Of a DNA stretch of 64,000 bases, positions 1 through 64,000 are shown piece after piece; the first letter of the stretch is position 1; every line of letters begins with the position of its first letter. Location: positions 1 through 64,000 of the forward strand of contig JAFPWX010000017.1 in the NCBI GenBank assembly GCA_017412645.1, given 5' to 3'. The stretch comes from Bacteroidales bacterium (GTDB lineage: Bacteria > Bacteroidota > Bacteroidia > Bacteroidales > UBA932). The position numbers and the translations under genes were made by a program. The notes beneath the pieces were generated by a model. It did no database searches and had not been told where the DNA came from. It was given only the letters and a program-made list of their open reading frames with translations.

Positions 1-595
1 CATCGGCCGCCTTGGTATAGATACCGCCGCCCACACGGGCGAAGAGGGCCTGCGTGGAGGCGCCCATGCCGAAGGTGAGCATGGTGGTGGTGATGATGAC
101 CAGGTTCTGCGCGTCGCTGGGGTCATAGAAAATTTTGAGGACGCTCCACCAGATGGCGATGTCCAACAGGCCCAGGCCCACCACGGTGAGCCCCATCACG
201 GCGCCGCTGCGAAAAGCGATCTTGAGGCCGGAATTGAGGCTGCGCATGGTGGCGTTGGCCGTACGCGCACTGGCGTAAGTGGCTGTCTTCATACCCACGA
301 AACCGGCCAGGCCGCTGAAGAAACCGCCGGTAAGGAAAGCGAACGGAACCCAGGGGTTCTGCACGCCGAATCCATAGGCCAGAACGGCAAACAGGATGGC
401 CAGAATCACGAAAACGATGATTACCACCTTGTACTGCTGTTTGAGATAGGCCATGGCGCCCTCGCGCACGTACTGCGCAATCTCTTTCATGGTAGGGGTG
501 CCTTCGCTTTCCTTCATCATCTGACGGAAGAAAAGCCAGGCGAACAGCAGGGCAATCACTGCCGCCACCGGCACCAAATAGAACAGGTAGGTCAT
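1..595 (-). CDS. hppA: Membrane-bound ion-translocating pyrophosphatase, N-terminal part (cut by window edge)
   Basis: This integral membrane enzyme couples hydrolysis of cytoplasmic pyrophosphate to outward pumping of H+ or Na+. About 198 N-terminal codons are present and the rest lies beyond base 1. The translation starts MTYLFYLVPVAAVIALLFAW, continues through several hydrophobic helices, and has the family motifs TATYASARTANATMRSLNSG and FARVGGGIYTKAAD, the latter leading into the pyrophosphate-binding region. No other start is needed, because the ATG at 593-595 opens straight into the first helix. It follows pheS on the same strand after 41 bases, so the two may share a transcript. Ion specificity cannot be judged because the diagnostic residues are missing. 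Family assignment is firm. Confidence 0.93.
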   Translation of the reverse strand, partial: MTYLFYLVPVAAVIALLFAWLFFRQMMKESEGTPTMKEIAQYVREGAMAYLKQQYKVVIIVFVILAILFAVLAYGFGVQNPWVPFAFLTGGFFSGLAGFVGMKTATYASARTANATMRSLNSGLKIAFRSGAVMGLTVVGLGLLDIAIWWSVLKIFYDPSDAQNLVIITTTMLTFGMGASTQALFARVGGGIYTKAAD

Positions 596-636
596 AGTTA
601 TTGGTTATTAGTTGTCTTGCGAAAAAGGGAGCGGAA

Positions 637-1671
637 TTACACCTCCGTGGCGGTGGCGAATTCGCTGAGGAAGCGCATGTCGTTCTCGAAATAGTGACGA
701 AGGTCGTTCACCTGCCACTTGAGCATGGCGATTCGCTCTACGCCCATGCCGAAGGCGAAGCCGCTGTACTGCTCGGGGTCGATGCCGCTGGCCTTGAGGA
801 CGTTGGGATCGACCATGCCGCAGCCCATGATTTCCAGCCAGCCGGTGCCCTTGCAGATGTTGCAGCCCTTGCCATGGCAGATGTTGCAACTTACGTCCAC
901 CTCGGCGGACGGCTCCGTGAAGGGGAAGTAGGAGGGGCGCATGCGGATTTCGGTATCCGGGCCGAACATCTCGCGGGCAAAGAGCAGGATGGCCTGCTTG
1001 AGGTCGGCGAAAGTGACGTCCTTGTCAATGTACAGGCCCTCCACCTGGTGGAAGATGCAGTGGGCACGGGCCGAAATGGCCTCATTGCGAAAAACGCGGC
1101 CCGGGCACACCACGCGGATGGGCAGGGGCTGGCTTTCCATGGTGCGCACCTGCACGGATGAGGTGTGGGTGCGGAGCAGAAGCGGATTCAGGTGCCCGGT
1201 GCTCACGAAGAAGGTGTCCTGCATTTCGCGGGCGGGGTGGTTGGGCGGGAAGTTCAAGGCCTCGAAGACATGGTAGTCGTCCTCGATTTCGGGGCCTTCG
1301 GCCACATCGTAGCCGAACTTGCGGAAGATGTCCACAATCTGCTGGCGCACGATGGAAACCGGATGGCGGGAACCCAGCGGCAGGGCGTCTCCGGGCATGG
1401 AGAGGTCTTCCTTGGGGGCTTCGGCCTGGGCGTTTTCCTCCACGGAGAACTTGAGTTCTTCGATGCGGGCGTTGGCGGCCTTCTTGAGTTCGTTCAGTTT
1501 CTGGCCATATTCGCGCTTGAGTTCGGGCGCCACGGAGCGGAACTGCTCCATGAGGGCCGTGATTTCGCCTTTCTTGCCCAGAAAACGGATGCGGGCCTCC
1601 TCGACCTCCTTGGCGGTATTGGCCTTGAGTTCGTTCAGTTCCTTGAAAATTTGTTCAATCGCTTCTTTCAT
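637..1671 (-). CDS. pheS: Phenylalanine--tRNA ligase alpha subunit (copy 1)
   Basis: This is the catalytic alpha subunit of the alpha2beta2 enzyme that charges tRNA-Phe in the cytoplasm. The 344-residue length is normal. Residues 1-90 form the charged N-terminal coiled coil. The class II catalytic core follows, with GSRHPVSIVRQQIVDIFRKF, FEALNFPPNHPAR, the motif-2-like RVFRNEAISARAHCIFHQVE and the motif-3 region GFAFGMGVERIAMLKW. A CNICHGKGCNICKGTGW segment with four cysteines is a variant found in this phylum. It lies four bases after a small exported-protein gene on the same strand. A second full-length pheS, about 75-80% identical by eye, lies at 10262-11299 after a homologue of the same small gene. 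pheT is not adjacent to either copy. Confidence 0.97.
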   Translation of the reverse strand: MKEAIEQIFKELNELKANTAKEVEEARIRFLGKKGEITALMEQFRSVAPELKREYGQKLNELKKAANARIEELKFSVEENAQAEAPKEDLSMPGDALPLGSRHPVSIVRQQIVDIFRKFGYDVAEGPEIEDDYHVFEALNFPPNHPAREMQDTFFVSTGHLNPLLLRTHTSSVQVRTMESQPLPIRVVCPGRVFRNEAISARAHCIFHQVEGLYIDKDVTFADLKQAILLFAREMFGPDTEIRMRPSYFPFTEPSAEVDVSCNICHGKGCNICKGTGWLEIMGCGMVDPNVLKASGIDPEQYSGFAFGMGVERIAMLKWQVNDLRHYFENDMRFLSEFATATEV

Positions 1672-1674
1672 ATC

Positions 1675-2091
1675 TTATTTTTTCTTTTTGTTCCTCTTGT
1701 CACGGGCTTCCTGGGCACGCCGGGCGCCGCTTTTCCAATACTTGGTCCACTGCTCCTCAGTGAAAAAACGCTTGTAGGAGTCATCGATGGCCTGCATCCA
1801 CTTGTCCTGCACGTTGACATACAGGTCGCGGTTTTCCACCTTGGCCTTCTGCATGGATTCCATCTCTTCGGTCATGGCACGGTAGTCGTGCGTGAGGGTG
1901 GAATCGACATAAAACTCCTGCCAGTATTCCAAATCCAGCAGGCTGCTCAGGCGCTGGACCTCTTTATCGACGAACTCCAAAAGTTGCTTCTCCTTCTCCT
2001 GAGGCGTCTGGGGCGGCTGATTTTGCGCACCTGCAACAAAAACCGACAGGCAAAGAGCCGCAAGCAAGTTCAATAAACGATAAATTTTCAT
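1675..2091 (-). CDS. Small exported protein of unknown function, paired with pheS (copy 1)
   Basis: I do not recognise a named family. The 138-residue product starts with a Sec signal peptide (MKIYRLLNLLAALCLSVFVA, cleavage near AGA-QN). A charged, mostly helical body follows, with LDLEYWQEFYVDSTLTHDY and EEQWTKYWKSGARRAQEARD, ending in a lysine-rich tail. I place the start at 2091, because the upstream ATG at 2112 would put seven non-signal residues before the signal peptide. It ends four bases before pheS. Its homologue at 9839-10258 also precedes a pheS gene, so the pairing is conserved within the window. A periplasmic role is inferred from the signal peptide only. Confidence 0.8.
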   Translation of the reverse strand: MKIYRLLNLLAALCLSVFVAGAQNQPPQTPQEKEKQLLEFVDKEVQRLSSLLDLEYWQEFYVDSTLTHDYRAMTEEMESMQKAKVENRDLYVNVQDKWMQAIDDSYKRFFTEEQWTKYWKSGARRAQEARDKRNKKKK

Positions 2092-2098
2092 ACCTTTG
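2091..2098 (+). promoter_or_regulatory. Candidate -7 box for the C69/phosphatase operon
   Basis: TACCTTTG matches the Bacteroidetes -7 consensus TAnnTTTG and lies 55 bases before the C69 start. It overlaps the start codon of the divergent small gene. No good -33 TTTG is visible at the usual spacing, so this is tentative. Confidence 0.4.
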
Positions 2099-2116
2099 TA
2101 AACTGTTGTCAAACGA

Positions 2117-2148
2117 CAAAATTACGCAATAAATCGAAAAAGCCCAAA
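2117..2148 (-). promoter_or_regulatory. Promoter of small-protein/pheS unit (TTTG-N19-TAATTTTG)
   Basis: Read on the minus strand, TTTGG at 2144-2148 and TAATTTTG at 2117-2124 are 19 bases apart. This fits the Bacteroidetes -33/-7 pattern and lies 25 bases before the start codon at 2091. It occupies the same short intergenic space as the divergent C69 promoter. Confidence 0.6.
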
Positions 2149-2153
2149 ATACG

Positions 2154-3947
2154 ATGAGAAAATCGCTCCTTTATTTGCTTGCCACCGCCGCTTTCCTGCT
2201 CCTTTGGGGCGCGGAAGGAAACACCTGCACCAATGTCATCGTCACCCGCGGCGCCAGCCGGGACGGGTCCGTGCTGGTCTCGTACGCCGCCGATTCGCAC
2301 TACCTCTTCGGCGAACTTTACTACAAGCCGGCGGCCGACTGGAAACCCGGAACCATGCTTCCCGTCTATGACTGGGACACCCACCGCTACCTCGGAGAAA
2401 TCGAGCAGGTTCCCCACACCTACCAGACCGTGGGCAACATGAACGAGTACCAGGTCATCATCACCGAAACCACCTGGGGCGGACGTCCGGAACTGGAAGA
2501 CAAGAAGGGCGGAATCGACTACGGTTCCCTCATCTACATCGCCCTGCAGCGCTCCCGGACCGCCCGGGAGGCCATCGAGGTCATCGTAAACCTGGCCAAC
2601 GAGTACGGTTACGCCTCGGAAGGCGAAACCTTCTCCATCGCCGACAAGAACGAAGCCTGGATCATGGAACTCATCGGCAAGGGCACCCTTATCAAGAACG
2701 GGATCAATGTGAACAAGGGCATCGTCTGGGTGGCCATGCGCGTGCCGGACGGAGCCATCTGCGCCCATGCCAACCAGGCCCGCATCGGCAAGTTCCCCAT
2801 GGACGACCCCGACAACTGCCTCTATGCCCCGGACGTGATTTCCTTTGCCCGTAAAAAGGGTTATTTCGACGGCCTGGACAGCGATTTCAGTTTCAAGAAG
2901 GCCTACAACCCCATCGACTTCGGCACCGTACGCGGCTGCGACGCCCGCGCCTGGAGCGCCTTCAACATCCTCACCGAAGGCTGGTTCTCCTTCTACGATG
3001 AGGAAGGCAACGCCGTCACCCGCGACGCCTTCTCCTACCTGGACTACGTGATGGGCAACAACCTGGAGGGAGACTTCCCCCTGTTCGTATTCCCCCGCAA
3101 AAAGGCCGGCGTGAAGGAAGTGGCCGATGTCATGAGAGACCACTTCGAAGGAACGCCCATGGATATGACCCAGGATATCGGCGCCGGCGGAAACGCCCTC
3201 CCGTACCGCTGGAGGCCCATGGAATTCCAGGACGCCGAAGGCAACACCTATGTGAACGAGCGCGCCATCGCCACCCAGCAGACCGGATTCTGGATGGTGG
3301 GCCAGGCCCGCAACTACGTTCCCGACGTAGTGGGCGGCATCCTGTGGTTCGGCACCGACGATGCCGCCACCTCCTACCTCACCCCCATCTACACCGCCAC
3401 CACCGCCGTGCCGGACTGCTTCCGCGAGGGCAACGGAGACCTTCTCCACTACTCGCCCACCGCCTCTTTCTGGATCAACAACCGCATTTCCAACGCCTGC
3501 TACAAGATGTACAACGTCATGGCTCCCTACGTGAGGGCCAAGGCCGATCTGTTCGAAATCGAGCAGATGGAACGCCGCACCCACTCGGTGGACAGCATGG
3601 CCGTGGTGATGTACAACCAGGTGGCCGTGAAACTGCAGAAGAAACTCTCCTCCCGGGGAGACGTGATGGTGCAGCGCAAGCCCTTCGCCAAGATCGTGGA
3701 ATATGTGACCAACTATACCGTGAACACGGCCCAGAAGCAGTTTGCCGACTGGCAGAACCTGGAAGTGGAACTGCTGGTGAAATACATGGACGGCAATGTG
3801 AAACCGCAGGACGAGAACGGCCGCTTCAAGCACTCCCAGTACTCTGAAGGCATGCCCGAGAGCATCGAGTGGCCCGGTTACACCGACCTCTGGAAAGAAA
3901 CCGTCGCCCAGGAACACGGGCAAACGATCAAAGTCCCCGGGAACTGA
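2154..3947 (+). CDS. Dipeptidase, peptidase family C69 (copy 1)
   Basis: This is an exported Ntn-type hydrolase of the PepD/C69 family, which cleaves dipeptides after autocatalytic exposure of an N-terminal cysteine. The signal peptide MRKSLLYLLATAAFLLLWG runs to about residue 22. The nucleophile is expected to be Cys25 in TCTNVIV. Family motifs follow in order: VSYAADSH, GNMNEYQVIITETTWGG, DYGSLIYIALQRSRTAREAI, ANEYGYASEGETFSI, DFGTVRGCDARAW and NERAIATQQTGFW. At 597 residues it is full length. The histidine phosphatase starts two bases after its stop, so the two form an operon. A second, roughly two-thirds identical copy is at 14913-16631. Its expected role is periplasmic peptide breakdown. 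Confidence 0.92.
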   Translation: MRKSLLYLLATAAFLLLWGAEGNTCTNVIVTRGASRDGSVLVSYAADSHYLFGELYYKPAADWKPGTMLPVYDWDTHRYLGEIEQVPHTYQTVGNMNEYQVIITETTWGGRPELEDKKGGIDYGSLIYIALQRSRTAREAIEVIVNLANEYGYASEGETFSIADKNEAWIMELIGKGTLIKNGINVNKGIVWVAMRVPDGAICAHANQARIGKFPMDDPDNCLYAPDVISFARKKGYFDGLDSDFSFKKAYNPIDFGTVRGCDARAWSAFNILTEGWFSFYDEEGNAVTRDAFSYLDYVMGNNLEGDFPLFVFPRKKAGVKEVADVMRDHFEGTPMDMTQDIGAGGNALPYRWRPMEFQDAEGNTYVNERAIATQQTGFWMVGQARNYVPDVVGGILWFGTDDAATSYLTPIYTATTAVPDCFREGNGDLLHYSPTASFWINNRISNACYKMYNVMAPYVRAKADLFEIEQMERRTHSVDSMAVVMYNQVAVKLQKKLSSRGDVMVQRKPFAKIVEYVTNYTVNTAQKQFADWQNLEVELLVKYMDGNVKPQDENGRFKHSQYSEGMPESIEWPGYTDLWKETVAQEHGQTIKVPGN

Positions 3948-3949
3948 TT

Positions 3950-5206
3950 ATGAAAAAGAACCTTGTCCTCCTTTTGGCAGCGGCCTTCGCCGTCCTTCCC
4001 CTGGCAGCCCAGCGCAACACCCGGGAAGAGATATCGGCCGATCTCGAGCGCACCGGCGGTGTGCATTTCCTCTATCCCACGGACCAGCCGGCCCCCACGC
4101 CGGCGCCCAAAGGCTACAAACCCTTCTATGTGAGCCACGTGGGCCGTCACGGAGCGCGCTACGCCCTGGGAAACACGGTCTATGAAGACATCCTGGCCGT
4201 CTGGAACAAGGCGGCCGAAAAGGGTCTCCTCACCCCGGAAGGCGAGCGGTTCTACAAGGAATATCTGGATATCTATCCCTACCTTTGCCGCCGCGAAGGC
4301 ATCCTCACGGAAAAAGGCCAGGCACAGCATCACTACATTGCCTCGCAGATTTACAGGAACTATCCTGCCGTGTTCAAGGGAAAAACGCACGCAGAGGCCG
4401 TCTCCACCATTTCGCACCGCGTCATCGTGAGCATGTTCTCCTTCCTGAGCGAACTGGACAACCTGGACAGGGATTTCACCTTCCATGCCGACTACGGCCA
4501 CCCGTACCAGGCCTATCTGCTGCCGGACGTCATCGACTCTTCCGAAGAAAGGGACGGGCAGGCCGAGGTGAAGTTCAACCGCTTCCGGGACCATGTCCTG
4601 GACCTGGACGCCATGTTGGAGCGGTGGTTCACCAAAACCCGCGGCCTGGTGGACAACAAGTACAAGTTCTGCTTTGACATGCACACCATGCTGTCCACCC
4701 TGGACAACTTGGACGTACCCGTTCCGGAGCATCTGTACCAGTTATACACTCCCGAGGAGCGCTATGCCCTCTGGCGCGTGAACAACTTCCGGGACTACCA
4801 GATCGTGGGTCCGTCGCCCGACACCCGGAACCTGCGCGTCAAGGCCATGAAAGCCCTGTATGAGGACTTCGTCTCCAAGGCCGAAGAGGATATCGCCGGC
4901 GGCCGCGTACAACTGCGCCTGCGCTTCGCCCACGACTCCACCCTGATGCCGCTGCTGTCCCTGCTGGGCGTGAACGGCATGAACGAGGTGGTGGAAAACC
5001 CCTTCGAAGTGGAGAACTACTGGCGCAGTTACGACGTTCCCATGGCCTGCAACCTGCAACTCATTTTCTTTAAAAGCAAAAAGAATCCGGAACTTCTGTT
5101 CCAGATTCTCTTGAACGGAAGGGAAGCCACGCTTCCCCTGGAAATGGCCGCTCCCGGCTCCTTCTACCGCTGGGAAGACTTCAAAACACTACTTGTTTCG
5201 GACTAA
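3950..5206 (+). CDS. Exported histidine-type (phytase/MINPP-like) phosphatase
   Basis: This 418-residue exported phosphatase belongs to the branch-2 histidine acid phosphatases. The signal peptide [20 protein letters not shown] ends near residue 20. The catalytic motif VGRHGARY sits at residues 64-71 (phosphohistidine His67), and the proton-donor motif [10 protein letters not shown] is about 330 residues in. The family includes multiple inositol polyphosphate phosphatases and acid phosphatases, so phytate or another phosphomonoester is a likely substrate, but the sequence alone does not settle it. I use the ATG at 3950, which starts a clean signal peptide two bases after the C69 stop, rather than an upstream in-frame ATG inside that gene. 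Its last 18 bases overlap the convergent clpB end. Confidence 0.85.
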
Positions 5207-7351
5207 CACTTCCGAGCCGGCAGCATCGACCAGAATGACGGAGTCCTTGTGGACGGTGCCGTCCAGGATGTTCTTGGCCAGGAGGTTCACCAGTTCCCGC
5301 TGCATCAGGCGTTTGACGGGACGGGCGCCATAGGCGGGGTCGTAGCCGTTTTCCACCATGTGATTCTCAAAGGCGGGGCTGAACTCCACCGTGATGCCGT
5401 TGCTCTCGAGTTTGTGCCGCAGGTCCTCTTCCTGAATGTGCAGGATGTCGCGGATATCGGCCTTGGTGAGCGGGTCGAACATGATGATCTCGTCGATACG
5501 GTTCAGGAATTCCGGACGCACCGTCTTCTTGAGCACGTCCAGCACCTTGCCCCGGCATTCGTCCAGCAGGGAACGGCGCGAGGCGATGGCCTGCATGTCC
5601 AGACCGTTCACCTCGGGCAGACGCTCCATGTACGACTGGATGATGTCGGCCCCGGCGTTGGAGGTCATGATGAGGATGGTGTTCTTGAAATCCACGGTAC
5701 GGCCCGTGTTGTCGGTGAGCCGGCCGTCGTCCAGCACCTGCAGAAGCACGTTGAACACGTCGGGATGGGCTTTTTCAATCTCGTCCAGCAGCACCACCGA
5801 ATACGGTTTGCGCCGCACGGCTTCGGTGAGCTGGCCGCCCTCGTCGTAGCCCACATATCCCGGAGGCGCACCCACCAGACGGCTTACAGTGTGCCGCTCC
5901 TGGTATTCGCTCATGTCGATACGCGTAAGCATGTTCTCGTCGTTGAAGAGGAATTCGGCCAAGGCCTTGGCCAGTTCCGTCTTGCCCACGCCGGTAGTGC
6001 CCATGAAGAGGAAACTGCCGATGGGGCGTTTTTCGCTGGAGAGGCCCGCACGGCTGCGCCGCACGGCGTCGGCCACGGCGCGGATGGCCTCATCCTGACC
6101 TACGACCCGCTTGTGCAGTTCGGTTTCCATGCGCAGGAGTTTTTCCTTCTCGCTCTCGAGCATCCGCTTCACGGGGATGCCGGTCCACTTGGCCACCACC
6201 TCGGCAATGTCTTCTGGCGTAACCGCCTCGGTGACAAGCGGATTCTTGATGGCTTCGGCCTTGGCGGTAAGTTCATCGATACGCTTCTGGGTGTCGGCCA
6301 TGCGGCCGTAGCGGATTTCGGCCACCTTGGCGTAGTCTCCGCTGCGCTCGGCCGTTTTGGCCTGGAGGTTCAGGTCTTCCAGTTCCTGACGGGCCGTCTG
6401 CAGGCCGCCGAGGGTGTCTTTTTCCTCGTTCCAACGCTTCATGAGGCCCTCGCGTTCGTCTTGCAACTGCTTGAGTTCGGATTCGAGTTTTTCCAGTTTC
6501 ACGGAAACGCCCTCGCGCTTGATGGCCTCGCGCTCGATCTCTTTCTGCCGGATGGCCGAATTGAGTTCGTCGATGGGTTCCGGCACGGAATTCATCTCCA
6601 GCCGCAGTTTGGAAGCGGCCTCATCCACCAGGTCGATGGCCTTGTCCGGGAGGAACCGACTAGTGATGTAGCGGTGCGACAGGTTCACGGCGGCGATGAG
6701 GGCGTCGTCTTCGATGCGCACCTTGTGGTGGTTTTCGTATTTCTCCTTGAGGCCGCGGAGAATGGCGATACTTTCGGCGGGCGAGGGCTCGTCTATCATC
6801 ACCTTCTGGAAGCGGCGCTCGAGTGCCTTATCCTGCTCGAAGTACTTCTGGTATTCGTCCAGGGTGGTGCTGCCTATCGTGCGCAGTTCACCGCGGGCCA
6901 GGGCCGGCTTGAGGATGTTACTGGCGTCCATGGCCCCGGAGCTGCGGCCGGCGCCCACGAGGGTGTGGATTTCATCGATGAAGAGGATGATTTCGCCCTC
7001 GCTCTCAACGACTTCCTTTACCACGCCCTTGAGGCGCTCCTCGAATTCGCCCTGATACTTTGCGCCTGCGATGAGGGCGCCCATATCCAGGGAGAAGAGC
7101 CGCTTGCTCTTGAGGTTTTCCGGAACCTGTCCGTTCACTATCTTGGTGGCCAGTCCCTCTGCAATGGCGGTCTTACCCACGCCGGGTTCGCCCACCAGGA
7201 TGGGGTTGTTCTTCGTGCGCCTGCTCAGGATCTGCAGCACACGGCGGATCTCGTCGTCACGGCCTATCACCGGGTCCAGCTTCCCCTGGGATGCCGATCC
7301 AGTAAGGTCTATGGCGTATTTGCTTAAGAATTCGTATTTATTTTCACTCAT
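5189..7351 (-). CDS. clpB: ClpB-type disaggregase lacking the N-terminal domain
   Basis: This hexameric AAA+ chaperone resolubilises aggregated proteins together with DnaK. The 720 residues hold NBD1 (Walker A GEPGVGKT at 54-61, Walker [10 protein letters not shown]), the ClpB-specific coiled-coil M domain (about 270-400, for example [18 protein letters not shown]), NBD2 (Walker A GTTGVGKT, pore loop GYVGYDEGG, Walker [12 protein letters not shown]) and the C-terminal domain ending in VLVRNK. The roughly 140-residue Clp-N repeat domain that normally comes first is absent. Translation starts directly at the linker before NBD1, and the 130 bases upstream cannot encode the missing domain. No ClpP-binding loop is evident, so disaggregation rather than degradation is expected. 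The leader hairpin at 7357-7399 probably controls translation. Confidence 0.94.
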
Positions 7352-7356
7352 AATTT

Positions 7357-7399
7357 AACCTCCTTTTCCCGCCTTTCAGCGGTCGGAAAAGAGGAGGTC
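7357..7399 (-). promoter_or_regulatory. clpB leader hairpin covering a strong Shine-Dalgarno sequence
   Basis: In the clpB mRNA sense the leader carries AAGGAGGTT, whose GGAGG core is seven bases before the ATG. Its complement GACCTCC lies 5' of it. Pairs: 7358-7363 with 7393-7398, 7364-7369 with 7385-7390, and an inner CCGC/GCGG at 7369-7372 with 7379-7382, with a two-base bulge at 7391-7392. The whole Shine-Dalgarno sits in the stem, as in RNA thermometers of heat-shock genes. The structure is seen in the sequence; thermal control is inference. Confidence 0.6.
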
Positions 7400-7445
7400 A
7401 AATTACATTCCACTGACAAAATGTCAGGAAAATCTGTGGCAATAT

Positions 7446-7476
7446 TTTGGATTTATTGCCAAAATAATTATATTTG
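7446..7476 (+). promoter_or_regulatory. Promoter of nucleotidyltransferase/AlbA_2 operon (TTTG-N19-TATATTTG)
   Basis: TTTG at 7446-7449 and TATATTTG at 7469-7476 are separated by exactly 19 bases, an excellent match to the Bacteroidetes consensus. The start codon at 7483 follows six bases after the -7 box. This supports the 7483 start over the TTG at 7474, which lies inside the box. Confidence 0.75.
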
Positions 7477-7482
7477 CGGAGT

Positions 7483-8253
7483 ATGAAATATCAAGTGGAA
7501 ATAACAGATAAAATGCGGGCCGTTCACGAATTGATGCTGGAAAGATTCGTGGGTATGGGCTGCTGTATCTCGGAACACGGGGAGAACCTTATTCTGGAAG
7601 TCCCCCGCGGAGACATGGAGGCCGTTGTTGCTTCTCTCAAAGAGAATTACCGGGATGTGGTGCTCATTCGCAAGGCATATGAAATGATCGACGACCTGCA
7701 CGATTTCATTCTTGTAAAGCCCCTCGTTTCTGAGGCGCCGCTCGAGGTAATGTCCGGTCTGGAATGCCCGTCTCTCGAAAAACAGCTGGTCGATATGGCT
7801 TCGGATAAAGAGTTCAGCAGCCTTTCCGAAATGCAGATAAAGCGGGCCTTCCAGCACGCCTTTGAAGTATACGACCTCAACACCAGCAGGATGCTGCGTT
7901 ATGCCGGACGCAAGGGCGAGAAGGCAGAAATTTCCTCTCTAATCGAGGCGGTGGATGACGACCGCATTCGCACGGTAAGGCAAATACAGGATTATCTTTC
8001 CGGTCAGCCGGTGGACAGAGCCTGGATGTTTGGATCTTTCTCCAGAATGGAAGAGCGGCCAGATAGCGATATCGATCTTCTGATTGCCCTTCGGCGAGGC
8101 TCCGGAATGGGTCTGCTCGGGTATTCCTCAATGGCCCTTGAACTTGAAGGTCTCCTCTCCAGAAAAGTCGATCTTATAACCGAAGGCTCACTCAAGCCCT
8201 TCGCCCTGGAAAACGTTAACAAAGATAAAGTCCTGATATATGAGAGAGCCTGA
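7483..8253 (+). CDS. Protein with C-terminal MNT-type nucleotidyltransferase domain
   Basis: The 256-residue protein ends in a minimal nucleotidyltransferase fold. Its catalytic signature GSFSRMEERPDSDID fits GS-x10-DxD, with Gly184/Ser185 and Asp196/Asp198. The N-terminal 170 residues have no obvious named domain. They are rich in charged helices, including QIKRAFQHAFEVYDLNTSRM, which may bind a partner. Such domains transfer nucleotides to proteins or small RNAs and are common in toxin-antitoxin and phage-defence modules. The gene has a near-consensus promoter and is followed three bases later by an AlbA_2 gene, so the two are co-expressed. The substrate is unknown; a defence role is inference from context. 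Confidence 0.75.
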   Translation: MKYQVEITDKMRAVHELMLERFVGMGCCISEHGENLILEVPRGDMEAVVASLKENYRDVVLIRKAYEMIDDLHDFILVKPLVSEAPLEVMSGLECPSLEKQLVDMASDKEFSSLSEMQIKRAFQHAFEVYDLNTSRMLRYAGRKGEKAEISSLIEAVDDDRIRTVRQIQDYLSGQPVDRAWMFGSFSRMEERPDSDIDLLIALRRGSGMGLLGYSSMALELEGLLSRKVDLITEGSLKPFALENVNKDKVLIYERA

Positions 8254-8256
8254 ATT

Positions 8257-9738
8257 ATGTCCCTCAGCCAGAAAGAACTCATAGCTAAAATACAAGACAT
8301 AGAATGGGACGACTTTGAAGCCAAAGCCTCCAGAACCCAGCTTCCGGCCGACACCTGGCGCACCGTCAGTGCCTTCTCCAACACCTCTGGTGGATGGATT
8401 CTCTTCGGAGTAGCTCAGCACGGAAAGAATTTCGAGATTGAAGGCATAGAGAATGGCGAGAAGATAGAGAATGACTTCCTCACCACCATTCGCAACAAAG
8501 ACAAATTCAATCACGTCCTCCACTGCGAAGCAAAGAAACTCAACGTGGACGGCAAGTTGCTCCTTGCCTTTTACATTCCATCCTCCGAACTCAAGCCCAT
8601 CTGGTTCAACACCCCAAAAAACACTTTCATCCGCAGTGGCTCCGGCGACCAACAGGCCAATGATCTGGAAATCTCCGCCATCTACAGAGACCAGGCTTTC
8701 GGCAGCCAGTCAGAGAAACCCATCGGGGAAACCAGTTTCGAAGACATCAATCCCGGCTCCTTCGCATCATACCGCAAGCGCGTCAGGGAAGAGAACCCCG
8801 GCTTCTTCGCCAACGACTACGACGATGAAACCTTCTGCCGCGTAACTGGTATCACCAAGAAAGGACGCCTCACATACGGCGGCCTCCTCATGTTCGGCAG
8901 ATTCGACATTGTACGCGAGCACTGCCCCAACTTCTGGGTAGATTACCTGGAAATTCCAGGCACATCTTATAGCGACGCTACCGTCCGTTACTCCTACCGG
9001 ATGCCCGAGCTTGACAACCTCTGGGAGTACTACCGTGCCCTCATTCAGCGTCTCCGCCTCCATGTGGACGCGGCACCGTTTACCACCGGTCCTGACGGCT
9101 TCTCTCCTGACGATGAGTCGCAACTATACGCCCTTCGCGAAGGCCTGGTAAACCTCGAATCTCATACCGATTATTTTGCGCCTATGCATCCAACAATCAG
9201 AATCTTTGATAATCGAATTGAATTCCAGAATCCAGGGAGATTTGTGCGTGGCCTTGAGCATCTGAGGAATACCATTTCATCATCTCCACGAAATCCCAAC
9301 ATCTTAAAACTTTTCCGATACGCTAAGCTTTCAGAGAATGCTGGATATGGTATCAACAAAATCTACTCTTGGGAGCGTTATACTGGTGAAAAAGTGGAAT
9401 TTGCGACCGATATTATGAGCACCACGGTAACCTATTGGCGTCCAAAGGTGGGCACCACGGTCAAAAGGGTTGAAAACTCAAGTGCGGTTAGTAAAGAAAC
9501 TAACCTCAGAACTAACCCCAGAACTAACCCCGCTAAACGAAAAGAAAGAGGCCCCGAATTACGCACAAAGATGATTCGTATCATGAAAGCCACTCCCACC
9601 ATTACTAGGCAGGAACTCGCAAATCTCTGTGGTGTTAATATAGCCGGTATCAAGTATCACTTACGCATTCTTAAAGACGAAATGGGAATTCATTGGCAAG
9701 GCTCCAGTATCAAGGGACATTGGGTGCTGCCGGAATAA
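8257..9738 (+). CDS. AlbA_2 (Schlafen-like) ATP-binding protein with C-terminal winged helix
   Basis: The 493-residue protein starts with an AlbA_2/Schlafen AAA domain (about 5-125: FEAKASR, then VSAFSNTSGGWILFGVAQ). The middle has the usual C-terminal ATPase-like segment of this family (TIRIFDNRIEFQNPGRFVRG and KLSENAGYGINKI). A spacer with the repeat RTNPRTNP follows near residue 420. A winged-helix segment comes last (TRQELANLCGVNIAGIKYHL), so DNA binding is likely. Family members act as transcription regulators or as accessory proteins in defence islands. It is translated with the preceding nucleotidyltransferase gene. The segment from about 9150 to 9700 looks richer in A+T than the flanks, consistent with transfer. 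Confidence 0.78.
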   Translation: MSLSQKELIAKIQDIEWDDFEAKASRTQLPADTWRTVSAFSNTSGGWILFGVAQHGKNFEIEGIENGEKIENDFLTTIRNKDKFNHVLHCEAKKLNVDGKLLLAFYIPSSELKPIWFNTPKNTFIRSGSGDQQANDLEISAIYRDQAFGSQSEKPIGETSFEDINPGSFASYRKRVREENPGFFANDYDDETFCRVTGITKKGRLTYGGLLMFGRFDIVREHCPNFWVDYLEIPGTSYSDATVRYSYRMPELDNLWEYYRALIQRLRLHVDAAPFTTGPDGFSPDDESQLYALREGLVNLESHTDYFAPMHPTIRIFDNRIEFQNPGRFVRGLEHLRNTISSSPRNPNILKLFRYAKLSENAGYGINKIYSWERYTGEKVEFATDIMSTTVTYWRPKVGTTVKRVENSSAVSKETNLRTNPRTNPAKRKERGPELRTKMIRIMKATPTITRQELANLCGVNIAGIKYHLRILKDEMGIHWQGSSIKGHWVLPE

Positions 9739-9823
9739 GCCGGCATCCGACGGTGCCAACGGTATCCCCTCCGGCTGGACGGTCCAGGAGGAATAGCTCC
9801 GGGATATATTACGGAATATTTAC

Positions 9824-9831
9824 TAACTTTG
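9824..9831 (+). promoter_or_regulatory. -7 box before small-protein/pheS copy 2
   Basis: TAACTTTG matches TAnnTTTG and ends seven bases before the ATG at 9839. The transcript would be nearly leaderless. The -33 element is weak. Confidence 0.5.
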
Positions 9832-9838
9832 CAGTCTT

Positions 9839-10258
9839 ATGAAATGTAGGACTGCATTGTTGTTTTTAATGCTGCTGGTGCCGGGCGTAGCTTTCGCGCA
9901 GCAGCAGGGGCCCCAGACCCCGGAGCAGCGGGAGAAGCAGATGTACGAGAACATCCAGAAGCAGGTGGACAATATGGCCGAGAGCCTGGATCTTGAGGAC
10001 TGGCAGATTTTCTATGCCGATTCCATCCTCACCACCAACTTCGGAGCACTGGCGAAGGAGTTCGAGGATCTGGGGAAGAACAAGGTGTCCGACCCGGAAG
10101 TGTATTCCCGTCTGCAGGATGCCTGCATGGAAAAGAACTATAACGCTTTCCGCAGAATTCTGAACGAACAGCAGTGGGCGAAGTACCTGAAGACAGGCGC
10201 CGCCCGGGACAAGAAGGCCCGTGACAAGCGCGCGGAGAAAAGGGAGAAACAGAAGTAG
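9839..10258 (+). CDS. Small exported protein of unknown function, paired with pheS (copy 2)
   Basis: The 139-residue product has a signal peptide (MKCRTALLFLMLLVPGVAFA, cleavage before QQQ). Its mature part is homologous to the product of 1675-2091: TPEQREKQ, LDLEDWQIFYADSILTTNF and NEQQWAKYLKTGAARDKKAR align with the corresponding stretches of copy 1. The C-terminus is again lysine/arginine rich. It ends three bases before pheS copy 2. Two independent copies keep both the reading frame and the linkage to pheS, so this is a real gene, though no function is known to me. Confidence 0.8.
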   Translation: MKCRTALLFLMLLVPGVAFAQQQGPQTPEQREKQMYENIQKQVDNMAESLDLEDWQIFYADSILTTNFGALAKEFEDLGKNKVSDPEVYSRLQDACMEKNYNAFRRILNEQQWAKYLKTGAARDKKARDKRAEKREKQK

Positions 10259-10261
10259 ATT

Positions 10262-11299
10262 ATGACAAACGAACAGATACAGCAGGTAGTCGATGAGCTT
10301 AAGGCTCTGAATGCAAAAACCGCAAAGGAAGTGGAGGAGGCGCGCGTGCGCTTCCTTGGCAAGAAGGGCAGCATCACCGCCCTCTTCGAAGAGTTCCGCG
10401 AGATCGCTCCGGAGTACAAGAAACTCTATGGCAAGGCCCTCAACGTGCTCAAGCAGGAGGCGATCGCCAAGATCAATGAACTCAAGGAGATAGCCGAGGC
10501 CGACATCGCCGCGGGCGGCTCCATGGAAGATCTTTCGCTTCCGGGCGAAGGCTTCGAGATGGGCAGCCGTCATCCGGTGAGCATCGTCCGTCAGGAGATC
10601 GTTGACATCTTCCGGAAATTCGGATACGACGTGGCCGAGGGTCCGGAGATCGAGGACGACTGGCATGTGTTCGAGGCCCTTAACTTCCCGCCGAACCACC
10701 CTGCCCGCGACATGCAGGACACCTTCTTCGTGAGCGCCGGCCACGACAATCCCGTGCTGCTGCGCACCCACACTTCGAGCGTGCAGGTCCGCGCCATGGA
10801 AAAGATGCAGCTCCCCATCCGCGTCATCTGCCCGGGCCGCGTGTTCCGCAACGAAGCCATCAGCGCCCGTGCGCACTGCATCTTCCATCAGGTGGAAGGT
10901 CTTTACATCGACGAGGGCGTGACCTTCGCCGACCTCAAGCAGGCCATCCTTCTGTTCGCCCGCGAGATGTTCGGGGAGGACGCCCAGATCCGCATGCGTC
11001 CCAGCTACTTCCCCTTCACCGAGCCTTCGAGCGAGGTCGACGTTTCCTGCAACATCTGCCACGGCAAGGGCTGCAATATCTGCAAGGGTACCGGTTGGCT
11101 GGAGATTCTCGGCTGTGGTATGGTAGACCCCAACGTTCTGGAAGCCAACGGAATAGATTCCAAGAAATACAGCGGCTTTGCCTTCGGAATGGGCATCGAG
11201 CGCATAGCCATGCTCAAGTGGCAGGTGAACGACCTGCGCCACTATTTCGAGAACGACCTGCGATTCCTGCACGAGTTCGACACCGCAGTTGAGGTCTAG
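10262..11299 (+). CDS. pheS: Phenylalanine--tRNA ligase alpha subunit (copy 2)
   Basis: This is a second complete pheS of 345 residues. It keeps every core motif of copy 1, including GSRHPVSIVRQEIVDIFRKF, RVFRNEAISARAHCIFHQVE, the four-cysteine CNICHGKGCNICKGTGW and GFAFGMGIERIAMLKW. The C-terminal two thirds are close to 90% identical to copy 1 by eye, while the N-terminal coiled coil has diverged more (MTNEQIQQVVDELKALNAKT against MKEAIEQIFKELNELKANTA). No frameshift or lost catalytic residue is visible, so both copies look functional. Two different alpha subunits in one genome would be odd unless one gives resistance to an inhibitor, or the contig joins two genomes. Confidence 0.96.
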   Translation: MTNEQIQQVVDELKALNAKTAKEVEEARVRFLGKKGSITALFEEFREIAPEYKKLYGKALNVLKQEAIAKINELKEIAEADIAAGGSMEDLSLPGEGFEMGSRHPVSIVRQEIVDIFRKFGYDVAEGPEIEDDWHVFEALNFPPNHPARDMQDTFFVSAGHDNPVLLRTHTSSVQVRAMEKMQLPIRVICPGRVFRNEAISARAHCIFHQVEGLYIDEGVTFADLKQAILLFAREMFGEDAQIRMRPSYFPFTEPSSEVDVSCNICHGKGCNICKGTGWLEILGCGMVDPNVLEANGIDSKKYSGFAFGMGIERIAMLKWQVNDLRHYFENDLRFLHEFDTAVEV

Positions 11300-11314
11300 C
11301 TCTGCGGACTCGGC

Positions 11315-12433
11315 ATGAAAGCACCCAAATCCCTCCTTATTGCATCGGCGCTGCTGGCACTGCTGGCGGCAGCTTGCGGCGGGCGCGCTCCCGGAAACGG
11401 CAAGCCCCTCTCGCACAGGGATAGCATACGCATAGTCCATAAAGCCCATCGCGACAGCGTGCGGGCACTGCGGCGCATGCCCGAGGCCTACCGCGACAGC
11501 CTGAAGGCCGCCAGGGAAGAGGCCGCCCGACTCGAGGCTCTCCGCAAGCGTCTGGTCGACACCCTGGAATACAGGGCGCTCATGGATTCTCTGGCGAATG
11601 GCGACACCTCAGGCCGCTGGCCCGCAAAGGCTCCCTATCCCTATCGCGGGGCCATCCTTCCGTACCATCGCGTCGTCGCCTACTACGGAAACCTCTATTC
11701 CAAGCAGATGGGCGTGCTGGGCGAGTATCCGCCGGACACCCTCTGGATGAAGCTCCGTCGGGAGATGGCCGCCTGGCAGGCCGCGGACCCGTCGACCCCG
11801 GTAATGCCAGCAATCCACTATATCGTGACAACGGCCCAGGGCTGGCCGGGAAGGGATTCGCTTTGGAGACTTCGCATGCCGCGCAAACAGATTGATTCGG
11901 CCCTCGCCATTGCCGCCATGGGCGACGCCATCGTCTTCCTGGATATCCAGGTGGGACTTTCGAACGTGCAGGCAGAGGTACCGGTAATCGAGGAGTACCT
12001 GAAGCTGCCGCACGTGCATCTGGCAATCGACCCCGAGTTTATGATGCATAACGGGAAGCGGCCCGGAAGCGTGATCGGTTCGATGGACGCCACCCAGATT
12101 AACTGGTGCGCGAAGTACTTGCAGCGTATCGTCCAGGAAAACAAGCTGCCGCCGAAGATGCTGGTGATTCACCGCTTCACGAGCGCGATGGTGAAGAATT
12201 CATCGGCTATACAGCCGCTGCCGGAAGTACAGATCATTATGGATATGGATGGCTGGGGCGCGCCGAAGCTGAAACGCAGCACCTATAATTGGTGCATCTA
12301 CCGCGAGCCGGTTCAGTTCACCGGGTTCAAGCTCTTCTACAAGAACGACCTCAAGCAGGAGCCGCATCGCATGATGACTCCCGCCGAGGTGCTGGAGCTG
12401 AAGCCGAAGCCGATTTATATTCAGTATCAGTAG
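11315..12433 (+). CDS. Lipoprotein of unknown function, possible TIM-barrel
   Basis: The 372-residue product is a lipoprotein (MKAPKSLLIASALLALLAAA, lipid-anchored cysteine at LAAAC). Residues 35-100 form a charged helix with repeated RDS units (SHRDSIRIVHKAHRDSVRAL, AYRDSLKAAREEAARLEALR), probably a coiled-coil stalk. The rest looks like an alpha/beta barrel with alternating hydrophobic strands: IVFLDIQVGL, VHLAIDPEFMM, MLVIHRFTSAM and VQIIMDMDGWG. Conserved acids at strand ends hint at an enzyme, but I cannot name a family. It follows pheS by 15 bases and may share its transcript. Confidence 0.7.
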   Translation: MKAPKSLLIASALLALLAAACGGRAPGNGKPLSHRDSIRIVHKAHRDSVRALRRMPEAYRDSLKAAREEAARLEALRKRLVDTLEYRALMDSLANGDTSGRWPAKAPYPYRGAILPYHRVVAYYGNLYSKQMGVLGEYPPDTLWMKLRREMAAWQAADPSTPVMPAIHYIVTTAQGWPGRDSLWRLRMPRKQIDSALAIAAMGDAIVFLDIQVGLSNVQAEVPVIEEYLKLPHVHLAIDPEFMMHNGKRPGSVIGSMDATQINWCAKYLQRIVQENKLPPKMLVIHRFTSAMVKNSSAIQPLPEVQIIMDMDGWGAPKLKRSTYNWCIYREPVQFTGFKLFYKNDLKQEPHRMMTPAEVLELKPKPIYIQYQ

Positions 12434-12496
12434 CCGACGCGAGAGGCAGCAGTTTTCAGGGTTAGTATCATTATAGGCCAAAAACGCGACCAAGAG

Positions 12497-13237
12497 CTAA
12501 GGGTGAGCTGTCAAGCGGAATTCTCGTTGCGCTCTTGCCATGTCCCGACGGAATTCGCGCGAGGACTGTAGCCGGGAATAGCCGATCGAAGCGACCGGAC
12601 GGCTGGCATCGACGTCGCTCTGCCAGTGGCAGCCGGCAATGACGCGGCTCTCTCCGGCTGCCCATGCCCTGGCGTAGATAGCCTCGGCGTTTTCAGGATT
12701 GATTTCCGCCATCAGAAGCGCGCAAGCCCAGGCACGGATGGTATGGCCGGAAGGATAGGAGCCTTCGGTTGCGAGCCAGTCGTCATCTTCCGGAAAAATG
12801 GAAGGCTCACCGTAGAAGGCGAAGGGCCTGATTCGGAAGTAGTACGCTTTGGGCCGGAAGCGGATGTTCTCTATGGTGGTAATACCGCGGGTAAGGACGT
12901 TGTAGATCTGAGGGGTCTTTTCGAGAGAGACTTCCTTGCCGAACGGCACGCTCATGATGGCCAGCGTGGTATCGAGGCTCCAGATGGCGTCTCTCACGGC
13001 TTCGGCCAGCCTTTCAGGATTGGCACGCTGGGCCTTCCCCCACTCGTAGCGGATGGAGTCGTATTCGAATTCCGGGCTGTTGAAGGCGGGCGGAGCCGGA
13101 ACGCACTGCACCACGTCCGGAAGGAGTTCCTCGGCGATATAGGGTTGAGGGGATTCGGAAGACTGACTTACGCAGCCTGACAGGAGGCTGAGGGCTAAAG
13201 TGATGACAGCTGTCGAAAAGAAGGATTTCGCGTTCAT
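12497..13237 (-). CDS. Class A acid phosphatase / PAP2-family lipoprotein
   Basis: This exported 246-residue phosphatase has a lipoprotein signal (MNAKSFFSTAVITLALSLLS then GC). It carries the three PAP2 active-site motifs: KAYYFRIRP, GSYPSGHT and SRVIAGCHWQSD, the last holding the catalytic His and Asp. The arrangement matches PhoN-type nonspecific acid phosphatases, which act in the periplasm on many phosphomonoesters. A -7 box (TATCTTTG, minus strand, 13243-13250) lies six bases before the start. It faces away from a palindromic array and the IS element. Confidence 0.88.
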   Translation of the reverse strand: MNAKSFFSTAVITLALSLLSGCVSQSSESPQPYIAEELLPDVVQCVPAPPAFNSPEFEYDSIRYEWGKAQRANPERLAEAVRDAIWSLDTTLAIMSVPFGKEVSLEKTPQIYNVLTRGITTIENIRFRPKAYYFRIRPFAFYGEPSIFPEDDDWLATEGSYPSGHTIRAWACALLMAEINPENAEAIYARAWAAGESRVIAGCHWQSDVDASRPVASIGYSRLQSSREFRRDMARAQREFRLTAHP

Positions 13238-13242
13238 ATATA

Positions 13243-13250
13243 CAAAGATA
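13243..13250 (-). promoter_or_regulatory. -7 box of PAP2 phosphatase gene
   Basis: TATCTTTG on the minus strand, six bases upstream of the start at 13237, matches TAnnTTTG. Confidence 0.5.
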
Positions 13251-13274
13251 GTAAAAAATGGAAATCGGAGCGGT

Positions 13275-13334
13275 GTGGAAGGTCACGACTTTCAACCTAA
13301 ACCTTCCACGAAAAAGCCTACAATCGTGGAAGGT
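13275..13334. repeat. Palindromic array, left of IS (alternating GTGGAAGGT boxes)
   Basis: GTGGAAGGT occurs at 13275-13283 (+), 13301-13309 (-) and 13326-13334 (+). Adjacent boxes can pair as stem-loops. Box starts are 26 and 25 bases apart. The mirror-image set is on the other side of the IS. Confidence 0.7.
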
Positions 13335-13373
13335 CCACCCTCAAATGAAGTGCGCCCCTTTTGTTGGACGGAT

Positions 13374-14171
13374 TTAACAATTAGATATATGGTTATGAGT
13401 TCGGTATTGCACCGGACTCATTCCGTTCAATTTTTTCTTGATTCTAACTTCGTTGTAATAACGCAGATATTCATCAAGTTCTTTCAAAAAGTGCTCGACA
13501 GAGTCGAACTTCTGCAAATATAGCAATTCCGACTTCAAAAGGCCAAAGAAGTTTTCCATCACGGCATTGTCCAGACAGTTTCCTTTCCTGGACATGCTTT
13601 GTATTATATTATTGTCTTTCAGCAATTTCTGATAGTTTTTGTGCTGATATTGCCAGCCTTGGTCGGAGTGTAATATGGCATTAGTGTTAGATCCTATGAT
13701 CGCGACGGTCCCTTCAATCATATCCTTAACCATATCCAGTACCGGATGCCTGTATATGGTGTAAAAGATGAGTTCTCTATTGTATAGGTCCAGAACGGGA
13801 GACAGATATATCTTCTCTCCGAACAAATGGAACTCGGTTACGTCGGTAACCATCTTCTTATGAGGCTGCGTGGCCTTGAAGTCCCGTTCCAAAAGGTTCG
13901 GTGCAATCTTTCCGACCTCTCCCTTATATGACCTGTATTTCTTCATCCTGACTTCACACTTCAATCCTGCCTCGGACATTAGCCGGCGCACTGTCTTTCC
14001 GTTGATGAGATATCCTTCATTGCGCATCGCCATAGTGAGGCGGCGATAGCCATAACGTCCTCTGTTAAGGTGATATAGCTCTACTATGCGCTGTCGTTCA
14101 ACAGCCCACTTGTCATTCTTTTCTCTGTTGTTGTAATAGAATGTAGATCTAGCCATCCCCTTGATCTCCAA
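13374..14171 (-). CDS. IS3-family transposase OrfB (catalytic, rve domain)
   Basis: The 265 codons after the first ATG encode the DDE integrase-type catalytic part: HTH_21-like N-terminus (RYGYRRLTMAMRNEGYLI), first Asp in VTDVTEF, second in LHSDQGWQYQH, and Glu in NAVMENFFGLLKSE. The true product is probably OrfAB. The orfB frame is open upstream to the A7 slippery run at 14267-14273, and a -1 shift there joins orfA to a frame reading through LLLEIKGMARSTFYYN. The stand-alone ATG start is therefore only nominal. Confidence 0.88.
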   Translation of the reverse strand: MEIKGMARSTFYYNNREKNDKWAVERQRIVELYHLNRGRYGYRRLTMAMRNEGYLINGKTVRRLMSEAGLKCEVRMKKYRSYKGEVGKIAPNLLERDFKATQPHKKMVTDVTEFHLFGEKIYLSPVLDLYNRELIFYTIYRHPVLDMVKDMIEGTVAIIGSNTNAILHSDQGWQYQHKNYQKLLKDNNIIQSMSRKGNCLDNAVMENFFGLLKSELLYLQKFDSVEHFLKELDEYLRYYNEVRIKKKLNGMSPVQYRTHNHISNC

Positions 14172-14197
14172 GAGGAGTTCAAGACGGTGTTCCGGCC

Positions 14198-14740
14198 TTA
14201 GTTCTTGGATGGCCCCCGCCCAATCGCGCGTAGACGGGCTTCTTTTTCTTCGACTAAGGCCTTCACTTTTTTTAACAGAGCATTCTCCGCCTCAAGATAC
14301 TCGTTGCGCTTGCGGAGCATCTCAAGTTCATCCAGCTCTGATGTAGTTATGTGCCTTTTCTTTTTCATAGAATGCTCACTGCGCTTTCTGCCTAGTCCTT
14401 CCAATCCGTGTTGTTCATATGCCTGTCTCCAGCGTCCTAACGTACAAGCTGGATAATCATATATTGCCGCAGCTTCGTACAAAGATAATCCCTTTTCCTT
14501 AATGCTTAACACTATCTCTTCCTTCTTATTCGCCTCAATATGAGGGGAATAAACTGGCTGTAGCAAAGCTAGCTCGCCGCCTTTGAGATAAAGTTTGCGC
14601 ACACGTTTGATAGTGTCAAGCCCCATATGCAGCTCACGAGCAACAACACACGGCAACTTACCCGCATCCATCTGACGCATTGCCTGGACATACTTTGGGT
14701 AGTTCTCATTCCTTTTCATAACCCTTTCTTTTATGTCCAA
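14198..14740 (-). CDS. IS3-family transposase OrfA (helix-turn-helix)
   Basis: The 180-residue protein has two helix-turn-helix units, as in IS150-like OrfA. The first is around KLPCVVARELHMGLDTIKRV and the second around LSLYEAAAIYDYPACTLGRW. A leucine-rich coiled coil follows (DELEMLRKRNEYLEAENALL) and serves for oligomerisation. The coding A7 run (LKKVKA) at 14267-14273 is the likely frameshift site that makes the OrfAB transposase. Confidence 0.85.
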   Translation of the reverse strand: MDIKERVMKRNENYPKYVQAMRQMDAGKLPCVVARELHMGLDTIKRVRKLYLKGGELALLQPVYSPHIEANKKEEIVLSIKEKGLSLYEAAAIYDYPACTLGRWRQAYEQHGLEGLGRKRSEHSMKKKRHITTSELDELEMLRKRNEYLEAENALLKKVKALVEEKEARLRAIGRGPSKN

Positions 14741-14768
14741 CTTTTGGGGCGCAGATCAAAAAAGGCAG

Positions 14769-14828
14769 ACCTTCCACGAAAATGCACGAAATCGTGGAAG
14801 GTCCCCATCAAAATCCGGGACCTTCCAC
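14769..14828. repeat. Palindromic array, right of IS
   Basis: ACCTTCCAC (the complement of GTGGAAGGT) is at 14769-14777 and 14820-14828, with GTGGAAGGT at 14794-14802. Spacings are 25 and 26 bases, the mirror of the left side. The first two boxes extend to an 11-base stem, ACCTTCCACGA with TCGTGGAAGGT. Confidence 0.7.
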
Positions 14829-14898
14829 AATCAGAGATTTAGAGGCGGACCTGAACAGCTACAGGTGCGCAGGTACCGGGGGTATGCGCCAAAATTAT

Positions 14899-14906
14899 TA
14901 TATTTG
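14899..14906 (+). promoter_or_regulatory. -7 box of C69 dipeptidase copy 2
   Basis: TATATTTG ends six bases before the ATG at 14913. This supports that start over an in-frame ATG at 14733 inside the IS terminus. Confidence 0.6.
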
Positions 14907-14912
14907 CGCTAT

Positions 14913-16631
14913 ATGAAACGCAATATCTTCCTTTCCCTTGCGGCAGGGCTGGCAGCAAAGATGGCCGCAGGGATTGCGGCACTGACCGCCACGCTGATTT
15001 TCAGCACCCCCGCAAACGCATGCACCAACGTTATTGTCACCCCCGGAGCAAGTGCCGACGGAAGCGCGATGGTATCGTACGCGGCCGATTCCCACGGGCT
15101 TTTCGGCGAACTGTACTTCCTCAGGGGAGGCAGGCATCCCAAGGGAGCAATGCGCTCCATCATAGAATGGGATACCGCCAAACCGCTGGGGCAGATACCG
15201 CAGGCGCCGCTCACCTACCAGAGGGTCGGCAATATGAACGTGAACCAGGTTGCGATAGGCGAGACCACCTGGGGAGGAAGGCTGGAGCTCATGGACTCTA
15301 CCGGCATAATGGACTACGGCTCCCTGATTTACGTAGCGCTCGAGCGTGCCCGCACGGCGAGGGAAGCGATAGAGATTATCGTGACCCTGGCAAATGAATA
15401 CGGCTATGCTTCGGAGGGCGAGACCTTCAGCATCATCGACAAGAGCGAGGCGTGGATAATGGACCTCATCGGCAAGGGCCCGGACAATCGCGGCATAGTG
15501 TGGGTGGCCCGCCGCATCCCCGACGGCTACATTTGCGGACACGCCAACCAGTGCCGCATCACCCGCTTCCCGCTGGACGATCCGGAGACGCTCTACGCGC
15601 CCGACGTGATCTCCTTCGCCCGCGAGCAGGGTTTCTTCAGCGGGGCCGACGAGGAGTTCTCGTTCCGTGAGGCCTACTGCCCGCTCGACTTCGGCACGGT
15701 TCGCGGATGCGATGCCAGAGTGTGGAGCATGTTCCGCATCCTGGGCGGCAGCGGCTTCGACGCCGACGCCTATCTTGATTACGCCATGGGTTACGATCTG
15801 GCCGGAGAGATGCCGCTGTGGATCAAGCCGGAGCACAAGATCACCCCGAAGGACGTGGCCGACGTGATGCGCGACCATTATGAGGGGACGCCCATGGACA
15901 TGAGCACCGACATCGGCGCGGGCGGAAACGCACTGCCTTACCGCTGGCGCCCGATGGGGTTCAAATGGAACGGAAAAGAGTATCTGAACGAGCGCGCTAT
16001 CGCTACCCAGCAGACCGGATTCTGGTTCGTGGCCCAGGCCCGTCCCTGGCTTCCCGATGCCGCCGGCGCGCTTGTATGGTTCGGCTGCGACGATGCTGCA
16101 ACCTCCTATCTTACACCGATTTACGTCAGCACCTCCAAGGTGCCGGAGTGCCTCCGCGAGGGCAACGGCAACCTGCTTCATTACAGCGCCACCTCGCAGT
16201 TCTGGATGTGCAACCGCGTGACCAACGCCTGCTACAAGATGTACAATTACATGGCTCCAGTGGCACGCTGCGCGGCCGATGCCTTCGAGCAGGAACAGAT
16301 GTTCAGCGCCGTTCCGGAACTGGATTCGAAACTGGCCAGGATTCTTGAGCGCGGAGGGATTTTCGGAGGAAAGTGCAGGGCACGGAGACTGATGACGAAG
16401 CATACAGTGCGCACCGCGCAGAAGCAGTTCGCCGCATGGACCAAGCTCGAGGAACTGCTGCTCGTGAAATTTATCGACGGTAATGTGAAAGCCCAGAACA
16501 AAGACGGCAGCTTCAAGCACAGCGAGTATTCCGAGGGCATTCCCGCCGGACTCACCCAGCCGGGATACACCGAGTTCTGGAAGGAAGGCGTGGCGAACAG
16601 CCAGCACGGAAAAGTACTGGAGGCCCGATAG
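14913..16631 (+). CDS. Dipeptidase, peptidase family C69 (copy 2)
   Basis: This 572-residue exported Ntn hydrolase is homologous to the product of 2154-3947. Its long signal region (MKRNIFLSLAAGLAAKMAAG to ANA, about 34 residues) leads to the nucleophile motif ACTNVIVTPGAS. It keeps VSYAADSH, GETTWGG, DYGSLIYVALERARTAREAI, ANEYGYASEGETFSI, DFGTVRGCDARVW and NERAIATQQTGFW. Relative to copy 1 it lacks short insertions around residues 185 and 280. The Fe-S membrane protein gene starts on the base after its stop codon, so it heads a three-gene unit. Confidence 0.92.
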   Translation: MKRNIFLSLAAGLAAKMAAGIAALTATLIFSTPANACTNVIVTPGASADGSAMVSYAADSHGLFGELYFLRGGRHPKGAMRSIIEWDTAKPLGQIPQAPLTYQRVGNMNVNQVAIGETTWGGRLELMDSTGIMDYGSLIYVALERARTAREAIEIIVTLANEYGYASEGETFSIIDKSEAWIMDLIGKGPDNRGIVWVARRIPDGYICGHANQCRITRFPLDDPETLYAPDVISFAREQGFFSGADEEFSFREAYCPLDFGTVRGCDARVWSMFRILGGSGFDADAYLDYAMGYDLAGEMPLWIKPEHKITPKDVADVMRDHYEGTPMDMSTDIGAGGNALPYRWRPMGFKWNGKEYLNERAIATQQTGFWFVAQARPWLPDAAGALVWFGCDDAATSYLTPIYVSTSKVPECLREGNGNLLHYSATSQFWMCNRVTNACYKMYNYMAPVARCAADAFEQEQMFSAVPELDSKLARILERGGIFGGKCRARRLMTKHTVRTAQKQFAAWTKLEELLLVKFIDGNVKAQNKDGSFKHSEYSEGIPAGLTQPGYTEFWKEGVANSQHGKVLEAR

Positions 16632-18302
16632 ATGGATAGCCCTATCAAAAAAGACCAAAAACGTCAGACCCCCCTGGGTAAAAGTGAGGGGGGTCCGTCA
16701 AAATCGGCCAAAAACGCAAGGGGAGGCAGACAGAATCGTTGGTCTGCGGTTCGGCGCGTTCTTGCGGCATTTTCGCTGCTGGCAATAACGGCGCTCTTCC
16801 TGGATCTGTCCGGCACCCTGCACGGCTGGCTGGGATGGTTGGCGAAGCTGCAACTGTTGCCGGCGATAATGGCCGCTAACTTTGCGGTGATCGCGGGGAT
16901 TGCGGTAGTGACCCTGCTTTTCGGGCGCATCTATTGCTCGGTGATTTGTCCGCTGGGAATATTCCAGGACGGAGTGTCGCACCTGAGCGGACTGCGCCAG
17001 GGGAACAGGCGCCGGGGAGAAAAACGCCCCGGTGGCAGCAAGAGGCTCCGTTTCGGATGGAAGCCGGAGCGCAGGTGGCTGCGCTACGGGGTGTTCACCG
17101 TGTTCGTGCTGGCGCTGATTTTCGGCATCCATGTACTGGTCGCAGTGCTGGCACCCTACAGCGCCTACGGACGCATGGTGGGGAACCTGCTGCAGCCTCT
17201 CTGGCTCTGGGGCAACAACCTGCTGGCGAAGATTGCCGAGCATTACGACAGTTACGCGTTCTACACCCGAGACGTATGGCTAAAGAGCCTGCCGACCCTC
17301 ATCGTGGCGGGGCTGACCTTCGTGGTGCTGAGCGTCCTTGCCTGGTGGAACGGGCGCGAGTACTGCAACTCTATATGCCCGGTAGGAACTGCCCTGGGGC
17401 TGCTTTCGCGCTTTGCGATGTTCCGCCCGGTGATCGATGCCGACAAGTGCAAGAACTGCAAGCTTTGCGAGAAAGGCTGCAAGTCGTCCTGCATAGATAT
17501 TGCGAACCATAAGATAGATTACAGCCGCTGCGTGGACTGCCTGAACTGCCTCGACGCCTGCAAGTTCGACGCGTTGCACTATCGGTTTGGGTGGAAACCC
17601 GCGGAAATAACAGAGAAGGCCGGGGAAGAGAAGCCGAGGGTGGCACGTGTTTCGGAGGGTTCGCTCCCTTCTGATCCTGGCCGCAGGGCGTTCCTAACGG
17701 GGACGGCGATGGTGGCGGGAGCCCTGACGCTGGACGCCCAGGCACAGAAGGTCGACGGAGGATTTGCGAAGGTGCTGCCGAAGCGGGAGCCTGAGCGGGA
17801 GGGCCGCCTGGTGCCGCCAGGCGCCAGGAGCGCGAATGATTTCTATTCGCGCTGCACGGCGTGCGGGCTCTGCGTAGCAGCTTGCCCGAACGGCGTGCTG
17901 CGGCCCTCCGGCGACCTCGAGCACCTGATGCAGCCCCATATGAGCTTCGAGCGCGGCTACTGTCGCCCCGAATGCACCGAATGCTCGCGGGTATGCCCCG
18001 CCGGAGCCATCCTCCCGATAACTCCGGAGGAGAAGACCGACATCAGCATAGGCATAGCCGAAGTGGATTACGAGCTGTGCGTCGTGAACCGCGACGGGGT
18101 GAACTGCGGTAACTGCGCCCGTCACTGCCCGACGCATGCCATACATATGGTGGCAAAAGAAGGTTCCGAATTCCGCATCCCGAGCGTGGACACGAGCCTC
18201 TGCATCGGCTGCGGCACCTGCGAATATCTCTGTCCCTCAAGGCCTTACAGTGCCATTCGTGTGAACGGCCGGGTAAAACACATCAATATCAGCGAGTCAT
18301 GA
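16632..18302 (+). CDS. Polyferredoxin membrane protein (NapH-like half fused to periplasmic-type 4Fe-4S half)
   Basis: The 556-residue protein should pass electrons across or along the membrane. Residues 1-50 are low-complexity and overlap a repeat hairpin. About 45-250 hold membrane helices with the NapH/YccM cysteine motifs CSVICPLG and CNSICPVG. Two 4Fe-4S clusters follow (CKNCKLCEKGC, CVDCLNCLDAC). Near residue 350 an internal twin-arginine-like segment (RRAFLTGTAMVAGALTL) precedes a second ferredoxin half with CTACGLCVAACP, CTECSRVCPAG, CGNCARHCP and CIGCGTCEYLCP. This resembles a NapH-NapG-type fusion. The stop overlaps the next gene by four bases, so an electron path to the Fe-S aldo-keto reductase is likely (inference). 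The start could be internal, since the first 30 codons come from repeat DNA. Confidence 0.82.
   Translation: MDSPIKKDQKRQTPLGKSEGGPSKSAKNARGGRQNRWSAVRRVLAAFSLLAITALFLDLSGTLHGWLGWLAKLQLLPAIMAANFAVIAGIAVVTLLFGRIYCSVICPLGIFQDGVSHLSGLRQGNRRRGEKRPGGSKRLRFGWKPERRWLRYGVFTVFVLALIFGIHVLVAVLAPYSAYGRMVGNLLQPLWLWGNNLLAKIAEHYDSYAFYTRDVWLKSLPTLIVAGLTFVVLSVLAWWNGREYCNSICPVGTALGLLSRFAMFRPVIDADKCKNCKLCEKGCKSSCIDIANHKIDYSRCVDCLNCLDACKFDALHYRFGWKPAEITEKAGEEKPRVARVSEGSLPSDPGRRAFLTGTAMVAGALTLDAQAQKVDGGFAKVLPKREPEREGRLVPPGARSANDFYSRCTACGLCVAACPNGVLRPSGDLEHLMQPHMSFERGYCRPECTECSRVCPAGAILPITPEEKTDISIGIAEVDYELCVVNRDGVNCGNCARHCPTHAIHMVAKEGSEFRIPSVDTSLCIGCGTCEYLCPSRPYSAIRVNGRVKHINISES
16667..16722. repeat. Palindromic repeat (GACCCCCC family) inside a coding start
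   Basis: A perfect nine-base stem, GACCCCCCT (16667-16675) with AGGGGGGTC (16687-16695), is followed by GTCAAAATCGGCCAAAAACG. A related unit is at 39184-39240, and a partial tail (GGCCAAAAACGC) is near 12475. The sequence before it (ATCAAAAAAG, then CAGACC) is also found right of the IS. Confidence 0.55.
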
Positions 18303-19675
18303 AAAGAAGGGATTTTCTGAAAGACGCCGCCATCGGGGCAGGAGCGCTCGCGCTGGCAGGCTGCTCCTCGGGCACGGTCCGGGAGCGCAAGACGGACGGC
18401 GCCGGCAGCGACGCCGAAGACGGCACCGCCGCAAACTCTTCCCAAATGGAAATCCGAACGAACCCCGGAAACGGCGACCGCGTGTCGCTGCTGGGATTCG
18501 GATGCATGCGCTGGCCCATGATAAAGGGCCCGCTGGGCACGGACGTGATCGACCAGGAGACGGTGAACGCGCTGGTGGACCAGGCTATGGCAGGAGGCGT
18601 GAACTATTACGACACGTCGCCGGTGTACCTTCAAGGGCAGTCGGAGGCCGCAGCAGGAATCGCCCTAAGCCGCTATCCCAGAGACTCTTACTACCTGGCC
18701 ACAAAGCTGTCGAACTTCAGCAATCACGGCCGCGCGGCATCGATACGGATGTACCAGAACTCCTTCAAGGCGCTGCGCACCGACTATTTCGACTACTACC
18801 TTCTGCACAGCATCGGCCGGGGTGGATACAAGGCCTTCAAGGAGCGCTATGAAGACAACGGCCTGATGGATTTCGTACTCGCCGAACGCAAGGCCGGGCG
18901 AATCCGCAATCTGGGCTTTTCATTCCACGGAGCCAAGTCGGACTTCGACGAACTGATCGCCCTGCACGAGAAGTACCACTGGGATTTCGTTCAGATTGAG
19001 ATGAACTATCTGGACTGGCGCCACGCGAAGGAGCCCCGGAACACCAATGCCGAGTATCTGTATAACGAGCTGGAAAAGAGAGGTATACCCATGGTGATAA
19101 TGGAGCCCCTGCTGGGCGGACGGCTGGCGAAACTGCCGGATGCGGCGACCGAGAAACTGCTCCAGCGCGAACCCGGCAGCTCCGTTGCGAGCTGGGCCTT
19201 CCGCTTCGTGGGGTCCTACCCGGGAGTTTTGTGCTGTCTGAGCGGCATGACGAACGCCGAGGTACTGGGCGAGAACCTTAAGACCTTCAGCGGATTCAAG
19301 CCTTTGACAGAGGAGGAGAAGGAGTTCCTCATGGGCGTCGCCGACCTGCTGGATTCATTCCCGACGGTGCCCTGCACGGCCTGCCAGTACTGCATGCCCT
19401 GCCCCTACGGCATCGACATTCCCGGCATCTTCCGGCACTACAACGAGATGGTGCGCACGGGTTCGATGGTCACCACCGCCAATCAGGACGACTACCGACG
19501 CCTTCGTCGCAAGTATCTCGTGAGCTACGACCGCGCCATCGAAAGCGTGCGCCAGGCCGACCACTGCATCCACTGCCGCCAGTGCATGAGCCACTGCCCG
19601 CAGAGCATACGCATCCCGGCAGAGCTCTCCCGCATCGCCAAATATGTGGAGAATTTGAGAAAAGGGAGTTTTTAG
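18299..19675 (+). CDS. Tat-exported aldo/keto reductase with C-terminal ferredoxin domain
   Basis: The 458-residue protein has a twin-arginine lipoprotein-type signal (MKRRDFLKDAAIGAGALALA then GC). An aldo/keto reductase barrel follows (about 55-330: LLGFGCMRWP, NYYDTSPVYLQGQSE, FDYYLLHSIGRGG, NLGFSFHG). The C-terminal domain has two cysteine clusters, CTACQYCMPCP and CIHCRQCMSHCP, for 4Fe-4S centres. The start overlaps the polyferredoxin stop by four bases (ATGA). The pairing suggests a periplasmic oxidoreductase fed through the membrane ferredoxin; the substrate is unknown. Such Fe-S aldo/keto reductases are common in Bacteroidales and are usually unassigned. Confidence 0.86.
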   Translation: MKRRDFLKDAAIGAGALALAGCSSGTVRERKTDGAGSDAEDGTAANSSQMEIRTNPGNGDRVSLLGFGCMRWPMIKGPLGTDVIDQETVNALVDQAMAGGVNYYDTSPVYLQGQSEAAAGIALSRYPRDSYYLATKLSNFSNHGRAASIRMYQNSFKALRTDYFDYYLLHSIGRGGYKAFKERYEDNGLMDFVLAERKAGRIRNLGFSFHGAKSDFDELIALHEKYHWDFVQIEMNYLDWRHAKEPRNTNAEYLYNELEKRGIPMVIMEPLLGGRLAKLPDAATEKLLQREPGSSVASWAFRFVGSYPGVLCCLSGMTNAEVLGENLKTFSGFKPLTEEEKEFLMGVADLLDSFPTVPCTACQYCMPCPYGIDIPGIFRHYNEMVRTGSMVTTANQDDYRRLRRKYLVSYDRAIESVRQADHCIHCRQCMSHCPQSIRIPAELSRIAKYVENLRKGSF

Positions 19676-19740
19676 TTCTCAGCCGTCCTGTCGCCCCTCA
19701 CGCTATTGAATAGGCCCACGTAGTATTTATATTCCTTCAT
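19672..19740 (-). CDS. Possible 22-residue ORF directly after lacI copy 1
   Basis: An ATG three bases after the LacI stop opens a 22-codon frame (MKEYKYYVGLFNSVRGDRTA, then EN). The tight spacing suggests translational coupling, but the peptide is too short to assign and may be the stump of a lost downstream gene. Confidence 0.25.
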   Translation of the reverse strand: MKEYKYYVGLFNSVRGDRTAEN

Positions 19741-19743
19741 CGC

Positions 19744-20760
19744 TTATTCTCTACATGGACATACTGACTCCCCTGCGATCAGTTTTGGCGAAAGAGCAAG
19801 CCTGCGCACCTGTTCGGGATTGTTTCCGTTTATTTTTTCAAAGAGTATTCTGGAAGCCAGAATAGCCATATCCTCTACCGGTTGACCGATTCGGTGTATG
19901 GGGGGAACCATATAATCGAGATATCTGTTGTTGTCGAACGAAATGACAGAGATGTCTTCCGGTATTTTGAGTCCCGCTTCACGGATAGCCTTGATAGCCC
20001 CCAAAAGAATGGTGTTGCTGAGCGCAAAGATCGCAGTCGGGCGAGGGTTTTCCCCAAGCAGCAGTTTCGTTTCCAGATATCCGTTCTGAGTGGAGAACTC
20101 TCCTCCTACTATGAGTTCGTTGTCCGCAAGTCCTGCTTTTTCCATCGCATCGCAGTAGCCTTTGACTCTCATGATAGTCGGCATTGCATTCGGGAAACCC
20201 TGAACACAGGCGATTCTTTTATGTCTGTTCTCCAACATCAGTTCTGTAGCCAGCAATCCGCCTTTGTAATTGTTGGTGGTGACGTATGAAAGAGGAATGT
20301 TTTCATAGTATCGGTCTACCAACACCACCGGCACGACAGTCCTGTCTATTTCTTCCAGAAGAGTGGGATTATCAGCACACGGAACTACTATAACCCCGTC
20401 AACTTGTCTTTCCAGAAGGGCGGCCAATGCTTCATCCTGATTGGATCCGTCTTCCTGCATATCAACAATAATCGTTACGTAGTTCCTGGAGTGCGCTTCA
20501 CTGATAATAACACTGGCCATATCCGCAAAAAAAGGATTCGCCACGGAAGGGATCAACAGACCTATGGATTCCGTTTTGTTTTTACGCAAATGATGCGCTA
20601 CAAGACTGGTGGAATACTTACAGCGTTGAGCCTCTGCCAAAACCTTTTTTACGGTCGCATCACTTATTCTGTATTTCTTTCCCTTGCCATTCAGGACGCG
20701 AGAAATTGTGGTCTGCGAACAACCAAGCCGAACGGCCATGCTAGCTAGCGTTTCTTTCAT
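19744..20760 (-). CDS. LacI-family transcription regulator 1
   Basis: This 338-residue repressor-type protein has an N-terminal helix-turn-helix (LGCSQTTISRVLNG) and a periplasmic-binding-protein-like sensor domain (SIGLLIPSVANPFFADMAS, VDGVIVVPCAD, ISVISFDNNRYLDYM). I start it at 20760 (MKETLASMA), matching the homologous regulator at 23586. The 28 upstream in-frame residues are encoded in operator DNA. Two TTGCGCAA-like sites bracket its -7 box, as at regulator 2, so autorepression is expected. The divergent gene at 20957 shares the control region. The ligand is unknown, probably a sugar. Confidence 0.9.
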   Translation of the reverse strand: MKETLASMAVRLGCSQTTISRVLNGKGKKYRISDATVKKVLAEAQRCKYSTSLVAHHLRKNKTESIGLLIPSVANPFFADMASVIISEAHSRNYVTIIVDMQEDGSNQDEALAALLERQVDGVIVVPCADNPTLLEEIDRTVVPVVLVDRYYENIPLSYVTTNNYKGGLLATELMLENRHKRIACVQGFPNAMPTIMRVKGYCDAMEKAGLADNELIVGGEFSTQNGYLETKLLLGENPRPTAIFALSNTILLGAIKAIREAGLKIPEDISVISFDNNRYLDYMVPPIHRIGQPVEDMAILASRILFEKINGNNPEQVRRLALSPKLIAGESVCPCRE

Positions 20761-20771
20761 TTTTTCTATGT

Positions 20772-20811
20772 TTGCGCAACAAATGTAAAAATTTGCGCTA
20801 ATTTTTACAAA
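20772..20811 (-). promoter_or_regulatory. LacI1 promoter with paired operators
   Basis: On the minus strand TTTG (20808-20811) and TACATTTG (20780-20787) are 20 bases apart. Operator-like TTGCGCAA (20772-20779) and TTGCGCTA (20793-20800) start 21 bases apart and flank the -7 box. The same geometry recurs at 23534-23572. Confidence 0.72.
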
Positions 20812-20956
20812 TTCTTCTCCATTTTCCCCTTCTAAAAAGAACACTTCTATAAGTTTTCTAACTATTTTGTGCTACAGCCATATTGAGAGAAGAAACACTA
20901 AAGCAGTGATTGCCGTTAACAGGTTATCAGAAAAGCAATCAAATATTCGAAATAGT

Positions 20957-22117
20957 ATGAAGAGATTATTCCCAGTTCTTCTGGTTGTTTTTTTTATCTC
21001 GTGCTCAACTCCGCAGGATAAACTTCTGGGGTCTCTCTCCGATCCAAACACTGAGCTCATGGCTCATTGTTTCAGATATGTGGGCGAATATGATGGCTGG
21101 CGATACGGTGTCTATAATGCCGGTTATAATAGCACCGTTGAACATCCGAAAAATCTTGATATCGACCTCAAATTGTGCCGATGGAAAACCGATGATATCG
21201 AGCATAGGGAGATTAGCCAGATATGGTGTACCGGCAAAGGCATAAGTGATTACTTTAGACCTCCTTATGATCCAACTGGCATAATTGAAGGTTCTGTATT
21301 GCACCTACTCTTCTGTCCTGGTGTGGACGGACGCAGTACCTATGTGCATGTCCCTTACTATTTGGATACGCAGGAGTTGGGCTCGGAAGAAGTGATGACT
21401 CTCGACGGCGAAGCGATTACAGTGGTTAATGTTATCAACAATTACAGCTCCCGTACCGGTATCGAGATTCCATGGTTCACCGACGGAGGGCCTGATACGG
21501 CCTTTGGTATTGGCATGAACGTGGAAATCGCGCGCTACAAAGAATATTATTATAGCGTTATCAGCGCTCTTGCTTCTGGCTATACTGAAATGATTGTCCG
21601 CAGCAGGGACCTCATCCATTGGGAGACGGTTTCCATACCCGATTTCTCTTCTGTGTGCTCTGCCGACACATTTTGGGAAGGAGTTGTTCGTCCTTTGCAT
21701 GACAATGTTTTCGCATTTACCGCAAGACTGCAGAGCGAAGATGGTGTTTTGTATGGACTGTGGAATTCTGAAACAGGCTGTTTTTCCGATCTACAGTTAA
21801 TAGAAGGAGGTATTACCGCCCGCCCTGAGTTCTTTGAGTACAAAGGAAGAACCTACTTGTATTGCAATGTATACGGTCCCTCGAGTGTTGAGGGTTATGG
21901 TTCAGTATATCGCTCAACATCTGCAATATACAAACTCAGCAGGGATGGCAGATCAATAAAGAGAATTCGCAGCAAGTTTATCCCGGAAGGCATTCATTAT
22001 CCCACGTTCTACTCGGAGCCAGATGGTTCTCTGTATATCATCTACAGCACAGACTCCAGACAGCTGAATCCCAACGAGGGACGCAGCAATATCGCCATTG
22101 AACGGCTGGCGCTGTAG
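20957..22117 (+). CDS. Beta-propeller-type lipoprotein (GH43/BNR-like), divergent from lacI1
   Basis: The 386-residue product starts with a lipoprotein signal (MKRLFPVLLVVFFIS then C). The body has repeated beta-rich segments with propeller-type signatures, such as MIVRSRDLIHWETVSIPD, ITARPEFFEYKGRTYLYCNV and YPTFYSEPDGSLYIIYSTDS. These resemble five-bladed GH43/GH32-like or BNR/sialidase-like surface proteins. I cannot place catalytic residues with confidence, so glycosidase activity is possible but unproven. The ATG at 20957 is chosen because it starts the signal peptide. The upstream region shares LacI operators, so sugar-responsive control is likely. Confidence 0.65.
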   Translation: MKRLFPVLLVVFFISCSTPQDKLLGSLSDPNTELMAHCFRYVGEYDGWRYGVYNAGYNSTVEHPKNLDIDLKLCRWKTDDIEHREISQIWCTGKGISDYFRPPYDPTGIIEGSVLHLLFCPGVDGRSTYVHVPYYLDTQELGSEEVMTLDGEAITVVNVINNYSSRTGIEIPWFTDGGPDTAFGIGMNVEIARYKEYYYSVISALASGYTEMIVRSRDLIHWETVSIPDFSSVCSADTFWEGVVRPLHDNVFAFTARLQSEDGVLYGLWNSETGCFSDLQLIEGGITARPEFFEYKGRTYLYCNVYGPSSVEGYGSVYRSTSAIYKLSRDGRSIKRIRSKFIPEGIHYPTFYSEPDGSLYIIYSTDSRQLNPNEGRSNIAIERLAL

Positions 22118-22153
22118 ACACAAACTCCTTCGTAATCACATTGCGGGATGCTC

Positions 22154-22260
22154 TTGCGCAACAAACGAAAAAAGTTGCGCTAATTTTTACAAAAAATTTC
22201 TATTTTACATTGTTAAAAAGAACACTTTTCTGAGTTTTAAACCTATCTTGTGCTGTAGCC
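22154..22260. repeat. Diverged duplicate of the lacI1 divergent control region
   Basis: Bases 22154-22260 align with 20772-20879 along their length: TTGCGCAACAAA, TTGCGCTAATTTTTACAA, AAAAAGAACACTT and TTGTGCT, then GCC. Operators at 22154-22161 and 22175-22182 keep the 21-base spacing, but the minus-strand -7 box has decayed to TTCGTTTG. No regulator gene remains on its left. It drives only a lipoprotein-leader remnant. Confidence 0.75.
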
Positions 22261-22285
22261 CGGATGTGACCTAATTGGAAAAGAC

Positions 22286-22400
22286 ATGAATATGAAACTC
22301 CTATTACTGGGATTGCTTGCTTTTCTTCCCGCATGCCACAGCGATTTGGGCACGCCGGGAGAAGTGCCAGCAAGGCTATTGTCAGCAACTTCATGTTCAT
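22286..22400. pseudogene. Two lipoprotein-leader remnants in inverted orientation
   Basis: On the plus strand, 22286 opens MNMKLLLLGLLAFLPACHSD. On the minus strand, 22400 opens MNMKLLTIALLALLPACPNR. Both are lipobox signal peptides of the same family and converge near 22343, so the DNA is an imperfect inverted repeat of about 115 bases. Neither frame continues into a recognisable protein: the plus frame runs into the 3' end of the transporter gene, and the minus frame runs back into the duplicated control region. These are gene starts left by rearrangement. Confidence 0.6.
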
Positions 22401-22421
22401 ATCATGTAGCTTGCGGGGGAA

Positions 22422-23435
22422 TTACATTCCCGCCACCACTATGGAAGCAAGGCCTGCAACGAAGAGGAGGAACATCATTCCCAGTAGCCAGTACACCTTC
22501 TTGGATGCGCCGCGGAATTCCTTCCAGATGAACACGCCCCAGATGGCGGCCACCATGGGAGCGCCCTGGCCGAGAGCGTAGGAGACTGCTGCTCCTGCAG
22601 TGCCGGCGGAGATGTAGTTGAGCGAAGTACCGAGGGCCCAGATGCAGCCGCCGAGCACGCCCACAAGGTGGGTCTTGAAGTCACCGGCGAAGTACTGCTT
22701 GTAGGTGACAGGCTCGCCGACAAAGGGCTTCTTCATCACTATGGTGTTCACGATGAAGTTACTCAGGAACACGCCAAGGGAGAAGAACACCATTGCGGTG
22801 TAGGGAGTGAGCTTGCCTACTGCCGGAGCGGCGAAGTTCGCCAGATCCACTCCGTTGTATACGAATGCCGAGAAGAACGACATGATGAGGCCGGCCAGCA
22901 CAGCGAGGATGATACCCTTGCGGTTCTGCTTGGGATCCCTTTCTTCGTTGGAGACCTTTCCGGAAGCCACGCCGTTGCAGACTACGGCAGCAACCACAAG
23001 GGCCACGCCTATCCAGAGCAGAAGGTTGTTCTGCCCTTCCACTGGGTGCAGCAGCAGGTTGTTGAGCACGCCCATTACAAGGGCGATGCCGACGCCGAGC
23101 GGGAACGCCACCGCCAGACCGGCGATGGACACTGAGGCCGACAGAAGGATGTTGGATACGTTGAAGACAACGGCTCCGAGGAGCACCCAACCGATGCTGC
23201 CCCAACTGGCCTGGGCCACGTCCTGAAGGAACGGACGGCCTTCCGCTCCGATGCTGCCGGCGGTGAATGCCAGAACCAGCGAGAACAGGACCATACCGAT
23301 TACATAGTCCCAGTAGAAAAGTTCATACCTCCAGCTCTTTGCCGCAAGCTTCTGGGTATTGCCCCAAGAGCCCCAGCAGAGCATGGTAATCATGCAGAAA
23401 ACAACTGCAAGAGCGTAACTGTTGACGATAAACAT
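22422..23435 (-). CDS. GRP/ureide-permease-type sugar transporter (DMT superfamily)
   Basis: The 337-residue inner-membrane protein has about ten hydrophobic helices. It starts MFIVNSYALAVVFCMITMLC and has signatures of the glucose/ribose-porter branch of the drug/metabolite superfamily: WGSWGNTQKLA, ELFYWDYVIGMVL, AVAFPLGVGIALVMGVLNN and SYALGQGAPMVAAIWGVFIW. Bacteroidales relatives are found beside sugar-utilisation genes. Lying between two LacI genes, it probably imports the monosaccharide they sense (inference). A minus-strand -7 box (TATATTTG) is at 23474-23481. Confidence 0.82.
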   Translation of the reverse strand: MFIVNSYALAVVFCMITMLCWGSWGNTQKLAAKSWRYELFYWDYVIGMVLFSLVLAFTAGSIGAEGRPFLQDVAQASWGSIGWVLLGAVVFNVSNILLSASVSIAGLAVAFPLGVGIALVMGVLNNLLLHPVEGQNNLLLWIGVALVVAAVVCNGVASGKVSNEERDPKQNRKGIILAVLAGLIMSFFSAFVYNGVDLANFAAPAVGKLTPYTAMVFFSLGVFLSNFIVNTIVMKKPFVGEPVTYKQYFAGDFKTHLVGVLGGCIWALGTSLNYISAGTAGAAVSYALGQGAPMVAAIWGVFIWKEFRGASKKVYWLLGMMFLLFVAGLASIVVAGM

Positions 23436-23473
23436 AGGCTATAGTTTTGGTTATAAATGCGTGTAGCTTTACA

Positions 23474-23481
23474 CAAATATA
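23474..23481 (-). promoter_or_regulatory. -7 box of the GRP transporter gene
   Basis: TATATTTG on the minus strand, 38 bases upstream of the start at 23435. The -33 element is not clear. Confidence 0.45.
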
Positions 23482-23533
23482 AGTTTTAAAGCGTTACGGG
23501 GGGTTTCATTTTCAATGAAAAATATTCGGAGGC

Positions 23534-23572
23534 TTGTAAACAATTGCGCAAATTTCTATTTTTGTTGCGCAA
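23534..23572 (+). promoter_or_regulatory. LacI2 promoter with paired TTGCGCAA operators
   Basis: TTG (23534-23536), 20 bases, then TATTTTTG (23557-23564). Perfect TTGCGCAA palindromes lie at 23544-23551 and 23565-23572, starting 21 bases apart, one on each side of the -7 box. A bound repressor would block polymerase directly. Confidence 0.75.
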
Positions 23573-23585
23573 ACCATAGCACATT

Positions 23586-24605
23586 ATGAAGGAAACCCTG
23601 GCAACCATGGCGAGCAGACTCGGATGTTCGCAAACCACTATTTCTCGAGTTTTAAACGGGCAAAGTGAAAGATACCGAATCAGTAACGAAACGGTGAAGA
23701 AAGTCCTGGCCGAAGCACAACGCTGCAATTATTCTCCAGGGTTGATAGCGCAAAGTTTGCGCAAAAACAAGACCGAAACTATAGGTCTGCTCATCCCCTC
23801 GGTTGCCAATCCCTTCTTTGCCGACATCGCGAGTTCCATCATCGACGAGGCACATTCCAGGCACTTCACCACTCTGGTGGTTGACATGATGGAAGACGGT
23901 TCCAATCAGGACGAGGCTATCGCCACCGTGCTTTCCCACAGGGTAGACGGCATCATCGTCATTCCGTGTGCGGCAAACTCCACCCTTCTGCAAGAAATCA
24001 ACAAGAATGCTATTCCCGTGGTGCTACTGGACCGGTATTACGAGGACGCGCCGCTGTCGTATGTTACCACTAATAATTACGACGGCGGGCTGATGGCCAC
24101 GCGCCTGCTTCTGTCGAACCATCATAAACGCATTGCCTGCATTCAGGGAGATCCCGAGGCGATGCCTAATCGTATGAGGGTCAAGGGATACTGCCAGGCG
24201 ATGGAAGACGCCGGCCTTTCGAAGAATGAGGTTGTCGTTGGGAACGAATTCTCCACCCAAAACGGCTATCTGGAAACAAAGATGCTCCTTGGCGGAGGCA
24301 ATAAACCCACTGCCATCTTCGCACTGAGTAACACAATTCTTTTGGGAGCCATCAAGGCTATTCGCGAGGCGGGTTTGAGTATCCCGGAGGACATCTCCAT
24401 CATCTCCTTCGACAATAACAAGTACCTGGATTACATGGTACCTCCGATAACGCGAATAAGCCAGCCCGTGGAAGATCTCGCCAGGCTGGCTTCACGTATT
24501 CTGTTCGAAAAGATAAACGGCACAAATCCCGAACACGTCACCAGGCTGTCGCTACTGCCGCAACTGATTCCGGGAGAATCGGTCGGAATATGTAAAGAGA
24601 GTTAA
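23586..24605 (+). CDS. LacI-family transcription regulator 2
   Basis: This 339-residue LacI regulator is closely related to the one at 19744-20760. The helix-turn-helix is near-identical (SRLGCSQTTISRVLNG). The sensor domain runs from TIGLLIPSVANPFFADIASS to DISIISFDNNKYLDYMVPPI. It is transcribed away from the sugar transporter. Its own promoter carries two perfect TTGCGCAA sites, so autorepression and cross-regulation with LacI1 are likely because the recognition helices match. It ends 14 bases before a truncated DUF2147 gene. Confidence 0.93.
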   Translation: MKETLATMASRLGCSQTTISRVLNGQSERYRISNETVKKVLAEAQRCNYSPGLIAQSLRKNKTETIGLLIPSVANPFFADIASSIIDEAHSRHFTTLVVDMMEDGSNQDEAIATVLSHRVDGIIVIPCAANSTLLQEINKNAIPVVLLDRYYEDAPLSYVTTNNYDGGLMATRLLLSNHHKRIACIQGDPEAMPNRMRVKGYCQAMEDAGLSKNEVVVGNEFSTQNGYLETKMLLGGGNKPTAIFALSNTILLGAIKAIREAGLSIPEDISIISFDNNKYLDYMVPPITRISQPVEDLARLASRILFEKINGTNPEHVTRLSLLPQLIPGESVGICKES

Positions 24606-24619
24606 TCTCCGAAGGGCGC

Positions 24620-24935
24620 CTATTCAGCTATCCTCGTCCAAGTCACCGTCTCGCCTATGCCCAGCACGGTGGCGTGGAGCTTGAGCGACTTGGCGCCTTC
24701 GAAGTGGCAGTCCACGTTAACCTTGATGCCGCGCTGCGGGTTGTATATCTTGGCTCCGTCCCAGCGCTTCTTTTCGGCGTTGTACTTGAGGCCCTTGATG
24801 AGGACGATACGGTCCGACGGGGTGTTGCGCAGACTCTTGTCGGGGTTCTTGGTGTCGTAGGAGATACTTCCATCCTTGTTGTAGGGATTGGCCAGCCAGT
24901 AGATCTGGGCGGTATAGGTGCCGTCGGCGGCCTTG
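24620..24935 (-). pseudogene. Truncated DUF2147 gene (C-terminal part), left direct repeat
   Basis: The minus strand encodes about 104 C-terminal residues of a DUF2147 protein (for example GTYTAQIYWLANPYNKDGSI and HATVLGIGETVTWTRIAE). They match the complete gene at 39263-39715 at about 94% of bases by hand count, with most changes at third codon positions. Homology stops abruptly at base 24935. The signal peptide and first third are missing, so it cannot be exported normally. Beyond the break lies a LacI fragment on the opposite strand. Confidence 0.85.
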
Positions 24936-25327
24936 CCGCATACGAGATAATCTCCGGCAATGAATTCTCCATACAGAACGGCTATCTGGAGGCGAAGCTG
25001 CTGCTGGAAAGCAATCCGCGCCCCACGGCAATATTCGCTTTGAGCAACACCATTCTCCTCGGTTCTATAAAGGCCATACGAGAAGCCGGACTTAGAATTC
25101 CGGAAGATATTTCCATTATCTCGTTTGACAATAATAAGTACCTGGATTATATGGTACCGCCTATCAACCGCGTCAGCCAGCCGGTGGAAGATATGGCCAA
25201 ACTCGCTTCCCGTATCCTTTTCGAGAAGATAAACGGGGAAAAACCGGAGCAGGTGACACGCCTATCACTCTCTCCGGTGTTAATGAATGGCTCTTCTGTG
25301 GGAATTTGTCGCCAAGAGGTTACCTGA
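24936..25327 (+). pseudogene. Truncated LacI-family regulator 3 (C-terminal third)
   Basis: From about 24942 the plus strand encodes some 127 residues that align with the end of LacI1 and LacI2: GNEFSIQNGYLEAKLLLESN, PTAIFALSNTILLGSIKAIR and ISIISFDNNKYLDYMVPPIN, ending VGICRQEVT. The helix-turn-helix and first two thirds of the sensor are absent. An apparent longer frame starting at 24674 only reads through antisense DUF2147 DNA, so it is not a real fusion protein. Confidence 0.85.
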
Positions 25328-25333
25328 TCAACA

Positions 25334-27997
25334 CTAAGGTGTAACCGCGTCTGCATCATAAGGACGGCCTACTCCAAGATTCTCAGGCCATAGCCCGGCT
25401 TCCGATTCTTTTCCAAGCTTTATTTTGACTTCTTTGTAAAGGTTGTGTATATCACTCTGTCCTTCGAATGGCAGGATGCGTATAGTTTTAAGGTACTTCT
25501 CTGCTTTTCTGTATTTACCTGCGGCGACCAAAGCTTTGATGCACGTTTCCCCGATATGATAGTTGTCCCTGTGACGCAGATAATACTTTTCCGTGAGCTC
25601 TATCGCCTTATCATAATCTCCGTTGTCGTAATAGCGGCGGGCTAGATTATCCCTGTAGCGCCACTCGTCCCCATCCAGTTCAAATGCCCGGGCGTAATCT
25701 TTCAGGTCTCCCGTCAGAGTAGCGCGGAAGGCATAGAATGGAGCATACGTATTATCATTGTCTTCCATAAGCATTTCAGCTGCCTTTTCATCTCCAAACG
25801 ACACTTTCAACATAGCCAGGAGATATTTTACTTTCCAAGACGCGCCATTGTCCAAGGCCCACTGAAGAACTTCGGCAGACAACTCCCTGAAGGGGAAAAC
25901 AAAATCAAGGGGAGCCTTCTCCGCAACGGAGATGGCGGAAACATCACCTTTTAACCAGGCCTTCCACAATTCCGTAAGTATGCTCTTTTCGGGTGCGGCA
26001 TCAAGCAAAGCCAAGGATTTATCGTTTAAACCAAGATTATGATAAAAAGACGCATATTCATAATAATTCTGGATCTTCATTTCCTCGAAGATGGAAGCAT
26101 CCAATTCCTTGGGAGTAATAATGCCGTCAAGCATCCTTTCAATGTCGGGGAAGTGGCACAGAGGATCCAGTTTCTCTATCATTTCCAATACAGGCTTTTC
26201 CGGCCGACACGTCTGTGATAACACCTCAAGGGCAGTTATATTATGTCCGTTCCCTATCAAAGCTTTTTTTGCATATTCTTCCGCAAGCTTCGGATTACCT
26301 CTACGAAAGTGCAATATCGCCAGTTGTGTCTGGGCGGCGCTACGCAATTCCGGAGTAATTGAAGCCACTTCAAAACGGTCCATTGCATCATAATATTTTC
26401 CAAGACTCAAAGCAATCAGACCGCTGTTGTAATTTGCCATCGGATTATATGTGTCTATAGACAGAACTCTGTTGCAATATGCGTATGCTGTATTGTAATC
26501 CAATCTCCGCTTCAGAATCATCGCTTTAATGTTTAGCGCATCAACGCAAGAAGGTTCAATCAACAATGCCTTATCGACCAGCTTTTCGCTCTTTCGATAT
26601 TCCTTCATTCCGTAATAATATAAAGCATGAAGCGACAGCCCGTCAGCAGATTCTGAGTTAAAGTCCTTATCGATGCTTTTCGGACGGTCGGTGATTTGCG
26701 AATCGGCCGACCATAATTCGCCGGAATCCAGTTCGATTCTTGCAAGTTTTCCCGCAATTTTTCGATCAAGACGAAGTGACTTGCCAGGAGAGAGCAACAC
26801 CTTTTGCGAGAAGAGCGTATTGCCTTTGTCGTCTTTAAATCCAAGCAAGCCCGAAATGGGCACAAGGGGGAATATTCCGACATGGATGCCATCCGAATCG
26901 GAATTCACATTCACCACTGCCTGCAGACTCATATCGTCTACGCCTCCTATACCGGAAAAAGGAAGCCAGTATTCATTCCATTCATCGGTGCCAAAAGGCG
27001 TGAAAAGAATCTGTTTATACGGTGTGTGCACACTGTTTGTATCATTCTGGTTGAAAAGCCTGCCGCTCTGCATCTCAACATACTGCGAGCCTTTATCAGT
27101 CAGAAGATCCACCCATATTTCTCCTTGACGAGATTGTGCCCAACTGAAATATTTTCTTCCAGCCTTCTCATCCCTGAGAGCATAATGCAACATTCCATAG
27201 TCTTCATCCTGCCAATATGCCCCGAAAAAACTCTTGTGCGAGCCGCCCGGATGGAAAGAGTGATCCTGGCCGAATCGCTGCCCGTCGTAACGGCTTAAAT
27301 CATGAGGTCCCTCAACCGGATAGGGAGAAGTCTGCCCATTATGACCAATGGTATACTCCGCAGGGTAGACGAGAACCAGATCCGAGCCGGCTTTTACTGC
27401 AGAATTCGCCCATGTATAGTATGGTTGGTACTCTCCTGAGCCATTATGCCAAAAAGATCGCGTCCTGACCCACATCGCTTCCTTAGGTAGATTGATTTCC
27501 ACAACCCAACGGCTTCTGGCCAAGAGCTCACTAACACCGATAAAACAACTCACACTACCATCGGGATTGATTGTTGTTTTATAATCTACCGGGTGCGAAC
27601 ACGATGGGGCGTGCCCTATTACACCATAATTAAATTCTATACCTCCGCTGGTCCAAGGGCCACGCAATGATATATCCCTAAATTTTACGACATCGTTGTC
27701 ATAGAACAGCTCTTTTCTGTTTATTTTGTCATACACCGACCATATTTTACCGCCTATCTCTGGGAAGATCTTAACTCTCAGATAATCATTTTCCAAGACT
27801 ACCATCTTCCAACTTTTCTCCTCATGAGACAAGGCAAAACCAGAATATCTCAAGTAAGGATAAACCCTGTCCGTTTTCGCTATAGGATTCGGATCCGAAA
27901 ATGGATAAGTGCGGAGAGTAGTGTCTTTAACAGTGACCGTTTGCGCGTTTACTAAAGCAGAAGTAAATGCAAATAGCAGCAAGATGTTTCTTTTCAT
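25334..27997 (-). CDS. Exported DUF5107 and TPR-repeat protein
   Basis: The 887-residue protein has a signal peptide (MKRNILLLFAFTSALVNA). A DUF5107 domain of the galactose-mutarotase-like beta-sandwich type follows (about 40-330: VLENDYLRVKIFPEIGGKIW, GPWTSGGIEFNYGVIGHAPS, RSFWHNGSGEYQPYYTWANS). The C-terminal half is TPR helices (LHALYYYGMKEYRKSEKLVD, AYCNRVLSIDTYNPMANYNS, ARRYYDNGDYDKAIELTEKY). In this phylum such proteins accompany glycoside-hydrolase loci and are thought to bind or process carbohydrates, though catalysis is not shown. It is divergent from the sigma-factor operon, and the 134-base gap is AT-rich with a TATTAATATAG-type inverted repeat near 28010-28035. Confidence 0.82.
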   Translation of the reverse strand: MKRNILLLFAFTSALVNAQTVTVKDTTLRTYPFSDPNPIAKTDRVYPYLRYSGFALSHEEKSWKMVVLENDYLRVKIFPEIGGKIWSVYDKINRKELFYDNDVVKFRDISLRGPWTSGGIEFNYGVIGHAPSCSHPVDYKTTINPDGSVSCFIGVSELLARSRWVVEINLPKEAMWVRTRSFWHNGSGEYQPYYTWANSAVKAGSDLVLVYPAEYTIGHNGQTSPYPVEGPHDLSRYDGQRFGQDHSFHPGGSHKSFFGAYWQDEDYGMLHYALRDEKAGRKYFSWAQSRQGEIWVDLLTDKGSQYVEMQSGRLFNQNDTNSVHTPYKQILFTPFGTDEWNEYWLPFSGIGGVDDMSLQAVVNVNSDSDGIHVGIFPLVPISGLLGFKDDKGNTLFSQKVLLSPGKSLRLDRKIAGKLARIELDSGELWSADSQITDRPKSIDKDFNSESADGLSLHALYYYGMKEYRKSEKLVDKALLIEPSCVDALNIKAMILKRRLDYNTAYAYCNRVLSIDTYNPMANYNSGLIALSLGKYYDAMDRFEVASITPELRSAAQTQLAILHFRRGNPKLAEEYAKKALIGNGHNITALEVLSQTCRPEKPVLEMIEKLDPLCHFPDIERMLDGIITPKELDASIFEEMKIQNYYEYASFYHNLGLNDKSLALLDAAPEKSILTELWKAWLKGDVSAISVAEKAPLDFVFPFRELSAEVLQWALDNGASWKVKYLLAMLKVSFGDEKAAEMLMEDNDNTYAPFYAFRATLTGDLKDYARAFELDGDEWRYRDNLARRYYDNGDYDKAIELTEKYYLRHRDNYHIGETCIKALVAAGKYRKAEKYLKTIRILPFEGQSDIHNLYKEVKIKLGKESEAGLWPENLGVGRPYDADAVTP

Positions 27998-28131
27998 TAG
28001 CGTAGTATTATTATATTAATATAGTCGATATATTATTGACAATCCCCCAAGACTTAATTGCTCAGATTATTTATTATTTTTCTTTTAATTGATTTAGGGA
28101 AATTAAACCAAAGTAACGACTATTATTACAG

Positions 28132-28695
28132 ATGACCGACCGCATAATTATCAATCAAGCAATCCGTAATTTGGCCGAAAATGGCTCTGAGGATGCCCTG
28201 CGGACCCTGTATTTGGCATATTATGCCAGACTCAGGTCGTTCGTCGATTATTATGTTCTTTCCGATGTCGAGGCAGAGGAGGCCATATCCGACACCTTTC
28301 TATCCATTTGGATGAACAGAGATCATCTGAACGAGATTGACAATTTCGACACCTACATTTTCAAAATCGCAAAATATAAGGCCATCACCAGTTTCCGGAC
28401 CGGACTGAAAGAGAAAAAACGCTTACCGACTAACTCTGATGCAGGGCTTCATCTGAATGACGTCCCTGAAAGCAGAACGCCAGAGTCCAGTATCATCTCC
28501 GCAGAAACAGTTTCAAGGCTGGACAAAGCGCTTGATTCGCTTCCGGCCAGATGCCGGCTCGTATTTCAGATGGTCCGTCTTGACAAACTACGATACAAAA
28601 CTGTTGCAGAAATACTTGGGTTGTCGGTGAAGACGGTAGAAAACCATGTGGCACATGCTGTTTCCCGACTTAGAAAGGCACTAACTGAAGAATAA
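28132..28695 (+). CDS. ECF RNA polymerase sigma factor
   Basis: The 187-residue sigma factor has region 2 (LRSFVDYYVLSDVEAEEAIS, DTFLSIWMNRD, FDTYIFKIAKYKAITSFR) and region 4 (LDSLPARCRLVFQMVRLDKL, VAEILGLSVKTVENHVAHAV). It is the first gene of the import operon and is followed three bases later by a FecR-type anti-sigma factor. In Bacteroides this arrangement with an STN-containing SusC gives substrate-induced transcription of the whole locus through a trans-envelope signal. Confidence 0.94.
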   Translation: MTDRIIINQAIRNLAENGSEDALRTLYLAYYARLRSFVDYYVLSDVEAEEAISDTFLSIWMNRDHLNEIDNFDTYIFKIAKYKAITSFRTGLKEKKRLPTNSDAGLHLNDVPESRTPESSIISAETVSRLDKALDSLPARCRLVFQMVRLDKLRYKTVAEILGLSVKTVENHVAHAVSRLRKALTEE

Positions 28696-28698
28696 AAA

Positions 28699-29673
28699 AT
28701 GCGTATGGACAAAGACAATATAATAAATGAGGCTATTGCCCGTCTGCTCTCCAAAGAGAACGATTGTTCTGATATAATCACTATCAGCAACTGGCTGATG
28801 GAAAACGAGAACAACAAGACTCAGTTGCAAGAGCTTGAAGAGTATTGGGACAGGCCCATCGGCAACTATTTCGATGCCGAATTATCCTTTGCAGCTAATA
28901 AAGAAGCTATCTTCAAGGGAAAGAGCACTAAACACGGTCCTGTTCCAAGAAAAGTGCTATTGCCGGCAATCCTTTCGGCCGCCGCCATTATCAGCGCAAT
29001 AGGAGTTATTCTTTTTACCGCAACTAAAAAGCCGTCCCAGGTCTATAATTATACCGCGCAGGGCGAGGTGACCAGTTTTGACCTTCCGGACGGATCAGAA
29101 GTCCATTTAAACAAAGGTAGCACGCTTTGTTACTACGACAATCCCTCCGGGAAAGAGAGGAAAGTCTCTCTCCAAGGAGAAGCGTTTTTCAATGTCCGGC
29201 ATGATTCCGCGCACCCGTTTGTTGTCAATATCGAGGATGCATATATACGAGTGCTGGGGACAAAGTTCAATGTCAATTGTGGCTATCAAAACAATGTCAT
29301 AGTGACCACTTTGATAGAAGGGGCAGTAGAATTCGTTCACAGGGGCAATAAGATATCACTTAGTCCCAGCGAACAGTTGATATATGACAGATCCCGTGGC
29401 GAAACCCGCAAGGCGGAAGTCGAGGTGGAGCGCTACACCTCCTGGAAAGAAGGTTTGTATAAATATAAGTCGATCTCTCTTGGGGAACTGGCGGAAGAAC
29501 TGAGCATCAACTACGGTCGCCAGGTACTGATAGATCCATCACTGAAGGACATAATCATGTCTGGCACTTTCCACAGGAGTCAAAGCCTTGAAGAGATACT
29601 TCGCATCCTTCAAAGCTGCTTCGACGTCAAATGGAAGTATAATGAAGATATTATTTATTTGAGTTCAAAATAG
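28699..29673 (+). CDS. FecR-type anti-sigma factor
   Basis: The 324-residue inner-membrane protein has a cytoplasmic N-terminal sigma-binding part (1-85), one membrane helix (about 87-107, LLPAILSAAAIISAIGVILF), a periplasmic FecR domain (about 115-220: VTSFDLPDGSEVHLNKGSTL, VSLQGEAFFNVRHDSAHPFV) and a C-terminal DUF4974 domain (SISLGELAEELSINYGRQVL). It should hold the preceding sigma factor inactive until the SusC STN domain signals ligand. An ATG two codons further on (28705) is an equally possible start. Confidence 0.93.
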   Translation: MRMDKDNIINEAIARLLSKENDCSDIITISNWLMENENNKTQLQELEEYWDRPIGNYFDAELSFAANKEAIFKGKSTKHGPVPRKVLLPAILSAAAIISAIGVILFTATKKPSQVYNYTAQGEVTSFDLPDGSEVHLNKGSTLCYYDNPSGKERKVSLQGEAFFNVRHDSAHPFVVNIEDAYIRVLGTKFNVNCGYQNNVIVTTLIEGAVEFVHRGNKISLSPSEQLIYDRSRGETRKAEVEVERYTSWKEGLYKYKSISLGELAEELSINYGRQVLIDPSLKDIIMSGTFHRSQSLEEILRILQSCFDVKWKYNEDIIYLSSK

Positions 29674-29676
29674 AAA

Positions 29677-32600
29677 ATGCGCAAGGTTTTAATCCTGCTG
29701 GTTCTAATACTGTGCATGCCACAGTATGCTTTTGCCCAGCAACAAGAGTTCACCTTCAATTTCCGAACGAACAAAGTATCCCTTGCGGAATACTTTTCGG
29801 CAATTGAAAGCCAGAGCGACTACCTGTTTGTTTATGCCGACAACACAATCAGCGGCTACACCGCGCCGGCAATACGCGGTCCCGTGGACCTGAATACCGT
29901 TCTGGAAACATTATTCAAGGATACTCCTTTAAAGTATGAAATCATAGGTCAGCATATTACAGTATCACTCCAGAAAGACAAAGCCGGCAACAATCAGCCG
30001 ACACAGGGCAGCGTTTATTCCGGCACAGTACATGACGAATCCGGACTCCCTGTCATAGGAGCCGTAATAATGGAAAAAAACAGCGCCAAGGGAGTAACTG
30101 CTGACAGAAACGGACACTTTAGTATTACCTCCCAAGAAGGGACGGTCCTGGTTGTACAGTCCCTTGGCTACACGGATTATGAGTTTGTGGCAGGCAGGCA
30201 GAAAACAAAGCTTTCCATAACTCTTCGGGAAAAGAATGAACTGTTGGATAAAGTAGTAGTGGTAGGCTTCTCAACCCAAAAGAAAGTCAACCTAACCGGT
30301 TCTGTAGCAACATTGGATTCCAAGGCATTCGAGGCTATTCCTGTACAAAACGCCGTTCAGGCGTTGCAAGGGAAAGTTCCCGGGCTTACAATCACAGAGT
30401 CTTCCGGACAGTTAAATTCACGTGCCAACATGTCGATAAGAGGACTTGCGACAATTGGGGAGGGATCGTACGCAAACATCCTGGTTCTTATTGACGGCTT
30501 AGAGGGAGACCTTCACTCAATCAACCCACAGGACATTCAGGACATCTCTGTGCTGAAAGATGCGGCTGCATCCTCAATTTATGGGTCCAGAGCGCCGTTC
30601 GGAGTTATTCTTGTAACTACCAAAAGCGGAAAAAGCGGACGAACGGTCATCAATTACAACAATAACTTCCGTTGGAGTTCGCCGATAAATCTCCCAACTG
30701 AATCTGATTCGTATACCTGGGCGACATACTTTAACGATGCCGCACGCAATGGAGGCTCAAGTCCATGGATTGCAGATGAAACACTCCAAAGAATCCGCGA
30801 TTACATGGATGGGAAAATACCTTACAATACCGTACCGTTGGAAAGCAACCCCAACGTCTGGAACTCAGGATACGATCAGGCAAACGATAATATAGACTAT
30901 TACCGTGTTTTTTACAAGACACTCACTTTCGAACAAGAACACAATGTTAGCGTGAGCGGGGGCAACGACATTCTTTCTTATTATACGTCAGCAAATTTCC
31001 TTAAACAAGAAGGAAAGATGAATTATGGAGGAGACGGACTGAGCCGTTTCAACCTTTTGGCAAAACTGAATGCCAACCTGTCTGAAAGAGCGACCTTATC
31101 GTACAACACAAGATTGATAAGAGAGTACTATTTCCAGCCTGCTGCTATGAACGATGAGATGTTCTTCACTGAAATCGGCAGACAGTCCTGGCCTATCGGT
31201 CCCTTGTACGACCCTAACGGTTTTCTTTACAACGACCATGTTCTTCGAATGATTGCCGGCCATACAAACACCGACAATACCGTCTCTTCCCACCAATTGC
31301 TTTTACGCCTGGAACCAATCAAAGGATGGATGATTAATGCAGATGTGAATTACAGGCTGGATTATACGATCACACATGAGGATTTTTACCCGGCCCGCCA
31401 AATGGCCGTGGACGGTGTGACTTATGCAAACGAGTGGTACAGAAACTATACTCATGAAAGGCCTTCGAAAAATGAATACTACAACCTGAACCTGTATTCC
31501 TCCTACGAAAGGAGCATCAATGATGCGCACTATTTTAAATTCATGGTCGGCTCCCAGATAGAAGATAGCGAATACCGCTATTCCCTTGTCACGCAGAACA
31601 CGCTGGTTACTCCTTCAGTAATATCAATCGACTCCGCCACTGGTCTTGGAGTGTATGGGCAAACTCTTATCCCTACCGTAGGAGGAGACTATTCGGGATG
31701 GAGCACCATGGGATTCTTCGGAAGGATAGATTACAATTATAAAGAACGGTATCTGATTGAGGCAAATGCCAGATACGATGGCACATCCCGCTTCCGCAAA
31801 GCCAACAGATGGGGATTCTTCCCGTCAGTGTCGCTTGGATGGAATATCGCCAAAGAGCCATTTATGGCCGGAGTCAGCAAGTATATCGACATGCTGAAAC
31901 TGAGGGCTTCATATGGCTCCATTGGCAACCAATACACGAACTCCCCGTACCCCACCTATGCCAATGTAGGATATCAGTTCAACGGAGGGGAATGGCTGAT
32001 AAACGGCACAAAACCCAATATCTCCTGGTTCCCGGGCCTTATCAGCACTTCACTCACATGGGAAGAAGTGCGTTCCAAAAATCTCGGTATAGACTGGGCG
32101 TTATTCGACAAACGCCTTACCGGCTCTTTCGATCTTTTCCGACGCGAAACCCTTAATATGGTTGGCCCCTCTGACGAGCTTCCTGTCGTCCTTGGCACGG
32201 CGGTGCCCGCCTCCAACAACACCGATTTGCGCACAGACGGCTTTGATTTGGAGATTCAATGGAAAGATGTCATAAAGAATTATTTTGCTTATGGTGTCCG
32301 CTTCGTTCTCTCGGACGCCCAGGGCACAATTACCAGATATTCCAATCCGTCCAAAACCCTTTCAAAGAATTATGCAGGAAAGAAGTGGGGAGAAATCTGG
32401 GGATTTGAAACAGTGGGGATAGCCAAAACCCAAGAAGAGATTGATGCTCATTTGTCCTCTCTCCCGAATGGTGGACAGAATGCAATAGGCCTCAATTGGG
32501 GCGCTGGAGATATAATGTATGCCGACTTGAACAAAGACGGCAAGATTGACTCCGGAGCGTATACCCTTGATGATCATGGAGATCTGAAAGTAATCGGCAA

Positions 32601-33111
32601 TACCACGCCGAGGTTTAACTTCGGTCTTGACTTGACCGCCGAATTCAAAGGTTTTGATTTAAGAATCTTCCTCCAGGGAACGGCAAAGAGGCAGTATTTT
32701 CAGAACACCTTCTATTTTTGGGGAGCAGGCCAGGGCGTGTGGTGGTCTATGTGTCTGAAAGAGCACGAAGACTACTTCAGGGACGACCCCAATCATGTAC
32801 TCGGGCTGAATCTTGACAGTTATTATCCAAAGCCCGTATGGGGCTCAGACCGAAACCGCCAGGTGCAAACGAGATATTTGCAGGATGCTTCATACATGAG
32901 ACTCAAGAATATCCAATTCGGATATACCATTCCTGAAAAACTGACAAGCAGGATTGGAATAAAAAAGCTCAGATTGTTCTTCACTGGAGAAAACCTATTC
33001 ACTCTGACAAAGATGATAACCATATTTGACCCAGAGACCATAGATACAACTATGGGTAGTTCATACCCGCTCTCAAGAGTCTCCGCCTTTGGAGCAAACA
33101 TAACTTTTTAA
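29677..33111 (+). CDS. SusC/RagA-type TonB-dependent transporter with STN domain
   Basis: This 1144-residue outer-membrane importer has a signal peptide (MRKVLILLVLILCMPQYAFA), then an STN signalling domain (about 24-95), which links it to the FecR/sigma pair. A carboxypeptidase-like regulatory domain follows (about 110-190: GTVHDESGLPVIGAVIMEKN), then the plug (VVVGFSTQKKVNLTGSVATL, VQALQGKVPGLTITESSG, ILVLIDGLEGDLHSINPQDI, VLKDAAASSIYGSRAPFGVI) and a 22-strand barrel ending SAFGANITF. It forms a lidded pair with the following SusD. Three bases separate it from fecR. The substrate cannot be read from the sequence; the neighbours suggest an amino-sugar or nucleoside-containing glycan. Confidence 0.96.
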   Translation: MRKVLILLVLILCMPQYAFAQQQEFTFNFRTNKVSLAEYFSAIESQSDYLFVYADNTISGYTAPAIRGPVDLNTVLETLFKDTPLKYEIIGQHITVSLQKDKAGNNQPTQGSVYSGTVHDESGLPVIGAVIMEKNSAKGVTADRNGHFSITSQEGTVLVVQSLGYTDYEFVAGRQKTKLSITLREKNELLDKVVVVGFSTQKKVNLTGSVATLDSKAFEAIPVQNAVQALQGKVPGLTITESSGQLNSRANMSIRGLATIGEGSYANILVLIDGLEGDLHSINPQDIQDISVLKDAAASSIYGSRAPFGVILVTTKSGKSGRTVINYNNNFRWSSPINLPTESDSYTWATYFNDAARNGGSSPWIADETLQRIRDYMDGKIPYNTVPLESNPNVWNSGYDQANDNIDYYRVFYKTLTFEQEHNVSVSGGNDILSYYTSANFLKQEGKMNYGGDGLSRFNLLAKLNANLSERATLSYNTRLIREYYFQPAAMNDEMFFTEIGRQSWPIGPLYDPNGFLYNDHVLRMIAGHTNTDNTVSSHQLLLRLEPIKGWMINADVNYRLDYTITHEDFYPARQMAVDGVTYANEWYRNYTHERPSKNEYYNLNLYSSYERSINDAHYFKFMVGSQIEDSEYRYSLVTQNTLVTPSVISIDSATGLGVYGQTLIPTVGGDYSGWSTMGFFGRIDYNYKERYLIEANARYDGTSRFRKANRWGFFPSVSLGWNIAKEPFMAGVSKYIDMLKLRASYGSIGNQYTNSPYPTYANVGYQFNGGEWLINGTKPNISWFPGLISTSLTWEEVRSKNLGIDWALFDKRLTGSFDLFRRETLNMVGPSDELPVVLGTAVPASNNTDLRTDGFDLEIQWKDVIKNYFAYGVRFVLSDAQGTITRYSNPSKTLSKNYAGKKWGEIWGFETVGIAKTQEEIDAHLSSLPNGGQNAIGLNWGAGDIMYADLNKDGKIDSGAYTLDDHGDLKVIGNTTPRFNFGLDLTAEFKGFDLRIFLQGTAKRQYFQNTFYFWGAGQGVWWSMCLKEHEDYFRDDPNHVLGLNLDSYYPKPVWGSDRNRQVQTRYLQDASYMRLKNIQFGYTIPEKLTSRIGIKKLRLFFTGENLFTLTKMITIFDPETIDTTMGSSYPLSRVSAFGANITF

Positions 33112-33122
33112 TTGAAGGGATT

Positions 33123-35078
33123 ATGAAATTCAAATTGATTATTCTTTCATCAGTATTGATTCTGATCTCGTCCTGTCAGGGCTTTCTTGACAAGACCCCT
33201 ATGTCCCTTTCACCGGAGAATTATTACACGATAGAAACAAACGTAACATCTTTCCCGCTGTCTTTATATTCACTGTTTGCCTCTCATGGTCTCTATGAGT
33301 GGGGGACCTTCCAATTGGATGTAAACACCGACAACATGGCTTATGTTACTCCCGACAACCGGTTCGCCCCTGGCTACTGGAAAGTGCCGGAAGTAGAAGG
33401 AGGTTGGAATTCCTGGGGAGCCATTTATCAGATTAATTCTTTTCTTGCTTTGGTTCCAGGCCTTTATGAAGCAGGAAAAATCAGCGGCTCTGAGTCGTCC
33501 ATACGCCAGGCAATCGGAGAGGTTTATTTTTTCCGGGCCTTGGACTACTTTAACAAACTTCAGGTGTTCGGTGATTTGCCAATTATTGACAAAGTGCTGG
33601 ATAACGATTTGGAGAAACTCACAGCAGCGAGTCGCAGATCTCCCAGAAATGAAGTTTCAAGGTTCATCCTCTCCAATCTGGACAAGGCTCTGGAATATCT
33701 TTCAGAAAGCCCGAATGGTGGGAAGAACAGGATAAATACCGATTGTGCGCATATGCTTAAGTCGCGTGTTGCATTATATGAGGGTACTTTTCTAAAGTAC
33801 TTTAAAGGCACTCCATTCGTCCCCTGTGACGATGCATGGCCAGGCAAAACGAAGGAATTTACTGCATCTTACTCATATCCGGAAGGTAGCATTGATGCTG
33901 AGTATAACTGGTTCCTTGATGTCGCAATGAAGGAATCAGCCATAATCGCCGAAAAATACAGCCTTACTCCCAATACTTGCTTGCTCCAGCAATCATTATC
34001 TGAACCGGCAAATCCATACTTCGACATGTTTGGCGCAACCAATATGTCTGATTATCCGGAAATCATTCTTTGGAGAGCATATAATGTAGACCAGTTTATC
34101 ACCAATTCCGTCAATCAATGGACTTCTGACAGCAATTGTGGTTATGGCACCACAAAAAGTATGGTAGAAGCGTTTGTCATGAAGAACGGTCTGCCCATAT
34201 ATGCGACCGGCTCCGGCTATCCTGGCGATTCCAACCTGCTCACCATAACGAAAGACCGTGATTCGAGGGCTCAGCTATTCATCAAAAAACCAGGAGACCG
34301 GAACCTCTTTGGTACTCCGACAGGCCCTGGCCAGGAAATAGAAAGTTGGCCTAGGATTACAGATGGGGCACAGTCCAATCGCTATACAACCGGATATACC
34401 ATCAGAAAAGGACTCAATTTCGATCCTGCACAAAACATCCAACAACAATGTTCGATAGGTTCTATTGTTTTTAGGGCTTCTGAAGCTTACCTCAACTACA
34501 TAGAGGCTTGTTATGAAAGAACTGGGACCATCGATGCCTCTGCGGACAAATATTGGAGAGCTATACGTAAAAGAGCCGGCATTGAGGAGGACTACAATGT
34601 CACCATCGCCGCTACCAATATGGTCAAGGAGGGAGAAAGCGATTGGGGTGCATGGTCTGGAGGGACGCTGGTGAATGCAACTCTTTTCAACATTCGCAGG
34701 GAACGCAGATGTGAATTCATGGCTGAAAATTTCCGCAACTCAGACCTGGTGCGTTGGAGATCTATGGACCAAATGATTACGACTCCATATACCATCCTTG
34801 GAATAAACCTGTGGGAAGCTTCCGACAGGAGTAAATTCGGAGCTATCTACGGAGGTGTGAACGTATCTCCGGAATCATTTAGCAAATACCTCGCGCCATA
34901 CCACATTCTATCCAACAACAGGGTATACAACGGTTATCGCTGGCACATGGCTCATTATCTGAGTCCCATCGCAATTCAGCATTTCCTTATCACAGGAGGA
35001 GGTGATGTCGAAGCGTCCACGTTATACCAGAATCCATATTGGCCACGAAAAGCATACGAAGGCCCTGTAGACATGTAA
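33123..35078 (+). CDS. SusD/RagB-type surface glycan-binding lipoprotein
   Basis: The 651-residue surface lipoprotein has an SSC lipobox with Cys18, followed by QGFLDKTPMS, the usual opening of SusD proteins. The TPR-rich fold is visible in AIGEVYFFRALDYFNKLQVF, MLKSRVALYEGTFLKYFKGT and FRASEAYLNYIEACYERTGT. The C-terminal NIRRERRCEFMAENFRNSDL is the RagB/SusD hallmark. It caps the SusC barrel and first binds the ligand. It starts 11 bases after susC in the same operon. Confidence 0.95.
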   Translation: MKFKLIILSSVLILISSCQGFLDKTPMSLSPENYYTIETNVTSFPLSLYSLFASHGLYEWGTFQLDVNTDNMAYVTPDNRFAPGYWKVPEVEGGWNSWGAIYQINSFLALVPGLYEAGKISGSESSIRQAIGEVYFFRALDYFNKLQVFGDLPIIDKVLDNDLEKLTAASRRSPRNEVSRFILSNLDKALEYLSESPNGGKNRINTDCAHMLKSRVALYEGTFLKYFKGTPFVPCDDAWPGKTKEFTASYSYPEGSIDAEYNWFLDVAMKESAIIAEKYSLTPNTCLLQQSLSEPANPYFDMFGATNMSDYPEIILWRAYNVDQFITNSVNQWTSDSNCGYGTTKSMVEAFVMKNGLPIYATGSGYPGDSNLLTITKDRDSRAQLFIKKPGDRNLFGTPTGPGQEIESWPRITDGAQSNRYTTGYTIRKGLNFDPAQNIQQQCSIGSIVFRASEAYLNYIEACYERTGTIDASADKYWRAIRKRAGIEEDYNVTIAATNMVKEGESDWGAWSGGTLVNATLFNIRRERRCEFMAENFRNSDLVRWRSMDQMITTPYTILGINLWEASDRSKFGAIYGGVNVSPESFSKYLAPYHILSNNRVYNGYRWHMAHYLSPIAIQHFLITGGGDVEASTLYQNPYWPRKAYEGPVDM

Positions 35079-35084
35079 ACCATT

Positions 35085-36767
35085 ATGAATAATAATATGA
35101 TACAGTTAGCGTTTCTTACTGCACTGGCAATATCTGCCTGCAGTCCTTCCGGTGAGCCCTTAGAGGCCGAACCGAAAGTACCATCAGATGTTGATCTCAC
35201 GTTTGTGAGGGTTGATCCTTTAGAAAAGATTCTTCTCGAGCAAACAGCCTATAATCCTTGGGAGGAAGCTGAAGATGTGGCACGAGGAGAAATAGCGAGC
35301 TTCCAGTTTGTCCTCAAGAGCAACGTAGCTTTGGAAGAGGTAAGCATTCAGCCCGAGCCACTGAAGAAGGGATCGAACAAAATTCCTGTCAGGCTGAAGG
35401 CAAGGGAGAAGTATATCATCGCCGGATTCCACATGGAACCGGCGGCAAGCGATGCTCTGCTGCCTCCTTCCGATCAGTATCCTGACTGTCTTGACGAAGA
35501 AGAGGTTTTCAGCGTGGAGGCTGACAAGGGAATCCCTGTCTGGGTCAGTTATAAAATACCGACAGATATCCCTGCGGGGCTTTATGAAGCCAATGTCAAG
35601 GTCTCTGGAAAAACCATCGATGGCAAAAAAATCAGCATAAGCGCGCAAATAAAGGCACATGTTTACAATGTAACTCTGCCCGAGCAAAGCTTGATGATCG
35701 CCAACTGGCATGATCACAAATTTCTCCCGATAATGGGTATGGGAGAGTCTTGTCCTGTTTTTTCGGATCGCTACTACGAATACCTCAAGGAGATGGTGCA
35801 TGTAATGCGTGACCATGGTCAGACTGTATATTGGCTCTACCCCATTACGGATTTTATCTCTACCAAAAAGGTAAATGGAGCATATGAATTTGATTATACA
35901 AATTTCGATCGCACAACAGAAATCTTCATCAAAGAGGGTAATTTGAAATACCTTGAAGGCGGGCATTTGGCAAGAAGATCAAATGACTGGGAATCTGACT
36001 ATTGGGTGGACGTCCCGGACAAAGGAGCGATCCTTCCGCTCTCCGACCCTGCCGCCCAGCAGTACCTCTCAGCACTAATTCCATCATTAAAAAAGCATTT
36101 ACAAGAGAAAGGCTGGTGGAGTTTCTACCTCCAGCATATTGGAGACGAACCCGCAGGAGTGTCCACACAATCTTATATCGACATTGCCACCTTTGTCAAG
36201 AATCTCGCACCCGACATAACTATCATGGATGCTGTTCATTCAAAAGACTTGGCCAATGTAGTTGATATCTGGTGCCCAGAGCTGGATCACTTCGAAACCG
36301 ATTACGGTTTCTATCAACAGCGCAAAGCCGCTGGTGACGGCCTTTGGTACTATACATGCCTGGCACCGCGTGGAGATTACGCAAACCGCTTCCTGGAACA
36401 CCCGCTTATCAAGGTAAGGCTTTTACATTGGATTAATTTCAAATATGGCGCCACAGGATATCTGCATTGGGGATTCAATCAGGATTGGCTGAAGGCCCTT
36501 CGTGGGGTGGCCTCTGACAGCTTCTGTCCCGGAGGCGACTCTTTCATCGTATATCCTGGCCCTAAAAAAGTATATAGTTCCATCCGCTTGGAAGCAATGC
36601 AGGACGGAATCAACGACTATGAGCTCTTGAAACTGCTTGCCAGAAGGAATCCTGAAATGGCACAGGCTGTAACATCTTCAATCATCATGGATTTCGGGGT
36701 TTACAATACCGACCTTGACAACTTCCGCTCTATACGGCGCAGCATACTCGAGTACCTTTCCGAATAA
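35085..36767 (+). CDS. GH123/DUF4091-like surface lipoprotein
   Basis: This 560-residue lipoprotein (signal MNNNMIQLAFLTALAISA then C) has an N-terminal beta-sandwich (about 35-200) and a barrel with the DUF4091/GH123 signatures: WSFYLQHIGDEPAG, YTCLAPRGDYANRFLEHPLI, GYLHWGFNQDW and RLEAMQDGINDYELLKLLAR. In GH123 an Asp-Glu pair in this position supports substrate-assisted cleavage of N-acetyl-beta-galactosaminides, and the DE of GDEP is the likely counterpart. Activity is inferred from the family. It is the only clear glycosidase candidate in the operon. The short gap after susD (6 bases) marks it as co-transcribed. Confidence 0.82.
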   Translation: MNNNMIQLAFLTALAISACSPSGEPLEAEPKVPSDVDLTFVRVDPLEKILLEQTAYNPWEEAEDVARGEIASFQFVLKSNVALEEVSIQPEPLKKGSNKIPVRLKAREKYIIAGFHMEPAASDALLPPSDQYPDCLDEEEVFSVEADKGIPVWVSYKIPTDIPAGLYEANVKVSGKTIDGKKISISAQIKAHVYNVTLPEQSLMIANWHDHKFLPIMGMGESCPVFSDRYYEYLKEMVHVMRDHGQTVYWLYPITDFISTKKVNGAYEFDYTNFDRTTEIFIKEGNLKYLEGGHLARRSNDWESDYWVDVPDKGAILPLSDPAAQQYLSALIPSLKKHLQEKGWWSFYLQHIGDEPAGVSTQSYIDIATFVKNLAPDITIMDAVHSKDLANVVDIWCPELDHFETDYGFYQQRKAAGDGLWYYTCLAPRGDYANRFLEHPLIKVRLLHWINFKYGATGYLHWGFNQDWLKALRGVASDSFCPGGDSFIVYPGPKKVYSSIRLEAMQDGINDYELLKLLARRNPEMAQAVTSSIIMDFGVYNTDLDNFRSIRRSILEYLSE

Positions 36768-36801
36768 CACCATTTTATTAATAAACTCATAAACTATTAC
36801 A

Positions 36802-38061
36802 ATGAAAAAGGTTTCACTTATGATTGCAGCTCTTGTCACAATGACACTGATCTGCTGCTGTTCAAAGGATGACAACAAGAACAGGGAGGACACGAAACAA
36901 AACAAGGAAGAAGCCTCTCTTACCGTTGATGAGTCTCCTATTACTATCGACTGCCTCGGCGATGTGTTTAATATTGACGTTACTTGCAATGTCGCCAGCA
37001 AAGCGGAGGTCGTCTACGGCGACAATTCTACTGAAAACTGGATTACACTATCTCCCGAGAAACTGTCAGGAAATGGCTCTTACAGGGTTTCTGTTTCAGA
37101 ATATACCAGCCCTTTGGCTCCCAGACAAGCCGAAATAGTGATAACCGCCGATGACAAAACAGCAAGGGTGTCCATCACCCAAACCCCGAAAGAAAGTGTC
37201 AGTCTCGCCATTTCCACCGTTGTTGCTTTGGATAATGAGAGAACCTATTCGGTTGATGTTACCAGCAATGCCGTATGGAAGGCTCAGACTTCAGAAAACT
37301 GGATTGTCGTTTTGAAGGACGAAGGGGGAGCTGGCACCAATAAGCTTCAGATTAAGGTAGCAGCTATCGGAGAGAATCCTCGCAGGGATGGATCTGTAGT
37401 TATTACCAGCGGCAGTTCCGGAGCAATTCTGAAAGTTTCCCAGGGATATGGAGTCCTCATCGGGGGACTGATCTGGTCCAAATACAACATCAATGACCCG
37501 GGCACTTTTGTGGAAGACATCGAAGAAATAGGAAAAGTTTATTGTTATGACAGCAAACAGGCTTGGCCTATTGTCGGGTTTAACGATTTCAACAAGGAAG
37601 AATTCGCTTCAGCTAAGGGTTGCCCTGCCGGATACCCTGTAAACAACGCATACGCAGGTGAAGACACTTGGCAGGCCGAGAACGATCCATGCCCTGATGG
37701 ATGGCGTATTCCGACCGCAGACGAAATGTGGGCTCTTATAGGTGGTCAGGAGGCACCCAACTGGCATTATCATTTCTATTACTGGAATCAGGGCGCTTTT
37801 TGCGGCTCCCCGGACGCCATTAATGCAACCAACACAGATATGAAAGGCTGCATCTTCATTCCTTTCGCCGGATTCCGCAGATGGGAAGACGGTGTACAGC
37901 CGGAAGCCGACCGTGTGTGGGTTCAGACCATCACCCGTCCAGACCACAACTGGGGCCGCGTATGCTTTGTGTTCAACTGGACAGAAGCAATGGGAACCTG
38001 GAATGCTGACAATAACAACGCCATGGCCATTCGCCCCGTTGCAGACCTGATTGAAGAATAA
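36802..38061 (+). CDS. Surface lipoprotein with two BACON domains and a FISUMP-type C-terminus
   Basis: The 419-residue lipoprotein (lipobox near LICCC, residues 12-16) has two BACON-type beta-sandwiches: about 35-130 with the STENWITLSPE signature, ending ARVSITQT, and 132-215 with NAVWKAQTSENWIVVLKDEG, ending LKVSQGYG. The C-terminal part (220-419) resembles the Fibrobacter-succinogenes major paralogous domain: GLIWSKYNI, NDPCPDGWRIPTADEMWALI, FIPFAGFRRW, NNNAMAIRPVADL. Such proteins act as surface glycan-binding proteins beside SusD. It follows the GH123-like gene by 34 bases and ends one base before the nucleoside hydrolase ATG. Confidence 0.85.
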   Translation: MKKVSLMIAALVTMTLICCCSKDDNKNREDTKQNKEEASLTVDESPITIDCLGDVFNIDVTCNVASKAEVVYGDNSTENWITLSPEKLSGNGSYRVSVSEYTSPLAPRQAEIVITADDKTARVSITQTPKESVSLAISTVVALDNERTYSVDVTSNAVWKAQTSENWIVVLKDEGGAGTNKLQIKVAAIGENPRRDGSVVITSGSSGAILKVSQGYGVLIGGLIWSKYNINDPGTFVEDIEEIGKVYCYDSKQAWPIVGFNDFNKEEFASAKGCPAGYPVNNAYAGEDTWQAENDPCPDGWRIPTADEMWALIGGQEAPNWHYHFYYWNQGAFCGSPDAINATNTDMKGCIFIPFAGFRRWEDGVQPEADRVWVQTITRPDHNWGRVCFVFNWTEAMGTWNADNNNAMAIRPVADLIEE

Positions 38062-39072
38062 ATGAAGCATTTTTCAGTTATTCTTCTTGTTTTGATGTGC
38101 ACCTGTGCCTGTTCCCAAAAGGCACAGGTGCCTCAAGTTATTTTTGACACCGATCTCGGTGGAGATATTGATGATGTACTGGCCCTGGAGATGGTTTTGA
38201 ATTATCATTACGGCGGTCAGATTAATCTGCTTGGAATCACCCTCAGCAAGGCAAATCCCATGGCCGTACAGTTTCTTGACGGCTATTTGCGTTTCAGCGG
38301 ATTCTGTGACAATATCCCTATAGGATGGGTTTATAATGGGGTTTCCCCCGAAGAGTTCTATTACCTTCGTCCAAGCTTGGCAGCCTCTTATAAAGGCAAA
38401 GCTCTGCTGCCTTATAAGAAAGGGGTAGAAACGACTGTTCCGGAAGGGTGGAAACTCCTTCGCAAATTGCTTGCTTCAGCTCCCGACAACTCGGTCGAAT
38501 TGCTTTCAGTAGGAATGCTAACAAATATTTCCAGACTGATAGAGTCCGGCCCTGATGAGTATTCCCGGCTCAATGGCATCGATCTTGTCGCAGACAAGGT
38601 GCACTGCCTTCATCTAATGAACGGCATGTTCGGTGAGAACCCATTTCCTGAATCGAATACCATCACTGACCTTCCGGCATCGAGAACAGTCTTTGAACAA
38701 TGGCCCGGGAAACTGGTTACAAGCGGGTGGGAAATCGGCAATATGATTCCCTACCCCCATGAGAGTATTGAGAATGATTTTGGAGAATACGGGTCACATC
38801 CTCTAACCGTAGCCTATTGCAATTGGGGTCAAATGCCATACGATCGTCCTACATGGGATCTCACTACAGTGTATGAGGCCTTGGAACCCAAACAGAACCT
38901 TTTTTCCTATTCAGAGCCCGGAACAATTATTCTGGACGAACTCGGTATAACTCATTTCTCCCCTTCTCCAGAAGGAAAGCATAAGTATATTATCCTGGAC
39001 GAAGACAAAAAAGAAGAAGCCATAGCTGCTTTGGTAAAACAGGTAACAAAGCGCCAGCCTTTGAAAATGTAA
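38062..39072 (+). CDS. Exported nucleoside hydrolase-family protein
   Basis: The 336-residue protein has a lipoprotein-like signal (MKHFSVILLVLMCTCACS) and the calcium-binding nucleophile motif FDTDLGGDIDD (DxDxxxDD) of the inosine-uridine nucleoside hydrolases. Also present are LLSVGMLTNISRLIESGPDE and HLMNGMFGENPFPESN. The family cleaves N-glycosidic bonds of ribonucleosides. Export and position at the end of a SusC/D operon suggest that it acts on a nucleoside-like or ribosyl product at the surface or in the periplasm. No ribokinase is present, so ribose use cannot be concluded. It starts one base after the previous stop. Confidence 0.87.
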   Translation: MKHFSVILLVLMCTCACSQKAQVPQVIFDTDLGGDIDDVLALEMVLNYHYGGQINLLGITLSKANPMAVQFLDGYLRFSGFCDNIPIGWVYNGVSPEEFYYLRPSLAASYKGKALLPYKKGVETTVPEGWKLLRKLLASAPDNSVELLSVGMLTNISRLIESGPDEYSRLNGIDLVADKVHCLHLMNGMFGENPFPESNTITDLPASRTVFEQWPGKLVTSGWEIGNMIPYPHESIENDFGEYGSHPLTVAYCNWGQMPYDRPTWDLTTVYEALEPKQNLFSYSEPGTIILDELGITHFSPSPEGKHKYIILDEDKKEEAIAALVKQVTKRQPLKM

Positions 39073-39183
39073 ATGAGACCGGTTAACACTTTTTTGTCGG
39101 CCTCTGGGACGTCTTTGAGTTCTTCCATAAGCCATGTCTTTCAAGTGTACCCAGATACCCCCGCAAAAACGGGCAATAATGCA

Positions 39184-39240
39184 AGACCCCCCGGCTTTTT
39201 TGCTGGAGGGTCTGTCATTTTTGGCTGAAAATGCAAGGGC
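39184..39240. repeat. Palindromic repeat (GACCCCCC family) at island right edge
   Basis: A 12-base imperfect stem (39184-39195 with 39202-39213, AGACCC pairing GGGTCT, T6 loop) is followed by GTCATTTTTGGCTGAAAATG. This is the same layout as at 16667-16722. It may act as a terminator for the nucleoside hydrolase operon. Confidence 0.5.
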
Positions 39241-39262
39241 GGCCACTAAAAGCCGGCCGGCC

Positions 39263-39715
39263 TTATTCAGCTATCCTCGTCCAAGTCACCGTCTCGCCTA
39301 TGCCCAGCACGGTGGCGTGGAGCTTAAGGGACTTGGCGCCTTCGAAGTGGCAGTCCACGTTAACCTTGATACCGCGCTGCGGGTCGTAGATCTTGGCTCC
39401 GTCCCAGCGTTTCTTTTCGGCGTTGTACTTGAGGCCCTTGATTAGGACGATGCGGTCCGACGGGGTGTTACGCAGACTCTTGTCGGGATTCTTGGTGTCG
39501 TAAGAAATGCTTCCGTCCTTGTTGTAAGGATTGGCCAGCCAGTAGATCTGGGCGGTGTAGGTGCCGTCGGCTGCCTTGAAGAAGTTGACCTTGTAGCCAT
39601 CTTCGCCCTGCACTGAGGAGTACTTGCCGATGATGTTGTCCGCCTTGTCGTTCTGGGCGGCGAGGCTGAAGCAGGCGAAGAGCACTGCGGCAGCGATGGA
39701 GAGGATCTTTTTCAT
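39263..39715 (-). CDS. DUF2147-family exported protein (complete copy), right direct repeat
   Basis: The 150-residue protein has a signal peptide (MKKILSIAAAVLFACFSLAA) and the DUF2147 beta-barrel-like signatures GKYSSVQGEDGYKVNFFKAA, AQIYWLANPYNKDGS, RIVLIKGLKYNAEKKRWDGA and LKLHATVLGIGETVTWTRI. Family members are small exported proteins with a calycin-like fold, of unknown role. The gene directly follows the glycerophosphodiesterase stop with no gap. Its last 318 bases recur at 24620-24935, so the island between them is bracketed by direct repeats. Confidence 0.9.
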   Translation of the reverse strand: MKKILSIAAAVLFACFSLAAQNDKADNIIGKYSSVQGEDGYKVNFFKAADGTYTAQIYWLANPYNKDGSISYDTKNPDKSLRNTPSDRIVLIKGLKYNAEKKRWDGAKIYDPQRGIKVNVDCHFEGAKSLKLHATVLGIGETVTWTRIAE

Positions 39716-40603
39716 TTATCTGAGTATTTTGATAAGTCTGTCGGGATAATTGGAGATGATGGCATCGGATCCGCATTTCGCGCAGCGGAGGATCTCGTCG
39801 GGATCGTCCACCGTCCACGGCACCACCTTGATGCCGCGCTCATGGCACCAGGCCACGTTTTCCGGGGTGACGACGGAGTAGTTCGGCGACCACCACTGGG
39901 GCTTGAAGCTCAGGCCCGCCATGATTTCTTCGATATCCGGCTCTTCCTCCGTAAGGTAAGAAAGGATGACCTCGGGCCACTTTTCGTGGATGTATTCCAT
40001 GCTTCGGGAATCGAAGGTCTGAACTATGAGTCTGTCTCCCAGGTTCTTGGAGAGCAGCAGGGGGATACAGACGTCGCAGAACTCCCTATATTCGGGCCAG
40101 AGGGTGCCTTCGCCCTCGCCCGGCCATGATTTGATTTCGATGTTGTAGTTCAGAGGCTTGCGGCCCTTTTCGGCGGCATAGGCCTCGGTCGCGTCGATGA
40201 GATCGCCCGCCAGAGGCTTCACTTCCGCCAGCTTTTTCTGCTCAGGCCAGCGCTCTACCGGACGAAGGCCGACATCGTACTTGACGATGCTGTCGTACGG
40301 CATGGTATAGAGGTACTCCTTGGGATCGTCAGCCTGGATGAGCGAGCCGTCGGGCCGGGTGGAATAGCGGGGATGGAAGTACGGGTCGTGGGAGACGACC
40401 ACCTGCTTGTCCGCGGAGAGATGCAGATCGAATTCGAGGGTGTTCACGCCAAGGTCGATGGCGTTCAGCATGGCGCTGACGGTGTTTTCGGGCATGAGTC
40501 CGGCGCCGCCGCGGTGGGCCTGAAGGTCGATGTTACGATAGGGGGAGCATGCCGCAGCACAAAGGGCAAGGCACGCGGAAATGGCTATTAGTGTGCGTTT
40601 CAT
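39716..40603 (-). CDS. Glycerophosphodiester phosphodiesterase-family lipoprotein
   Basis: The 295-residue exported protein (lipobox AAC, Cys19) has the GDPD barrel motifs AHRGGAGLMPENTVSAM (catalytic HR and EN) and LEFDLHLSADKQVVVSHDP (metal-binding Glu/Asp and His), with VVPWTVDDPDEILRCAKCGS near the end. It should hydrolyse glycerophosphodiesters from deacylated phospholipids or teichoic-type polymers to glycerol-3-phosphate and an alcohol. It is translated together with the following DUF2147 gene, the ATG of which directly follows its stop. Confidence 0.93.
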   Translation of the reverse strand: MKRTLIAISACLALCAAACSPYRNIDLQAHRGGAGLMPENTVSAMLNAIDLGVNTLEFDLHLSADKQVVVSHDPYFHPRYSTRPDGSLIQADDPKEYLYTMPYDSIVKYDVGLRPVERWPEQKKLAEVKPLAGDLIDATEAYAAEKGRKPLNYNIEIKSWPGEGEGTLWPEYREFCDVCIPLLLSKNLGDRLIVQTFDSRSMEYIHEKWPEVILSYLTEEEPDIEEIMAGLSFKPQWWSPNYSVVTPENVAWCHERGIKVVPWTVDDPDEILRCAKCGSDAIISNYPDRLIKILR

Positions 40604-40623
40604 GCTGTAAAGATAGTGAATAT

Positions 40624-41754
40624 CTAGATTCGCAGGGTATGCGAAGCGGTGGAGAGTCTGTATTTGATGGTGGTTCTACCCTTGTAATAGAAAAGCACCA
40701 GGGTAGTGCCGTCCGTCTCGAAATAAATGGTGTTCAGCCTTTTGCTGCGGTTAACGGGTTCGCACCAGGCGAGGCTGTACTCGCCGTCTGTCCGTGAGCG
40801 GACACAGATGACGGTGTAGCCCCTGATGTCGAACAGAGCGGCATTGCAGTTCTTGCCTTTCTCTTTGCTTTGCCTGTTATAGGCCTGAACGATTGATGAT
40901 TCCGGGTCGAGCCGGCCGAAGCTGATCCGTGCCGATTTGCTGCCTGCGCCGGGATTCTTTTCCAGCCACCAGCGGATGGCGGCATCCGTGAGGTAATCGG
41001 CTTTGCTGATGGGGATGAGGGACGGGTTGTCTTTAAGGCGCCCGACCAGCCAGGCGGTTTCCGCCGTGAGCTGCAAGCCTTCCATCATTTCCGGACTCTG
41101 ACCTTCTATGTGTTGCTGGTCTTTGCCGACCGGGTTTCCGTAGAACATCGCCTGATGAAGGATGTCCTCTTCGGGTAGATACAGTACTTCCACATATTCG
41201 TCGGCGCCGTTATAGTATGCGAAATGCAGATAGTTGCGCCTCGGACCAAGCGGACTGACCACCTCCAGCGGAAGGGCCAGTCTGAATGGTTTCTGGGGAT
41301 CCTGCAATGTGTAGACAGGGATGGTCTTTGCGGTTTCCGGGGCCCCGTTCGGGGAGAGAATGCGGAGGGTGAGTTCCGTGGGGGCGACGGCTCCCTTGAG
41401 GACGGTCAGGGCAAGGATATGTTCGGTACCGTCTTTCTTCCAGCCTACGGCATCCAGACATTCACCCGCCTTCTGAAGGGCTTCATCTTTGGTGATTTGG
41501 CTCACGTTCTTCTTTTGGAATTCTGCTGTTTGCAGAGAATCTTTCAGATGTCGGATTTCCGGGGCGTATACCGATTCCGGGAACTTTTTCAGGAACTTGT
41601 CCGCCGCTTTTACCGAAGGTTTGGCGAAAGTTTTCGTGTAAAGGGAGGTTTCGGCTTTGCTTTGGGTCGCGGCACTGGTTTGGGCTGCAGCTGGCAGAGG
41701 TTTCAGGATCGAAAGAGCCAGTATTGCTGCCGCGAGTATCTTTATAAAACGCAT
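40624..41754 (-). CDS. Exported protein of unknown function
   Basis: I do not recognise a family. The 376-residue product has a signal peptide (MRFIKILAAAILALSILKPL, cleavage after AAA-QT). A helical segment follows (SVKAADKFLKKFPESVYAPE, SLQTAEFQKKNVSQI), then a beta-rich body (EVLYLPEEDILHQAMFYGNP, CNAALFDIRGYTVICVRSRT, TLVLFYYKGRTTIKYRLSTA). It precedes the GDPD gene on the same strand by 20 bases. A -7 box TATCTTTG lies at 41762-41769 on the minus strand. Confidence 0.7.
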   Translation of the reverse strand: MRFIKILAAAILALSILKPLPAAAQTSAATQSKAETSLYTKTFAKPSVKAADKFLKKFPESVYAPEIRHLKDSLQTAEFQKKNVSQITKDEALQKAGECLDAVGWKKDGTEHILALTVLKGAVAPTELTLRILSPNGAPETAKTIPVYTLQDPQKPFRLALPLEVVSPLGPRRNYLHFAYYNGADEYVEVLYLPEEDILHQAMFYGNPVGKDQQHIEGQSPEMMEGLQLTAETAWLVGRLKDNPSLIPISKADYLTDAAIRWWLEKNPGAGSKSARISFGRLDPESSIVQAYNRQSKEKGKNCNAALFDIRGYTVICVRSRTDGEYSLAWCEPVNRSKRLNTIYFETDGTTLVLFYYKGRTTIKYRLSTASHTLRI

Positions 41755-41761
41755 ATTATTA

Positions 41762-41801
41762 CAAAGATAGCAAAGATTTCACTCTCTATTTTTTATATTT
41801 G
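41762..41801. promoter_or_regulatory. Divergent -7 boxes (TATCTTTG minus, TATATTTG plus)
   Basis: TATCTTTG at 41762-41769 (minus strand) serves the exported-protein gene starting at 41754. TATATTTG at 41794-41801 (plus strand) serves the DUF4595-like lipoprotein starting at 41816. Neither has a strong -33 box. Confidence 0.5.
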
Positions 41802-41815
41802 CAAAAAAAGAGCCT

Positions 41816-42601
41816 ATGAAAAAATACATCCTCACCATCGCGGCGGCAGCCCTGGCGCTCATCGCCTGCAAACCGGACAACGGAGACGGCACGGCAGTAG
41901 CCGGAGAAATCGATTATATCGAGCATCAGTTTATGGCCGGAACCGGGGCCGAAGCATTCGTGCATCACAACTATGTCCTGAATTTCACCAGCGACGCCTC
42001 AGGGCGCGTAACCGGTATCTCCGAAGCCCATTACATAGCATTCAACCCGGGGGAGAAGGCAGAGCCCCACAGCACCGCCTCCCTCACGATCAGTTACAAC
42101 GGAAAGTCCGGCACCATCTCCCGTCATTCCGAAGGATCGGACTACGAGGACAGTTTCGTTCTGAACGACGACGGCACCATAAAGGAATTCAGCCAGAAGA
42201 AGGAATACACGAGCACCTACACATACAACAATGGATACCTTACCAAGATCAAGGGTCACGACGACTATTCCGGCATGGATATCAGCTGGAGCAACGGAGA
42301 CCTGGTGAAGGCCGGAAGCTCCGAGATACAGTATTCCTCCGATCCTAATCCTTTCGCCGGCACCGTTGATTTCACCGTCAACGCCCTGAACGTATGGTAT
42401 CCGTCACCTCTGTACTTCTACGCCGCGGGGCTTTTCGGCAAACACTCCGCCCATCTGGTAAAATCCACAGGCAGCGGGGATTCCGCAGTAAAGTACGAGT
42501 ATTTCAAAGACGGCAAGGGCCGTATCGAGAAAATCACCCTTTCCCAAACCAACAGAGGCGTAACAACTGTAGCGGAACAATATCTCATTCACTACAAATA
42601 G
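41816..42601 (+). CDS. DUF4595-like lipoprotein
   Basis: The 261-residue lipoprotein (lipobox ALIAC, Cys18) has repeated beta-hairpin units of the RHS-like/DUF4595 type: YVLNFTSDASGRVTGISEAH, ASLTISYNGKSGTISRHSEG, YTYNNGYLTKIKGHDDYSGM, YEYFKDGKGRIEKITLS. Such proteins are common surface or periplasmic lipoproteins in Bacteroidetes with no assigned function. Confidence 0.75.
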   Translation: MKKYILTIAAAALALIACKPDNGDGTAVAGEIDYIEHQFMAGTGAEAFVHHNYVLNFTSDASGRVTGISEAHYIAFNPGEKAEPHSTASLTISYNGKSGTISRHSEGSDYEDSFVLNDDGTIKEFSQKKEYTSTYTYNNGYLTKIKGHDDYSGMDISWSNGDLVKAGSSEIQYSSDPNPFAGTVDFTVNALNVWYPSPLYFYAAGLFGKHSAHLVKSTGSGDSAVKYEYFKDGKGRIEKITLSQTNRGVTTVAEQYLIHYK

Positions 42602-42683
42602 ATAATCTTCCTGCGCTCCCACCGAGATTCCGCTGCGCGGCATAAAGCCGCTTGCGCTATCTCTGTCCTCCCGGAGGGGACGT

Positions 42684-42814
42684 TGCAACCAATTACAGCT
42701 TTGGCAGCTCTGCTGCCGTTAGTCTGTTTGGTTTTTGTCCGCTCGAAAGCAAGCTTTCAGACGGACAAAAACCAAAACAGCCCAGCACAATCGTGCTGAG
42801 CTGTAATTGGTTGC
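42684..42814. repeat. Cloverleaf-like inverted repeat touching tRNA-Ser
   Basis: Outer arms GCAACCAATTACAGC (42684-42698) and GCTGTAATTGGTTGC (42800-42814) are perfect complements of 15 bases. Inside are three further hairpins: GGCAGC/GCTGCC (42702-42716), a 15-base perfect stem (42726-42740 with 42761-42775) with an inner GAAAGC/GCTTTC, and CAGCAC/GTGCTG (42783-42798). The right arm ends on the discriminator base of tRNA-Ser. No ORF fills the region, so it could be a small mobile element or a structured RNA. Confidence 0.7.
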
Positions 42815-42900
42815 GGTGGGGACGAGATTCGAACTCGTGGTACCCTTACGAGTACGGCAGTTTAGCAAACTGCTGGTTTCAGCCACTCACCCACCCCACC
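42814..42900 (-). tRNA. tRNA-Ser (GCU anticodon)
   Basis: The minus strand folds as a class II tRNA of 87 bases. Acceptor arms GGTGGGG and CCCCACC pair, the discriminator is G, and no CCA is encoded. The D arm is in GGTGAGTGGCTGAAACC, the anticodon loop TTGCTAA gives GCU, the long variable arm contains TACTCGTAAGGGTA, and the T loop is GTTCGAATC. It reads AGC/AGU serine codons. Confidence 0.95.
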
Positions 42901-42975
42901 GGGGATTGTGCAACTGATTCACGTGCAAATCGGACTGCAAAGATACAGTTATTTTCGAAAAAAGAGCAATTTTTT

Positions 42976-42983
42976 TATCTTTG
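42976..42983 (+). promoter_or_regulatory. -7 box of cysteine-rich lipoprotein gene
   Basis: TATCTTTG, 40 bases before the ATG at 43024, in an AT-rich stretch. Supports the 43024 start. Confidence 0.5.
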
Positions 42984-43023
42984 TGGACCTTTAAAGACAA
43001 TTAATCATCTAAAAATTACTGAT

Positions 43024-43782
43024 ATGAAAAAGATTCTCATGATTTGTGCCGCCGGACTCGCTGTCCTGGCCGCCGTGTCCTGTTGTAAGAACGCCAATAA
43101 GGTAACCGCCATCGTGGCAGGTCCCGAGCAGGATGTTATCGCCCTCCAGATTGCTTACGAGGCTCCCGTATGCCCCGAAAGCGTGTGCCCAGAAGCCTTT
43201 GAGGTGTGCGGCCGCGAGGTTGTTTGCGCCAAGGCTTGCCCCAAAAGCGGAGCCGTTACCCTGATTCTGAAGGGTAACTGCCCGAAGGCTGAATGTGCAG
43301 AGAAGGCCGAATGCGGCGAAAAGCCGGAGTGCGAAAAGGCTTGCGATAAGCCCTGCGAGAAGAAGTGCGAAGAGCCCAAGCCCTGCTGCAAAGAAGAGAA
43401 GGCCTGCTGCGAGGAAGACTGCTGCGCCGAGCCCAAGCCCTGCAAGGAAGAAGGCGCTGAGTGCTGCGACAAGCCCGAGTGCTGCAAGAAGGGTGACAAG
43501 CCCTGCTGCAAGGAAGGCAAGCCTGAGTGCGAAAAGAAGGCAGAATGCGGTGATAAGCCCGAGTGCAAGAAAGAGTGCAAGGAGATTGCTGTTCCGAAGA
43601 TCTGCGTGAAGCAGGTGGCCGACATCAAGGATGTGGAAGGCAATGTGATCCCGGCATGGAAGAAGGCAGTCAAGGCCAGCGAGGTCAAGCCCTTCTGCGC
43701 CAAGAAGGCAAAATGCGGTGAAAAGCCGGAGTGCAGTGAAAAGCCGGAGTGCGAAAAGGCTTGCGAGAAGGAGTGCGAATAA
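43024..43782 (+). CDS. Cysteine-rich, Glu/Lys/Pro-repeat lipoprotein (metallothionein-like composition)
   Basis: The 252-residue product starts with a probable lipoprotein signal (MKKILMICAAGLAVLAAVSC, then C). I count 39 cysteines, most in the repeat region at about 80-185, built from short units such as CGEKPECEKAC, PKPCCKEEKACC, CDKPECCKKG and CGDKPECKKEC, and again at the C-terminus. Two cysteine-poor parts flank it (KVTAIVAGPEQDVIALQIAY and AVPKICVKQVADIKDVEGNV). I do not recognise a family. The composition suggests metal binding or heavy disulphide cross-linking at the cell surface, but this is inference. The frame upstream of 43024 is open only by chance and crosses the tRNA. A rho-independent terminator follows at 43816-43850. 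Confidence 0.85.
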   Translation: MKKILMICAAGLAVLAAVSCCKNANKVTAIVAGPEQDVIALQIAYEAPVCPESVCPEAFEVCGREVVCAKACPKSGAVTLILKGNCPKAECAEKAECGEKPECEKACDKPCEKKCEEPKPCCKEEKACCEEDCCAEPKPCKEEGAECCDKPECCKKGDKPCCKEGKPECEKKAECGDKPECKKECKEIAVPKICVKQVADIKDVEGNVIPAWKKAVKASEVKPFCAKKAKCGEKPECSEKPECEKACEKECE

Positions 43783-43815
43783 GCGCGAAAGCCTTTAGTT
43801 TCAAACATTTTACCG

Positions 43816-43850
43816 GAGACGTCCCGCACAACGGGGCGTCTCTGTTGTTT
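43816..43850 (+). terminator. Terminator after cysteine-rich gene
   Basis: Stem GAGACGTCCC with GGGGCGTCTC (one G-T pair) and a seven-base loop, followed by TGTTGTTT. Confidence 0.7.
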
Positions 43851-43901
43851 ACCATGAGGCCACAAAGGCGGCCGTAAACGGACCATTTTCAGAAAAAGTA
43901 G

Positions 43902-43909
43902 TATATTTG
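43902..43909 (+). promoter_or_regulatory. -7 box of spt
   Basis: TATATTTG, 22 bases before the ATG at 43932. Confidence 0.55.
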
Positions 43910-43931
43910 CGGACTACTAAAACCTGAAAAA

Positions 43932-45122
43932 ATGAACGCTACATTAGATGCGCGTTGCGGTCAGTACACTCTGCCGCAGGAAGTTAAGGCCATGGGAATC
44001 TATCCCTACTACAGGCCTATCGAATCGGGGCAGGACCCGGTCGTCGACATGGACGGCAAGCGTGTCCTGATGTTCGGAAGCAACTCCTATCTTGGACTTT
44101 CCGACGACCCGAGGCTTAAGGAAGCCGCAATCAAAGCTATCAAGAAATACGGTACAAGCTGTTCCGGATCACGTTTCCTGAACGGCACGCTGGATATTCA
44201 TCTCGAACTCGAAGAAAAACTTGCGAAATTCGTCGGAAAAGACGAAGCCGTGACCTACAGCACCGGTTTCCAGACCAACCTGGGAGTGGTGAGCAGCCTC
44301 AGCTTCCGCGACGGATTCGTCTTCCTGGATGCTCTGGATCACGCCTGCATCATCGACGGCGCACGTCTGGGCCTGGGCAAGACCTTCAAATTCCCGCACA
44401 ACGACATGCGCGGCCTCGAGAAGAAACTTCGCATCGCCCCGAAGAACGCTCCCAAGCTCATCGCGGTAGACGGCATCTACTCGATGGAAGGCGACATCGC
44501 CCCGCTACCCGAAATCGTGGCCCTGGCGGAAAAGTACAACGCCTACATACTGGTGGACGACGCTCACGGACTTGGAGTCATCGGCCGTGACGGACGCGGA
44601 ACCTCCGACCACTTCGGCCTCACCGACAAGGTAGACCTCATCATGGGTACCTTCAGCAAGAGCTTCGGCTCGCTGGGCGGATTCATCGCCGCCGACAAGA
44701 CCGTGATGAACTTCCTTAAGCACAACTCCCGCAGCCTTATCTTCAGCGCCAGTATGCCGCCGGCAAACGTGGCCGCCGTTTCAAAGGCTCTCGATATCAT
44801 GCAGAGCGAGCCCGAGCGCGTTACACATCTCTGGGACCTCACTCATCACGCTCACGACGAGTTCCGCCGCCGCGGTTTCGACATCGGCCACACCCAGTCG
44901 CCGATCATCCCGCTCTTCGTTCGCGACACCGTCAAGGCTCTCACCGCTGTGAAGCTGGCTCTGGAAGAGGGAGTGTTCATCACCCCGGTCATTCCGCCGG
45001 CAGTGCCGCAGGACAGCGTAATCATCCGCTTCGCCCTCATGGCCACTCACACCATGGAGCAGCTGGACGAAGGTATCGATAAGGTGGAGAAAATCTTCCG
45101 AAAACTCGAGATCATCAAATAA
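43932..45122 (+). CDS. spt: Serine palmitoyltransferase (alpha-oxoamine synthase)
   Basis: This 396-residue PLP enzyme condenses serine with a fatty acyl-CoA, the first step of sphingolipid synthesis in Bacteroidetes. It aligns over its length with the Bacteroides Spt: VLMFGSNSYLGLSDDPR, GTSCSGSRFLNGTLDIHLEL, DHACIIDGARL, VDGIYSMEGDIAPLPEIV, VDDAHGLGVIGRDGRG and the PLP-lysine motif GTFSKSFGSLGGFIAAD. Relatives include glycine C-acetyltransferase and 8-amino-7-oxononanoate synthase. The near-identity to Bacteroides Spt in SPIIPLFVRDT and PVIPPAVPQD favours serine palmitoyltransferase. It has its own -7 box and ends in a bidirectional terminator. Confidence 0.9.
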   Translation: MNATLDARCGQYTLPQEVKAMGIYPYYRPIESGQDPVVDMDGKRVLMFGSNSYLGLSDDPRLKEAAIKAIKKYGTSCSGSRFLNGTLDIHLELEEKLAKFVGKDEAVTYSTGFQTNLGVVSSLSFRDGFVFLDALDHACIIDGARLGLGKTFKFPHNDMRGLEKKLRIAPKNAPKLIAVDGIYSMEGDIAPLPEIVALAEKYNAYILVDDAHGLGVIGRDGRGTSDHFGLTDKVDLIMGTFSKSFGSLGGFIAADKTVMNFLKHNSRSLIFSASMPPANVAAVSKALDIMQSEPERVTHLWDLTHHAHDEFRRRGFDIGHTQSPIIPLFVRDTVKALTAVKLALEEGVFITPVIPPAVPQDSVIIRFALMATHTMEQLDEGIDKVEKIFRKLEIIK

Positions 45123-45151
45123 AAAAAGCTTCCGGAATGGAAGCTTTTTTT
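45121..45151. terminator. Bidirectional terminator between spt and the small membrane protein gene
   Basis: AAAAAAAGCTTCC pairs with GGAAGCTTTTTTT around a five-base loop. The stem is flanked by A and T runs, so it works on both strands for two convergent genes. Confidence 0.88.
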
Positions 45152-45335
45152 ACTTAAACCACTCGGTGATATGGTTCTTGGCCCAGAGATAGTAGAGCGC
45201 GAGGCCCAGCCAGCTGAGACCGAGGACAACAACACAGCAAATGATTTTACCCACTAGGCTGATGGGCTTCTTAATGATGTCGATTACTGCCAATACGGCC
45301 AGCACCAAACCGACGAGATAAATTATTTTTCCCAT
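45150..45335 (-). CDS. Small two-helix membrane protein (PLDc_N-like)
   Basis: The 61-residue protein (MGKIIYLVGLVLAVLAVIDI, then two hydrophobic helices and GLALYYLWAKNHITEW) resembles the N-terminal membrane module of cardiolipin-synthase-like proteins (PLDc_N), found alone in many Bacteroidetes. I choose the ATG at 45335, because the upstream ATG at 45365 adds ten non-conserved residues. It is convergent with spt. Confidence 0.7.
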   Translation of the reverse strand: MGKIIYLVGLVLAVLAVIDIIKKPISLVGKIICCVVVLGLSWLGLALYYLWAKNHITEWFK

Positions 45336-45396
45336 AATACAAATATGAGAAAAAATCCCGAACATGCCAAATCGGACGGCCTTACGGATTTTTTCT

Positions 45397-45404
45397 TAAA
45401 TTTG
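45397..45404 (+). promoter_or_regulatory. -7 box of mutS
   Basis: TAAATTTG ends seven bases before the mutS ATG at 45412. Confidence 0.5.
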
Positions 45405-45411
45405 TAATCTT

Positions 45412-48030
45412 ATGGCAAAGGCCCCGGAAGATACCCCGATGCTCAAGCAGTACTTCGCTACGAAGGCACTGCACCCCGAAGCCATCCTGCTCTACAGGGT
45501 GGGGGATTTCTTTGAGGCCTATTCCGACGACGCCGTACTGGTGAGTAAGCTGCTCGGCCTGGTGCTCACGCACCGCTCAAACGGCGAAAAGGGCTCCACC
45601 GAAATGGCAGGAGTTCCGCATCACGCGCTGCAGCAGTATCTTCCCAAACTGGTGCGGGCGGGCTACAAGGTGGCAGTCTGCGATCAGCTGGAAGACCCGA
45701 AGCTCGCTAAGGGCAAACTGGTGAAACGCGGCATCACGGAAATCCTCACCCCCGGCGTGGCCTTCTCCGAAGGCATGCTGGAGCAGAAGGAGCACAACTT
45801 CCTATGCGGTCTCGAATTCGACTCGCACGGAGCCGTGGGCGCGGCCTTCCTGGACGTCTCCACAGGCACTTTTCAGGTGGCGCAGGGCAGCCTCGAATAC
45901 ATCAAAACGCTCATCGGCACCTTCGCTCCCAAGGAACTCGTGGTGCGCCGCGACCTTCACCGCAGCTGCGCGGAGCAGTTCCCCGGCATCTACATCAGCC
46001 CCATCGAAGAATGGGCGTTCGTGCAGGATGCCGCGGAAGAACGTCTGAAAAAGCAGCTCGGCACCAGCGGCCTCAAGGGCTTCGGCATCGAAGCGTACCC
46101 ACTCGCCATATGCGCGGCAGGAGCGCTTCTGGTCTACCTTGAGCAGACGGAACACGCGGGCCTGGGCAACATCTGCAGCATCTCCCGAATCGAAGAGGGG
46201 AAGTTTGTCTGGATGGACCGCTTCACCGTCCGCAATCTGGAGATATTCCAGAGTAGCTCCGGCCGCGACGGGGTGGCTCTGGTAGATGTGCTCGACCGCT
46301 GCAGCTCCCCAATGGGCTCCCGCCTGCTCCGCAGCTGGCTTGCAATGCCCATACTCGACCGTGCCGCCCTGAACGACCGCTACGACATCGTCGGCCATTT
46401 CACGAAGAACGAAGAGACCCTCTCGGCCTTGCGCAGCCTTCTGGAAGACGTGGGCGACCTCGAGAGGATAATCTCCCGCGCAGCGACCGGCAAGATACTG
46501 CCCCGGGAAATGCTGCAGCTGCGCCGGTCGCTGGAGCAGATGGAGCCGATTCGGGAGCTGTGCCTCGAGGACGCCGAAGCTCCGGCTGCACTCGTCAAGC
46601 TGCTGAAGGGAATGAAGGACTGCGGGCGTCTGCTCGGAAAGATATCAGCCACCCTTTCGGAGAATCCGGCCGTGCAGATCGGCAAGGGCGAAGTCATCGC
46701 CCGCGGCGTGAGCAAGGAACTCGACTCGCTGCGCGACATCTCCACCGGCGGCAAGGACTACCTGCTGGAACTGCAGAACCGCGAGGCGGAACGCACCGGC
46801 ATCGGCAGCCTCAAGATTGGCTACAACAGCGTGTTCGGCTACTACTTCGAGGTTCGCAATTCCGCGCGCGACCAGGTGCCACCCGAATGGCATCGCAAGC
46901 AGACCCTCGTGAACGCCGAGCGCTACATCACAGAAGAGCTGAAGGCCTACGAAGAGAAGATCCTCGGAGCAGAAGACGCCATCCTGGCCCTCGAGAGCCA
47001 GCTCTACGCCGGTCTGGTGACGGAGGTGCAGAAGGGCATACGCGACATTCAGGCCAACTGCCGCGTGCTCTCTCAGCTCGACGTGCTGCAGAGCTTCGCG
47101 CGTCAGGCCATCGACCGGAATTACTGCCGGCCCGTGGTGGACGGCGGCACCGTGCTGGACCTCAAGGGAGCGCGGCATGCCGTCATCGAAACGCTCATGC
47201 CTCCCGGCGAGGAATACGTGCCGAACGACATCCACATGGACTCGTCGGCCACGCAGATAATGATACTCACCGGTCCGAACATGTCGGGCAAGTCGGCCCT
47301 GCTGCGGCAGACGGCCCTCATCGTGCTCATGGCGCAGGCCGGCTCATTCGTCCCGGCCATGGAGGCGCATTTTGGCTACTTCGACAAGATCTTCACCCGC
47401 GTGGGCGCGACCGACAACATCTCCCGCGGCGAATCCACCTTCATGGTGGAGATGCTCGAAACGGCAATGATAATGCACAACCTTTCGGCGCGTTCGCTGG
47501 TGCTGCTCGACGAGATCGGCCGCGGCACCTCCACCTACGACGGCATGTCCATCGCGAGCGCGCTGGTGGAATACATCCACAAGTTCGGCAAGGGGGCCAA
47601 GACCCTCTTCGCCACCCATTATCACGAACTCAACGACCTGGAGGAGCGCTTCCCCAGGGTTCACAACTACCACATAGCCGTGAAGGAAGTGGGGCGCGAC
47701 GTGCTGTTCCTGCGCAAGCTGGAGCCGGGCGGAGTGTCGCACAGTTTCGGTATCCACGTGGCCCGAATGGCAGGTATGCCGCGGGAAATCGTGGACACGG
47801 CGGAGGCCACGCTGAAGGCCCTTGAACGCCGGGAGAAGAACGCCATGGCAGTGGAGAAATCCGGCGAACTGCACGACGACGGCTCCCTGCAGCTGAGCCT
47901 TTTCCAGCTGGACGACCCAACCCTCTCCAGCCTGCGTGCTTCGCTTGAAGCCGCCGACCTCAACAACATGACCCCGATGCAGGCCTTCGACCTGCTTCGG
48001 AAGATGAAGGAAGAAATAGGATTGCAATGA
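45412..48030 (+). CDS. mutS: DNA mismatch repair protein MutS
   Basis: This 872-residue mismatch-recognition ATPase has the N-terminal mismatch-binding domain with the Phe-x-Glu motif (GDFFEAYSDD, F33/E35). Connector, lever and clamp domains follow, then the ATPase with Walker A GPNMSGKSALLRQ, STFMVEMLETAMIMHNLSAR, Walker B LVLLDEIGRGTSTYDG and the FATHYHEL switch. The C-terminal dimerisation region ends QAFDLLRKMKEEIGLQ. Its length is normal. The stop overlaps the start of the next gene by four bases, so a secreted nuclease is translated from the same message. Confidence 0.98.
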   Translation: MAKAPEDTPMLKQYFATKALHPEAILLYRVGDFFEAYSDDAVLVSKLLGLVLTHRSNGEKGSTEMAGVPHHALQQYLPKLVRAGYKVAVCDQLEDPKLAKGKLVKRGITEILTPGVAFSEGMLEQKEHNFLCGLEFDSHGAVGAAFLDVSTGTFQVAQGSLEYIKTLIGTFAPKELVVRRDLHRSCAEQFPGIYISPIEEWAFVQDAAEERLKKQLGTSGLKGFGIEAYPLAICAAGALLVYLEQTEHAGLGNICSISRIEEGKFVWMDRFTVRNLEIFQSSSGRDGVALVDVLDRCSSPMGSRLLRSWLAMPILDRAALNDRYDIVGHFTKNEETLSALRSLLEDVGDLERIISRAATGKILPREMLQLRRSLEQMEPIRELCLEDAEAPAALVKLLKGMKDCGRLLGKISATLSENPAVQIGKGEVIARGVSKELDSLRDISTGGKDYLLELQNREAERTGIGSLKIGYNSVFGYYFEVRNSARDQVPPEWHRKQTLVNAERYITEELKAYEEKILGAEDAILALESQLYAGLVTEVQKGIRDIQANCRVLSQLDVLQSFARQAIDRNYCRPVVDGGTVLDLKGARHAVIETLMPPGEEYVPNDIHMDSSATQIMILTGPNMSGKSALLRQTALIVLMAQAGSFVPAMEAHFGYFDKIFTRVGATDNISRGESTFMVEMLETAMIMHNLSARSLVLLDEIGRGTSTYDGMSIASALVEYIHKFGKGAKTLFATHYHELNDLEERFPRVHNYHIAVKEVGRDVLFLRKLEPGGVSHSFGIHVARMAGMPREIVDTAEATLKALERREKNAMAVEKSGELHDDGSLQLSLFQLDDPTLSSLRASLEAADLNNMTPMQAFDLLRKMKEEIGLQ

Positions 48031-49103
48031 CACTGAAACGCTACTTTTTGCTTTTGATGGCCGCTCTCGCGGTCTTCGCCTGTACGCCGGGAGCATCTCT
48101 GGATACGGATGACGAAGGCTGGCAGGAACAGACGGATCCGAACGAGGGAACAGAAGAACCCGACGGCCCGAGCCATCCCGACGACCCGCAGGAGCAGGAT
48201 GACCACGGGCACGGCCAGGGCGGGCAGCAGACCCTCCCGCAGCCGGGTTGGTTCGAACTGCCGAAGATGGACATTGCCAAGGAGGGCAAATACATGATTA
48301 ATTCCAGCGACAACAGCCAATATTACGCATGGCATATCTGTCCGGATGTTAAAGGCCCGGGGGGCAATAATGCTCGCAACTACACGGTTTGTTTCAGCGC
48401 TGATTATCATTGTCCCCTGTGGATAGCTGCCCCGCTGCATCCAATGTATCAGGCTTCCGGACGTCACGAAGCCTATGGGCCGGACCCCGATATCCCGGAT
48501 GATTGCCAGTGGAGTAGTTCGTCAAACGCTTCCGGTTACAACAAAGGGCATATGCTTGGATCCGGAGACCGCAACATTACGGAAAAAACCAACAATCAAG
48601 TCTTTTACTACAGCAATATTGCGCCCCAGTTGAATTATAACAAGGAAGAAGGAGGCGGATTCAATACTGGAGGTGGCGGATGGAACACACTTGAAGATTG
48701 GATTGACAAGAACTGGGTGAAAAGCCAAACAGATACCTTGTATGCTGTGATAGGATGCTATTTCAAACCCTTCGGGGACGTATATCACAGCGGCACAATG
48801 GTCAATACAGAACTTCTCTCCGGATGGGGACGTTCAGACGTGGCTAAACCCACGATGTTCTACTATGTCCTGCTGAGACCTAAAAAGGCATATAGCGGCA
48901 AGTCGGTAAAAGATTGTAAAGCCAGTGAACTACAGTGTGCCGTATTTGCCCGCGCTCACGTGCGCAATCTTCACGGCCAAAAAGTAACGTCCACAGAAAT
49001 GATGTCCGTTTCCGACTTGGAGGCACTCACCGGCGTGACTTACTTCGCGAACGTTCCCCAGGCGCCGAAAGATACTTTCACTGCCTCCGACTGGGGACTC
49101 TAA
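48027..49103 (+). CDS. DNA/RNA non-specific endonuclease lipoprotein
   Basis: The 358-residue protein has a lipoprotein signal (MTLKRYFLLLMAALAVFAC). A disordered acidic linker rich in D, E, P and G follows (about 22-72, for example EEPDGPSHPDDPQEQ). The beta-beta-alpha-metal nuclease domain of the NucA/Serratia type comes next: GYNKGHMLGSGDR (catalytic His, divergent from the usual DRGH), VFYYSNIAPQLNYNKEEGGG (metal-site Asn and Gln) and W-x-LE in GGWNTLEDWI. It probably degrades extracellular nucleic acid at the cell surface. The ATGA overlap with mutS couples their translation. The Asn-Lys before Gly-His in place of Asp-Arg is unusual and may alter activity. Confidence 0.85.
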   Translation: MTLKRYFLLLMAALAVFACTPGASLDTDDEGWQEQTDPNEGTEEPDGPSHPDDPQEQDDHGHGQGGQQTLPQPGWFELPKMDIAKEGKYMINSSDNSQYYAWHICPDVKGPGGNNARNYTVCFSADYHCPLWIAAPLHPMYQASGRHEAYGPDPDIPDDCQWSSSSNASGYNKGHMLGSGDRNITEKTNNQVFYYSNIAPQLNYNKEEGGGFNTGGGGWNTLEDWIDKNWVKSQTDTLYAVIGCYFKPFGDVYHSGTMVNTELLSGWGRSDVAKPTMFYYVLLRPKKAYSGKSVKDCKASELQCAVFARAHVRNLHGQKVTSTEMMSVSDLEALTGVTYFANVPQAPKDTFTASDWGL

Positions 49104-49118
49104 AGCGCAGCTCCACTC

Positions 49119-50384
49119 ATGAAGAAGGTACTGATAATCACCTACTACTGGCCGCCGACCGGAGGGTCGGGGGTACAGCGCTGGGTGAAGTTCGCAAAGT
49201 ACCTTCCGTCGCAGGGCTGGCAGCCTGTTATCTACACTCCGGAAAACCCCGAACAGCTGGTTCGCGACGAGTCTCTGGAAGCCGAACTGCCTGCCGGAAT
49301 TGAAGTTATAAAAACCAGGATATCAGAGCCTTACGGGGTTTATCATAAGCTGGTTGGCAAGCGCGGCGAGGGAAAGGGAGCGGGGCTCAACCCCATCAAC
49401 TCCCAACGCAAGAGTTGGAAGCAGCGCCTGATGCTCTGGATACGAAGTAACTTTTTTGTTCCGGATCCGCGGCGCTCCTGGGTAAAGCCATCGGTCAAGT
49501 ACCTGAAAGACTGGCTTCGCGAGCACCCCGTTAACATTATTGTTACAACCGGTCCTCCGCATAGCATGCACCTCATAGGACTCCGTCTTCATCGTGCCAC
49601 CGGCATACCCTGGGTGGCGGATTTCCGGGATCCGTGGACAAAGATGTTCTATTTCAAGGACCTGCCTATGCTGCCGTGTGTGCGCCGCCGTCAGTTCAAG
49701 CTGGAGCGCGAGGTTCTGGACGGAGCAAGCGCCGTGGTTTCGGTGAGCCCGCCTGTCCGGGATGATTTCGCCGCCGCCACAGCCACCCCGGTGCATCTGA
49801 TTACCAACGGATTCGACGCCTCCGACTTCGCTAGTCCGGCCCCTCAGAGGCAGGACGGCGAGTTCCGCATAGTGCATACCGGTCTTTTCGCCTCTGACGG
49901 CAACCCCCTGAAGCTCTGGGACGCGCTGGCATCGGCCTGCAAGGAAGACGCCGGCTTCGCTTCGAAACTGCGGGTGCGTCTTGCCGGAAAGGTGGATCCT
50001 GAGATCGTGGAAGCCCTGCAGGAACGCGGGCTCTCGAAGAACCTTGTTCTGCTGGGATACCTTTCGCACAAGGATTCGGTAGCCGAACTTCGGAGCGCCG
50101 ACCTGGTGCTGCTGCCGCTGCGGCAATCGCCCGAATACCGGAAAGTGCTACCCGGAAAGATCTTCGAATGCATCGCCTCCGGCCGGCCGGTGCTCGGAAT
50201 CGGCCCGGAAGACAGCGCCGCGGCGCAGCTTCTGCGGGAGACCGGTGCCGGAACGATGGTGGATTGGGATAAGGTGCCGCCGTTGGAGGTTGAAGCAAAA
50301 TCGGGCGAAAAAACGACCGACTTTTCGAGGCAAGCCCTCGCTGGGAAGATGGTGGAACTGTTCGATAGCCTGATATCTGAGTAG
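49119..50384 (+). CDS. GT4-family glycosyltransferase
   Basis: The 421-residue cytoplasmic or peripheral glycosyltransferase has a GT-B fold. N-terminal motif: MKKVLIITYYWPPTGGSGVQ, with a basic PDPRRSWVKPS stretch. The C-terminal nucleotide-sugar site includes VHTGLFASDGNPLKLWDAL, LGYLSHKDSVAELRSADLVL and PGKIFECIASGRPVLGIGPE (the E-x-x-A-x-G-x-P motif). The donor and acceptor are unknown. The YfhO gene follows one base after its stop, so a shared role in surface polysaccharide or lipoteichoic-type glycosylation is plausible. Confidence 0.85.
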   Translation: MKKVLIITYYWPPTGGSGVQRWVKFAKYLPSQGWQPVIYTPENPEQLVRDESLEAELPAGIEVIKTRISEPYGVYHKLVGKRGEGKGAGLNPINSQRKSWKQRLMLWIRSNFFVPDPRRSWVKPSVKYLKDWLREHPVNIIVTTGPPHSMHLIGLRLHRATGIPWVADFRDPWTKMFYFKDLPMLPCVRRRQFKLEREVLDGASAVVSVSPPVRDDFAAATATPVHLITNGFDASDFASPAPQRQDGEFRIVHTGLFASDGNPLKLWDALASACKEDAGFASKLRVRLAGKVDPEIVEALQERGLSKNLVLLGYLSHKDSVAELRSADLVLLPLRQSPEYRKVLPGKIFECIASGRPVLGIGPEDSAAAQLLRETGAGTMVDWDKVPPLEVEAKSGEKTTDFSRQALAGKMVELFDSLISE

Positions 50385-50385
50385 T

Positions 50386-52806
50386 ATGAACTGGAAAAAG
50401 ATAATAGTTTACGTGGCCATAGTGCTGGGGTTCCTGGTGCTGTCGTACGCCTTCGTGCCGCAGGTGCTTACGGGAAAGATTGTGAACCAGAGCGACATCA
50501 GCGGCTGGATGGGAATGTCGCAGGAGGCGCGCACTTGGAACGCCGCCCATCCCGACGATCCGGCCCTCTGGAGCGACTCGATGTTCGGCGGCATGCCAAC
50601 CGTGTCGTACAGCTCCCCCACGAAGGGCGATCTCACACAGAAACTGTATAACCTGTTGCTAACCGGCAAGCGTCCTGCCACCTATATCTTTATCTCTCTG
50701 CTCGGAGCGTTCCTGTTGCTGCTGGCCTTCGGGGTACACCCGCTGATAGCGGTAGGCGGCGCCATCGCCATAGCCTTCTGCTCGTACAATTTCCAGATTA
50801 TCCAGGTAGGCCACAACACCAAGATGCAGGCCATCGCGTTCATGCCCTGGGCGCTGGCTGCGGTGGTGTATGCCTATCGTTCGCGCAAATGGCCCGCAGC
50901 CCTGCTGGGAGCGGCCCTCTTTGCCCTGGCGGTGAGCTTCCAGGTGAAGGCAAACCACCCGCAGATATCCTACTATCTGGCTCTTATCATTGTGGCTTAC
51001 GCTCTGGGAACTCTCATCGACCTGCTGGTTCGCCGACAGAAAGTGGGCAGGTTTTTCCTGGTTTCTGCGCTGCTGGTAGCCTTCGGACTCGTGGGCATAG
51101 GCACGAATGCCACCAAACTCATCCCCACCTGGGACTACACCCAATATTCCATGAGGGGCGGTACCTCAGCAAAGGCGGAAGAGGCTTCCGAAGAGGGAGC
51201 GGACGCCGGCAAGTCTTCCCGCAGCAAGGACCGCAAGGGCCTGGACCTCAGCTACGCCACGGCCTGGAGCTATGGTTGGGAGGAGCTGCCGAACCTGATG
51301 ATTCCGGACTACAACGGCGGCGCTTCCGCTCCCCTTCCCTCCGACGGCAAAACGGCTAAGGCGCTCAGGAAATACAAACTCACTCCGGCACATCTGGCTT
51401 ACTACTACGGAGTGAACTCCTATTACGGCCCGCAGCCATTCACCGCAGGGCCCATGTATCTGGGAGCCGTCAGCGTCTTCCTCTTTCTGCTGGGGCTCTT
51501 CTTCCTTAAGGGAAAGGAGCGCTGGTGGATTCTGGGAGCCTCCCTGCTGGCGATACTGCTGGCTCTTGGCAACCATTTCATGGCCTTCACCAAACTGGCT
51601 GTGGCCGTGTTGCCGCTCTACAATAAGTTCCGCACGGTGTCGATGGCTCTGGTGATCCTTCAGGTCACGGTGCCGCTGCTTGGCTTCCTGGCACTCGACC
51701 GCATTGTCCGGGGAGACGTGCCCGAAAAGGACTTCAGGCGCGGCTCGCTCTGGGCTCTGGGGATCACCGGGGGCTTCTGCCTGCTCATGACGCTGTTCCC
51801 GGCGCTGTCGGGAGGCTTCCTCAGCCCCGGAGAAGAGCAGCTTCCGAAAGACATCGCCGAAGCCGTTGCGGCCGACCGCGCCGCGATGCTTAGGAGCGAC
51901 GCTCTGGTGAGCCTGCTTCTCATCGCGGCGTCCTGGGGGCTGCTGTGGTGGAGTGCGGCTGGCGGCCGACAGGTAAAACAAAATTCCACCGTCGGCCGGC
52001 GCGTGATTGCCGGAGTTGCGATAGGCGTGCTGGTGCTGGGCAACCTGTTCATCGTGGGCAAGCGCTACCTGAACGCCGAGCACTTCACCACGCCGCGCTT
52101 GTTCGAAGGGCAGTTCGCCCAGAGGCCGGTAGACAAGGCGATTCTGGCCGATACGGACCAGTCGTTCCGGGTATTGGACCTCACGGTGAACGTCTGGAAC
52201 GACTCGCATCCGTCGTACTGGCACAAGAACGTGGGCGGCTATTCGCCCGCTAAACTCCAGCTCTATCAGGAGTATATCGAGAGCACGCTGAACGGCGAGA
52301 TCGGCCAGTTGCAGGCTGCTCTGAAGGGAGCTTCTACCGTTGCCGAGGCCGAGAAGGCGCTGCCTTATCTGCCCGGACTGGCAGCCCTGAACTGCCGCTA
52401 CTTCATTGTCGACGGGGGCGCGGCTCCGGTTCGGAACCCGTATGCCCGCGGGGCAGCGTGGTTCGAGGAGGGGGAGGGGCAAATAGAGCTATTGAGCTAT
52501 TCTCCGAACGAACTGCGCTACCACTATTCTGCCGACGAGTCCGCCAAGGCGGTGTTCAGCGAAGTGTACTACCCGGGCGGATGGACCCTTCGGGTGGAGG
52601 ATACCGGCGAGCTGCTGCCGATAGCGCTGAGCCACGGCGTTCTGCGAAGCGCGGTGCTGCCGGCCGGCGAGCACTCACTGGTGATGCGCTTCGCTCCGGA
52701 CAGCTATCGCCAGGGGCAGACGCTATCGCTCGTCTGCTCGATACTAACCCTTCTGCTGGCTGCCGGAGCGGTCGCATTCATGATAATCAAACGCCGGGAA
52801 GACTGA
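50386..52806 (+). CDS. YfhO-family membrane protein
   Basis: The 806-residue integral membrane protein has about a dozen helices. It starts MNWKKIIVYVAIVLGFLVLS with the conserved extracytoplasmic QSDISGWMGMSQE and WSDSMFGGMPTVSYSSPTKG, typical of YfhO proteins. A large extracytoplasmic C-terminal domain contains HPSYWHKNVGGYSPAKLQLY. The last helix ends IIKRRED. YfhO proteins are GT-C-like membrane enzymes implicated in glycosylating surface polymers. The rsmA ATG overlaps its stop by one base. Confidence 0.88.
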   Translation: MNWKKIIVYVAIVLGFLVLSYAFVPQVLTGKIVNQSDISGWMGMSQEARTWNAAHPDDPALWSDSMFGGMPTVSYSSPTKGDLTQKLYNLLLTGKRPATYIFISLLGAFLLLLAFGVHPLIAVGGAIAIAFCSYNFQIIQVGHNTKMQAIAFMPWALAAVVYAYRSRKWPAALLGAALFALAVSFQVKANHPQISYYLALIIVAYALGTLIDLLVRRQKVGRFFLVSALLVAFGLVGIGTNATKLIPTWDYTQYSMRGGTSAKAEEASEEGADAGKSSRSKDRKGLDLSYATAWSYGWEELPNLMIPDYNGGASAPLPSDGKTAKALRKYKLTPAHLAYYYGVNSYYGPQPFTAGPMYLGAVSVFLFLLGLFFLKGKERWWILGASLLAILLALGNHFMAFTKLAVAVLPLYNKFRTVSMALVILQVTVPLLGFLALDRIVRGDVPEKDFRRGSLWALGITGGFCLLMTLFPALSGGFLSPGEEQLPKDIAEAVAADRAAMLRSDALVSLLLIAASWGLLWWSAAGGRQVKQNSTVGRRVIAGVAIGVLVLGNLFIVGKRYLNAEHFTTPRLFEGQFAQRPVDKAILADTDQSFRVLDLTVNVWNDSHPSYWHKNVGGYSPAKLQLYQEYIESTLNGEIGQLQAALKGASTVAEAEKALPYLPGLAALNCRYFIVDGGAAPVRNPYARGAAWFEEGEGQIELLSYSPNELRYHYSADESAKAVFSEVYYPGGWTLRVEDTGELLPIALSHGVLRSAVLPAGEHSLVMRFAPDSYRQGQTLSLVCSILTLLLAAGAVAFMIIKRRED

Positions 52807-53597
52807 TGGAAGTTCGCGCTAAAAAATCTCTCGGCCAGCATTTTCTGGTAGATCTCGGAGCAGCGCAGCGTATCGTTGCGGCGCTGGCGGCGGAAGGAGA
52901 CGTGCTGGAGATAGGCCCCGGAATGGGCGTCCTTACCCGCTATCTTCTCCAAAGGCCGGAACTGAACCTGAAGATGGTGGAGCTGGACGGCGAAAGCGTG
53001 CAGTTCCTCCGCAGCCATTTCTCCGGCATGGACGGGCGCCTTCTGCAGGCCGACTACCTGAAACTGGATGTTCACAAGGTGTTCCCAGGGAAGTATTCGG
53101 TGATTGGCAACTTCCCTTACAACATCTCTTCGCAGATCTTCTTCAAGATCCTGGACGACCGCGACCGCGTTCCGGAAGTAGTGTGTATGATACAGAAAGA
53201 AGTGGCCGAACGCATAGCCGAAGGGCCGGGCAGCAAGACATATGGCATTTTGAGCGTGCTCCTGCAGGCCTGGTACGACATAGAGTATCTCTTCACTGTG
53301 GAGCCCGGGGCCTTCGCTCCCCCGCCGAAGGTGCGCAGCGCCGTCATCCGCCTGAAACGGAATGGTCGCACGGAGCTGACCGCCGCGACCGGTGACGTTA
53401 CAGGCCGACAGGTAGAGGAGGCTTTGTTCCGCAAGGTGGTGAAGACGGCCTTCGGGCAGAGGCGAAAGACCCTGCGCAACGCCCTGCGGCAGATTCTGCC
53501 GGCAGATTATGATTTGACGGACCCTGTGCTGCAGCAGCGTGCCGAGCAGCTCGGAGTAGAGGATTTTATCGCCCTTAGCTCACAAATCGCACGATAA
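52806..53597 (+). CDS. rsmA: 16S rRNA (adenine1518-N6/adenine1519-N6)-dimethyltransferase
   Basis: This 263-residue KsgA/RsmA enzyme dimethylates the two adjacent adenines in helix 45 of 16S rRNA. Motifs: KKSLGQHFLVD at the N-terminus, SAM-binding VLEIGPGMGVLTRYLL, VELDGESVQFLR, catalytic NFPYNISSQIF, and AFAPPPKVRSAVIRLKR. The C-terminal helical domain holds FGQRRKTLRNALRQIL. The ATG at 52806-52808 overlaps the preceding TGA. An in-frame extension upstream is a shadow of yfhO. Confidence 0.96.
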   Translation: MEVRAKKSLGQHFLVDLGAAQRIVAALAAEGDVLEIGPGMGVLTRYLLQRPELNLKMVELDGESVQFLRSHFSGMDGRLLQADYLKLDVHKVFPGKYSVIGNFPYNISSQIFFKILDDRDRVPEVVCMIQKEVAERIAEGPGSKTYGILSVLLQAWYDIEYLFTVEPGAFAPPPKVRSAVIRLKRNGRTELTAATGDVTGRQVEEALFRKVVKTAFGQRRKTLRNALRQILPADYDLTDPVLQQRAEQLGVEDFIALSSQIAR

Positions 53598-53617
53598 CCC
53601 ATAAAAACCATAGTATT

Positions 53618-54055
53618 ATGAAAGCAAGACTTTTCCTCGTTGCAGCTGCGGCATGCCTGGCCGCACTTTTCTCCTGCTCCCCTTCCGACAATGACGGCGA
53701 CGGCTCCGGCAAGAAGAGCTACGCAAAGATCATCGTGAACGGTGAAACCTGGCCGGAAGCAGAGATTTCTTTCTACAAGGCAACCATCTCCGACGATGAG
53801 GTTCCTTTCCGTCTGATTCTCGATGCCGAACAGACCAGAGCGAATACCGGCTATCTCTTCTATTCACCCGAGGACGAAGAAGTCACGATAGACATCATCT
53901 ACCGGGATTCAGCGAAAGGAGAATATGTAGCTGATCTGAAGATCAAGCAAGGCAATATCACAAAGAAGAGCGATACCGAGTACGCTATCGACATCGACGG
54001 TACCGACAGCGAAGGCAACAAGCTTGTAGTAAAGGGAGTTGCGAAGGGCAACTAG
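53618..54055 (+). CDS. Small lipoprotein of unknown function
   Basis: The 145-residue lipoprotein (lipobox LFSC, Cys20) has an acidic linker (SPSDNDGDGSGKK) and a beta-rich body with KIIVNGETWPEAEISFYKAT and TGYLFYSPEDEEVTIDIIYR. No family recognised. Its stop shares a CTAG with the convergent murB stop. Confidence 0.7.
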   Translation: MKARLFLVAAAACLAALFSCSPSDNDGDGSGKKSYAKIIVNGETWPEAEISFYKATISDDEVPFRLILDAEQTRANTGYLFYSPEDEEVTIDIIYRDSAKGEYVADLKIKQGNITKKSDTEYAIDIDGTDSEGNKLVVKGVAKGN

Positions 54056-55092
54056 ATGTGCTCTACCTCGGGGTGGAGTTCAATCCCGTAGGTTTCCCTT
54101 ATCTTTGAGATAATATCCTGCTCCAGAGCCATGATCTCTTCAGGAGTAGCAGAGCCGCTCTCATTCACGATGACGAGCGGCTGTTTTTCGTAGACTTTGG
54201 CGCCGCCGTTCACAGCACCCCTGAAACCGAGGCTGTCGATGAGCCAGGCGGCGGGGACCTTTACAGTGCCGTCGGGAAGGTCGAAATGGGGGACGGAGGG
54301 CGCCGGGGAGCCAGCTGCCGCGTGGGACGCAGCAACGGCCTCTATGCGTTCGAAGTGCTCCCGGGAGATGACGGGGTTCTTGAAGAACGAACCGGCGCTT
54401 CCCTTTTCCGCCGGATCGGGGAGTTTGGCGCGGCGTATGCCGATGATGGCGTCGCGCACGTCGGCGGGGGTGAGAGCCGTAAGGTCGCGTCCTTCCAGCG
54501 CCGCACGCACTCCGCCGTAGTCGAGCTTGGGAGAGTACTTGCGCGTGAGGCGGAAGAGCACGCTGGTAACTATATAACGGCCCTTCGCGTGCTTGAACAT
54601 GGAGTCGCGATAGCCGTATGCGAGTTCGGGAGTCTTGAAGATGGTTTTGCTCCAGTCGGTGGTGTCCAGACAGACCACGCCAGCGATGATGTCTTTCGCC
54701 TCAACGCCGTATGCGCCGATATTCTGCACAGCCGAGGCGCCCACCTCGCCTGGGATGAGCGAGAGGTTCTCCGCGCCCCACAGACCCACCTCACAACAAC
54801 GGGCCACAAAGTCGTCGAACACCACTCCTGCCCCGACGGTCATGAGCACCTCGTCGAGACCCATGTCCACGAACTTGATGTACTTCACGGCCGAGTGCAG
54901 CACCGTGCCAGGGAAGTCTCCGGTAAAAAGCAGGTTGCTGCCCGCGCCTATATGCATGATCGGCTGCGGAAGTTCTTTCCACGGCAGGTTCTGGAGCTCC
55001 TCTACCGTTTCATATTCTATATACAACGCACAACGTATCTTCATGCCGAAGGTGTTGTGGCTGGACAAGTCGTAATTCTCAATCCTTTTCAT
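54052..55092 (-). CDS. murB: UDP-N-acetylenolpyruvoylglucosamine reductase
   Basis: This 346-residue flavoenzyme reduces enolpyruvyl-UDP-GlcNAc to UDP-MurNAc in peptidoglycan synthesis. It is a type I MurB: FAD-binding HIGAGSNLLFTGDFPGTVLH and ENLSLIPGEVGASAVQNIGA, YGYRDSMFK, the catalytic serine in GSAGSFFKNPVI and the C-terminal VNGGAKVYEKQPLVIVN. I start at 55092 (MKRIENYDLSSHNTFG), because a -7 box sits seven bases upstream. The ATG at 55122 lies in the terminator of secDF. Confidence 0.96.
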   Translation of the reverse strand: MKRIENYDLSSHNTFGMKIRCALYIEYETVEELQNLPWKELPQPIMHIGAGSNLLFTGDFPGTVLHSAVKYIKFVDMGLDEVLMTVGAGVVFDDFVARCCEVGLWGAENLSLIPGEVGASAVQNIGAYGVEAKDIIAGVVCLDTTDWSKTIFKTPELAYGYRDSMFKHAKGRYIVTSVLFRLTRKYSPKLDYGGVRAALEGRDLTALTPADVRDAIIGIRRAKLPDPAEKGSAGSFFKNPVISREHFERIEAVAASHAAAGSPAPSVPHFDLPDGTVKVPAAWLIDSLGFRGAVNGGAKVYEKQPLVIVNESGSATPEEIMALEQDIISKIRETYGIELHPEVEHI

Positions 55093-55098
55093 CGAACA

Positions 55099-55106
55099 CA
55101 AATATA
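55099..55106 (-). promoter_or_regulatory. -7 box of murB
   Basis: TATATTTG on the minus strand, six bases before the start at 55092. It supports that start and implies an almost leaderless message. Confidence 0.55.
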
Positions 55107-55110
55107 CGAA

Positions 55111-55142
55111 AAAACGGGGCATCCGGAAAGGACACCCCGTTT
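55111..55142 (-). terminator. Terminator of secDF
   Basis: On the minus strand, AAACGGGG pairs with CCCCGTTT, with an inner TCC/GGA, and a T run follows. It lies just after the secDF stop and upstream of murB. Confidence 0.78.
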
Positions 55143-55162
55143 AATCTCCATCGAGAACCGAT

Positions 55163-58100
55163 TTACTTCTTCGCTGCCTTCTTCTTGAGGGCGCCGAGGG
55201 TGGCGTCGTACATGATAGGAGTACCGATCATGATGGACGCGTAGGTTCCGATGATGACACCAAGGCAGAGGGCCACGGACAGACCGCGGATGCTCTCACC
55301 GCCGAAGAACGCGATTGCGACCATCGGGAGGAGGGTGGACACCGAGGTGTTCACGGTACGGGTGAGGGTTGCGTTAAGTGCCGCGTTGGTCATTTCCTTG
55401 ATATCTCCGTTCGGATGCAGGGTGCGCATCTCACGGATACGGTCGAAGATAACCACGTTATCGTTGATTGCGTAACCGATGATGGTCAGGATTGCTGCAA
55501 TGAACGTCTGGTCAACATCGAGGTTGAACGGCAGGATTCCGCTGAACAGCGAGAAGAAGCCGATGATGATCACTGCAGTGTGTGCCAGGGAGACCACGCC
55601 GCCGAGACCCCATGTCCAACCGCGGAACCTGATGGCGATATAGCCGAAGATTGCGATGAGGGCGAGGATAACGGCGATGATGGCATCGCGACGGATGTCG
55701 GATGCAATGCTGGCGCCCACCTTGTCGGACGAAATGATACCGTTCGGGTTGTCCAGGGTGCTGGTGAACTCGGCCTGTGTCATGTCTTCCACAAAGAAGC
55801 CGTGCAGGGCCTCATAGAGCATGCTCTCGATTTCGGCGTCGACCGCGGAGTCGTCTTCATTAACCTTGTAGGAGGTGGTGATCTTCATCTGGGAGTCGCC
55901 GCCGAACTGCTTCACCTCAACGGAGGCCTTGAGTTCGGGATTCTCGGCAACTGCAGCCTCGAACACGTCGTTCACGCTGGCGCGGACATCTTCGGCGAGG
56001 ACGCTCTGGTCGAAGCGAACCACGTAGGTACGGCCACCGGTGAAGTCGACACCGTAGGTGAAGCCCTTGAAGGCTATGCTGCCGACGGCGATGAGGATAA
56101 GAGCACCGGAGATGATGTAGGAGTACTTGCGTGCTCCGAGGAAGTCGATCTTGGTGTTCTTGAGGAAGTTTGCACTCCATTTGCGCTCGAAGGTGATGTC
56201 CTTGCCCTTTGCAAGACGGGCCTCGAAAATGAGCCTCGTGATGAAAATGGCGGTGAGCATCGAGGTGATGATACCGATGATGAGCGTGGTAGCGAAGCCC
56301 TTGACCGGACCTGAACCGAAGAAGAACAGGATGAAACCGGTGATGAGGGTAGTGAGCTGACCGTCGATAATGGCGGAGTAGGCGTTCCTGTAGCCGTCGG
56401 CCACTGCCTTGCCCAGACCCTTGCCGGCCTTGATCTCTTCCTTGATACGCTCATAGATGATAACGTTCGCGTCCACTGCCATACCCAGGGTGAGCACGAG
56501 ACCTGCGATACCCGGGAGGGTGAGCACTGCACCGAAGCTGGCGAGGGTTCCGAAGAGGAGCACCACGTTGGTGAGCAGTGCGAGGTCGGCTGCAAGACCT
56601 GCGCCCTTGTAGAATATGAGCATGTAGATAAGGACGAGGATGAAGCCGATAATGAACGAAATCATACCGTCCTTGATGGACTTGGCACCCAGCGAAGGAC
56701 CTACGACCTGCTCCTGAACGATGGTTGCAGGGGCGGGAAGCTTACCGGACTTGAGAACGTTGGTAAGGTCGGTTGCCTCTTCCACGGAGAAGTGTCCGGT
56801 GATGGAGGAAGAACCACCGCTGATCTCGGTCTGAACGGTAGGATAGGAGTAGACGGTGCCGTCGAGCACGATGGCGACCTGCTTGCCGATGTTGTCCTTG
56901 GTGAGGTGTGCCCAGATGTTGGCGCCTTCGGCGTTCATGGTCATGGAGACACCGGGATAGCCGCCGCGGCCGTCGTCGTAGGAGACGCGGGCGTCGGTGA
57001 CTGCGGAACCGTCGAGAGGAGCCTGTCCGTCACGGCTGTCGGCCTTGATGGCGACGAGCTCGAAGATGTTGTCGGCCTGCAGATAGTCGGCCGGCTTCAC
57101 ACTCCACATGGGGCGGAACTCTGCCGGGAAGATGTCGCGAACCTGCGGCATGGCAAGATACCTGTTCACAAGGGCGGTGTCGCGGATGGCGGCGTAACCC
57201 ACGCAAGCAGAGCCGCGGGCCTGGGAAGGCTGCAGCACTGCGAAGAGCGGGTTGGCCTTGCGGTAGGCGGCCATGTCTTCCTCGCCCTCACCCTGAGCAG
57301 CCATCTCCTCTGCCACGAGATCCTTCTCTGCGGCGGCGGGAGCGGCTTCCTCATCGGCTGCGACGAGGGTGGCAAGCATCTGGTTGGCTTCGACGAGGTA
57401 CGGATAGATCTCCGCGTTGTCGAATGTTGTCCAGAACTCGAGGGATGCGGTGCCCTGGAGCAGCTTACGCACACGCTCGGGCTCCTTCACGCCGGGGAGT
57501 TCCACCAGGATGCGGCCGGTGTTGCCGAGCCTCTGGATGCTGGGCTGGGTGACACCGAAGCGGTCGATACGGTTGCGGAGAACATTGAAGGAGTTCGCCA
57601 CTGCGCTCTCGGCCTCTTCCTTGATGACGGCTATGACTTCCTCGTCCGTGCTTTCCGGCTTGATGCGGTCCCTCATTTCGTAGGTACCGAAAACCTGGGA
57701 AAGCCTCTGGCCTCCGGAGACTTCCTTCCACGCCTCTGCGAAGAGGGTGATGTAGTCGCTCTGGGAATTCACGCTGCGCTCTTTGGCGAGTGCGAGAGCC
57801 TGCTGGAAAGCGGGTTCGGTGTTGTTCCCGGAGAGGGCCTTTACGAGGTCCTGGAGCTGAACCTGCAGCATGACGTTCATACCGCCCTTGAGGTCCAGAC
57901 CAAGGTTGATTTCCTTACTGCGGACGTCCTTGTAGGTGTAGCCGAAGTAAACCTTCTCGCTCATGAGAGAGTCGGTGAAGGAACGCTCGGCGTCCTTGCG
58001 GACAGAATCCAGATAATAAGCCTTGTCCGCCTCGGGAATGCGGGCGAACGCGGCGCTCTGCTCTGTGAGTGCGACCTGATTCTCGGCGGCCTTCTTGGCC

Positions 58101-58201
58101 CTGCGTCCCTGGAGAGAGGAAACGAGGGTGAAGGAAAGCTGCCACAGGCAGGCCAGAATGAGCAGGATCGCTACAAATCTGATAGCACCTTTGCTTTGCA
58201 T
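55163..58201 (-). CDS. secDF: Fused protein translocase subunit SecDF
   Basis: The 1012-residue inner-membrane protein uses proton-motive force to aid late steps of Sec export. The SecD half has the first helix (LLILACLWQLSFTLVSSL), LGLDLKGGMNVMLQVQ, the P1 head with RIDRFGVTQPSIQ and ILVELPGVKEPERVRKLLQG, and a helix bundle with GMAVDANVIIYERIKEEIKA. The SecF half starts near residue 680 (YGVDFTGGRTYVVRFD) and ends with TIIGYAINDNVVIFDRIREM and the last helices. The fusion is usual in Bacteroidetes. A long P1 insert holds an alanine/glutamate-rich stretch (AADEEAAPAAAEKD). It has a -7 box at 58241-58248. Confidence 0.97.
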   Translation of the reverse strand: MQSKGAIRFVAILLILACLWQLSFTLVSSLQGRRAKKAAENQVALTEQSAAFARIPEADKAYYLDSVRKDAERSFTDSLMSEKVYFGYTYKDVRSKEINLGLDLKGGMNVMLQVQLQDLVKALSGNNTEPAFQQALALAKERSVNSQSDYITLFAEAWKEVSGGQRLSQVFGTYEMRDRIKPESTDEEVIAVIKEEAESAVANSFNVLRNRIDRFGVTQPSIQRLGNTGRILVELPGVKEPERVRKLLQGTASLEFWTTFDNAEIYPYLVEANQMLATLVAADEEAAPAAAEKDLVAEEMAAQGEGEEDMAAYRKANPLFAVLQPSQARGSACVGYAAIRDTALVNRYLAMPQVRDIFPAEFRPMWSVKPADYLQADNIFELVAIKADSRDGQAPLDGSAVTDARVSYDDGRGGYPGVSMTMNAEGANIWAHLTKDNIGKQVAIVLDGTVYSYPTVQTEISGGSSSITGHFSVEEATDLTNVLKSGKLPAPATIVQEQVVGPSLGAKSIKDGMISFIIGFILVLIYMLIFYKGAGLAADLALLTNVVLLFGTLASFGAVLTLPGIAGLVLTLGMAVDANVIIYERIKEEIKAGKGLGKAVADGYRNAYSAIIDGQLTTLITGFILFFFGSGPVKGFATTLIIGIITSMLTAIFITRLIFEARLAKGKDITFERKWSANFLKNTKIDFLGARKYSYIISGALILIAVGSIAFKGFTYGVDFTGGRTYVVRFDQSVLAEDVRASVNDVFEAAVAENPELKASVEVKQFGGDSQMKITTSYKVNEDDSAVDAEIESMLYEALHGFFVEDMTQAEFTSTLDNPNGIISSDKVGASIASDIRRDAIIAVILALIAIFGYIAIRFRGWTWGLGGVVSLAHTAVIIIGFFSLFSGILPFNLDVDQTFIAAILTIIGYAINDNVVIFDRIREMRTLHPNGDIKEMTNAALNATLTRTVNTSVSTLLPMVAIAFFGGESIRGLSVALCLGVIIGTYASIMIGTPIMYDATLGALKKKAAKK

Positions 58202-58240
58202 GATAGTTATTGTTATTAGTTACTTGTCGTAAATAGCTGG

Positions 58241-58248
58241 CAAAGATA
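58241..58248 (-). promoter_or_regulatory. -7 box of secDF
   Basis: TATCTTTG on the minus strand, 39 bases upstream of the start at 58201. A TTG lies 18 bases further upstream. Confidence 0.5.
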
Positions 58249-58300
58249 ACCAAAATTGTCGGTTTTCAAGCCTAAAATAAAATATATGTGACTAATTTCT

Positions 58301-58308
58301 TAAATTTG
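58301..58308 (+). promoter_or_regulatory. -7 box of the gene at 58317
   Basis: TAAATTTG eight bases before the ATG. Confidence 0.5.
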
Positions 58309-58316
58309 CAGTCCCA

Positions 58317-59351
58317 ATGCTGGCGATTTCGCTCATATTTTCACTCTTTTTCGCGGCCCCTCAGGACAGCGTACAGGTCTTTACCCGCCCCCTCTCAGAG
58401 GCGGAGATTCTCCGCATTGAGGCGGAAGACCAGCATGCCGCATATGAGTTTGGAGAGGCGGCCGCATCGTACCACAAGGCCTTCGAGCTCACGGCAGATT
58501 CGCTGAAAAGGGTGGAGCTGGATTCGCTGGCCGCGCTTTGCCGGAACGGCTCAGCCATGGCTGAGTTCTGCTACCGTCCTAAGGTGGCTGGCAGGAAACG
58601 TTTCCCCATCTCCCAGTTCCTCGGGCATCTGCCCATAAGCGCATCGCAGAGGGCGCATCTTTCTTCCGCTCCGGTCGACACTCTGATGCTCTCCGATTCC
58701 AGCCGCTTCGCAGCCCGGTTCCCCATCGAAAGCGACGGTTACATCTATTTCTCTTCCAGAGAGTTACGCGGGATGGGCGGGCTCGATCTCTACCGCTGCA
58801 AGAAGCTTTACGGAGGCTTCGTCAGCGCCCCTGAAAACCTCGGTTTCCCCTGGTCTTCCCCGGCCGACGATTTCCTTCTGGTGAACACCTCCGACGGGCA
58901 GTTCACGCTCTTCGCATCGAACCGTGGCTGCTCCCCCGACAGCGTGTGTCTTTACGCCCTTGTGCGCGAGGCCGTGCCGGTGTGGGAGAAGGTGGCGGAA
59001 GGCGCGCCGCTGAGGGAGCTATGTGAGCTCAAACCGGTCGACAACGCGCCCAAGACGGCCGCTGCAGAGAAGGCTCTCGCATGGTACCGCAAGGCCGCGG
59101 CTGATCATTCAGTTGCCAAGGACACACTCTCCCGCGTGACCCGCGAGGTGGACGCCATGCGCCGCCGTTATTCCGAAGTGTCCGGAGCTGAAAAGCAGTT
59201 CCTTGGAGCCGAGATCTCCCGCATGGAAATGGCTCTGCCGGCCCTGCGCAAAAAGGAAGCGGCGCTAGCCGAAAGGCTCCGCGCCGCGGAAGGCGAATGT
59301 CGCCGTCAGGGGGTTGAACCCGGGGCCGAAGTCCCGGTGTGGGAATTCTAA
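58317..59351 (+). CDS. Exported protein with PD40/WD40-like segment and C-terminal coiled coil
   Basis: The 344-residue protein has a short signal-like N-terminus (MLAISLIFSLFFAAP), a TPR-like helix (EFGEAAASYHKAFELTADSL) and a beta-propeller-type stretch (DGYIYFSSRELRGMGGLDLY, YGGFVSAPENLGFPWSSPAD). The latter resembles the PD40 repeats of Bacteroidetes OmpA-associated proteins. The last 90 residues are a charged coiled coil (LSRVTREVDAMRRRYSEVSG, EMALPALRKKEAALAERLRA). Function is unknown; an envelope-structural role is inferred. Its stop overlaps the convergent glucanotransferase stop by four bases. Confidence 0.72.
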   Translation: MLAISLIFSLFFAAPQDSVQVFTRPLSEAEILRIEAEDQHAAYEFGEAAASYHKAFELTADSLKRVELDSLAALCRNGSAMAEFCYRPKVAGRKRFPISQFLGHLPISASQRAHLSSAPVDTLMLSDSSRFAARFPIESDGYIYFSSRELRGMGGLDLYRCKKLYGGFVSAPENLGFPWSSPADDFLLVNTSDGQFTLFASNRGCSPDSVCLYALVREAVPVWEKVAEGAPLRELCELKPVDNAPKTAAAEKALAWYRKAAADHSVAKDTLSRVTREVDAMRRRYSEVSGAEKQFLGAEISRMEMALPALRKKEAALAERLRAAEGECRRQGVEPGAEVPVWEF

Positions 59352-61222
59352 GCTTTTCTTCCGCTATCAGCAATCAGCGATGCTACGGCAGTGCAGAAGG
59401 CTGCGCTGTCGAGCAGTTGCCTGTTGCTGAGATGCAGGCGCCAGCACCACTTGTTGTCCGGATCGGCCGGATCGTTGATGCGTTCTTCCTTCGGATCGGG
59501 AGCGCGGAGGCTGCCATCCATAGAGAGCCAGTCCTGGATGGGGAAGATTGCCAGCATGCTGTGGGAATTCAGATGATTCCAGAGGATGTCGCGGCACTCC
59601 TGCGGGGTCTTGTCGTCGGAATCCCACATGCGGATGCCGGACATGTCGTGCGAGGAGGTGGCGCATACGCTGAGCTGCGGCCATTCGTGGCCCTTGTCCA
59701 TTCGGGCCATCTCTAGCGAAAGGATCTTCTGGTTATCCATCACGTCAACCACGCAGTCGGGCACCATGCCCAGGTCTTCGCCGCATGCAAGCATGCCGGT
59801 TGAGGAGAGGAGGTGCGGGAGCTTGCGCAGTGCGTTATACTTCCAGAAGGCGTCGTGACGATGATAGAAGAAGTCGGTGTAGAGGGCGTCGAAACGCTCT
59901 TTCTGCCAGGGCTCGAGGGTGCTGGTATCCGGGCTGATGAGGGGGTGGAACCAGCCGGGCTTGCGGGGATCTTCGATGAAGAGGCCGATGATCGGCAGGC
60001 CCATGGCCACGATTTCGTCGCGGCTGTACGGCAGGGCCGGATTGAAGTGGCCCAGCAGGCCGCCCTTGTATTCCAGCGGAATCTCCCAGATGCGGAAGAA
60101 GCCGAGGATATGGTCGATGCGGAAGGCGTCGAAGTACTCGCTCATCTTGCGCAGGCGGCGCTTCCACCAGGCGTAGTCGTCCTTTGCCATCTCGTCCCAG
60201 TTGTAAGTGGGGAAGCCCCAGTTCTGGCCGTCCACGCTGAAGAAATCGGGCGGGGCACCGGCGCTGGCGTCGAGATTGTATAACTTCGGGAAGCTGGTGG
60301 CGTCCACGCTGTCGCGGCCCACTCCGATGGGAAGGTCCCCCTTGAGATAGACGCCCTTCGAGTGGGCATAGGCCACCGCGTCGGAGAGCTGGTGGTCCAA
60401 ATGCCACTGCACCCAGCGGAAGAAGTCTTCCGGCTGACCGTCACGCTTGCTGCAGAAGGCCGCGTAGGCGTCGAGCCATGAGGCGTTGCGGACACAGAAC
60501 TCCTTGAACGCCTTCTTTACCAGATCCTTCTTGCCATGGTCCTTGAAGGCCTCGAGCAGATATTTGTTCTTGAGGGCCGCCACCCTCGGATAATCCACCT
60601 TGGGCAAGGCGTTCAGCTCTTTCTGAAGGGCCGCATCGGGGGTGATGCCGACGTCCGGCAGATGCACGTAGATGGGATGGAGGGCGAAGGAGGAGACGGG
60701 GTTGTAGGGGTAGCTCTCGGCCCAGCTGCCTTTACGCGTGGTATCGTTGATGGGCAGCAGCTGGATGATGTTCTGCCCGGTGCGGGCTGCCCAGTCGGCG
60801 AAGCCCTTGATGTCCACGAACTCCCCTATGCCGAAGTCGTCGTCGCCGCGGAGCGAGAAGACCGGAACGGCGGTGCCTGCGCCGCGGTAGCCCGGACGGT
60901 CGAAGATCCCGGCCGAGTGCTTGCGCGGGAAGGGGCAGCCGGAGATGGGGCAGTCGTACCAGGAATCGGTGATTTCAAGCGGTCCCCTGCCGGTGAGCTT
61001 GACGTCGGTCCTGTGATGGTGGTCCCATTCGGTGCGGGCGATGAGGTCGCCCTGATAGAGCACGTAGGTGTAGTCTGCCAGCACTTCTTCGGGGCAGTTG
61101 CGGATGCTTGCGCTCCAGATGTTGCCTGCTCCCCAGGCCATGGGGTACACCTTGTCGTGGGAGACAAGGCAAAGCCTCTCACCCCATCGGGTGATATATT
61201 CGACGGAGAATTTTACTGTCAT
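59348..61222 (-). CDS. malQ: 4-alpha-glucanotransferase (GH77) with one N-terminal starch-binding-type domain
   Basis: This 624-residue enzyme transfers alpha-1,4-glucan segments between malto-oligosaccharides. Residues 1-90 look like a CBM20-type domain (WGAGNIWSASIRNCPEEVLA). The GH77 barrel follows: PVFSLRGDDDFGIGEFVDIK, QLLPINDTTRKGSWAESYPY, DLPIGVGRDSVDA, DAFRIDHILGFFRIWEIP (nucleophile Asp), ACGEDLGMVPDCVVDVMDNQ (acid/base Glu) and SSHDMSGIRMW. Many Bacteroides relatives are near 900 residues with two CBM20 domains, so this one is a shorter form. It follows aspS by 34 bases on the same strand. Confidence 0.93.
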   Translation of the reverse strand: MTVKFSVEYITRWGERLCLVSHDKVYPMAWGAGNIWSASIRNCPEEVLADYTYVLYQGDLIARTEWDHHHRTDVKLTGRGPLEITDSWYDCPISGCPFPRKHSAGIFDRPGYRGAGTAVPVFSLRGDDDFGIGEFVDIKGFADWAARTGQNIIQLLPINDTTRKGSWAESYPYNPVSSFALHPIYVHLPDVGITPDAALQKELNALPKVDYPRVAALKNKYLLEAFKDHGKKDLVKKAFKEFCVRNASWLDAYAAFCSKRDGQPEDFFRWVQWHLDHQLSDAVAYAHSKGVYLKGDLPIGVGRDSVDATSFPKLYNLDASAGAPPDFFSVDGQNWGFPTYNWDEMAKDDYAWWKRRLRKMSEYFDAFRIDHILGFFRIWEIPLEYKGGLLGHFNPALPYSRDEIVAMGLPIIGLFIEDPRKPGWFHPLISPDTSTLEPWQKERFDALYTDFFYHRHDAFWKYNALRKLPHLLSSTGMLACGEDLGMVPDCVVDVMDNQKILSLEMARMDKGHEWPQLSVCATSSHDMSGIRMWDSDDKTPQECRDILWNHLNSHSMLAIFPIQDWLSMDGSLRAPDPKEERINDPADPDNKWCWRLHLSNRQLLDSAAFCTAVASLIADSGRKA

Positions 61223-61256
61223 CGGTATTCTGTTTTAGTGTTATCGGTTCCGGGAG

Positions 61257-63023
61257 TTACTCCGGCTTACGGAGGTCCAGCTGCAGTTCGTCGAGCTGCT
61301 TCTGGTCGATGATGCCGGGAGCCCCGAGCATGATATCCTTGCCCTGGTTGTTCTTCGGGAAGGCGATGTAGTCGCGGATGGAGTCGCTGCCGCCGAAGAG
61401 GGCGCACACGCGGTCCAGGCCGAAGGCCAGACCTCCGTGGGGAGGAGCCCCGTAGCGGAAGGCATTGATGAGGAAGCCGAACTTGCGCTCTGCCTCTTCC
61501 TTGCCGATTCCGATGATCTGGAACATGCGCTCCTGGTCCTTGGGATTGTGGATACGTATGCTGCCGCCGCCGAGCTCGGTGCCGTTGAGCACGAAGTCGT
61601 AGGCGTTGGCGCAGACCTTGAGGATATCTTCCGGCTTGTCGGAGTAGTAGTACTGCAGATGCTCGGGCTTGGGAGCCGTGAACGGGTGATGCAGGGCGTC
61701 CCACTTGTTCTCCTCGTCGTTCCACTCGAAGAGCGGGAAGTCGGTGAGCCAGAGGGGTGCGAAGACGTCGGGCTTGCGGAGACCGAGACGGTTTCCGAGC
61801 TCTATGCGGAGCTGGCCCAGACGGGTCTGGGTCTTGCGCTTGTCGCCGCAGAGGATGAGCAGAAGGTCGCCGGTTTTGGCTTCTGCGGCCCCAGCTATCT
61901 TGAGAAGGTCTTCAGGGGAGAAGAACTTGTCGACCGAGCTCTTCACGGAGCCGTCTTCGTTCAGGCGAACCGTGACCATGCCGGCGGCACCCACCTGCGG
62001 ACGCTTCACCCATTCGGTGAGTTCGTCGGTCTGCTTGCGCGACCAGCCGGCCGCTCCGGGAACGGCTATTGCGCCCACGTATTTAGAGCCGTCGAACACG
62101 CTGAATCCGTGGCCCTGAGCCTGCCCGGTGACCTCGTGCAGGAGCATGCCGTAGCGGATGTCGGGTTTGTCGGAACCATATTTGTCCATGCCGTCGAACC
62201 AGCTCATGCGCGGAATCGGGTTGGGGATGTCCACGCCCAGCACGGTTTTGAAGAGGTGGCGCATCATGCCTTCGAACATGTTCAGCACGTCTTCCTGCTC
62301 CACGAAGGACATCTCGCAGTCGATCTGGGTGAATTCCGGCTGACGGTCGGCGCGGAGGTCTTCGTCGCGGAAGCACTTCACGATCTGGAAGTAGCGGTCC
62401 ATGCCGGCGACCATCAGGCTCTGCTTGAGCGTCTGGGGGCTCTGCGGGAGGGCGTAGAAGGTGCCGGGGTTCATGCGGGATGGGACGACGAAGTCGCGCG
62501 CGCCTTCAGGCGTGGAGTTGATAAGGAAGGGGGTCTCGATTTCGAGGAAGCCCTTGCTGTCGAGGTATTCGCGAGTCTCGTGACAGATTCGATGACGCAG
62601 CTGGAGGGCCTTCTGGAGGGGGTTCCTGCGAAGGTCGAGGTAGCGGTACTTGGCACGGAGATCTTCGCCGCCGTCGGAGTTATCCTCGATGGTGAAGGGA
62701 GGAGTGAGGCTGGCGTTGAGAACTTTGATGGTGTCCAGCTTTATCTCTATATCGCCGGTGGGCATCTTGGGGTTCTTGCTGGCGCGCTCCACCACGGTGC
62801 CGACCGCCTGAATCACGAACTCGCGTCCGAGGCCGTTTGCCGCGTCTACGAGCTCTGCCGGAGCATCTGCCTCCACCACCAGCTGGGTGATACCGTAGCG
62901 GTCACGGAGGTCGATGAAGGTCATACCCCCCAGCTTGCGGGAGCGCTGCACCCAACCTGCCAATGTAACTTTCTTTCCTGCGTCTGAAATGCGGAGTTCC
63001 CCGCAAGTATGGTCACGATACAT
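61257..63023 (-). CDS. aspS: Aspartate--tRNA ligase
   Basis: This 588-residue class II synthetase has the N-terminal OB-fold anticodon domain ([32 protein letters not shown]), class II motif 2 ([20 protein letters not shown]), the bacterial GAD insertion (about 290-420) and motif 3 ([20 protein letters not shown]). Length is as expected for the bacterial enzyme. A -7 box (TAAATTTG) lies at 63045-63052. Confidence 0.98.
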
Positions 63024-63044
63024 ATTCTAGATTTTTTGCGACTA

Positions 63045-63052
63045 CAAATTTA
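63045..63052 (-). promoter_or_regulatory. -7 box of aspS
   Basis: TAAATTTG on the minus strand, 21 bases upstream of the aspS start, in the gap after the GNAT gene. Confidence 0.5.
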
Positions 63053-63060
63053 ACAAAAAA

Positions 63061-63531
63061 TCACATCAACTGTTTTAGCATTGGAATGATCTCTTTCTGA
63101 TCTCCAACAATGGCGTTTCGCTCAAAACCACATTTGAGGTAAAACCCTTCTGCTGAATATCGCTTATTGTAATAGGCATCGACGGTCAAAAAGGGGAACA
63201 TGTTTTGTCGCGCATGTTTTTCAATAGTATTAAGTATTATTCTTCCTATTCCCTTATTACGATAGTCTTTACGCACCGCTATGAAGTCTATTTCGATGGA
63301 AGGAATCTCATCATCATAGACGATTATGGAAGAATTACTATAAACAACGACAGCTACTGCTTCGTTCTGATAATAGATGATGTACATCTTGCAGCTTTGC
63401 TCCGCAATAAACGAAGCCAATCCTCCTTCCTTTTTGTGGATAAGGATATCTATTCCGCGTTCTCCGCAGAAAAAAGAAGAGAGGGCGCCGACATCGGACG
63501 CCCTCTCGAAATATAGCAAGTTGTCTGTCAT
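63061..63531 (-). CDS. GNAT-family N-acetyltransferase
   Basis: The 156-residue protein has the GNAT core. The acetyl-CoA motif A is VRKDYRNKGIGRIILNTIEK (Q/R-x-x-G-x-G/A form), with a strand IPSIEIDFIAV before it and FYLKCGFERNAI after it. The start overlaps the end of a 47-codon basic ORF by four bases (ATGA). Such pairing is typical of acetyltransferase toxins with small antitoxins, but the partner is not a recognised antitoxin. A metabolic acetyltransferase remains possible. Confidence 0.82.
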   Translation of the reverse strand: MTDNLLYFERASDVGALSSFFCGERGIDILIHKKEGGLASFIAEQSCKMYIIYYQNEAVAVVVYSNSSIIVYDDEIPSIEIDFIAVRKDYRNKGIGRIILNTIEKHARQNMFPFLTVDAYYNKRYSAEGFYLKCGFERNAIVGDQKEIIPMLKQLM

Positions 63532-63671
63532 TTCCAGACAACGCTGAATTTCTCAGGCATCTTTACGGCGTCACCAGTGTTTTTTCTGGTTTTGTCAAGG
63601 GTGAGTTTTTTTGAGACTTTTGCAGCTTGCTCGCCCTTGCACTCCTGTTTTGTTCTTTTATACCCAATCAT
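63528..63671 (-). CDS. Small basic ORF coupled to the GNAT gene
   Basis: Forty-seven residues, MIGYKRTKQECKGEQAAKVS then a lysine-rich middle and MPEKFSVVWK. The ATG at 63671 has a good Shine-Dalgarno (AGGAGA, eight bases upstream) and a TACTTTTG -7 box. A longer frame to 63767 would start upstream of that promoter, so I reject it. The stop overlaps the GNAT start. Function unknown; a regulator or antitoxin is inference from arrangement. Confidence 0.6.
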   Translation of the reverse strand: MIGYKRTKQECKGEQAAKVSKKLTLDKTRKNTGDAVKMPEKFSVVWK

Positions 63672-63690
63672 ATTGAGTTCTCCTTTTGCG

Positions 63691-63721
63691 CAAAAGTAGG
63701 AATAGTTTTCTTGAAAAGCAA
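63691..63721 (-). promoter_or_regulatory. Promoter of small-ORF/GNAT pair
   Basis: TACTTTTG at 63691-63698 and TTG at 63719-63721, 20 bases apart on the minus strand. Confidence 0.55.
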
Positions 63722-63741
63722 GGCCAAATCTAATTCTTGAA

Positions 63742-63756
63742 GTCGCAATTTGCGAC
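63742..63756. promoter_or_regulatory. Palindrome GTCGCAATTTGCGAC
   Basis: Perfect seven-base arms around one central base, about 20 bases upstream of the -33 position of the small-ORF/GNAT promoter. A possible operator. Confidence 0.45.
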
Positions 63757-63815
63757 ATCAAGTCCATAACCCTCAGATAAACAGTTCAAGGTCTTGAAAG
63801 AAAAGGAATTGCGTG

Positions 63816-63967
63816 ATTTGCGGTGCAAAATTTCCTCCACAAACGTATCGTTGATGTTCCACAATCACACCAAGATCTTTTCGAAGGTTACAATCTGACT
63901 ATTAATGTGTTACACGATTTGCGGTCAAAATTTTTGACCGCAAATGTAGTGCTTATGAACCGCAAAT
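63816..63967. promoter_or_regulatory. Four ATTTGCGGT boxes including a 29-base perfect palindrome
   Basis: ATTTGCGGT is at 63816-63824 (+), 63917-63925 (+), 63937-63945 (-) and 63959-63967 (-). The middle two lie within 63917-63945, which has perfect 14-base arms (ATTTGCGGTCAAAA and its complement) around one T. No gene is visible from 63768 to 63976. It may be a regulator-binding or recombination site. Confidence 0.55.
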
Positions 63968-63976
63968 TAAGGCCTG

Positions 63977-64000
63977 CTACTCCGCTGCCACGGGACGGAC
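63977..64000 (-). CDS. Possible 3' end of a gene cut by the window edge
   Basis: The minus strand reads VRPVAAE followed by TAG at 63977-63979. Only seven codons are present, so identity and even coding status are uncertain. Confidence 0.2.
   Translation of the reverse strand, partial: VRPVAAE

Follow-up and report, generated by a model that had tools for sequence, protein, structure and literature searches.

Organization of the locus

The window, that is, the whole stretch of 64,000 nucleotides analysed here, corresponds to bases 1-64000 of contig C12 (166,283 bp) in a Bacteroidales assembly (G000, presumably a metagenome-assembled genome, MAG; 1,797,621 bases in 26 contigs, completeness 96.41, contamination 1.13). 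Since the window and the contig share their first base, the block at the left edge of the window touches the contig end. Two sets of a phenylalanyl-tRNA synthetase alpha gene (pheS), a small gene and a C69 peptidase gene lie in its first part, which is organized as follows; identities refer to G339 and G009, two other genomes of the genus, and "foreign" and "native" stand for the probable assignments argued below.

1-6733, no strand: putative foreign block of G339 type; left edge at the contig end, right edge at the switch (6663-6733); gap-free to G339:C8
2-595, minus: membrane H+-pyrophosphatase (H+-PPase), N-terminal 198 residues, truncated at the contig end; PF03030, 188.7 bits; 99% to G339
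637-1671, minus: pheS1, putatively foreign, 344 aa; PF01409 and PF02912; 99.1% DNA identity to G339, with 2 amino-acid differences
1675-2112, minus: sm1, putatively foreign small gene; 100% to G339; no Pfam match
2154-3947, plus: C69 peptidase, putatively foreign; PF03577, 268 bits; 100% to G339 after rounding
3950-5206, plus: histidine phosphatase (branch 2), putatively foreign; PF00328, 42 bits; 100% to G339 after rounding
5189-7351, minus: apparently hybrid clpB-like ORF; 3' part, to about 6733, putatively foreign and 6734-7351 putatively native; AAA and ClpB_D2-small domains
6663-6733, no strand: putative join; 71 bp identical to G339, about 80% to G339 rightwards
7474-8253, plus: nucleotidyltransferase-domain protein (DUF6577 and Polbeta in Pfam); GC3 0.58
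8257-9738, plus: Schlafen/AlbA_2 and HATPase_c_4 protein; PF04326 and PF13749; GC3 0.57
9839-10258, plus: sm2, putatively native small gene; 82% to G009; no Pfam match
10262-11299, plus: pheS2, taken as the native pheS, 345 aa; 95% protein and 84.9% DNA identity to G009
11315-12433, plus: protein of unknown function; 83% to G009, where it also follows pheS; weak Imm21 Pfam match below the cut-off
12497-13237, minus: PAP2 phosphatase, putatively native; PF01569; 79% to G009
13374-14740, minus: two-ORF insertion element; integrase-core ORF 13374-14171 and HTH ORF 14198-14740 (rve, rve_2, HTH_21, HTH_28); flanked by palindromic repeats
about 14913-16631, plus: C69_2 peptidase, putatively native; PF03577; 85% to the C69 of G009

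A preliminary description of this DNA had pointed to two complete pheS genes, diverged to about 75-80% identity, each preceded by a homologous small gene and accompanied by homologous C69 genes at 2154 and 14913, and in these respects it was borne out. Both pheS ORFs are intact, the core and N-terminal PheS domains of Pfam are recognized in both proteins, and the copies share 79% identity in protein and 76.0% in DNA. The small genes are homologous (43% over 129 residues), and the two C69 proteins, both matching PF03577, are 59% identical to each other. The assembly holds no pheS match other than these two, and pheT is single. C69 is present in two copies, one of them in the left block, compared with one in G009 and four in G339 (same-frame pieces joined).

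The left block and its match in another species

Bases 1-6733 align to G339:C8 with 38 mismatches in 6733 nt and no gap (99.4%). There are 35 mismatches in 1-6622 and 38 in 1-6733, and a further 107 in 6734-7290; in bins of 500 bases, identity to G339 is 99-100% over 1-6500, then 90%, then 79%. An abrupt switch is therefore present, from 99.4% left of 6733 to about 80% on its right. A relative of G339, G178, carries the block in identical gene order at 89% identity (86-93% across the bins), which indicates that G339 shows the natural gene order of that clade; the corresponding bins for G009 reach 68-84%, and several have no match. The extent of the similarity was followed through two 20-kb stretches of the G339 contig. 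One matched its counterpart at 98% over C12:1-7290 and elsewhere in the assembly gave 68-87%, with at most 79% over 200 bases (40 of 104 first-look candidates scored), and the adjoining 20 kb gave nothing above 77% among the 40 of 84 first-look candidates scored.

The PheS tree proposed in the preliminary description was built from 60 sequences, comprising 54 single-copy loci, four sequences from the genomes G263 and G375 and the two from the window; fragmented or cut copies, such as those of G003, G005, G010 and G025, were left out, as was G035. In this tree pheS1 groups with G339 and pheS2 with G009, each with a support of 1.000, and among the 60 sequences the DNA of pheS2 is nearest to that of G009, the next best reaching 78.5%. 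A comparison of base composition between left and right did not separate the block from the backbone, as GC and GC3 barely differ between them, and this was weighed against a chimeric origin. From the alignments and the tree taken together, C12 bases 1-6733 look like DNA of another, G339-type species.

The native lineage and the usual locus in the genus

Window positions 9817-13124 are colinear with G009:C77:9921-13528. Further right, mutS matches G009 at 81-88% in two pieces, followed by 73% for the next genome and 61% for G005, in a search of 22 congeners that did not include G339. C69_2 (15012-16624) matches G009:C77:9811-8211 on the opposite strand, so that, by alignment to G009, C69_2 now lies 4.7 kb past sm2 in the other relative orientation. 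Between sm2 and C69_2 sits the two-ORF insertion element with its flanking palindromic repeats; from its layout we take it to belong to the IS3 family. As far as the alignment goes, the displacement of C69_2 fits a local inversion or move of an ordinary kind. The low GC3 of the nucleotidyltransferase and Schlafen-like genes stands against 0.74-0.84 in 13 other genes or gene parts.

In 29 of the 35 loci of the genus that gave hits, pheS and the small gene share one strand, with C69 immediately adjacent to the small gene on the other strand and pointing away from it. The left block resembles this usual divergent arrangement, with its C69 adjoining the small gene, whereas the native block differs from it in the distance of C69_2 from sm2 and in an orientation other than that in G009. 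We also observed that clpB is often found near the pheS-small gene-C69 locus in the genus. Relatives in another collection were uncultured Bacteroidales, some of them Candidatus Cryptobacteroides and many from ruminants; among the best 80 of 576 loci, 75 are labelled as MAGs and 5 as uncultured isolates.

Genus-wide, a pheS match was present in 374 of 400 genomes and two matches in 18 of the 400 (table counts). Six of 61 genomes had two matches; those of G003, G005, G010, G022 and G025 are pieces of one gene, and G000 is the only one of the 61 with two full-length copies. Among the matches listed, at least two further genomes, G263 (on two contigs) and G375 (on one contig, C25; UBA4231, DGXN01000006.1), show two apparent full-length pheS genes, and more such cases may exist in the genus; the double pheS of G263 and G375 was counted against a chimeric origin. 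G009 and G339 have one pheS match each, and the native genome here most likely contains a single copy each of pheS (pheS2) and C69 (C69_2).

The switch within clpB and the two contig ends

The last long run identical to G339 before the drop in identity, 6663-6733, lies inside the clpB-like ORF at 5189-7351. The end of the first blastn match, at 7290, was considered as the join and rejected as an over-extension when the mismatches were mapped. Trees of the two parts of this single ORF, built from 16 chosen relatives and the window, conflict across the switch: the sister sequence to the 5' part (7351-6734) comes from G009 (FastTree support 0.998), that to the 3' part (6622-5189) from G339 (support 1.000). 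The reading frame of the hybrid is intact across the switch, an observation that was weighed against a chimeric origin.

A second, truncated clpB is present in the same assembly at C15:3-1343. Added to the tree of the 3' part, it is sister to G009 with a support of 1.000, and it resembles the clpB of G009 in the absence of a stretch (residues 571-605) that the hybrid contains. C15 base 1 corresponds to window position 6642, 21-92 bases from the switch, so that the displaced native sequence lies at another contig edge. With 52 contig ends in 1.80 Mb, simple arithmetic gives about 0.006 ends expected by chance within 100 bp of any one site. As the C15 piece groups with G009 and begins at the switch, the native clpB appears to be split, with its 5' part on C12 and its 3' part on C15. 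C15 and the window have no more than the first 16 bases of C15 in common, and neither contig contains the native counterpart of 6643-6733, a gap that was likewise weighed against a chimeric origin.

The opposite ends of these sequences are also related, since the left end of C12 and the right end of C15 (149,014 bases) both stop inside H+-PPase. The native copy at C15:148262-148855 has 79% protein identity to the C12 fragment. The C12 end matches G339:C8:18163, and the match of C15 reaches 18306 with 15 C15 bases further, which in the coordinates of G339 separates the two contig ends by about 160 bp. Such a pattern of ends would result if two related genomes crossed where their sequence is conserved. 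Between 1-7351 and the C12 and C15 stretches of the assembly that were compared, the longest exact match is 38 bp (window 24-61, against C15), and no exact match of at least 41 bases was found. The latter was weighed against a chimeric origin, and it implies that a join would depend on low coverage or on a short word common to both sequences.

Origin of the second pheS set

We consider it highly probable that contig C12 is an inter-species assembly chimera with its switch inside clpB, and the additional pheS (pheS1), small gene (sm1) and C69 of the left block are almost certainly an assembly artefact rather than a real gene set. A chimera of two related genomes had been among the possibilities raised in the preliminary description, which placed the join between about 7.4 and 9.8 kb; the chimera is supported, and the junction is displaced to 6663-6733. 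From pheS2 the native sequence would continue to the left, past the Schlafen-like gene and the nucleotidyltransferase gene, to the 5' end of the native clpB and on into C15, which we infer to be the true neighbour of the native part of C12. At the conserved clpB stretch the assembly would have passed to the clpB of a G339-like second species, run through the phosphatase, C69, small gene and pheS of that species, and halted in the conserved H+-PPase stretch. The switch would then have arisen in the assembler and not in a cell, and the second species was presumably present in the same sample.

A real and very recent recombination in clpB with G339-type DNA, which would have brought in the second pheS, small gene, C69 and H+-PPase, is improbable. 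The identity of 99.4% is compatible with such an event, as is the intact clpB frame, yet an ordinary double crossover removes the native 3' clpB, and C15 has it from the switch on. A chimeric contig is supported because this displaced piece survives at the C15 edge, where a double crossover would replace it. Single-crossover insertion retains the native clpB but requires a circular donor DNA and a persisting duplication, and under it the C15 edge would lie at the switch only by coincidence; to a recent insertion of this kind from a related species, by which the hybrid clpB and the two diverged pheS genes with their neighbours would be real, we give a marginally lower chance still. In addition, no mobility gene was found among the block ORFs scanned through Pfam, and in place of the complete block with two native flanks expected of transfer, the visible edges are a contig end and the interior of clpB. 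The same observations give no support to another suggestion of the preliminary description, that a second synthetase gene was transferred and conferred, for example, inhibitor tolerance, and neither does the substrate-pocket motif, which reads GFAFGMG in both PheS copies rather than being altered in one; A294 of the E. coli enzyme presumably falls within this motif. In the literature of one open-licence library, no paper matching a second pheS with horizontal transfer was found.

An old segmental duplication in the lineage, with copies diverging since, had also been put forward, and it would account for the occurrence of a small gene, pheS and C69 in both blocks. It is nevertheless extremely improbable: pheS1 is far closer to G339 than to pheS2 (99.1% vs only 76.0% DNA identity), pheS2 is nearest to G009, the two copies fall into the clades of these two genomes rather than together in one lineage, both genomes have single pheS matches, and the lineage changes within clpB itself. 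We assign an equally minute probability to the mis-binning of a whole foreign contig without a false join. The assembly does appear to contain foreign DNA, but foreign and native DNA share a single contig with an intragenic switch, and for this reason mis-binning is effectively excluded. A false join in assembly is the simplest account of these sequences.

Implications

Chimeric contigs from metagenome misassembly, in which fragments of more than one source are wrongly assembled, are described in passages of the GUNC paper (PMC8201837). The present case resembles what is termed "redundant contamination" there, that is, the addition of close orthologs of genes already present, and differs in that both sources appear to be species of one genus; chimerism at the species level is given in these passages as the exception to the accuracy of GUNC (PMC8201837). 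They also describe misassembly as relatively rare compared with mis-binning (PMC8201837), which was weighed against a chimeric origin. It is the surplus single-copy gene that reveals the chimera here.

The meaning of this finding is mainly one of caution, as the false joining of two species of a very large genus within a conserved gene would produce a convincing "duplicated essential gene", and such a false duplicate would arise in spite of an assembly rating of 96.4% complete and 1.1% contaminated. A check that needs no reads may be made by looking for a tree conflict within the gene at the join and by searching the other contig edges for the displaced native half.

Doubled pheS and clpB genes in other genomes of the genus

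Two full pheS genes were observed in each of two other genomes, G375 (UBA4231, DGXN01000006.1), where both lie on a single contig, C25, and G263, where contigs C28 and C85 carry one each.

C25:69385-70416, first pheS copy of G375
C25:104013-105044, second pheS copy of G375, separated from the first by ~34 kb
C28:8407-9438, pheS copy of G263
C85:1800-2831, pheS copy of G263

The G375 copies share 82.8% DNA identity and were placed apart in a pheS tree of 60 sequences, and C25 also contains two C69 and two H+-PPase matches; this contig is possibly a second chimeric contig, or else carries a genuine duplication. The G263 copies are 80.8% identical at the DNA level, and this pair looks like redundant contamination. 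In addition, the G019 assembly yielded two clpB matches, equal in score and identity, on separate contigs (C13:9710-11857 and C32:15623-17770), probably reflecting an assembly duplication.

Local variation in the window

The window ClpB protein includes, around residues 571-605, a segment that is shared by the G005, G019 and G003 genes and missing from clpB of G009, G001, G011, G022, G006 and G018 and of C15, another contig of the window's own assembly; judged from these sequences, it is a lineage-specific indel.

Adjoining the native pheS2 block, window 7474-9738 holds two genes of low GC3 (0.57-0.58), one of the DUF6577/nucleotidyltransferase type and the other of the Schlafen/AlbA_2 type, and no match to this segment was found in the stretches compared from G009, a relative of the native lineage.

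Palindromic repeats flank the two-ORF insertion element.

13301-13345, repeats on one side
14769-14830, repeats on the other side

Each unit consists of ACCTTCCACGA followed by its own complement 12 bases further. With at most one mismatch, the ACCTTCCACGA palindrome occurs six times across the window versus 1.11 expected, a count attained in none of 100 shuffles. These repeats are REP-like and may have served as a target for insertion.
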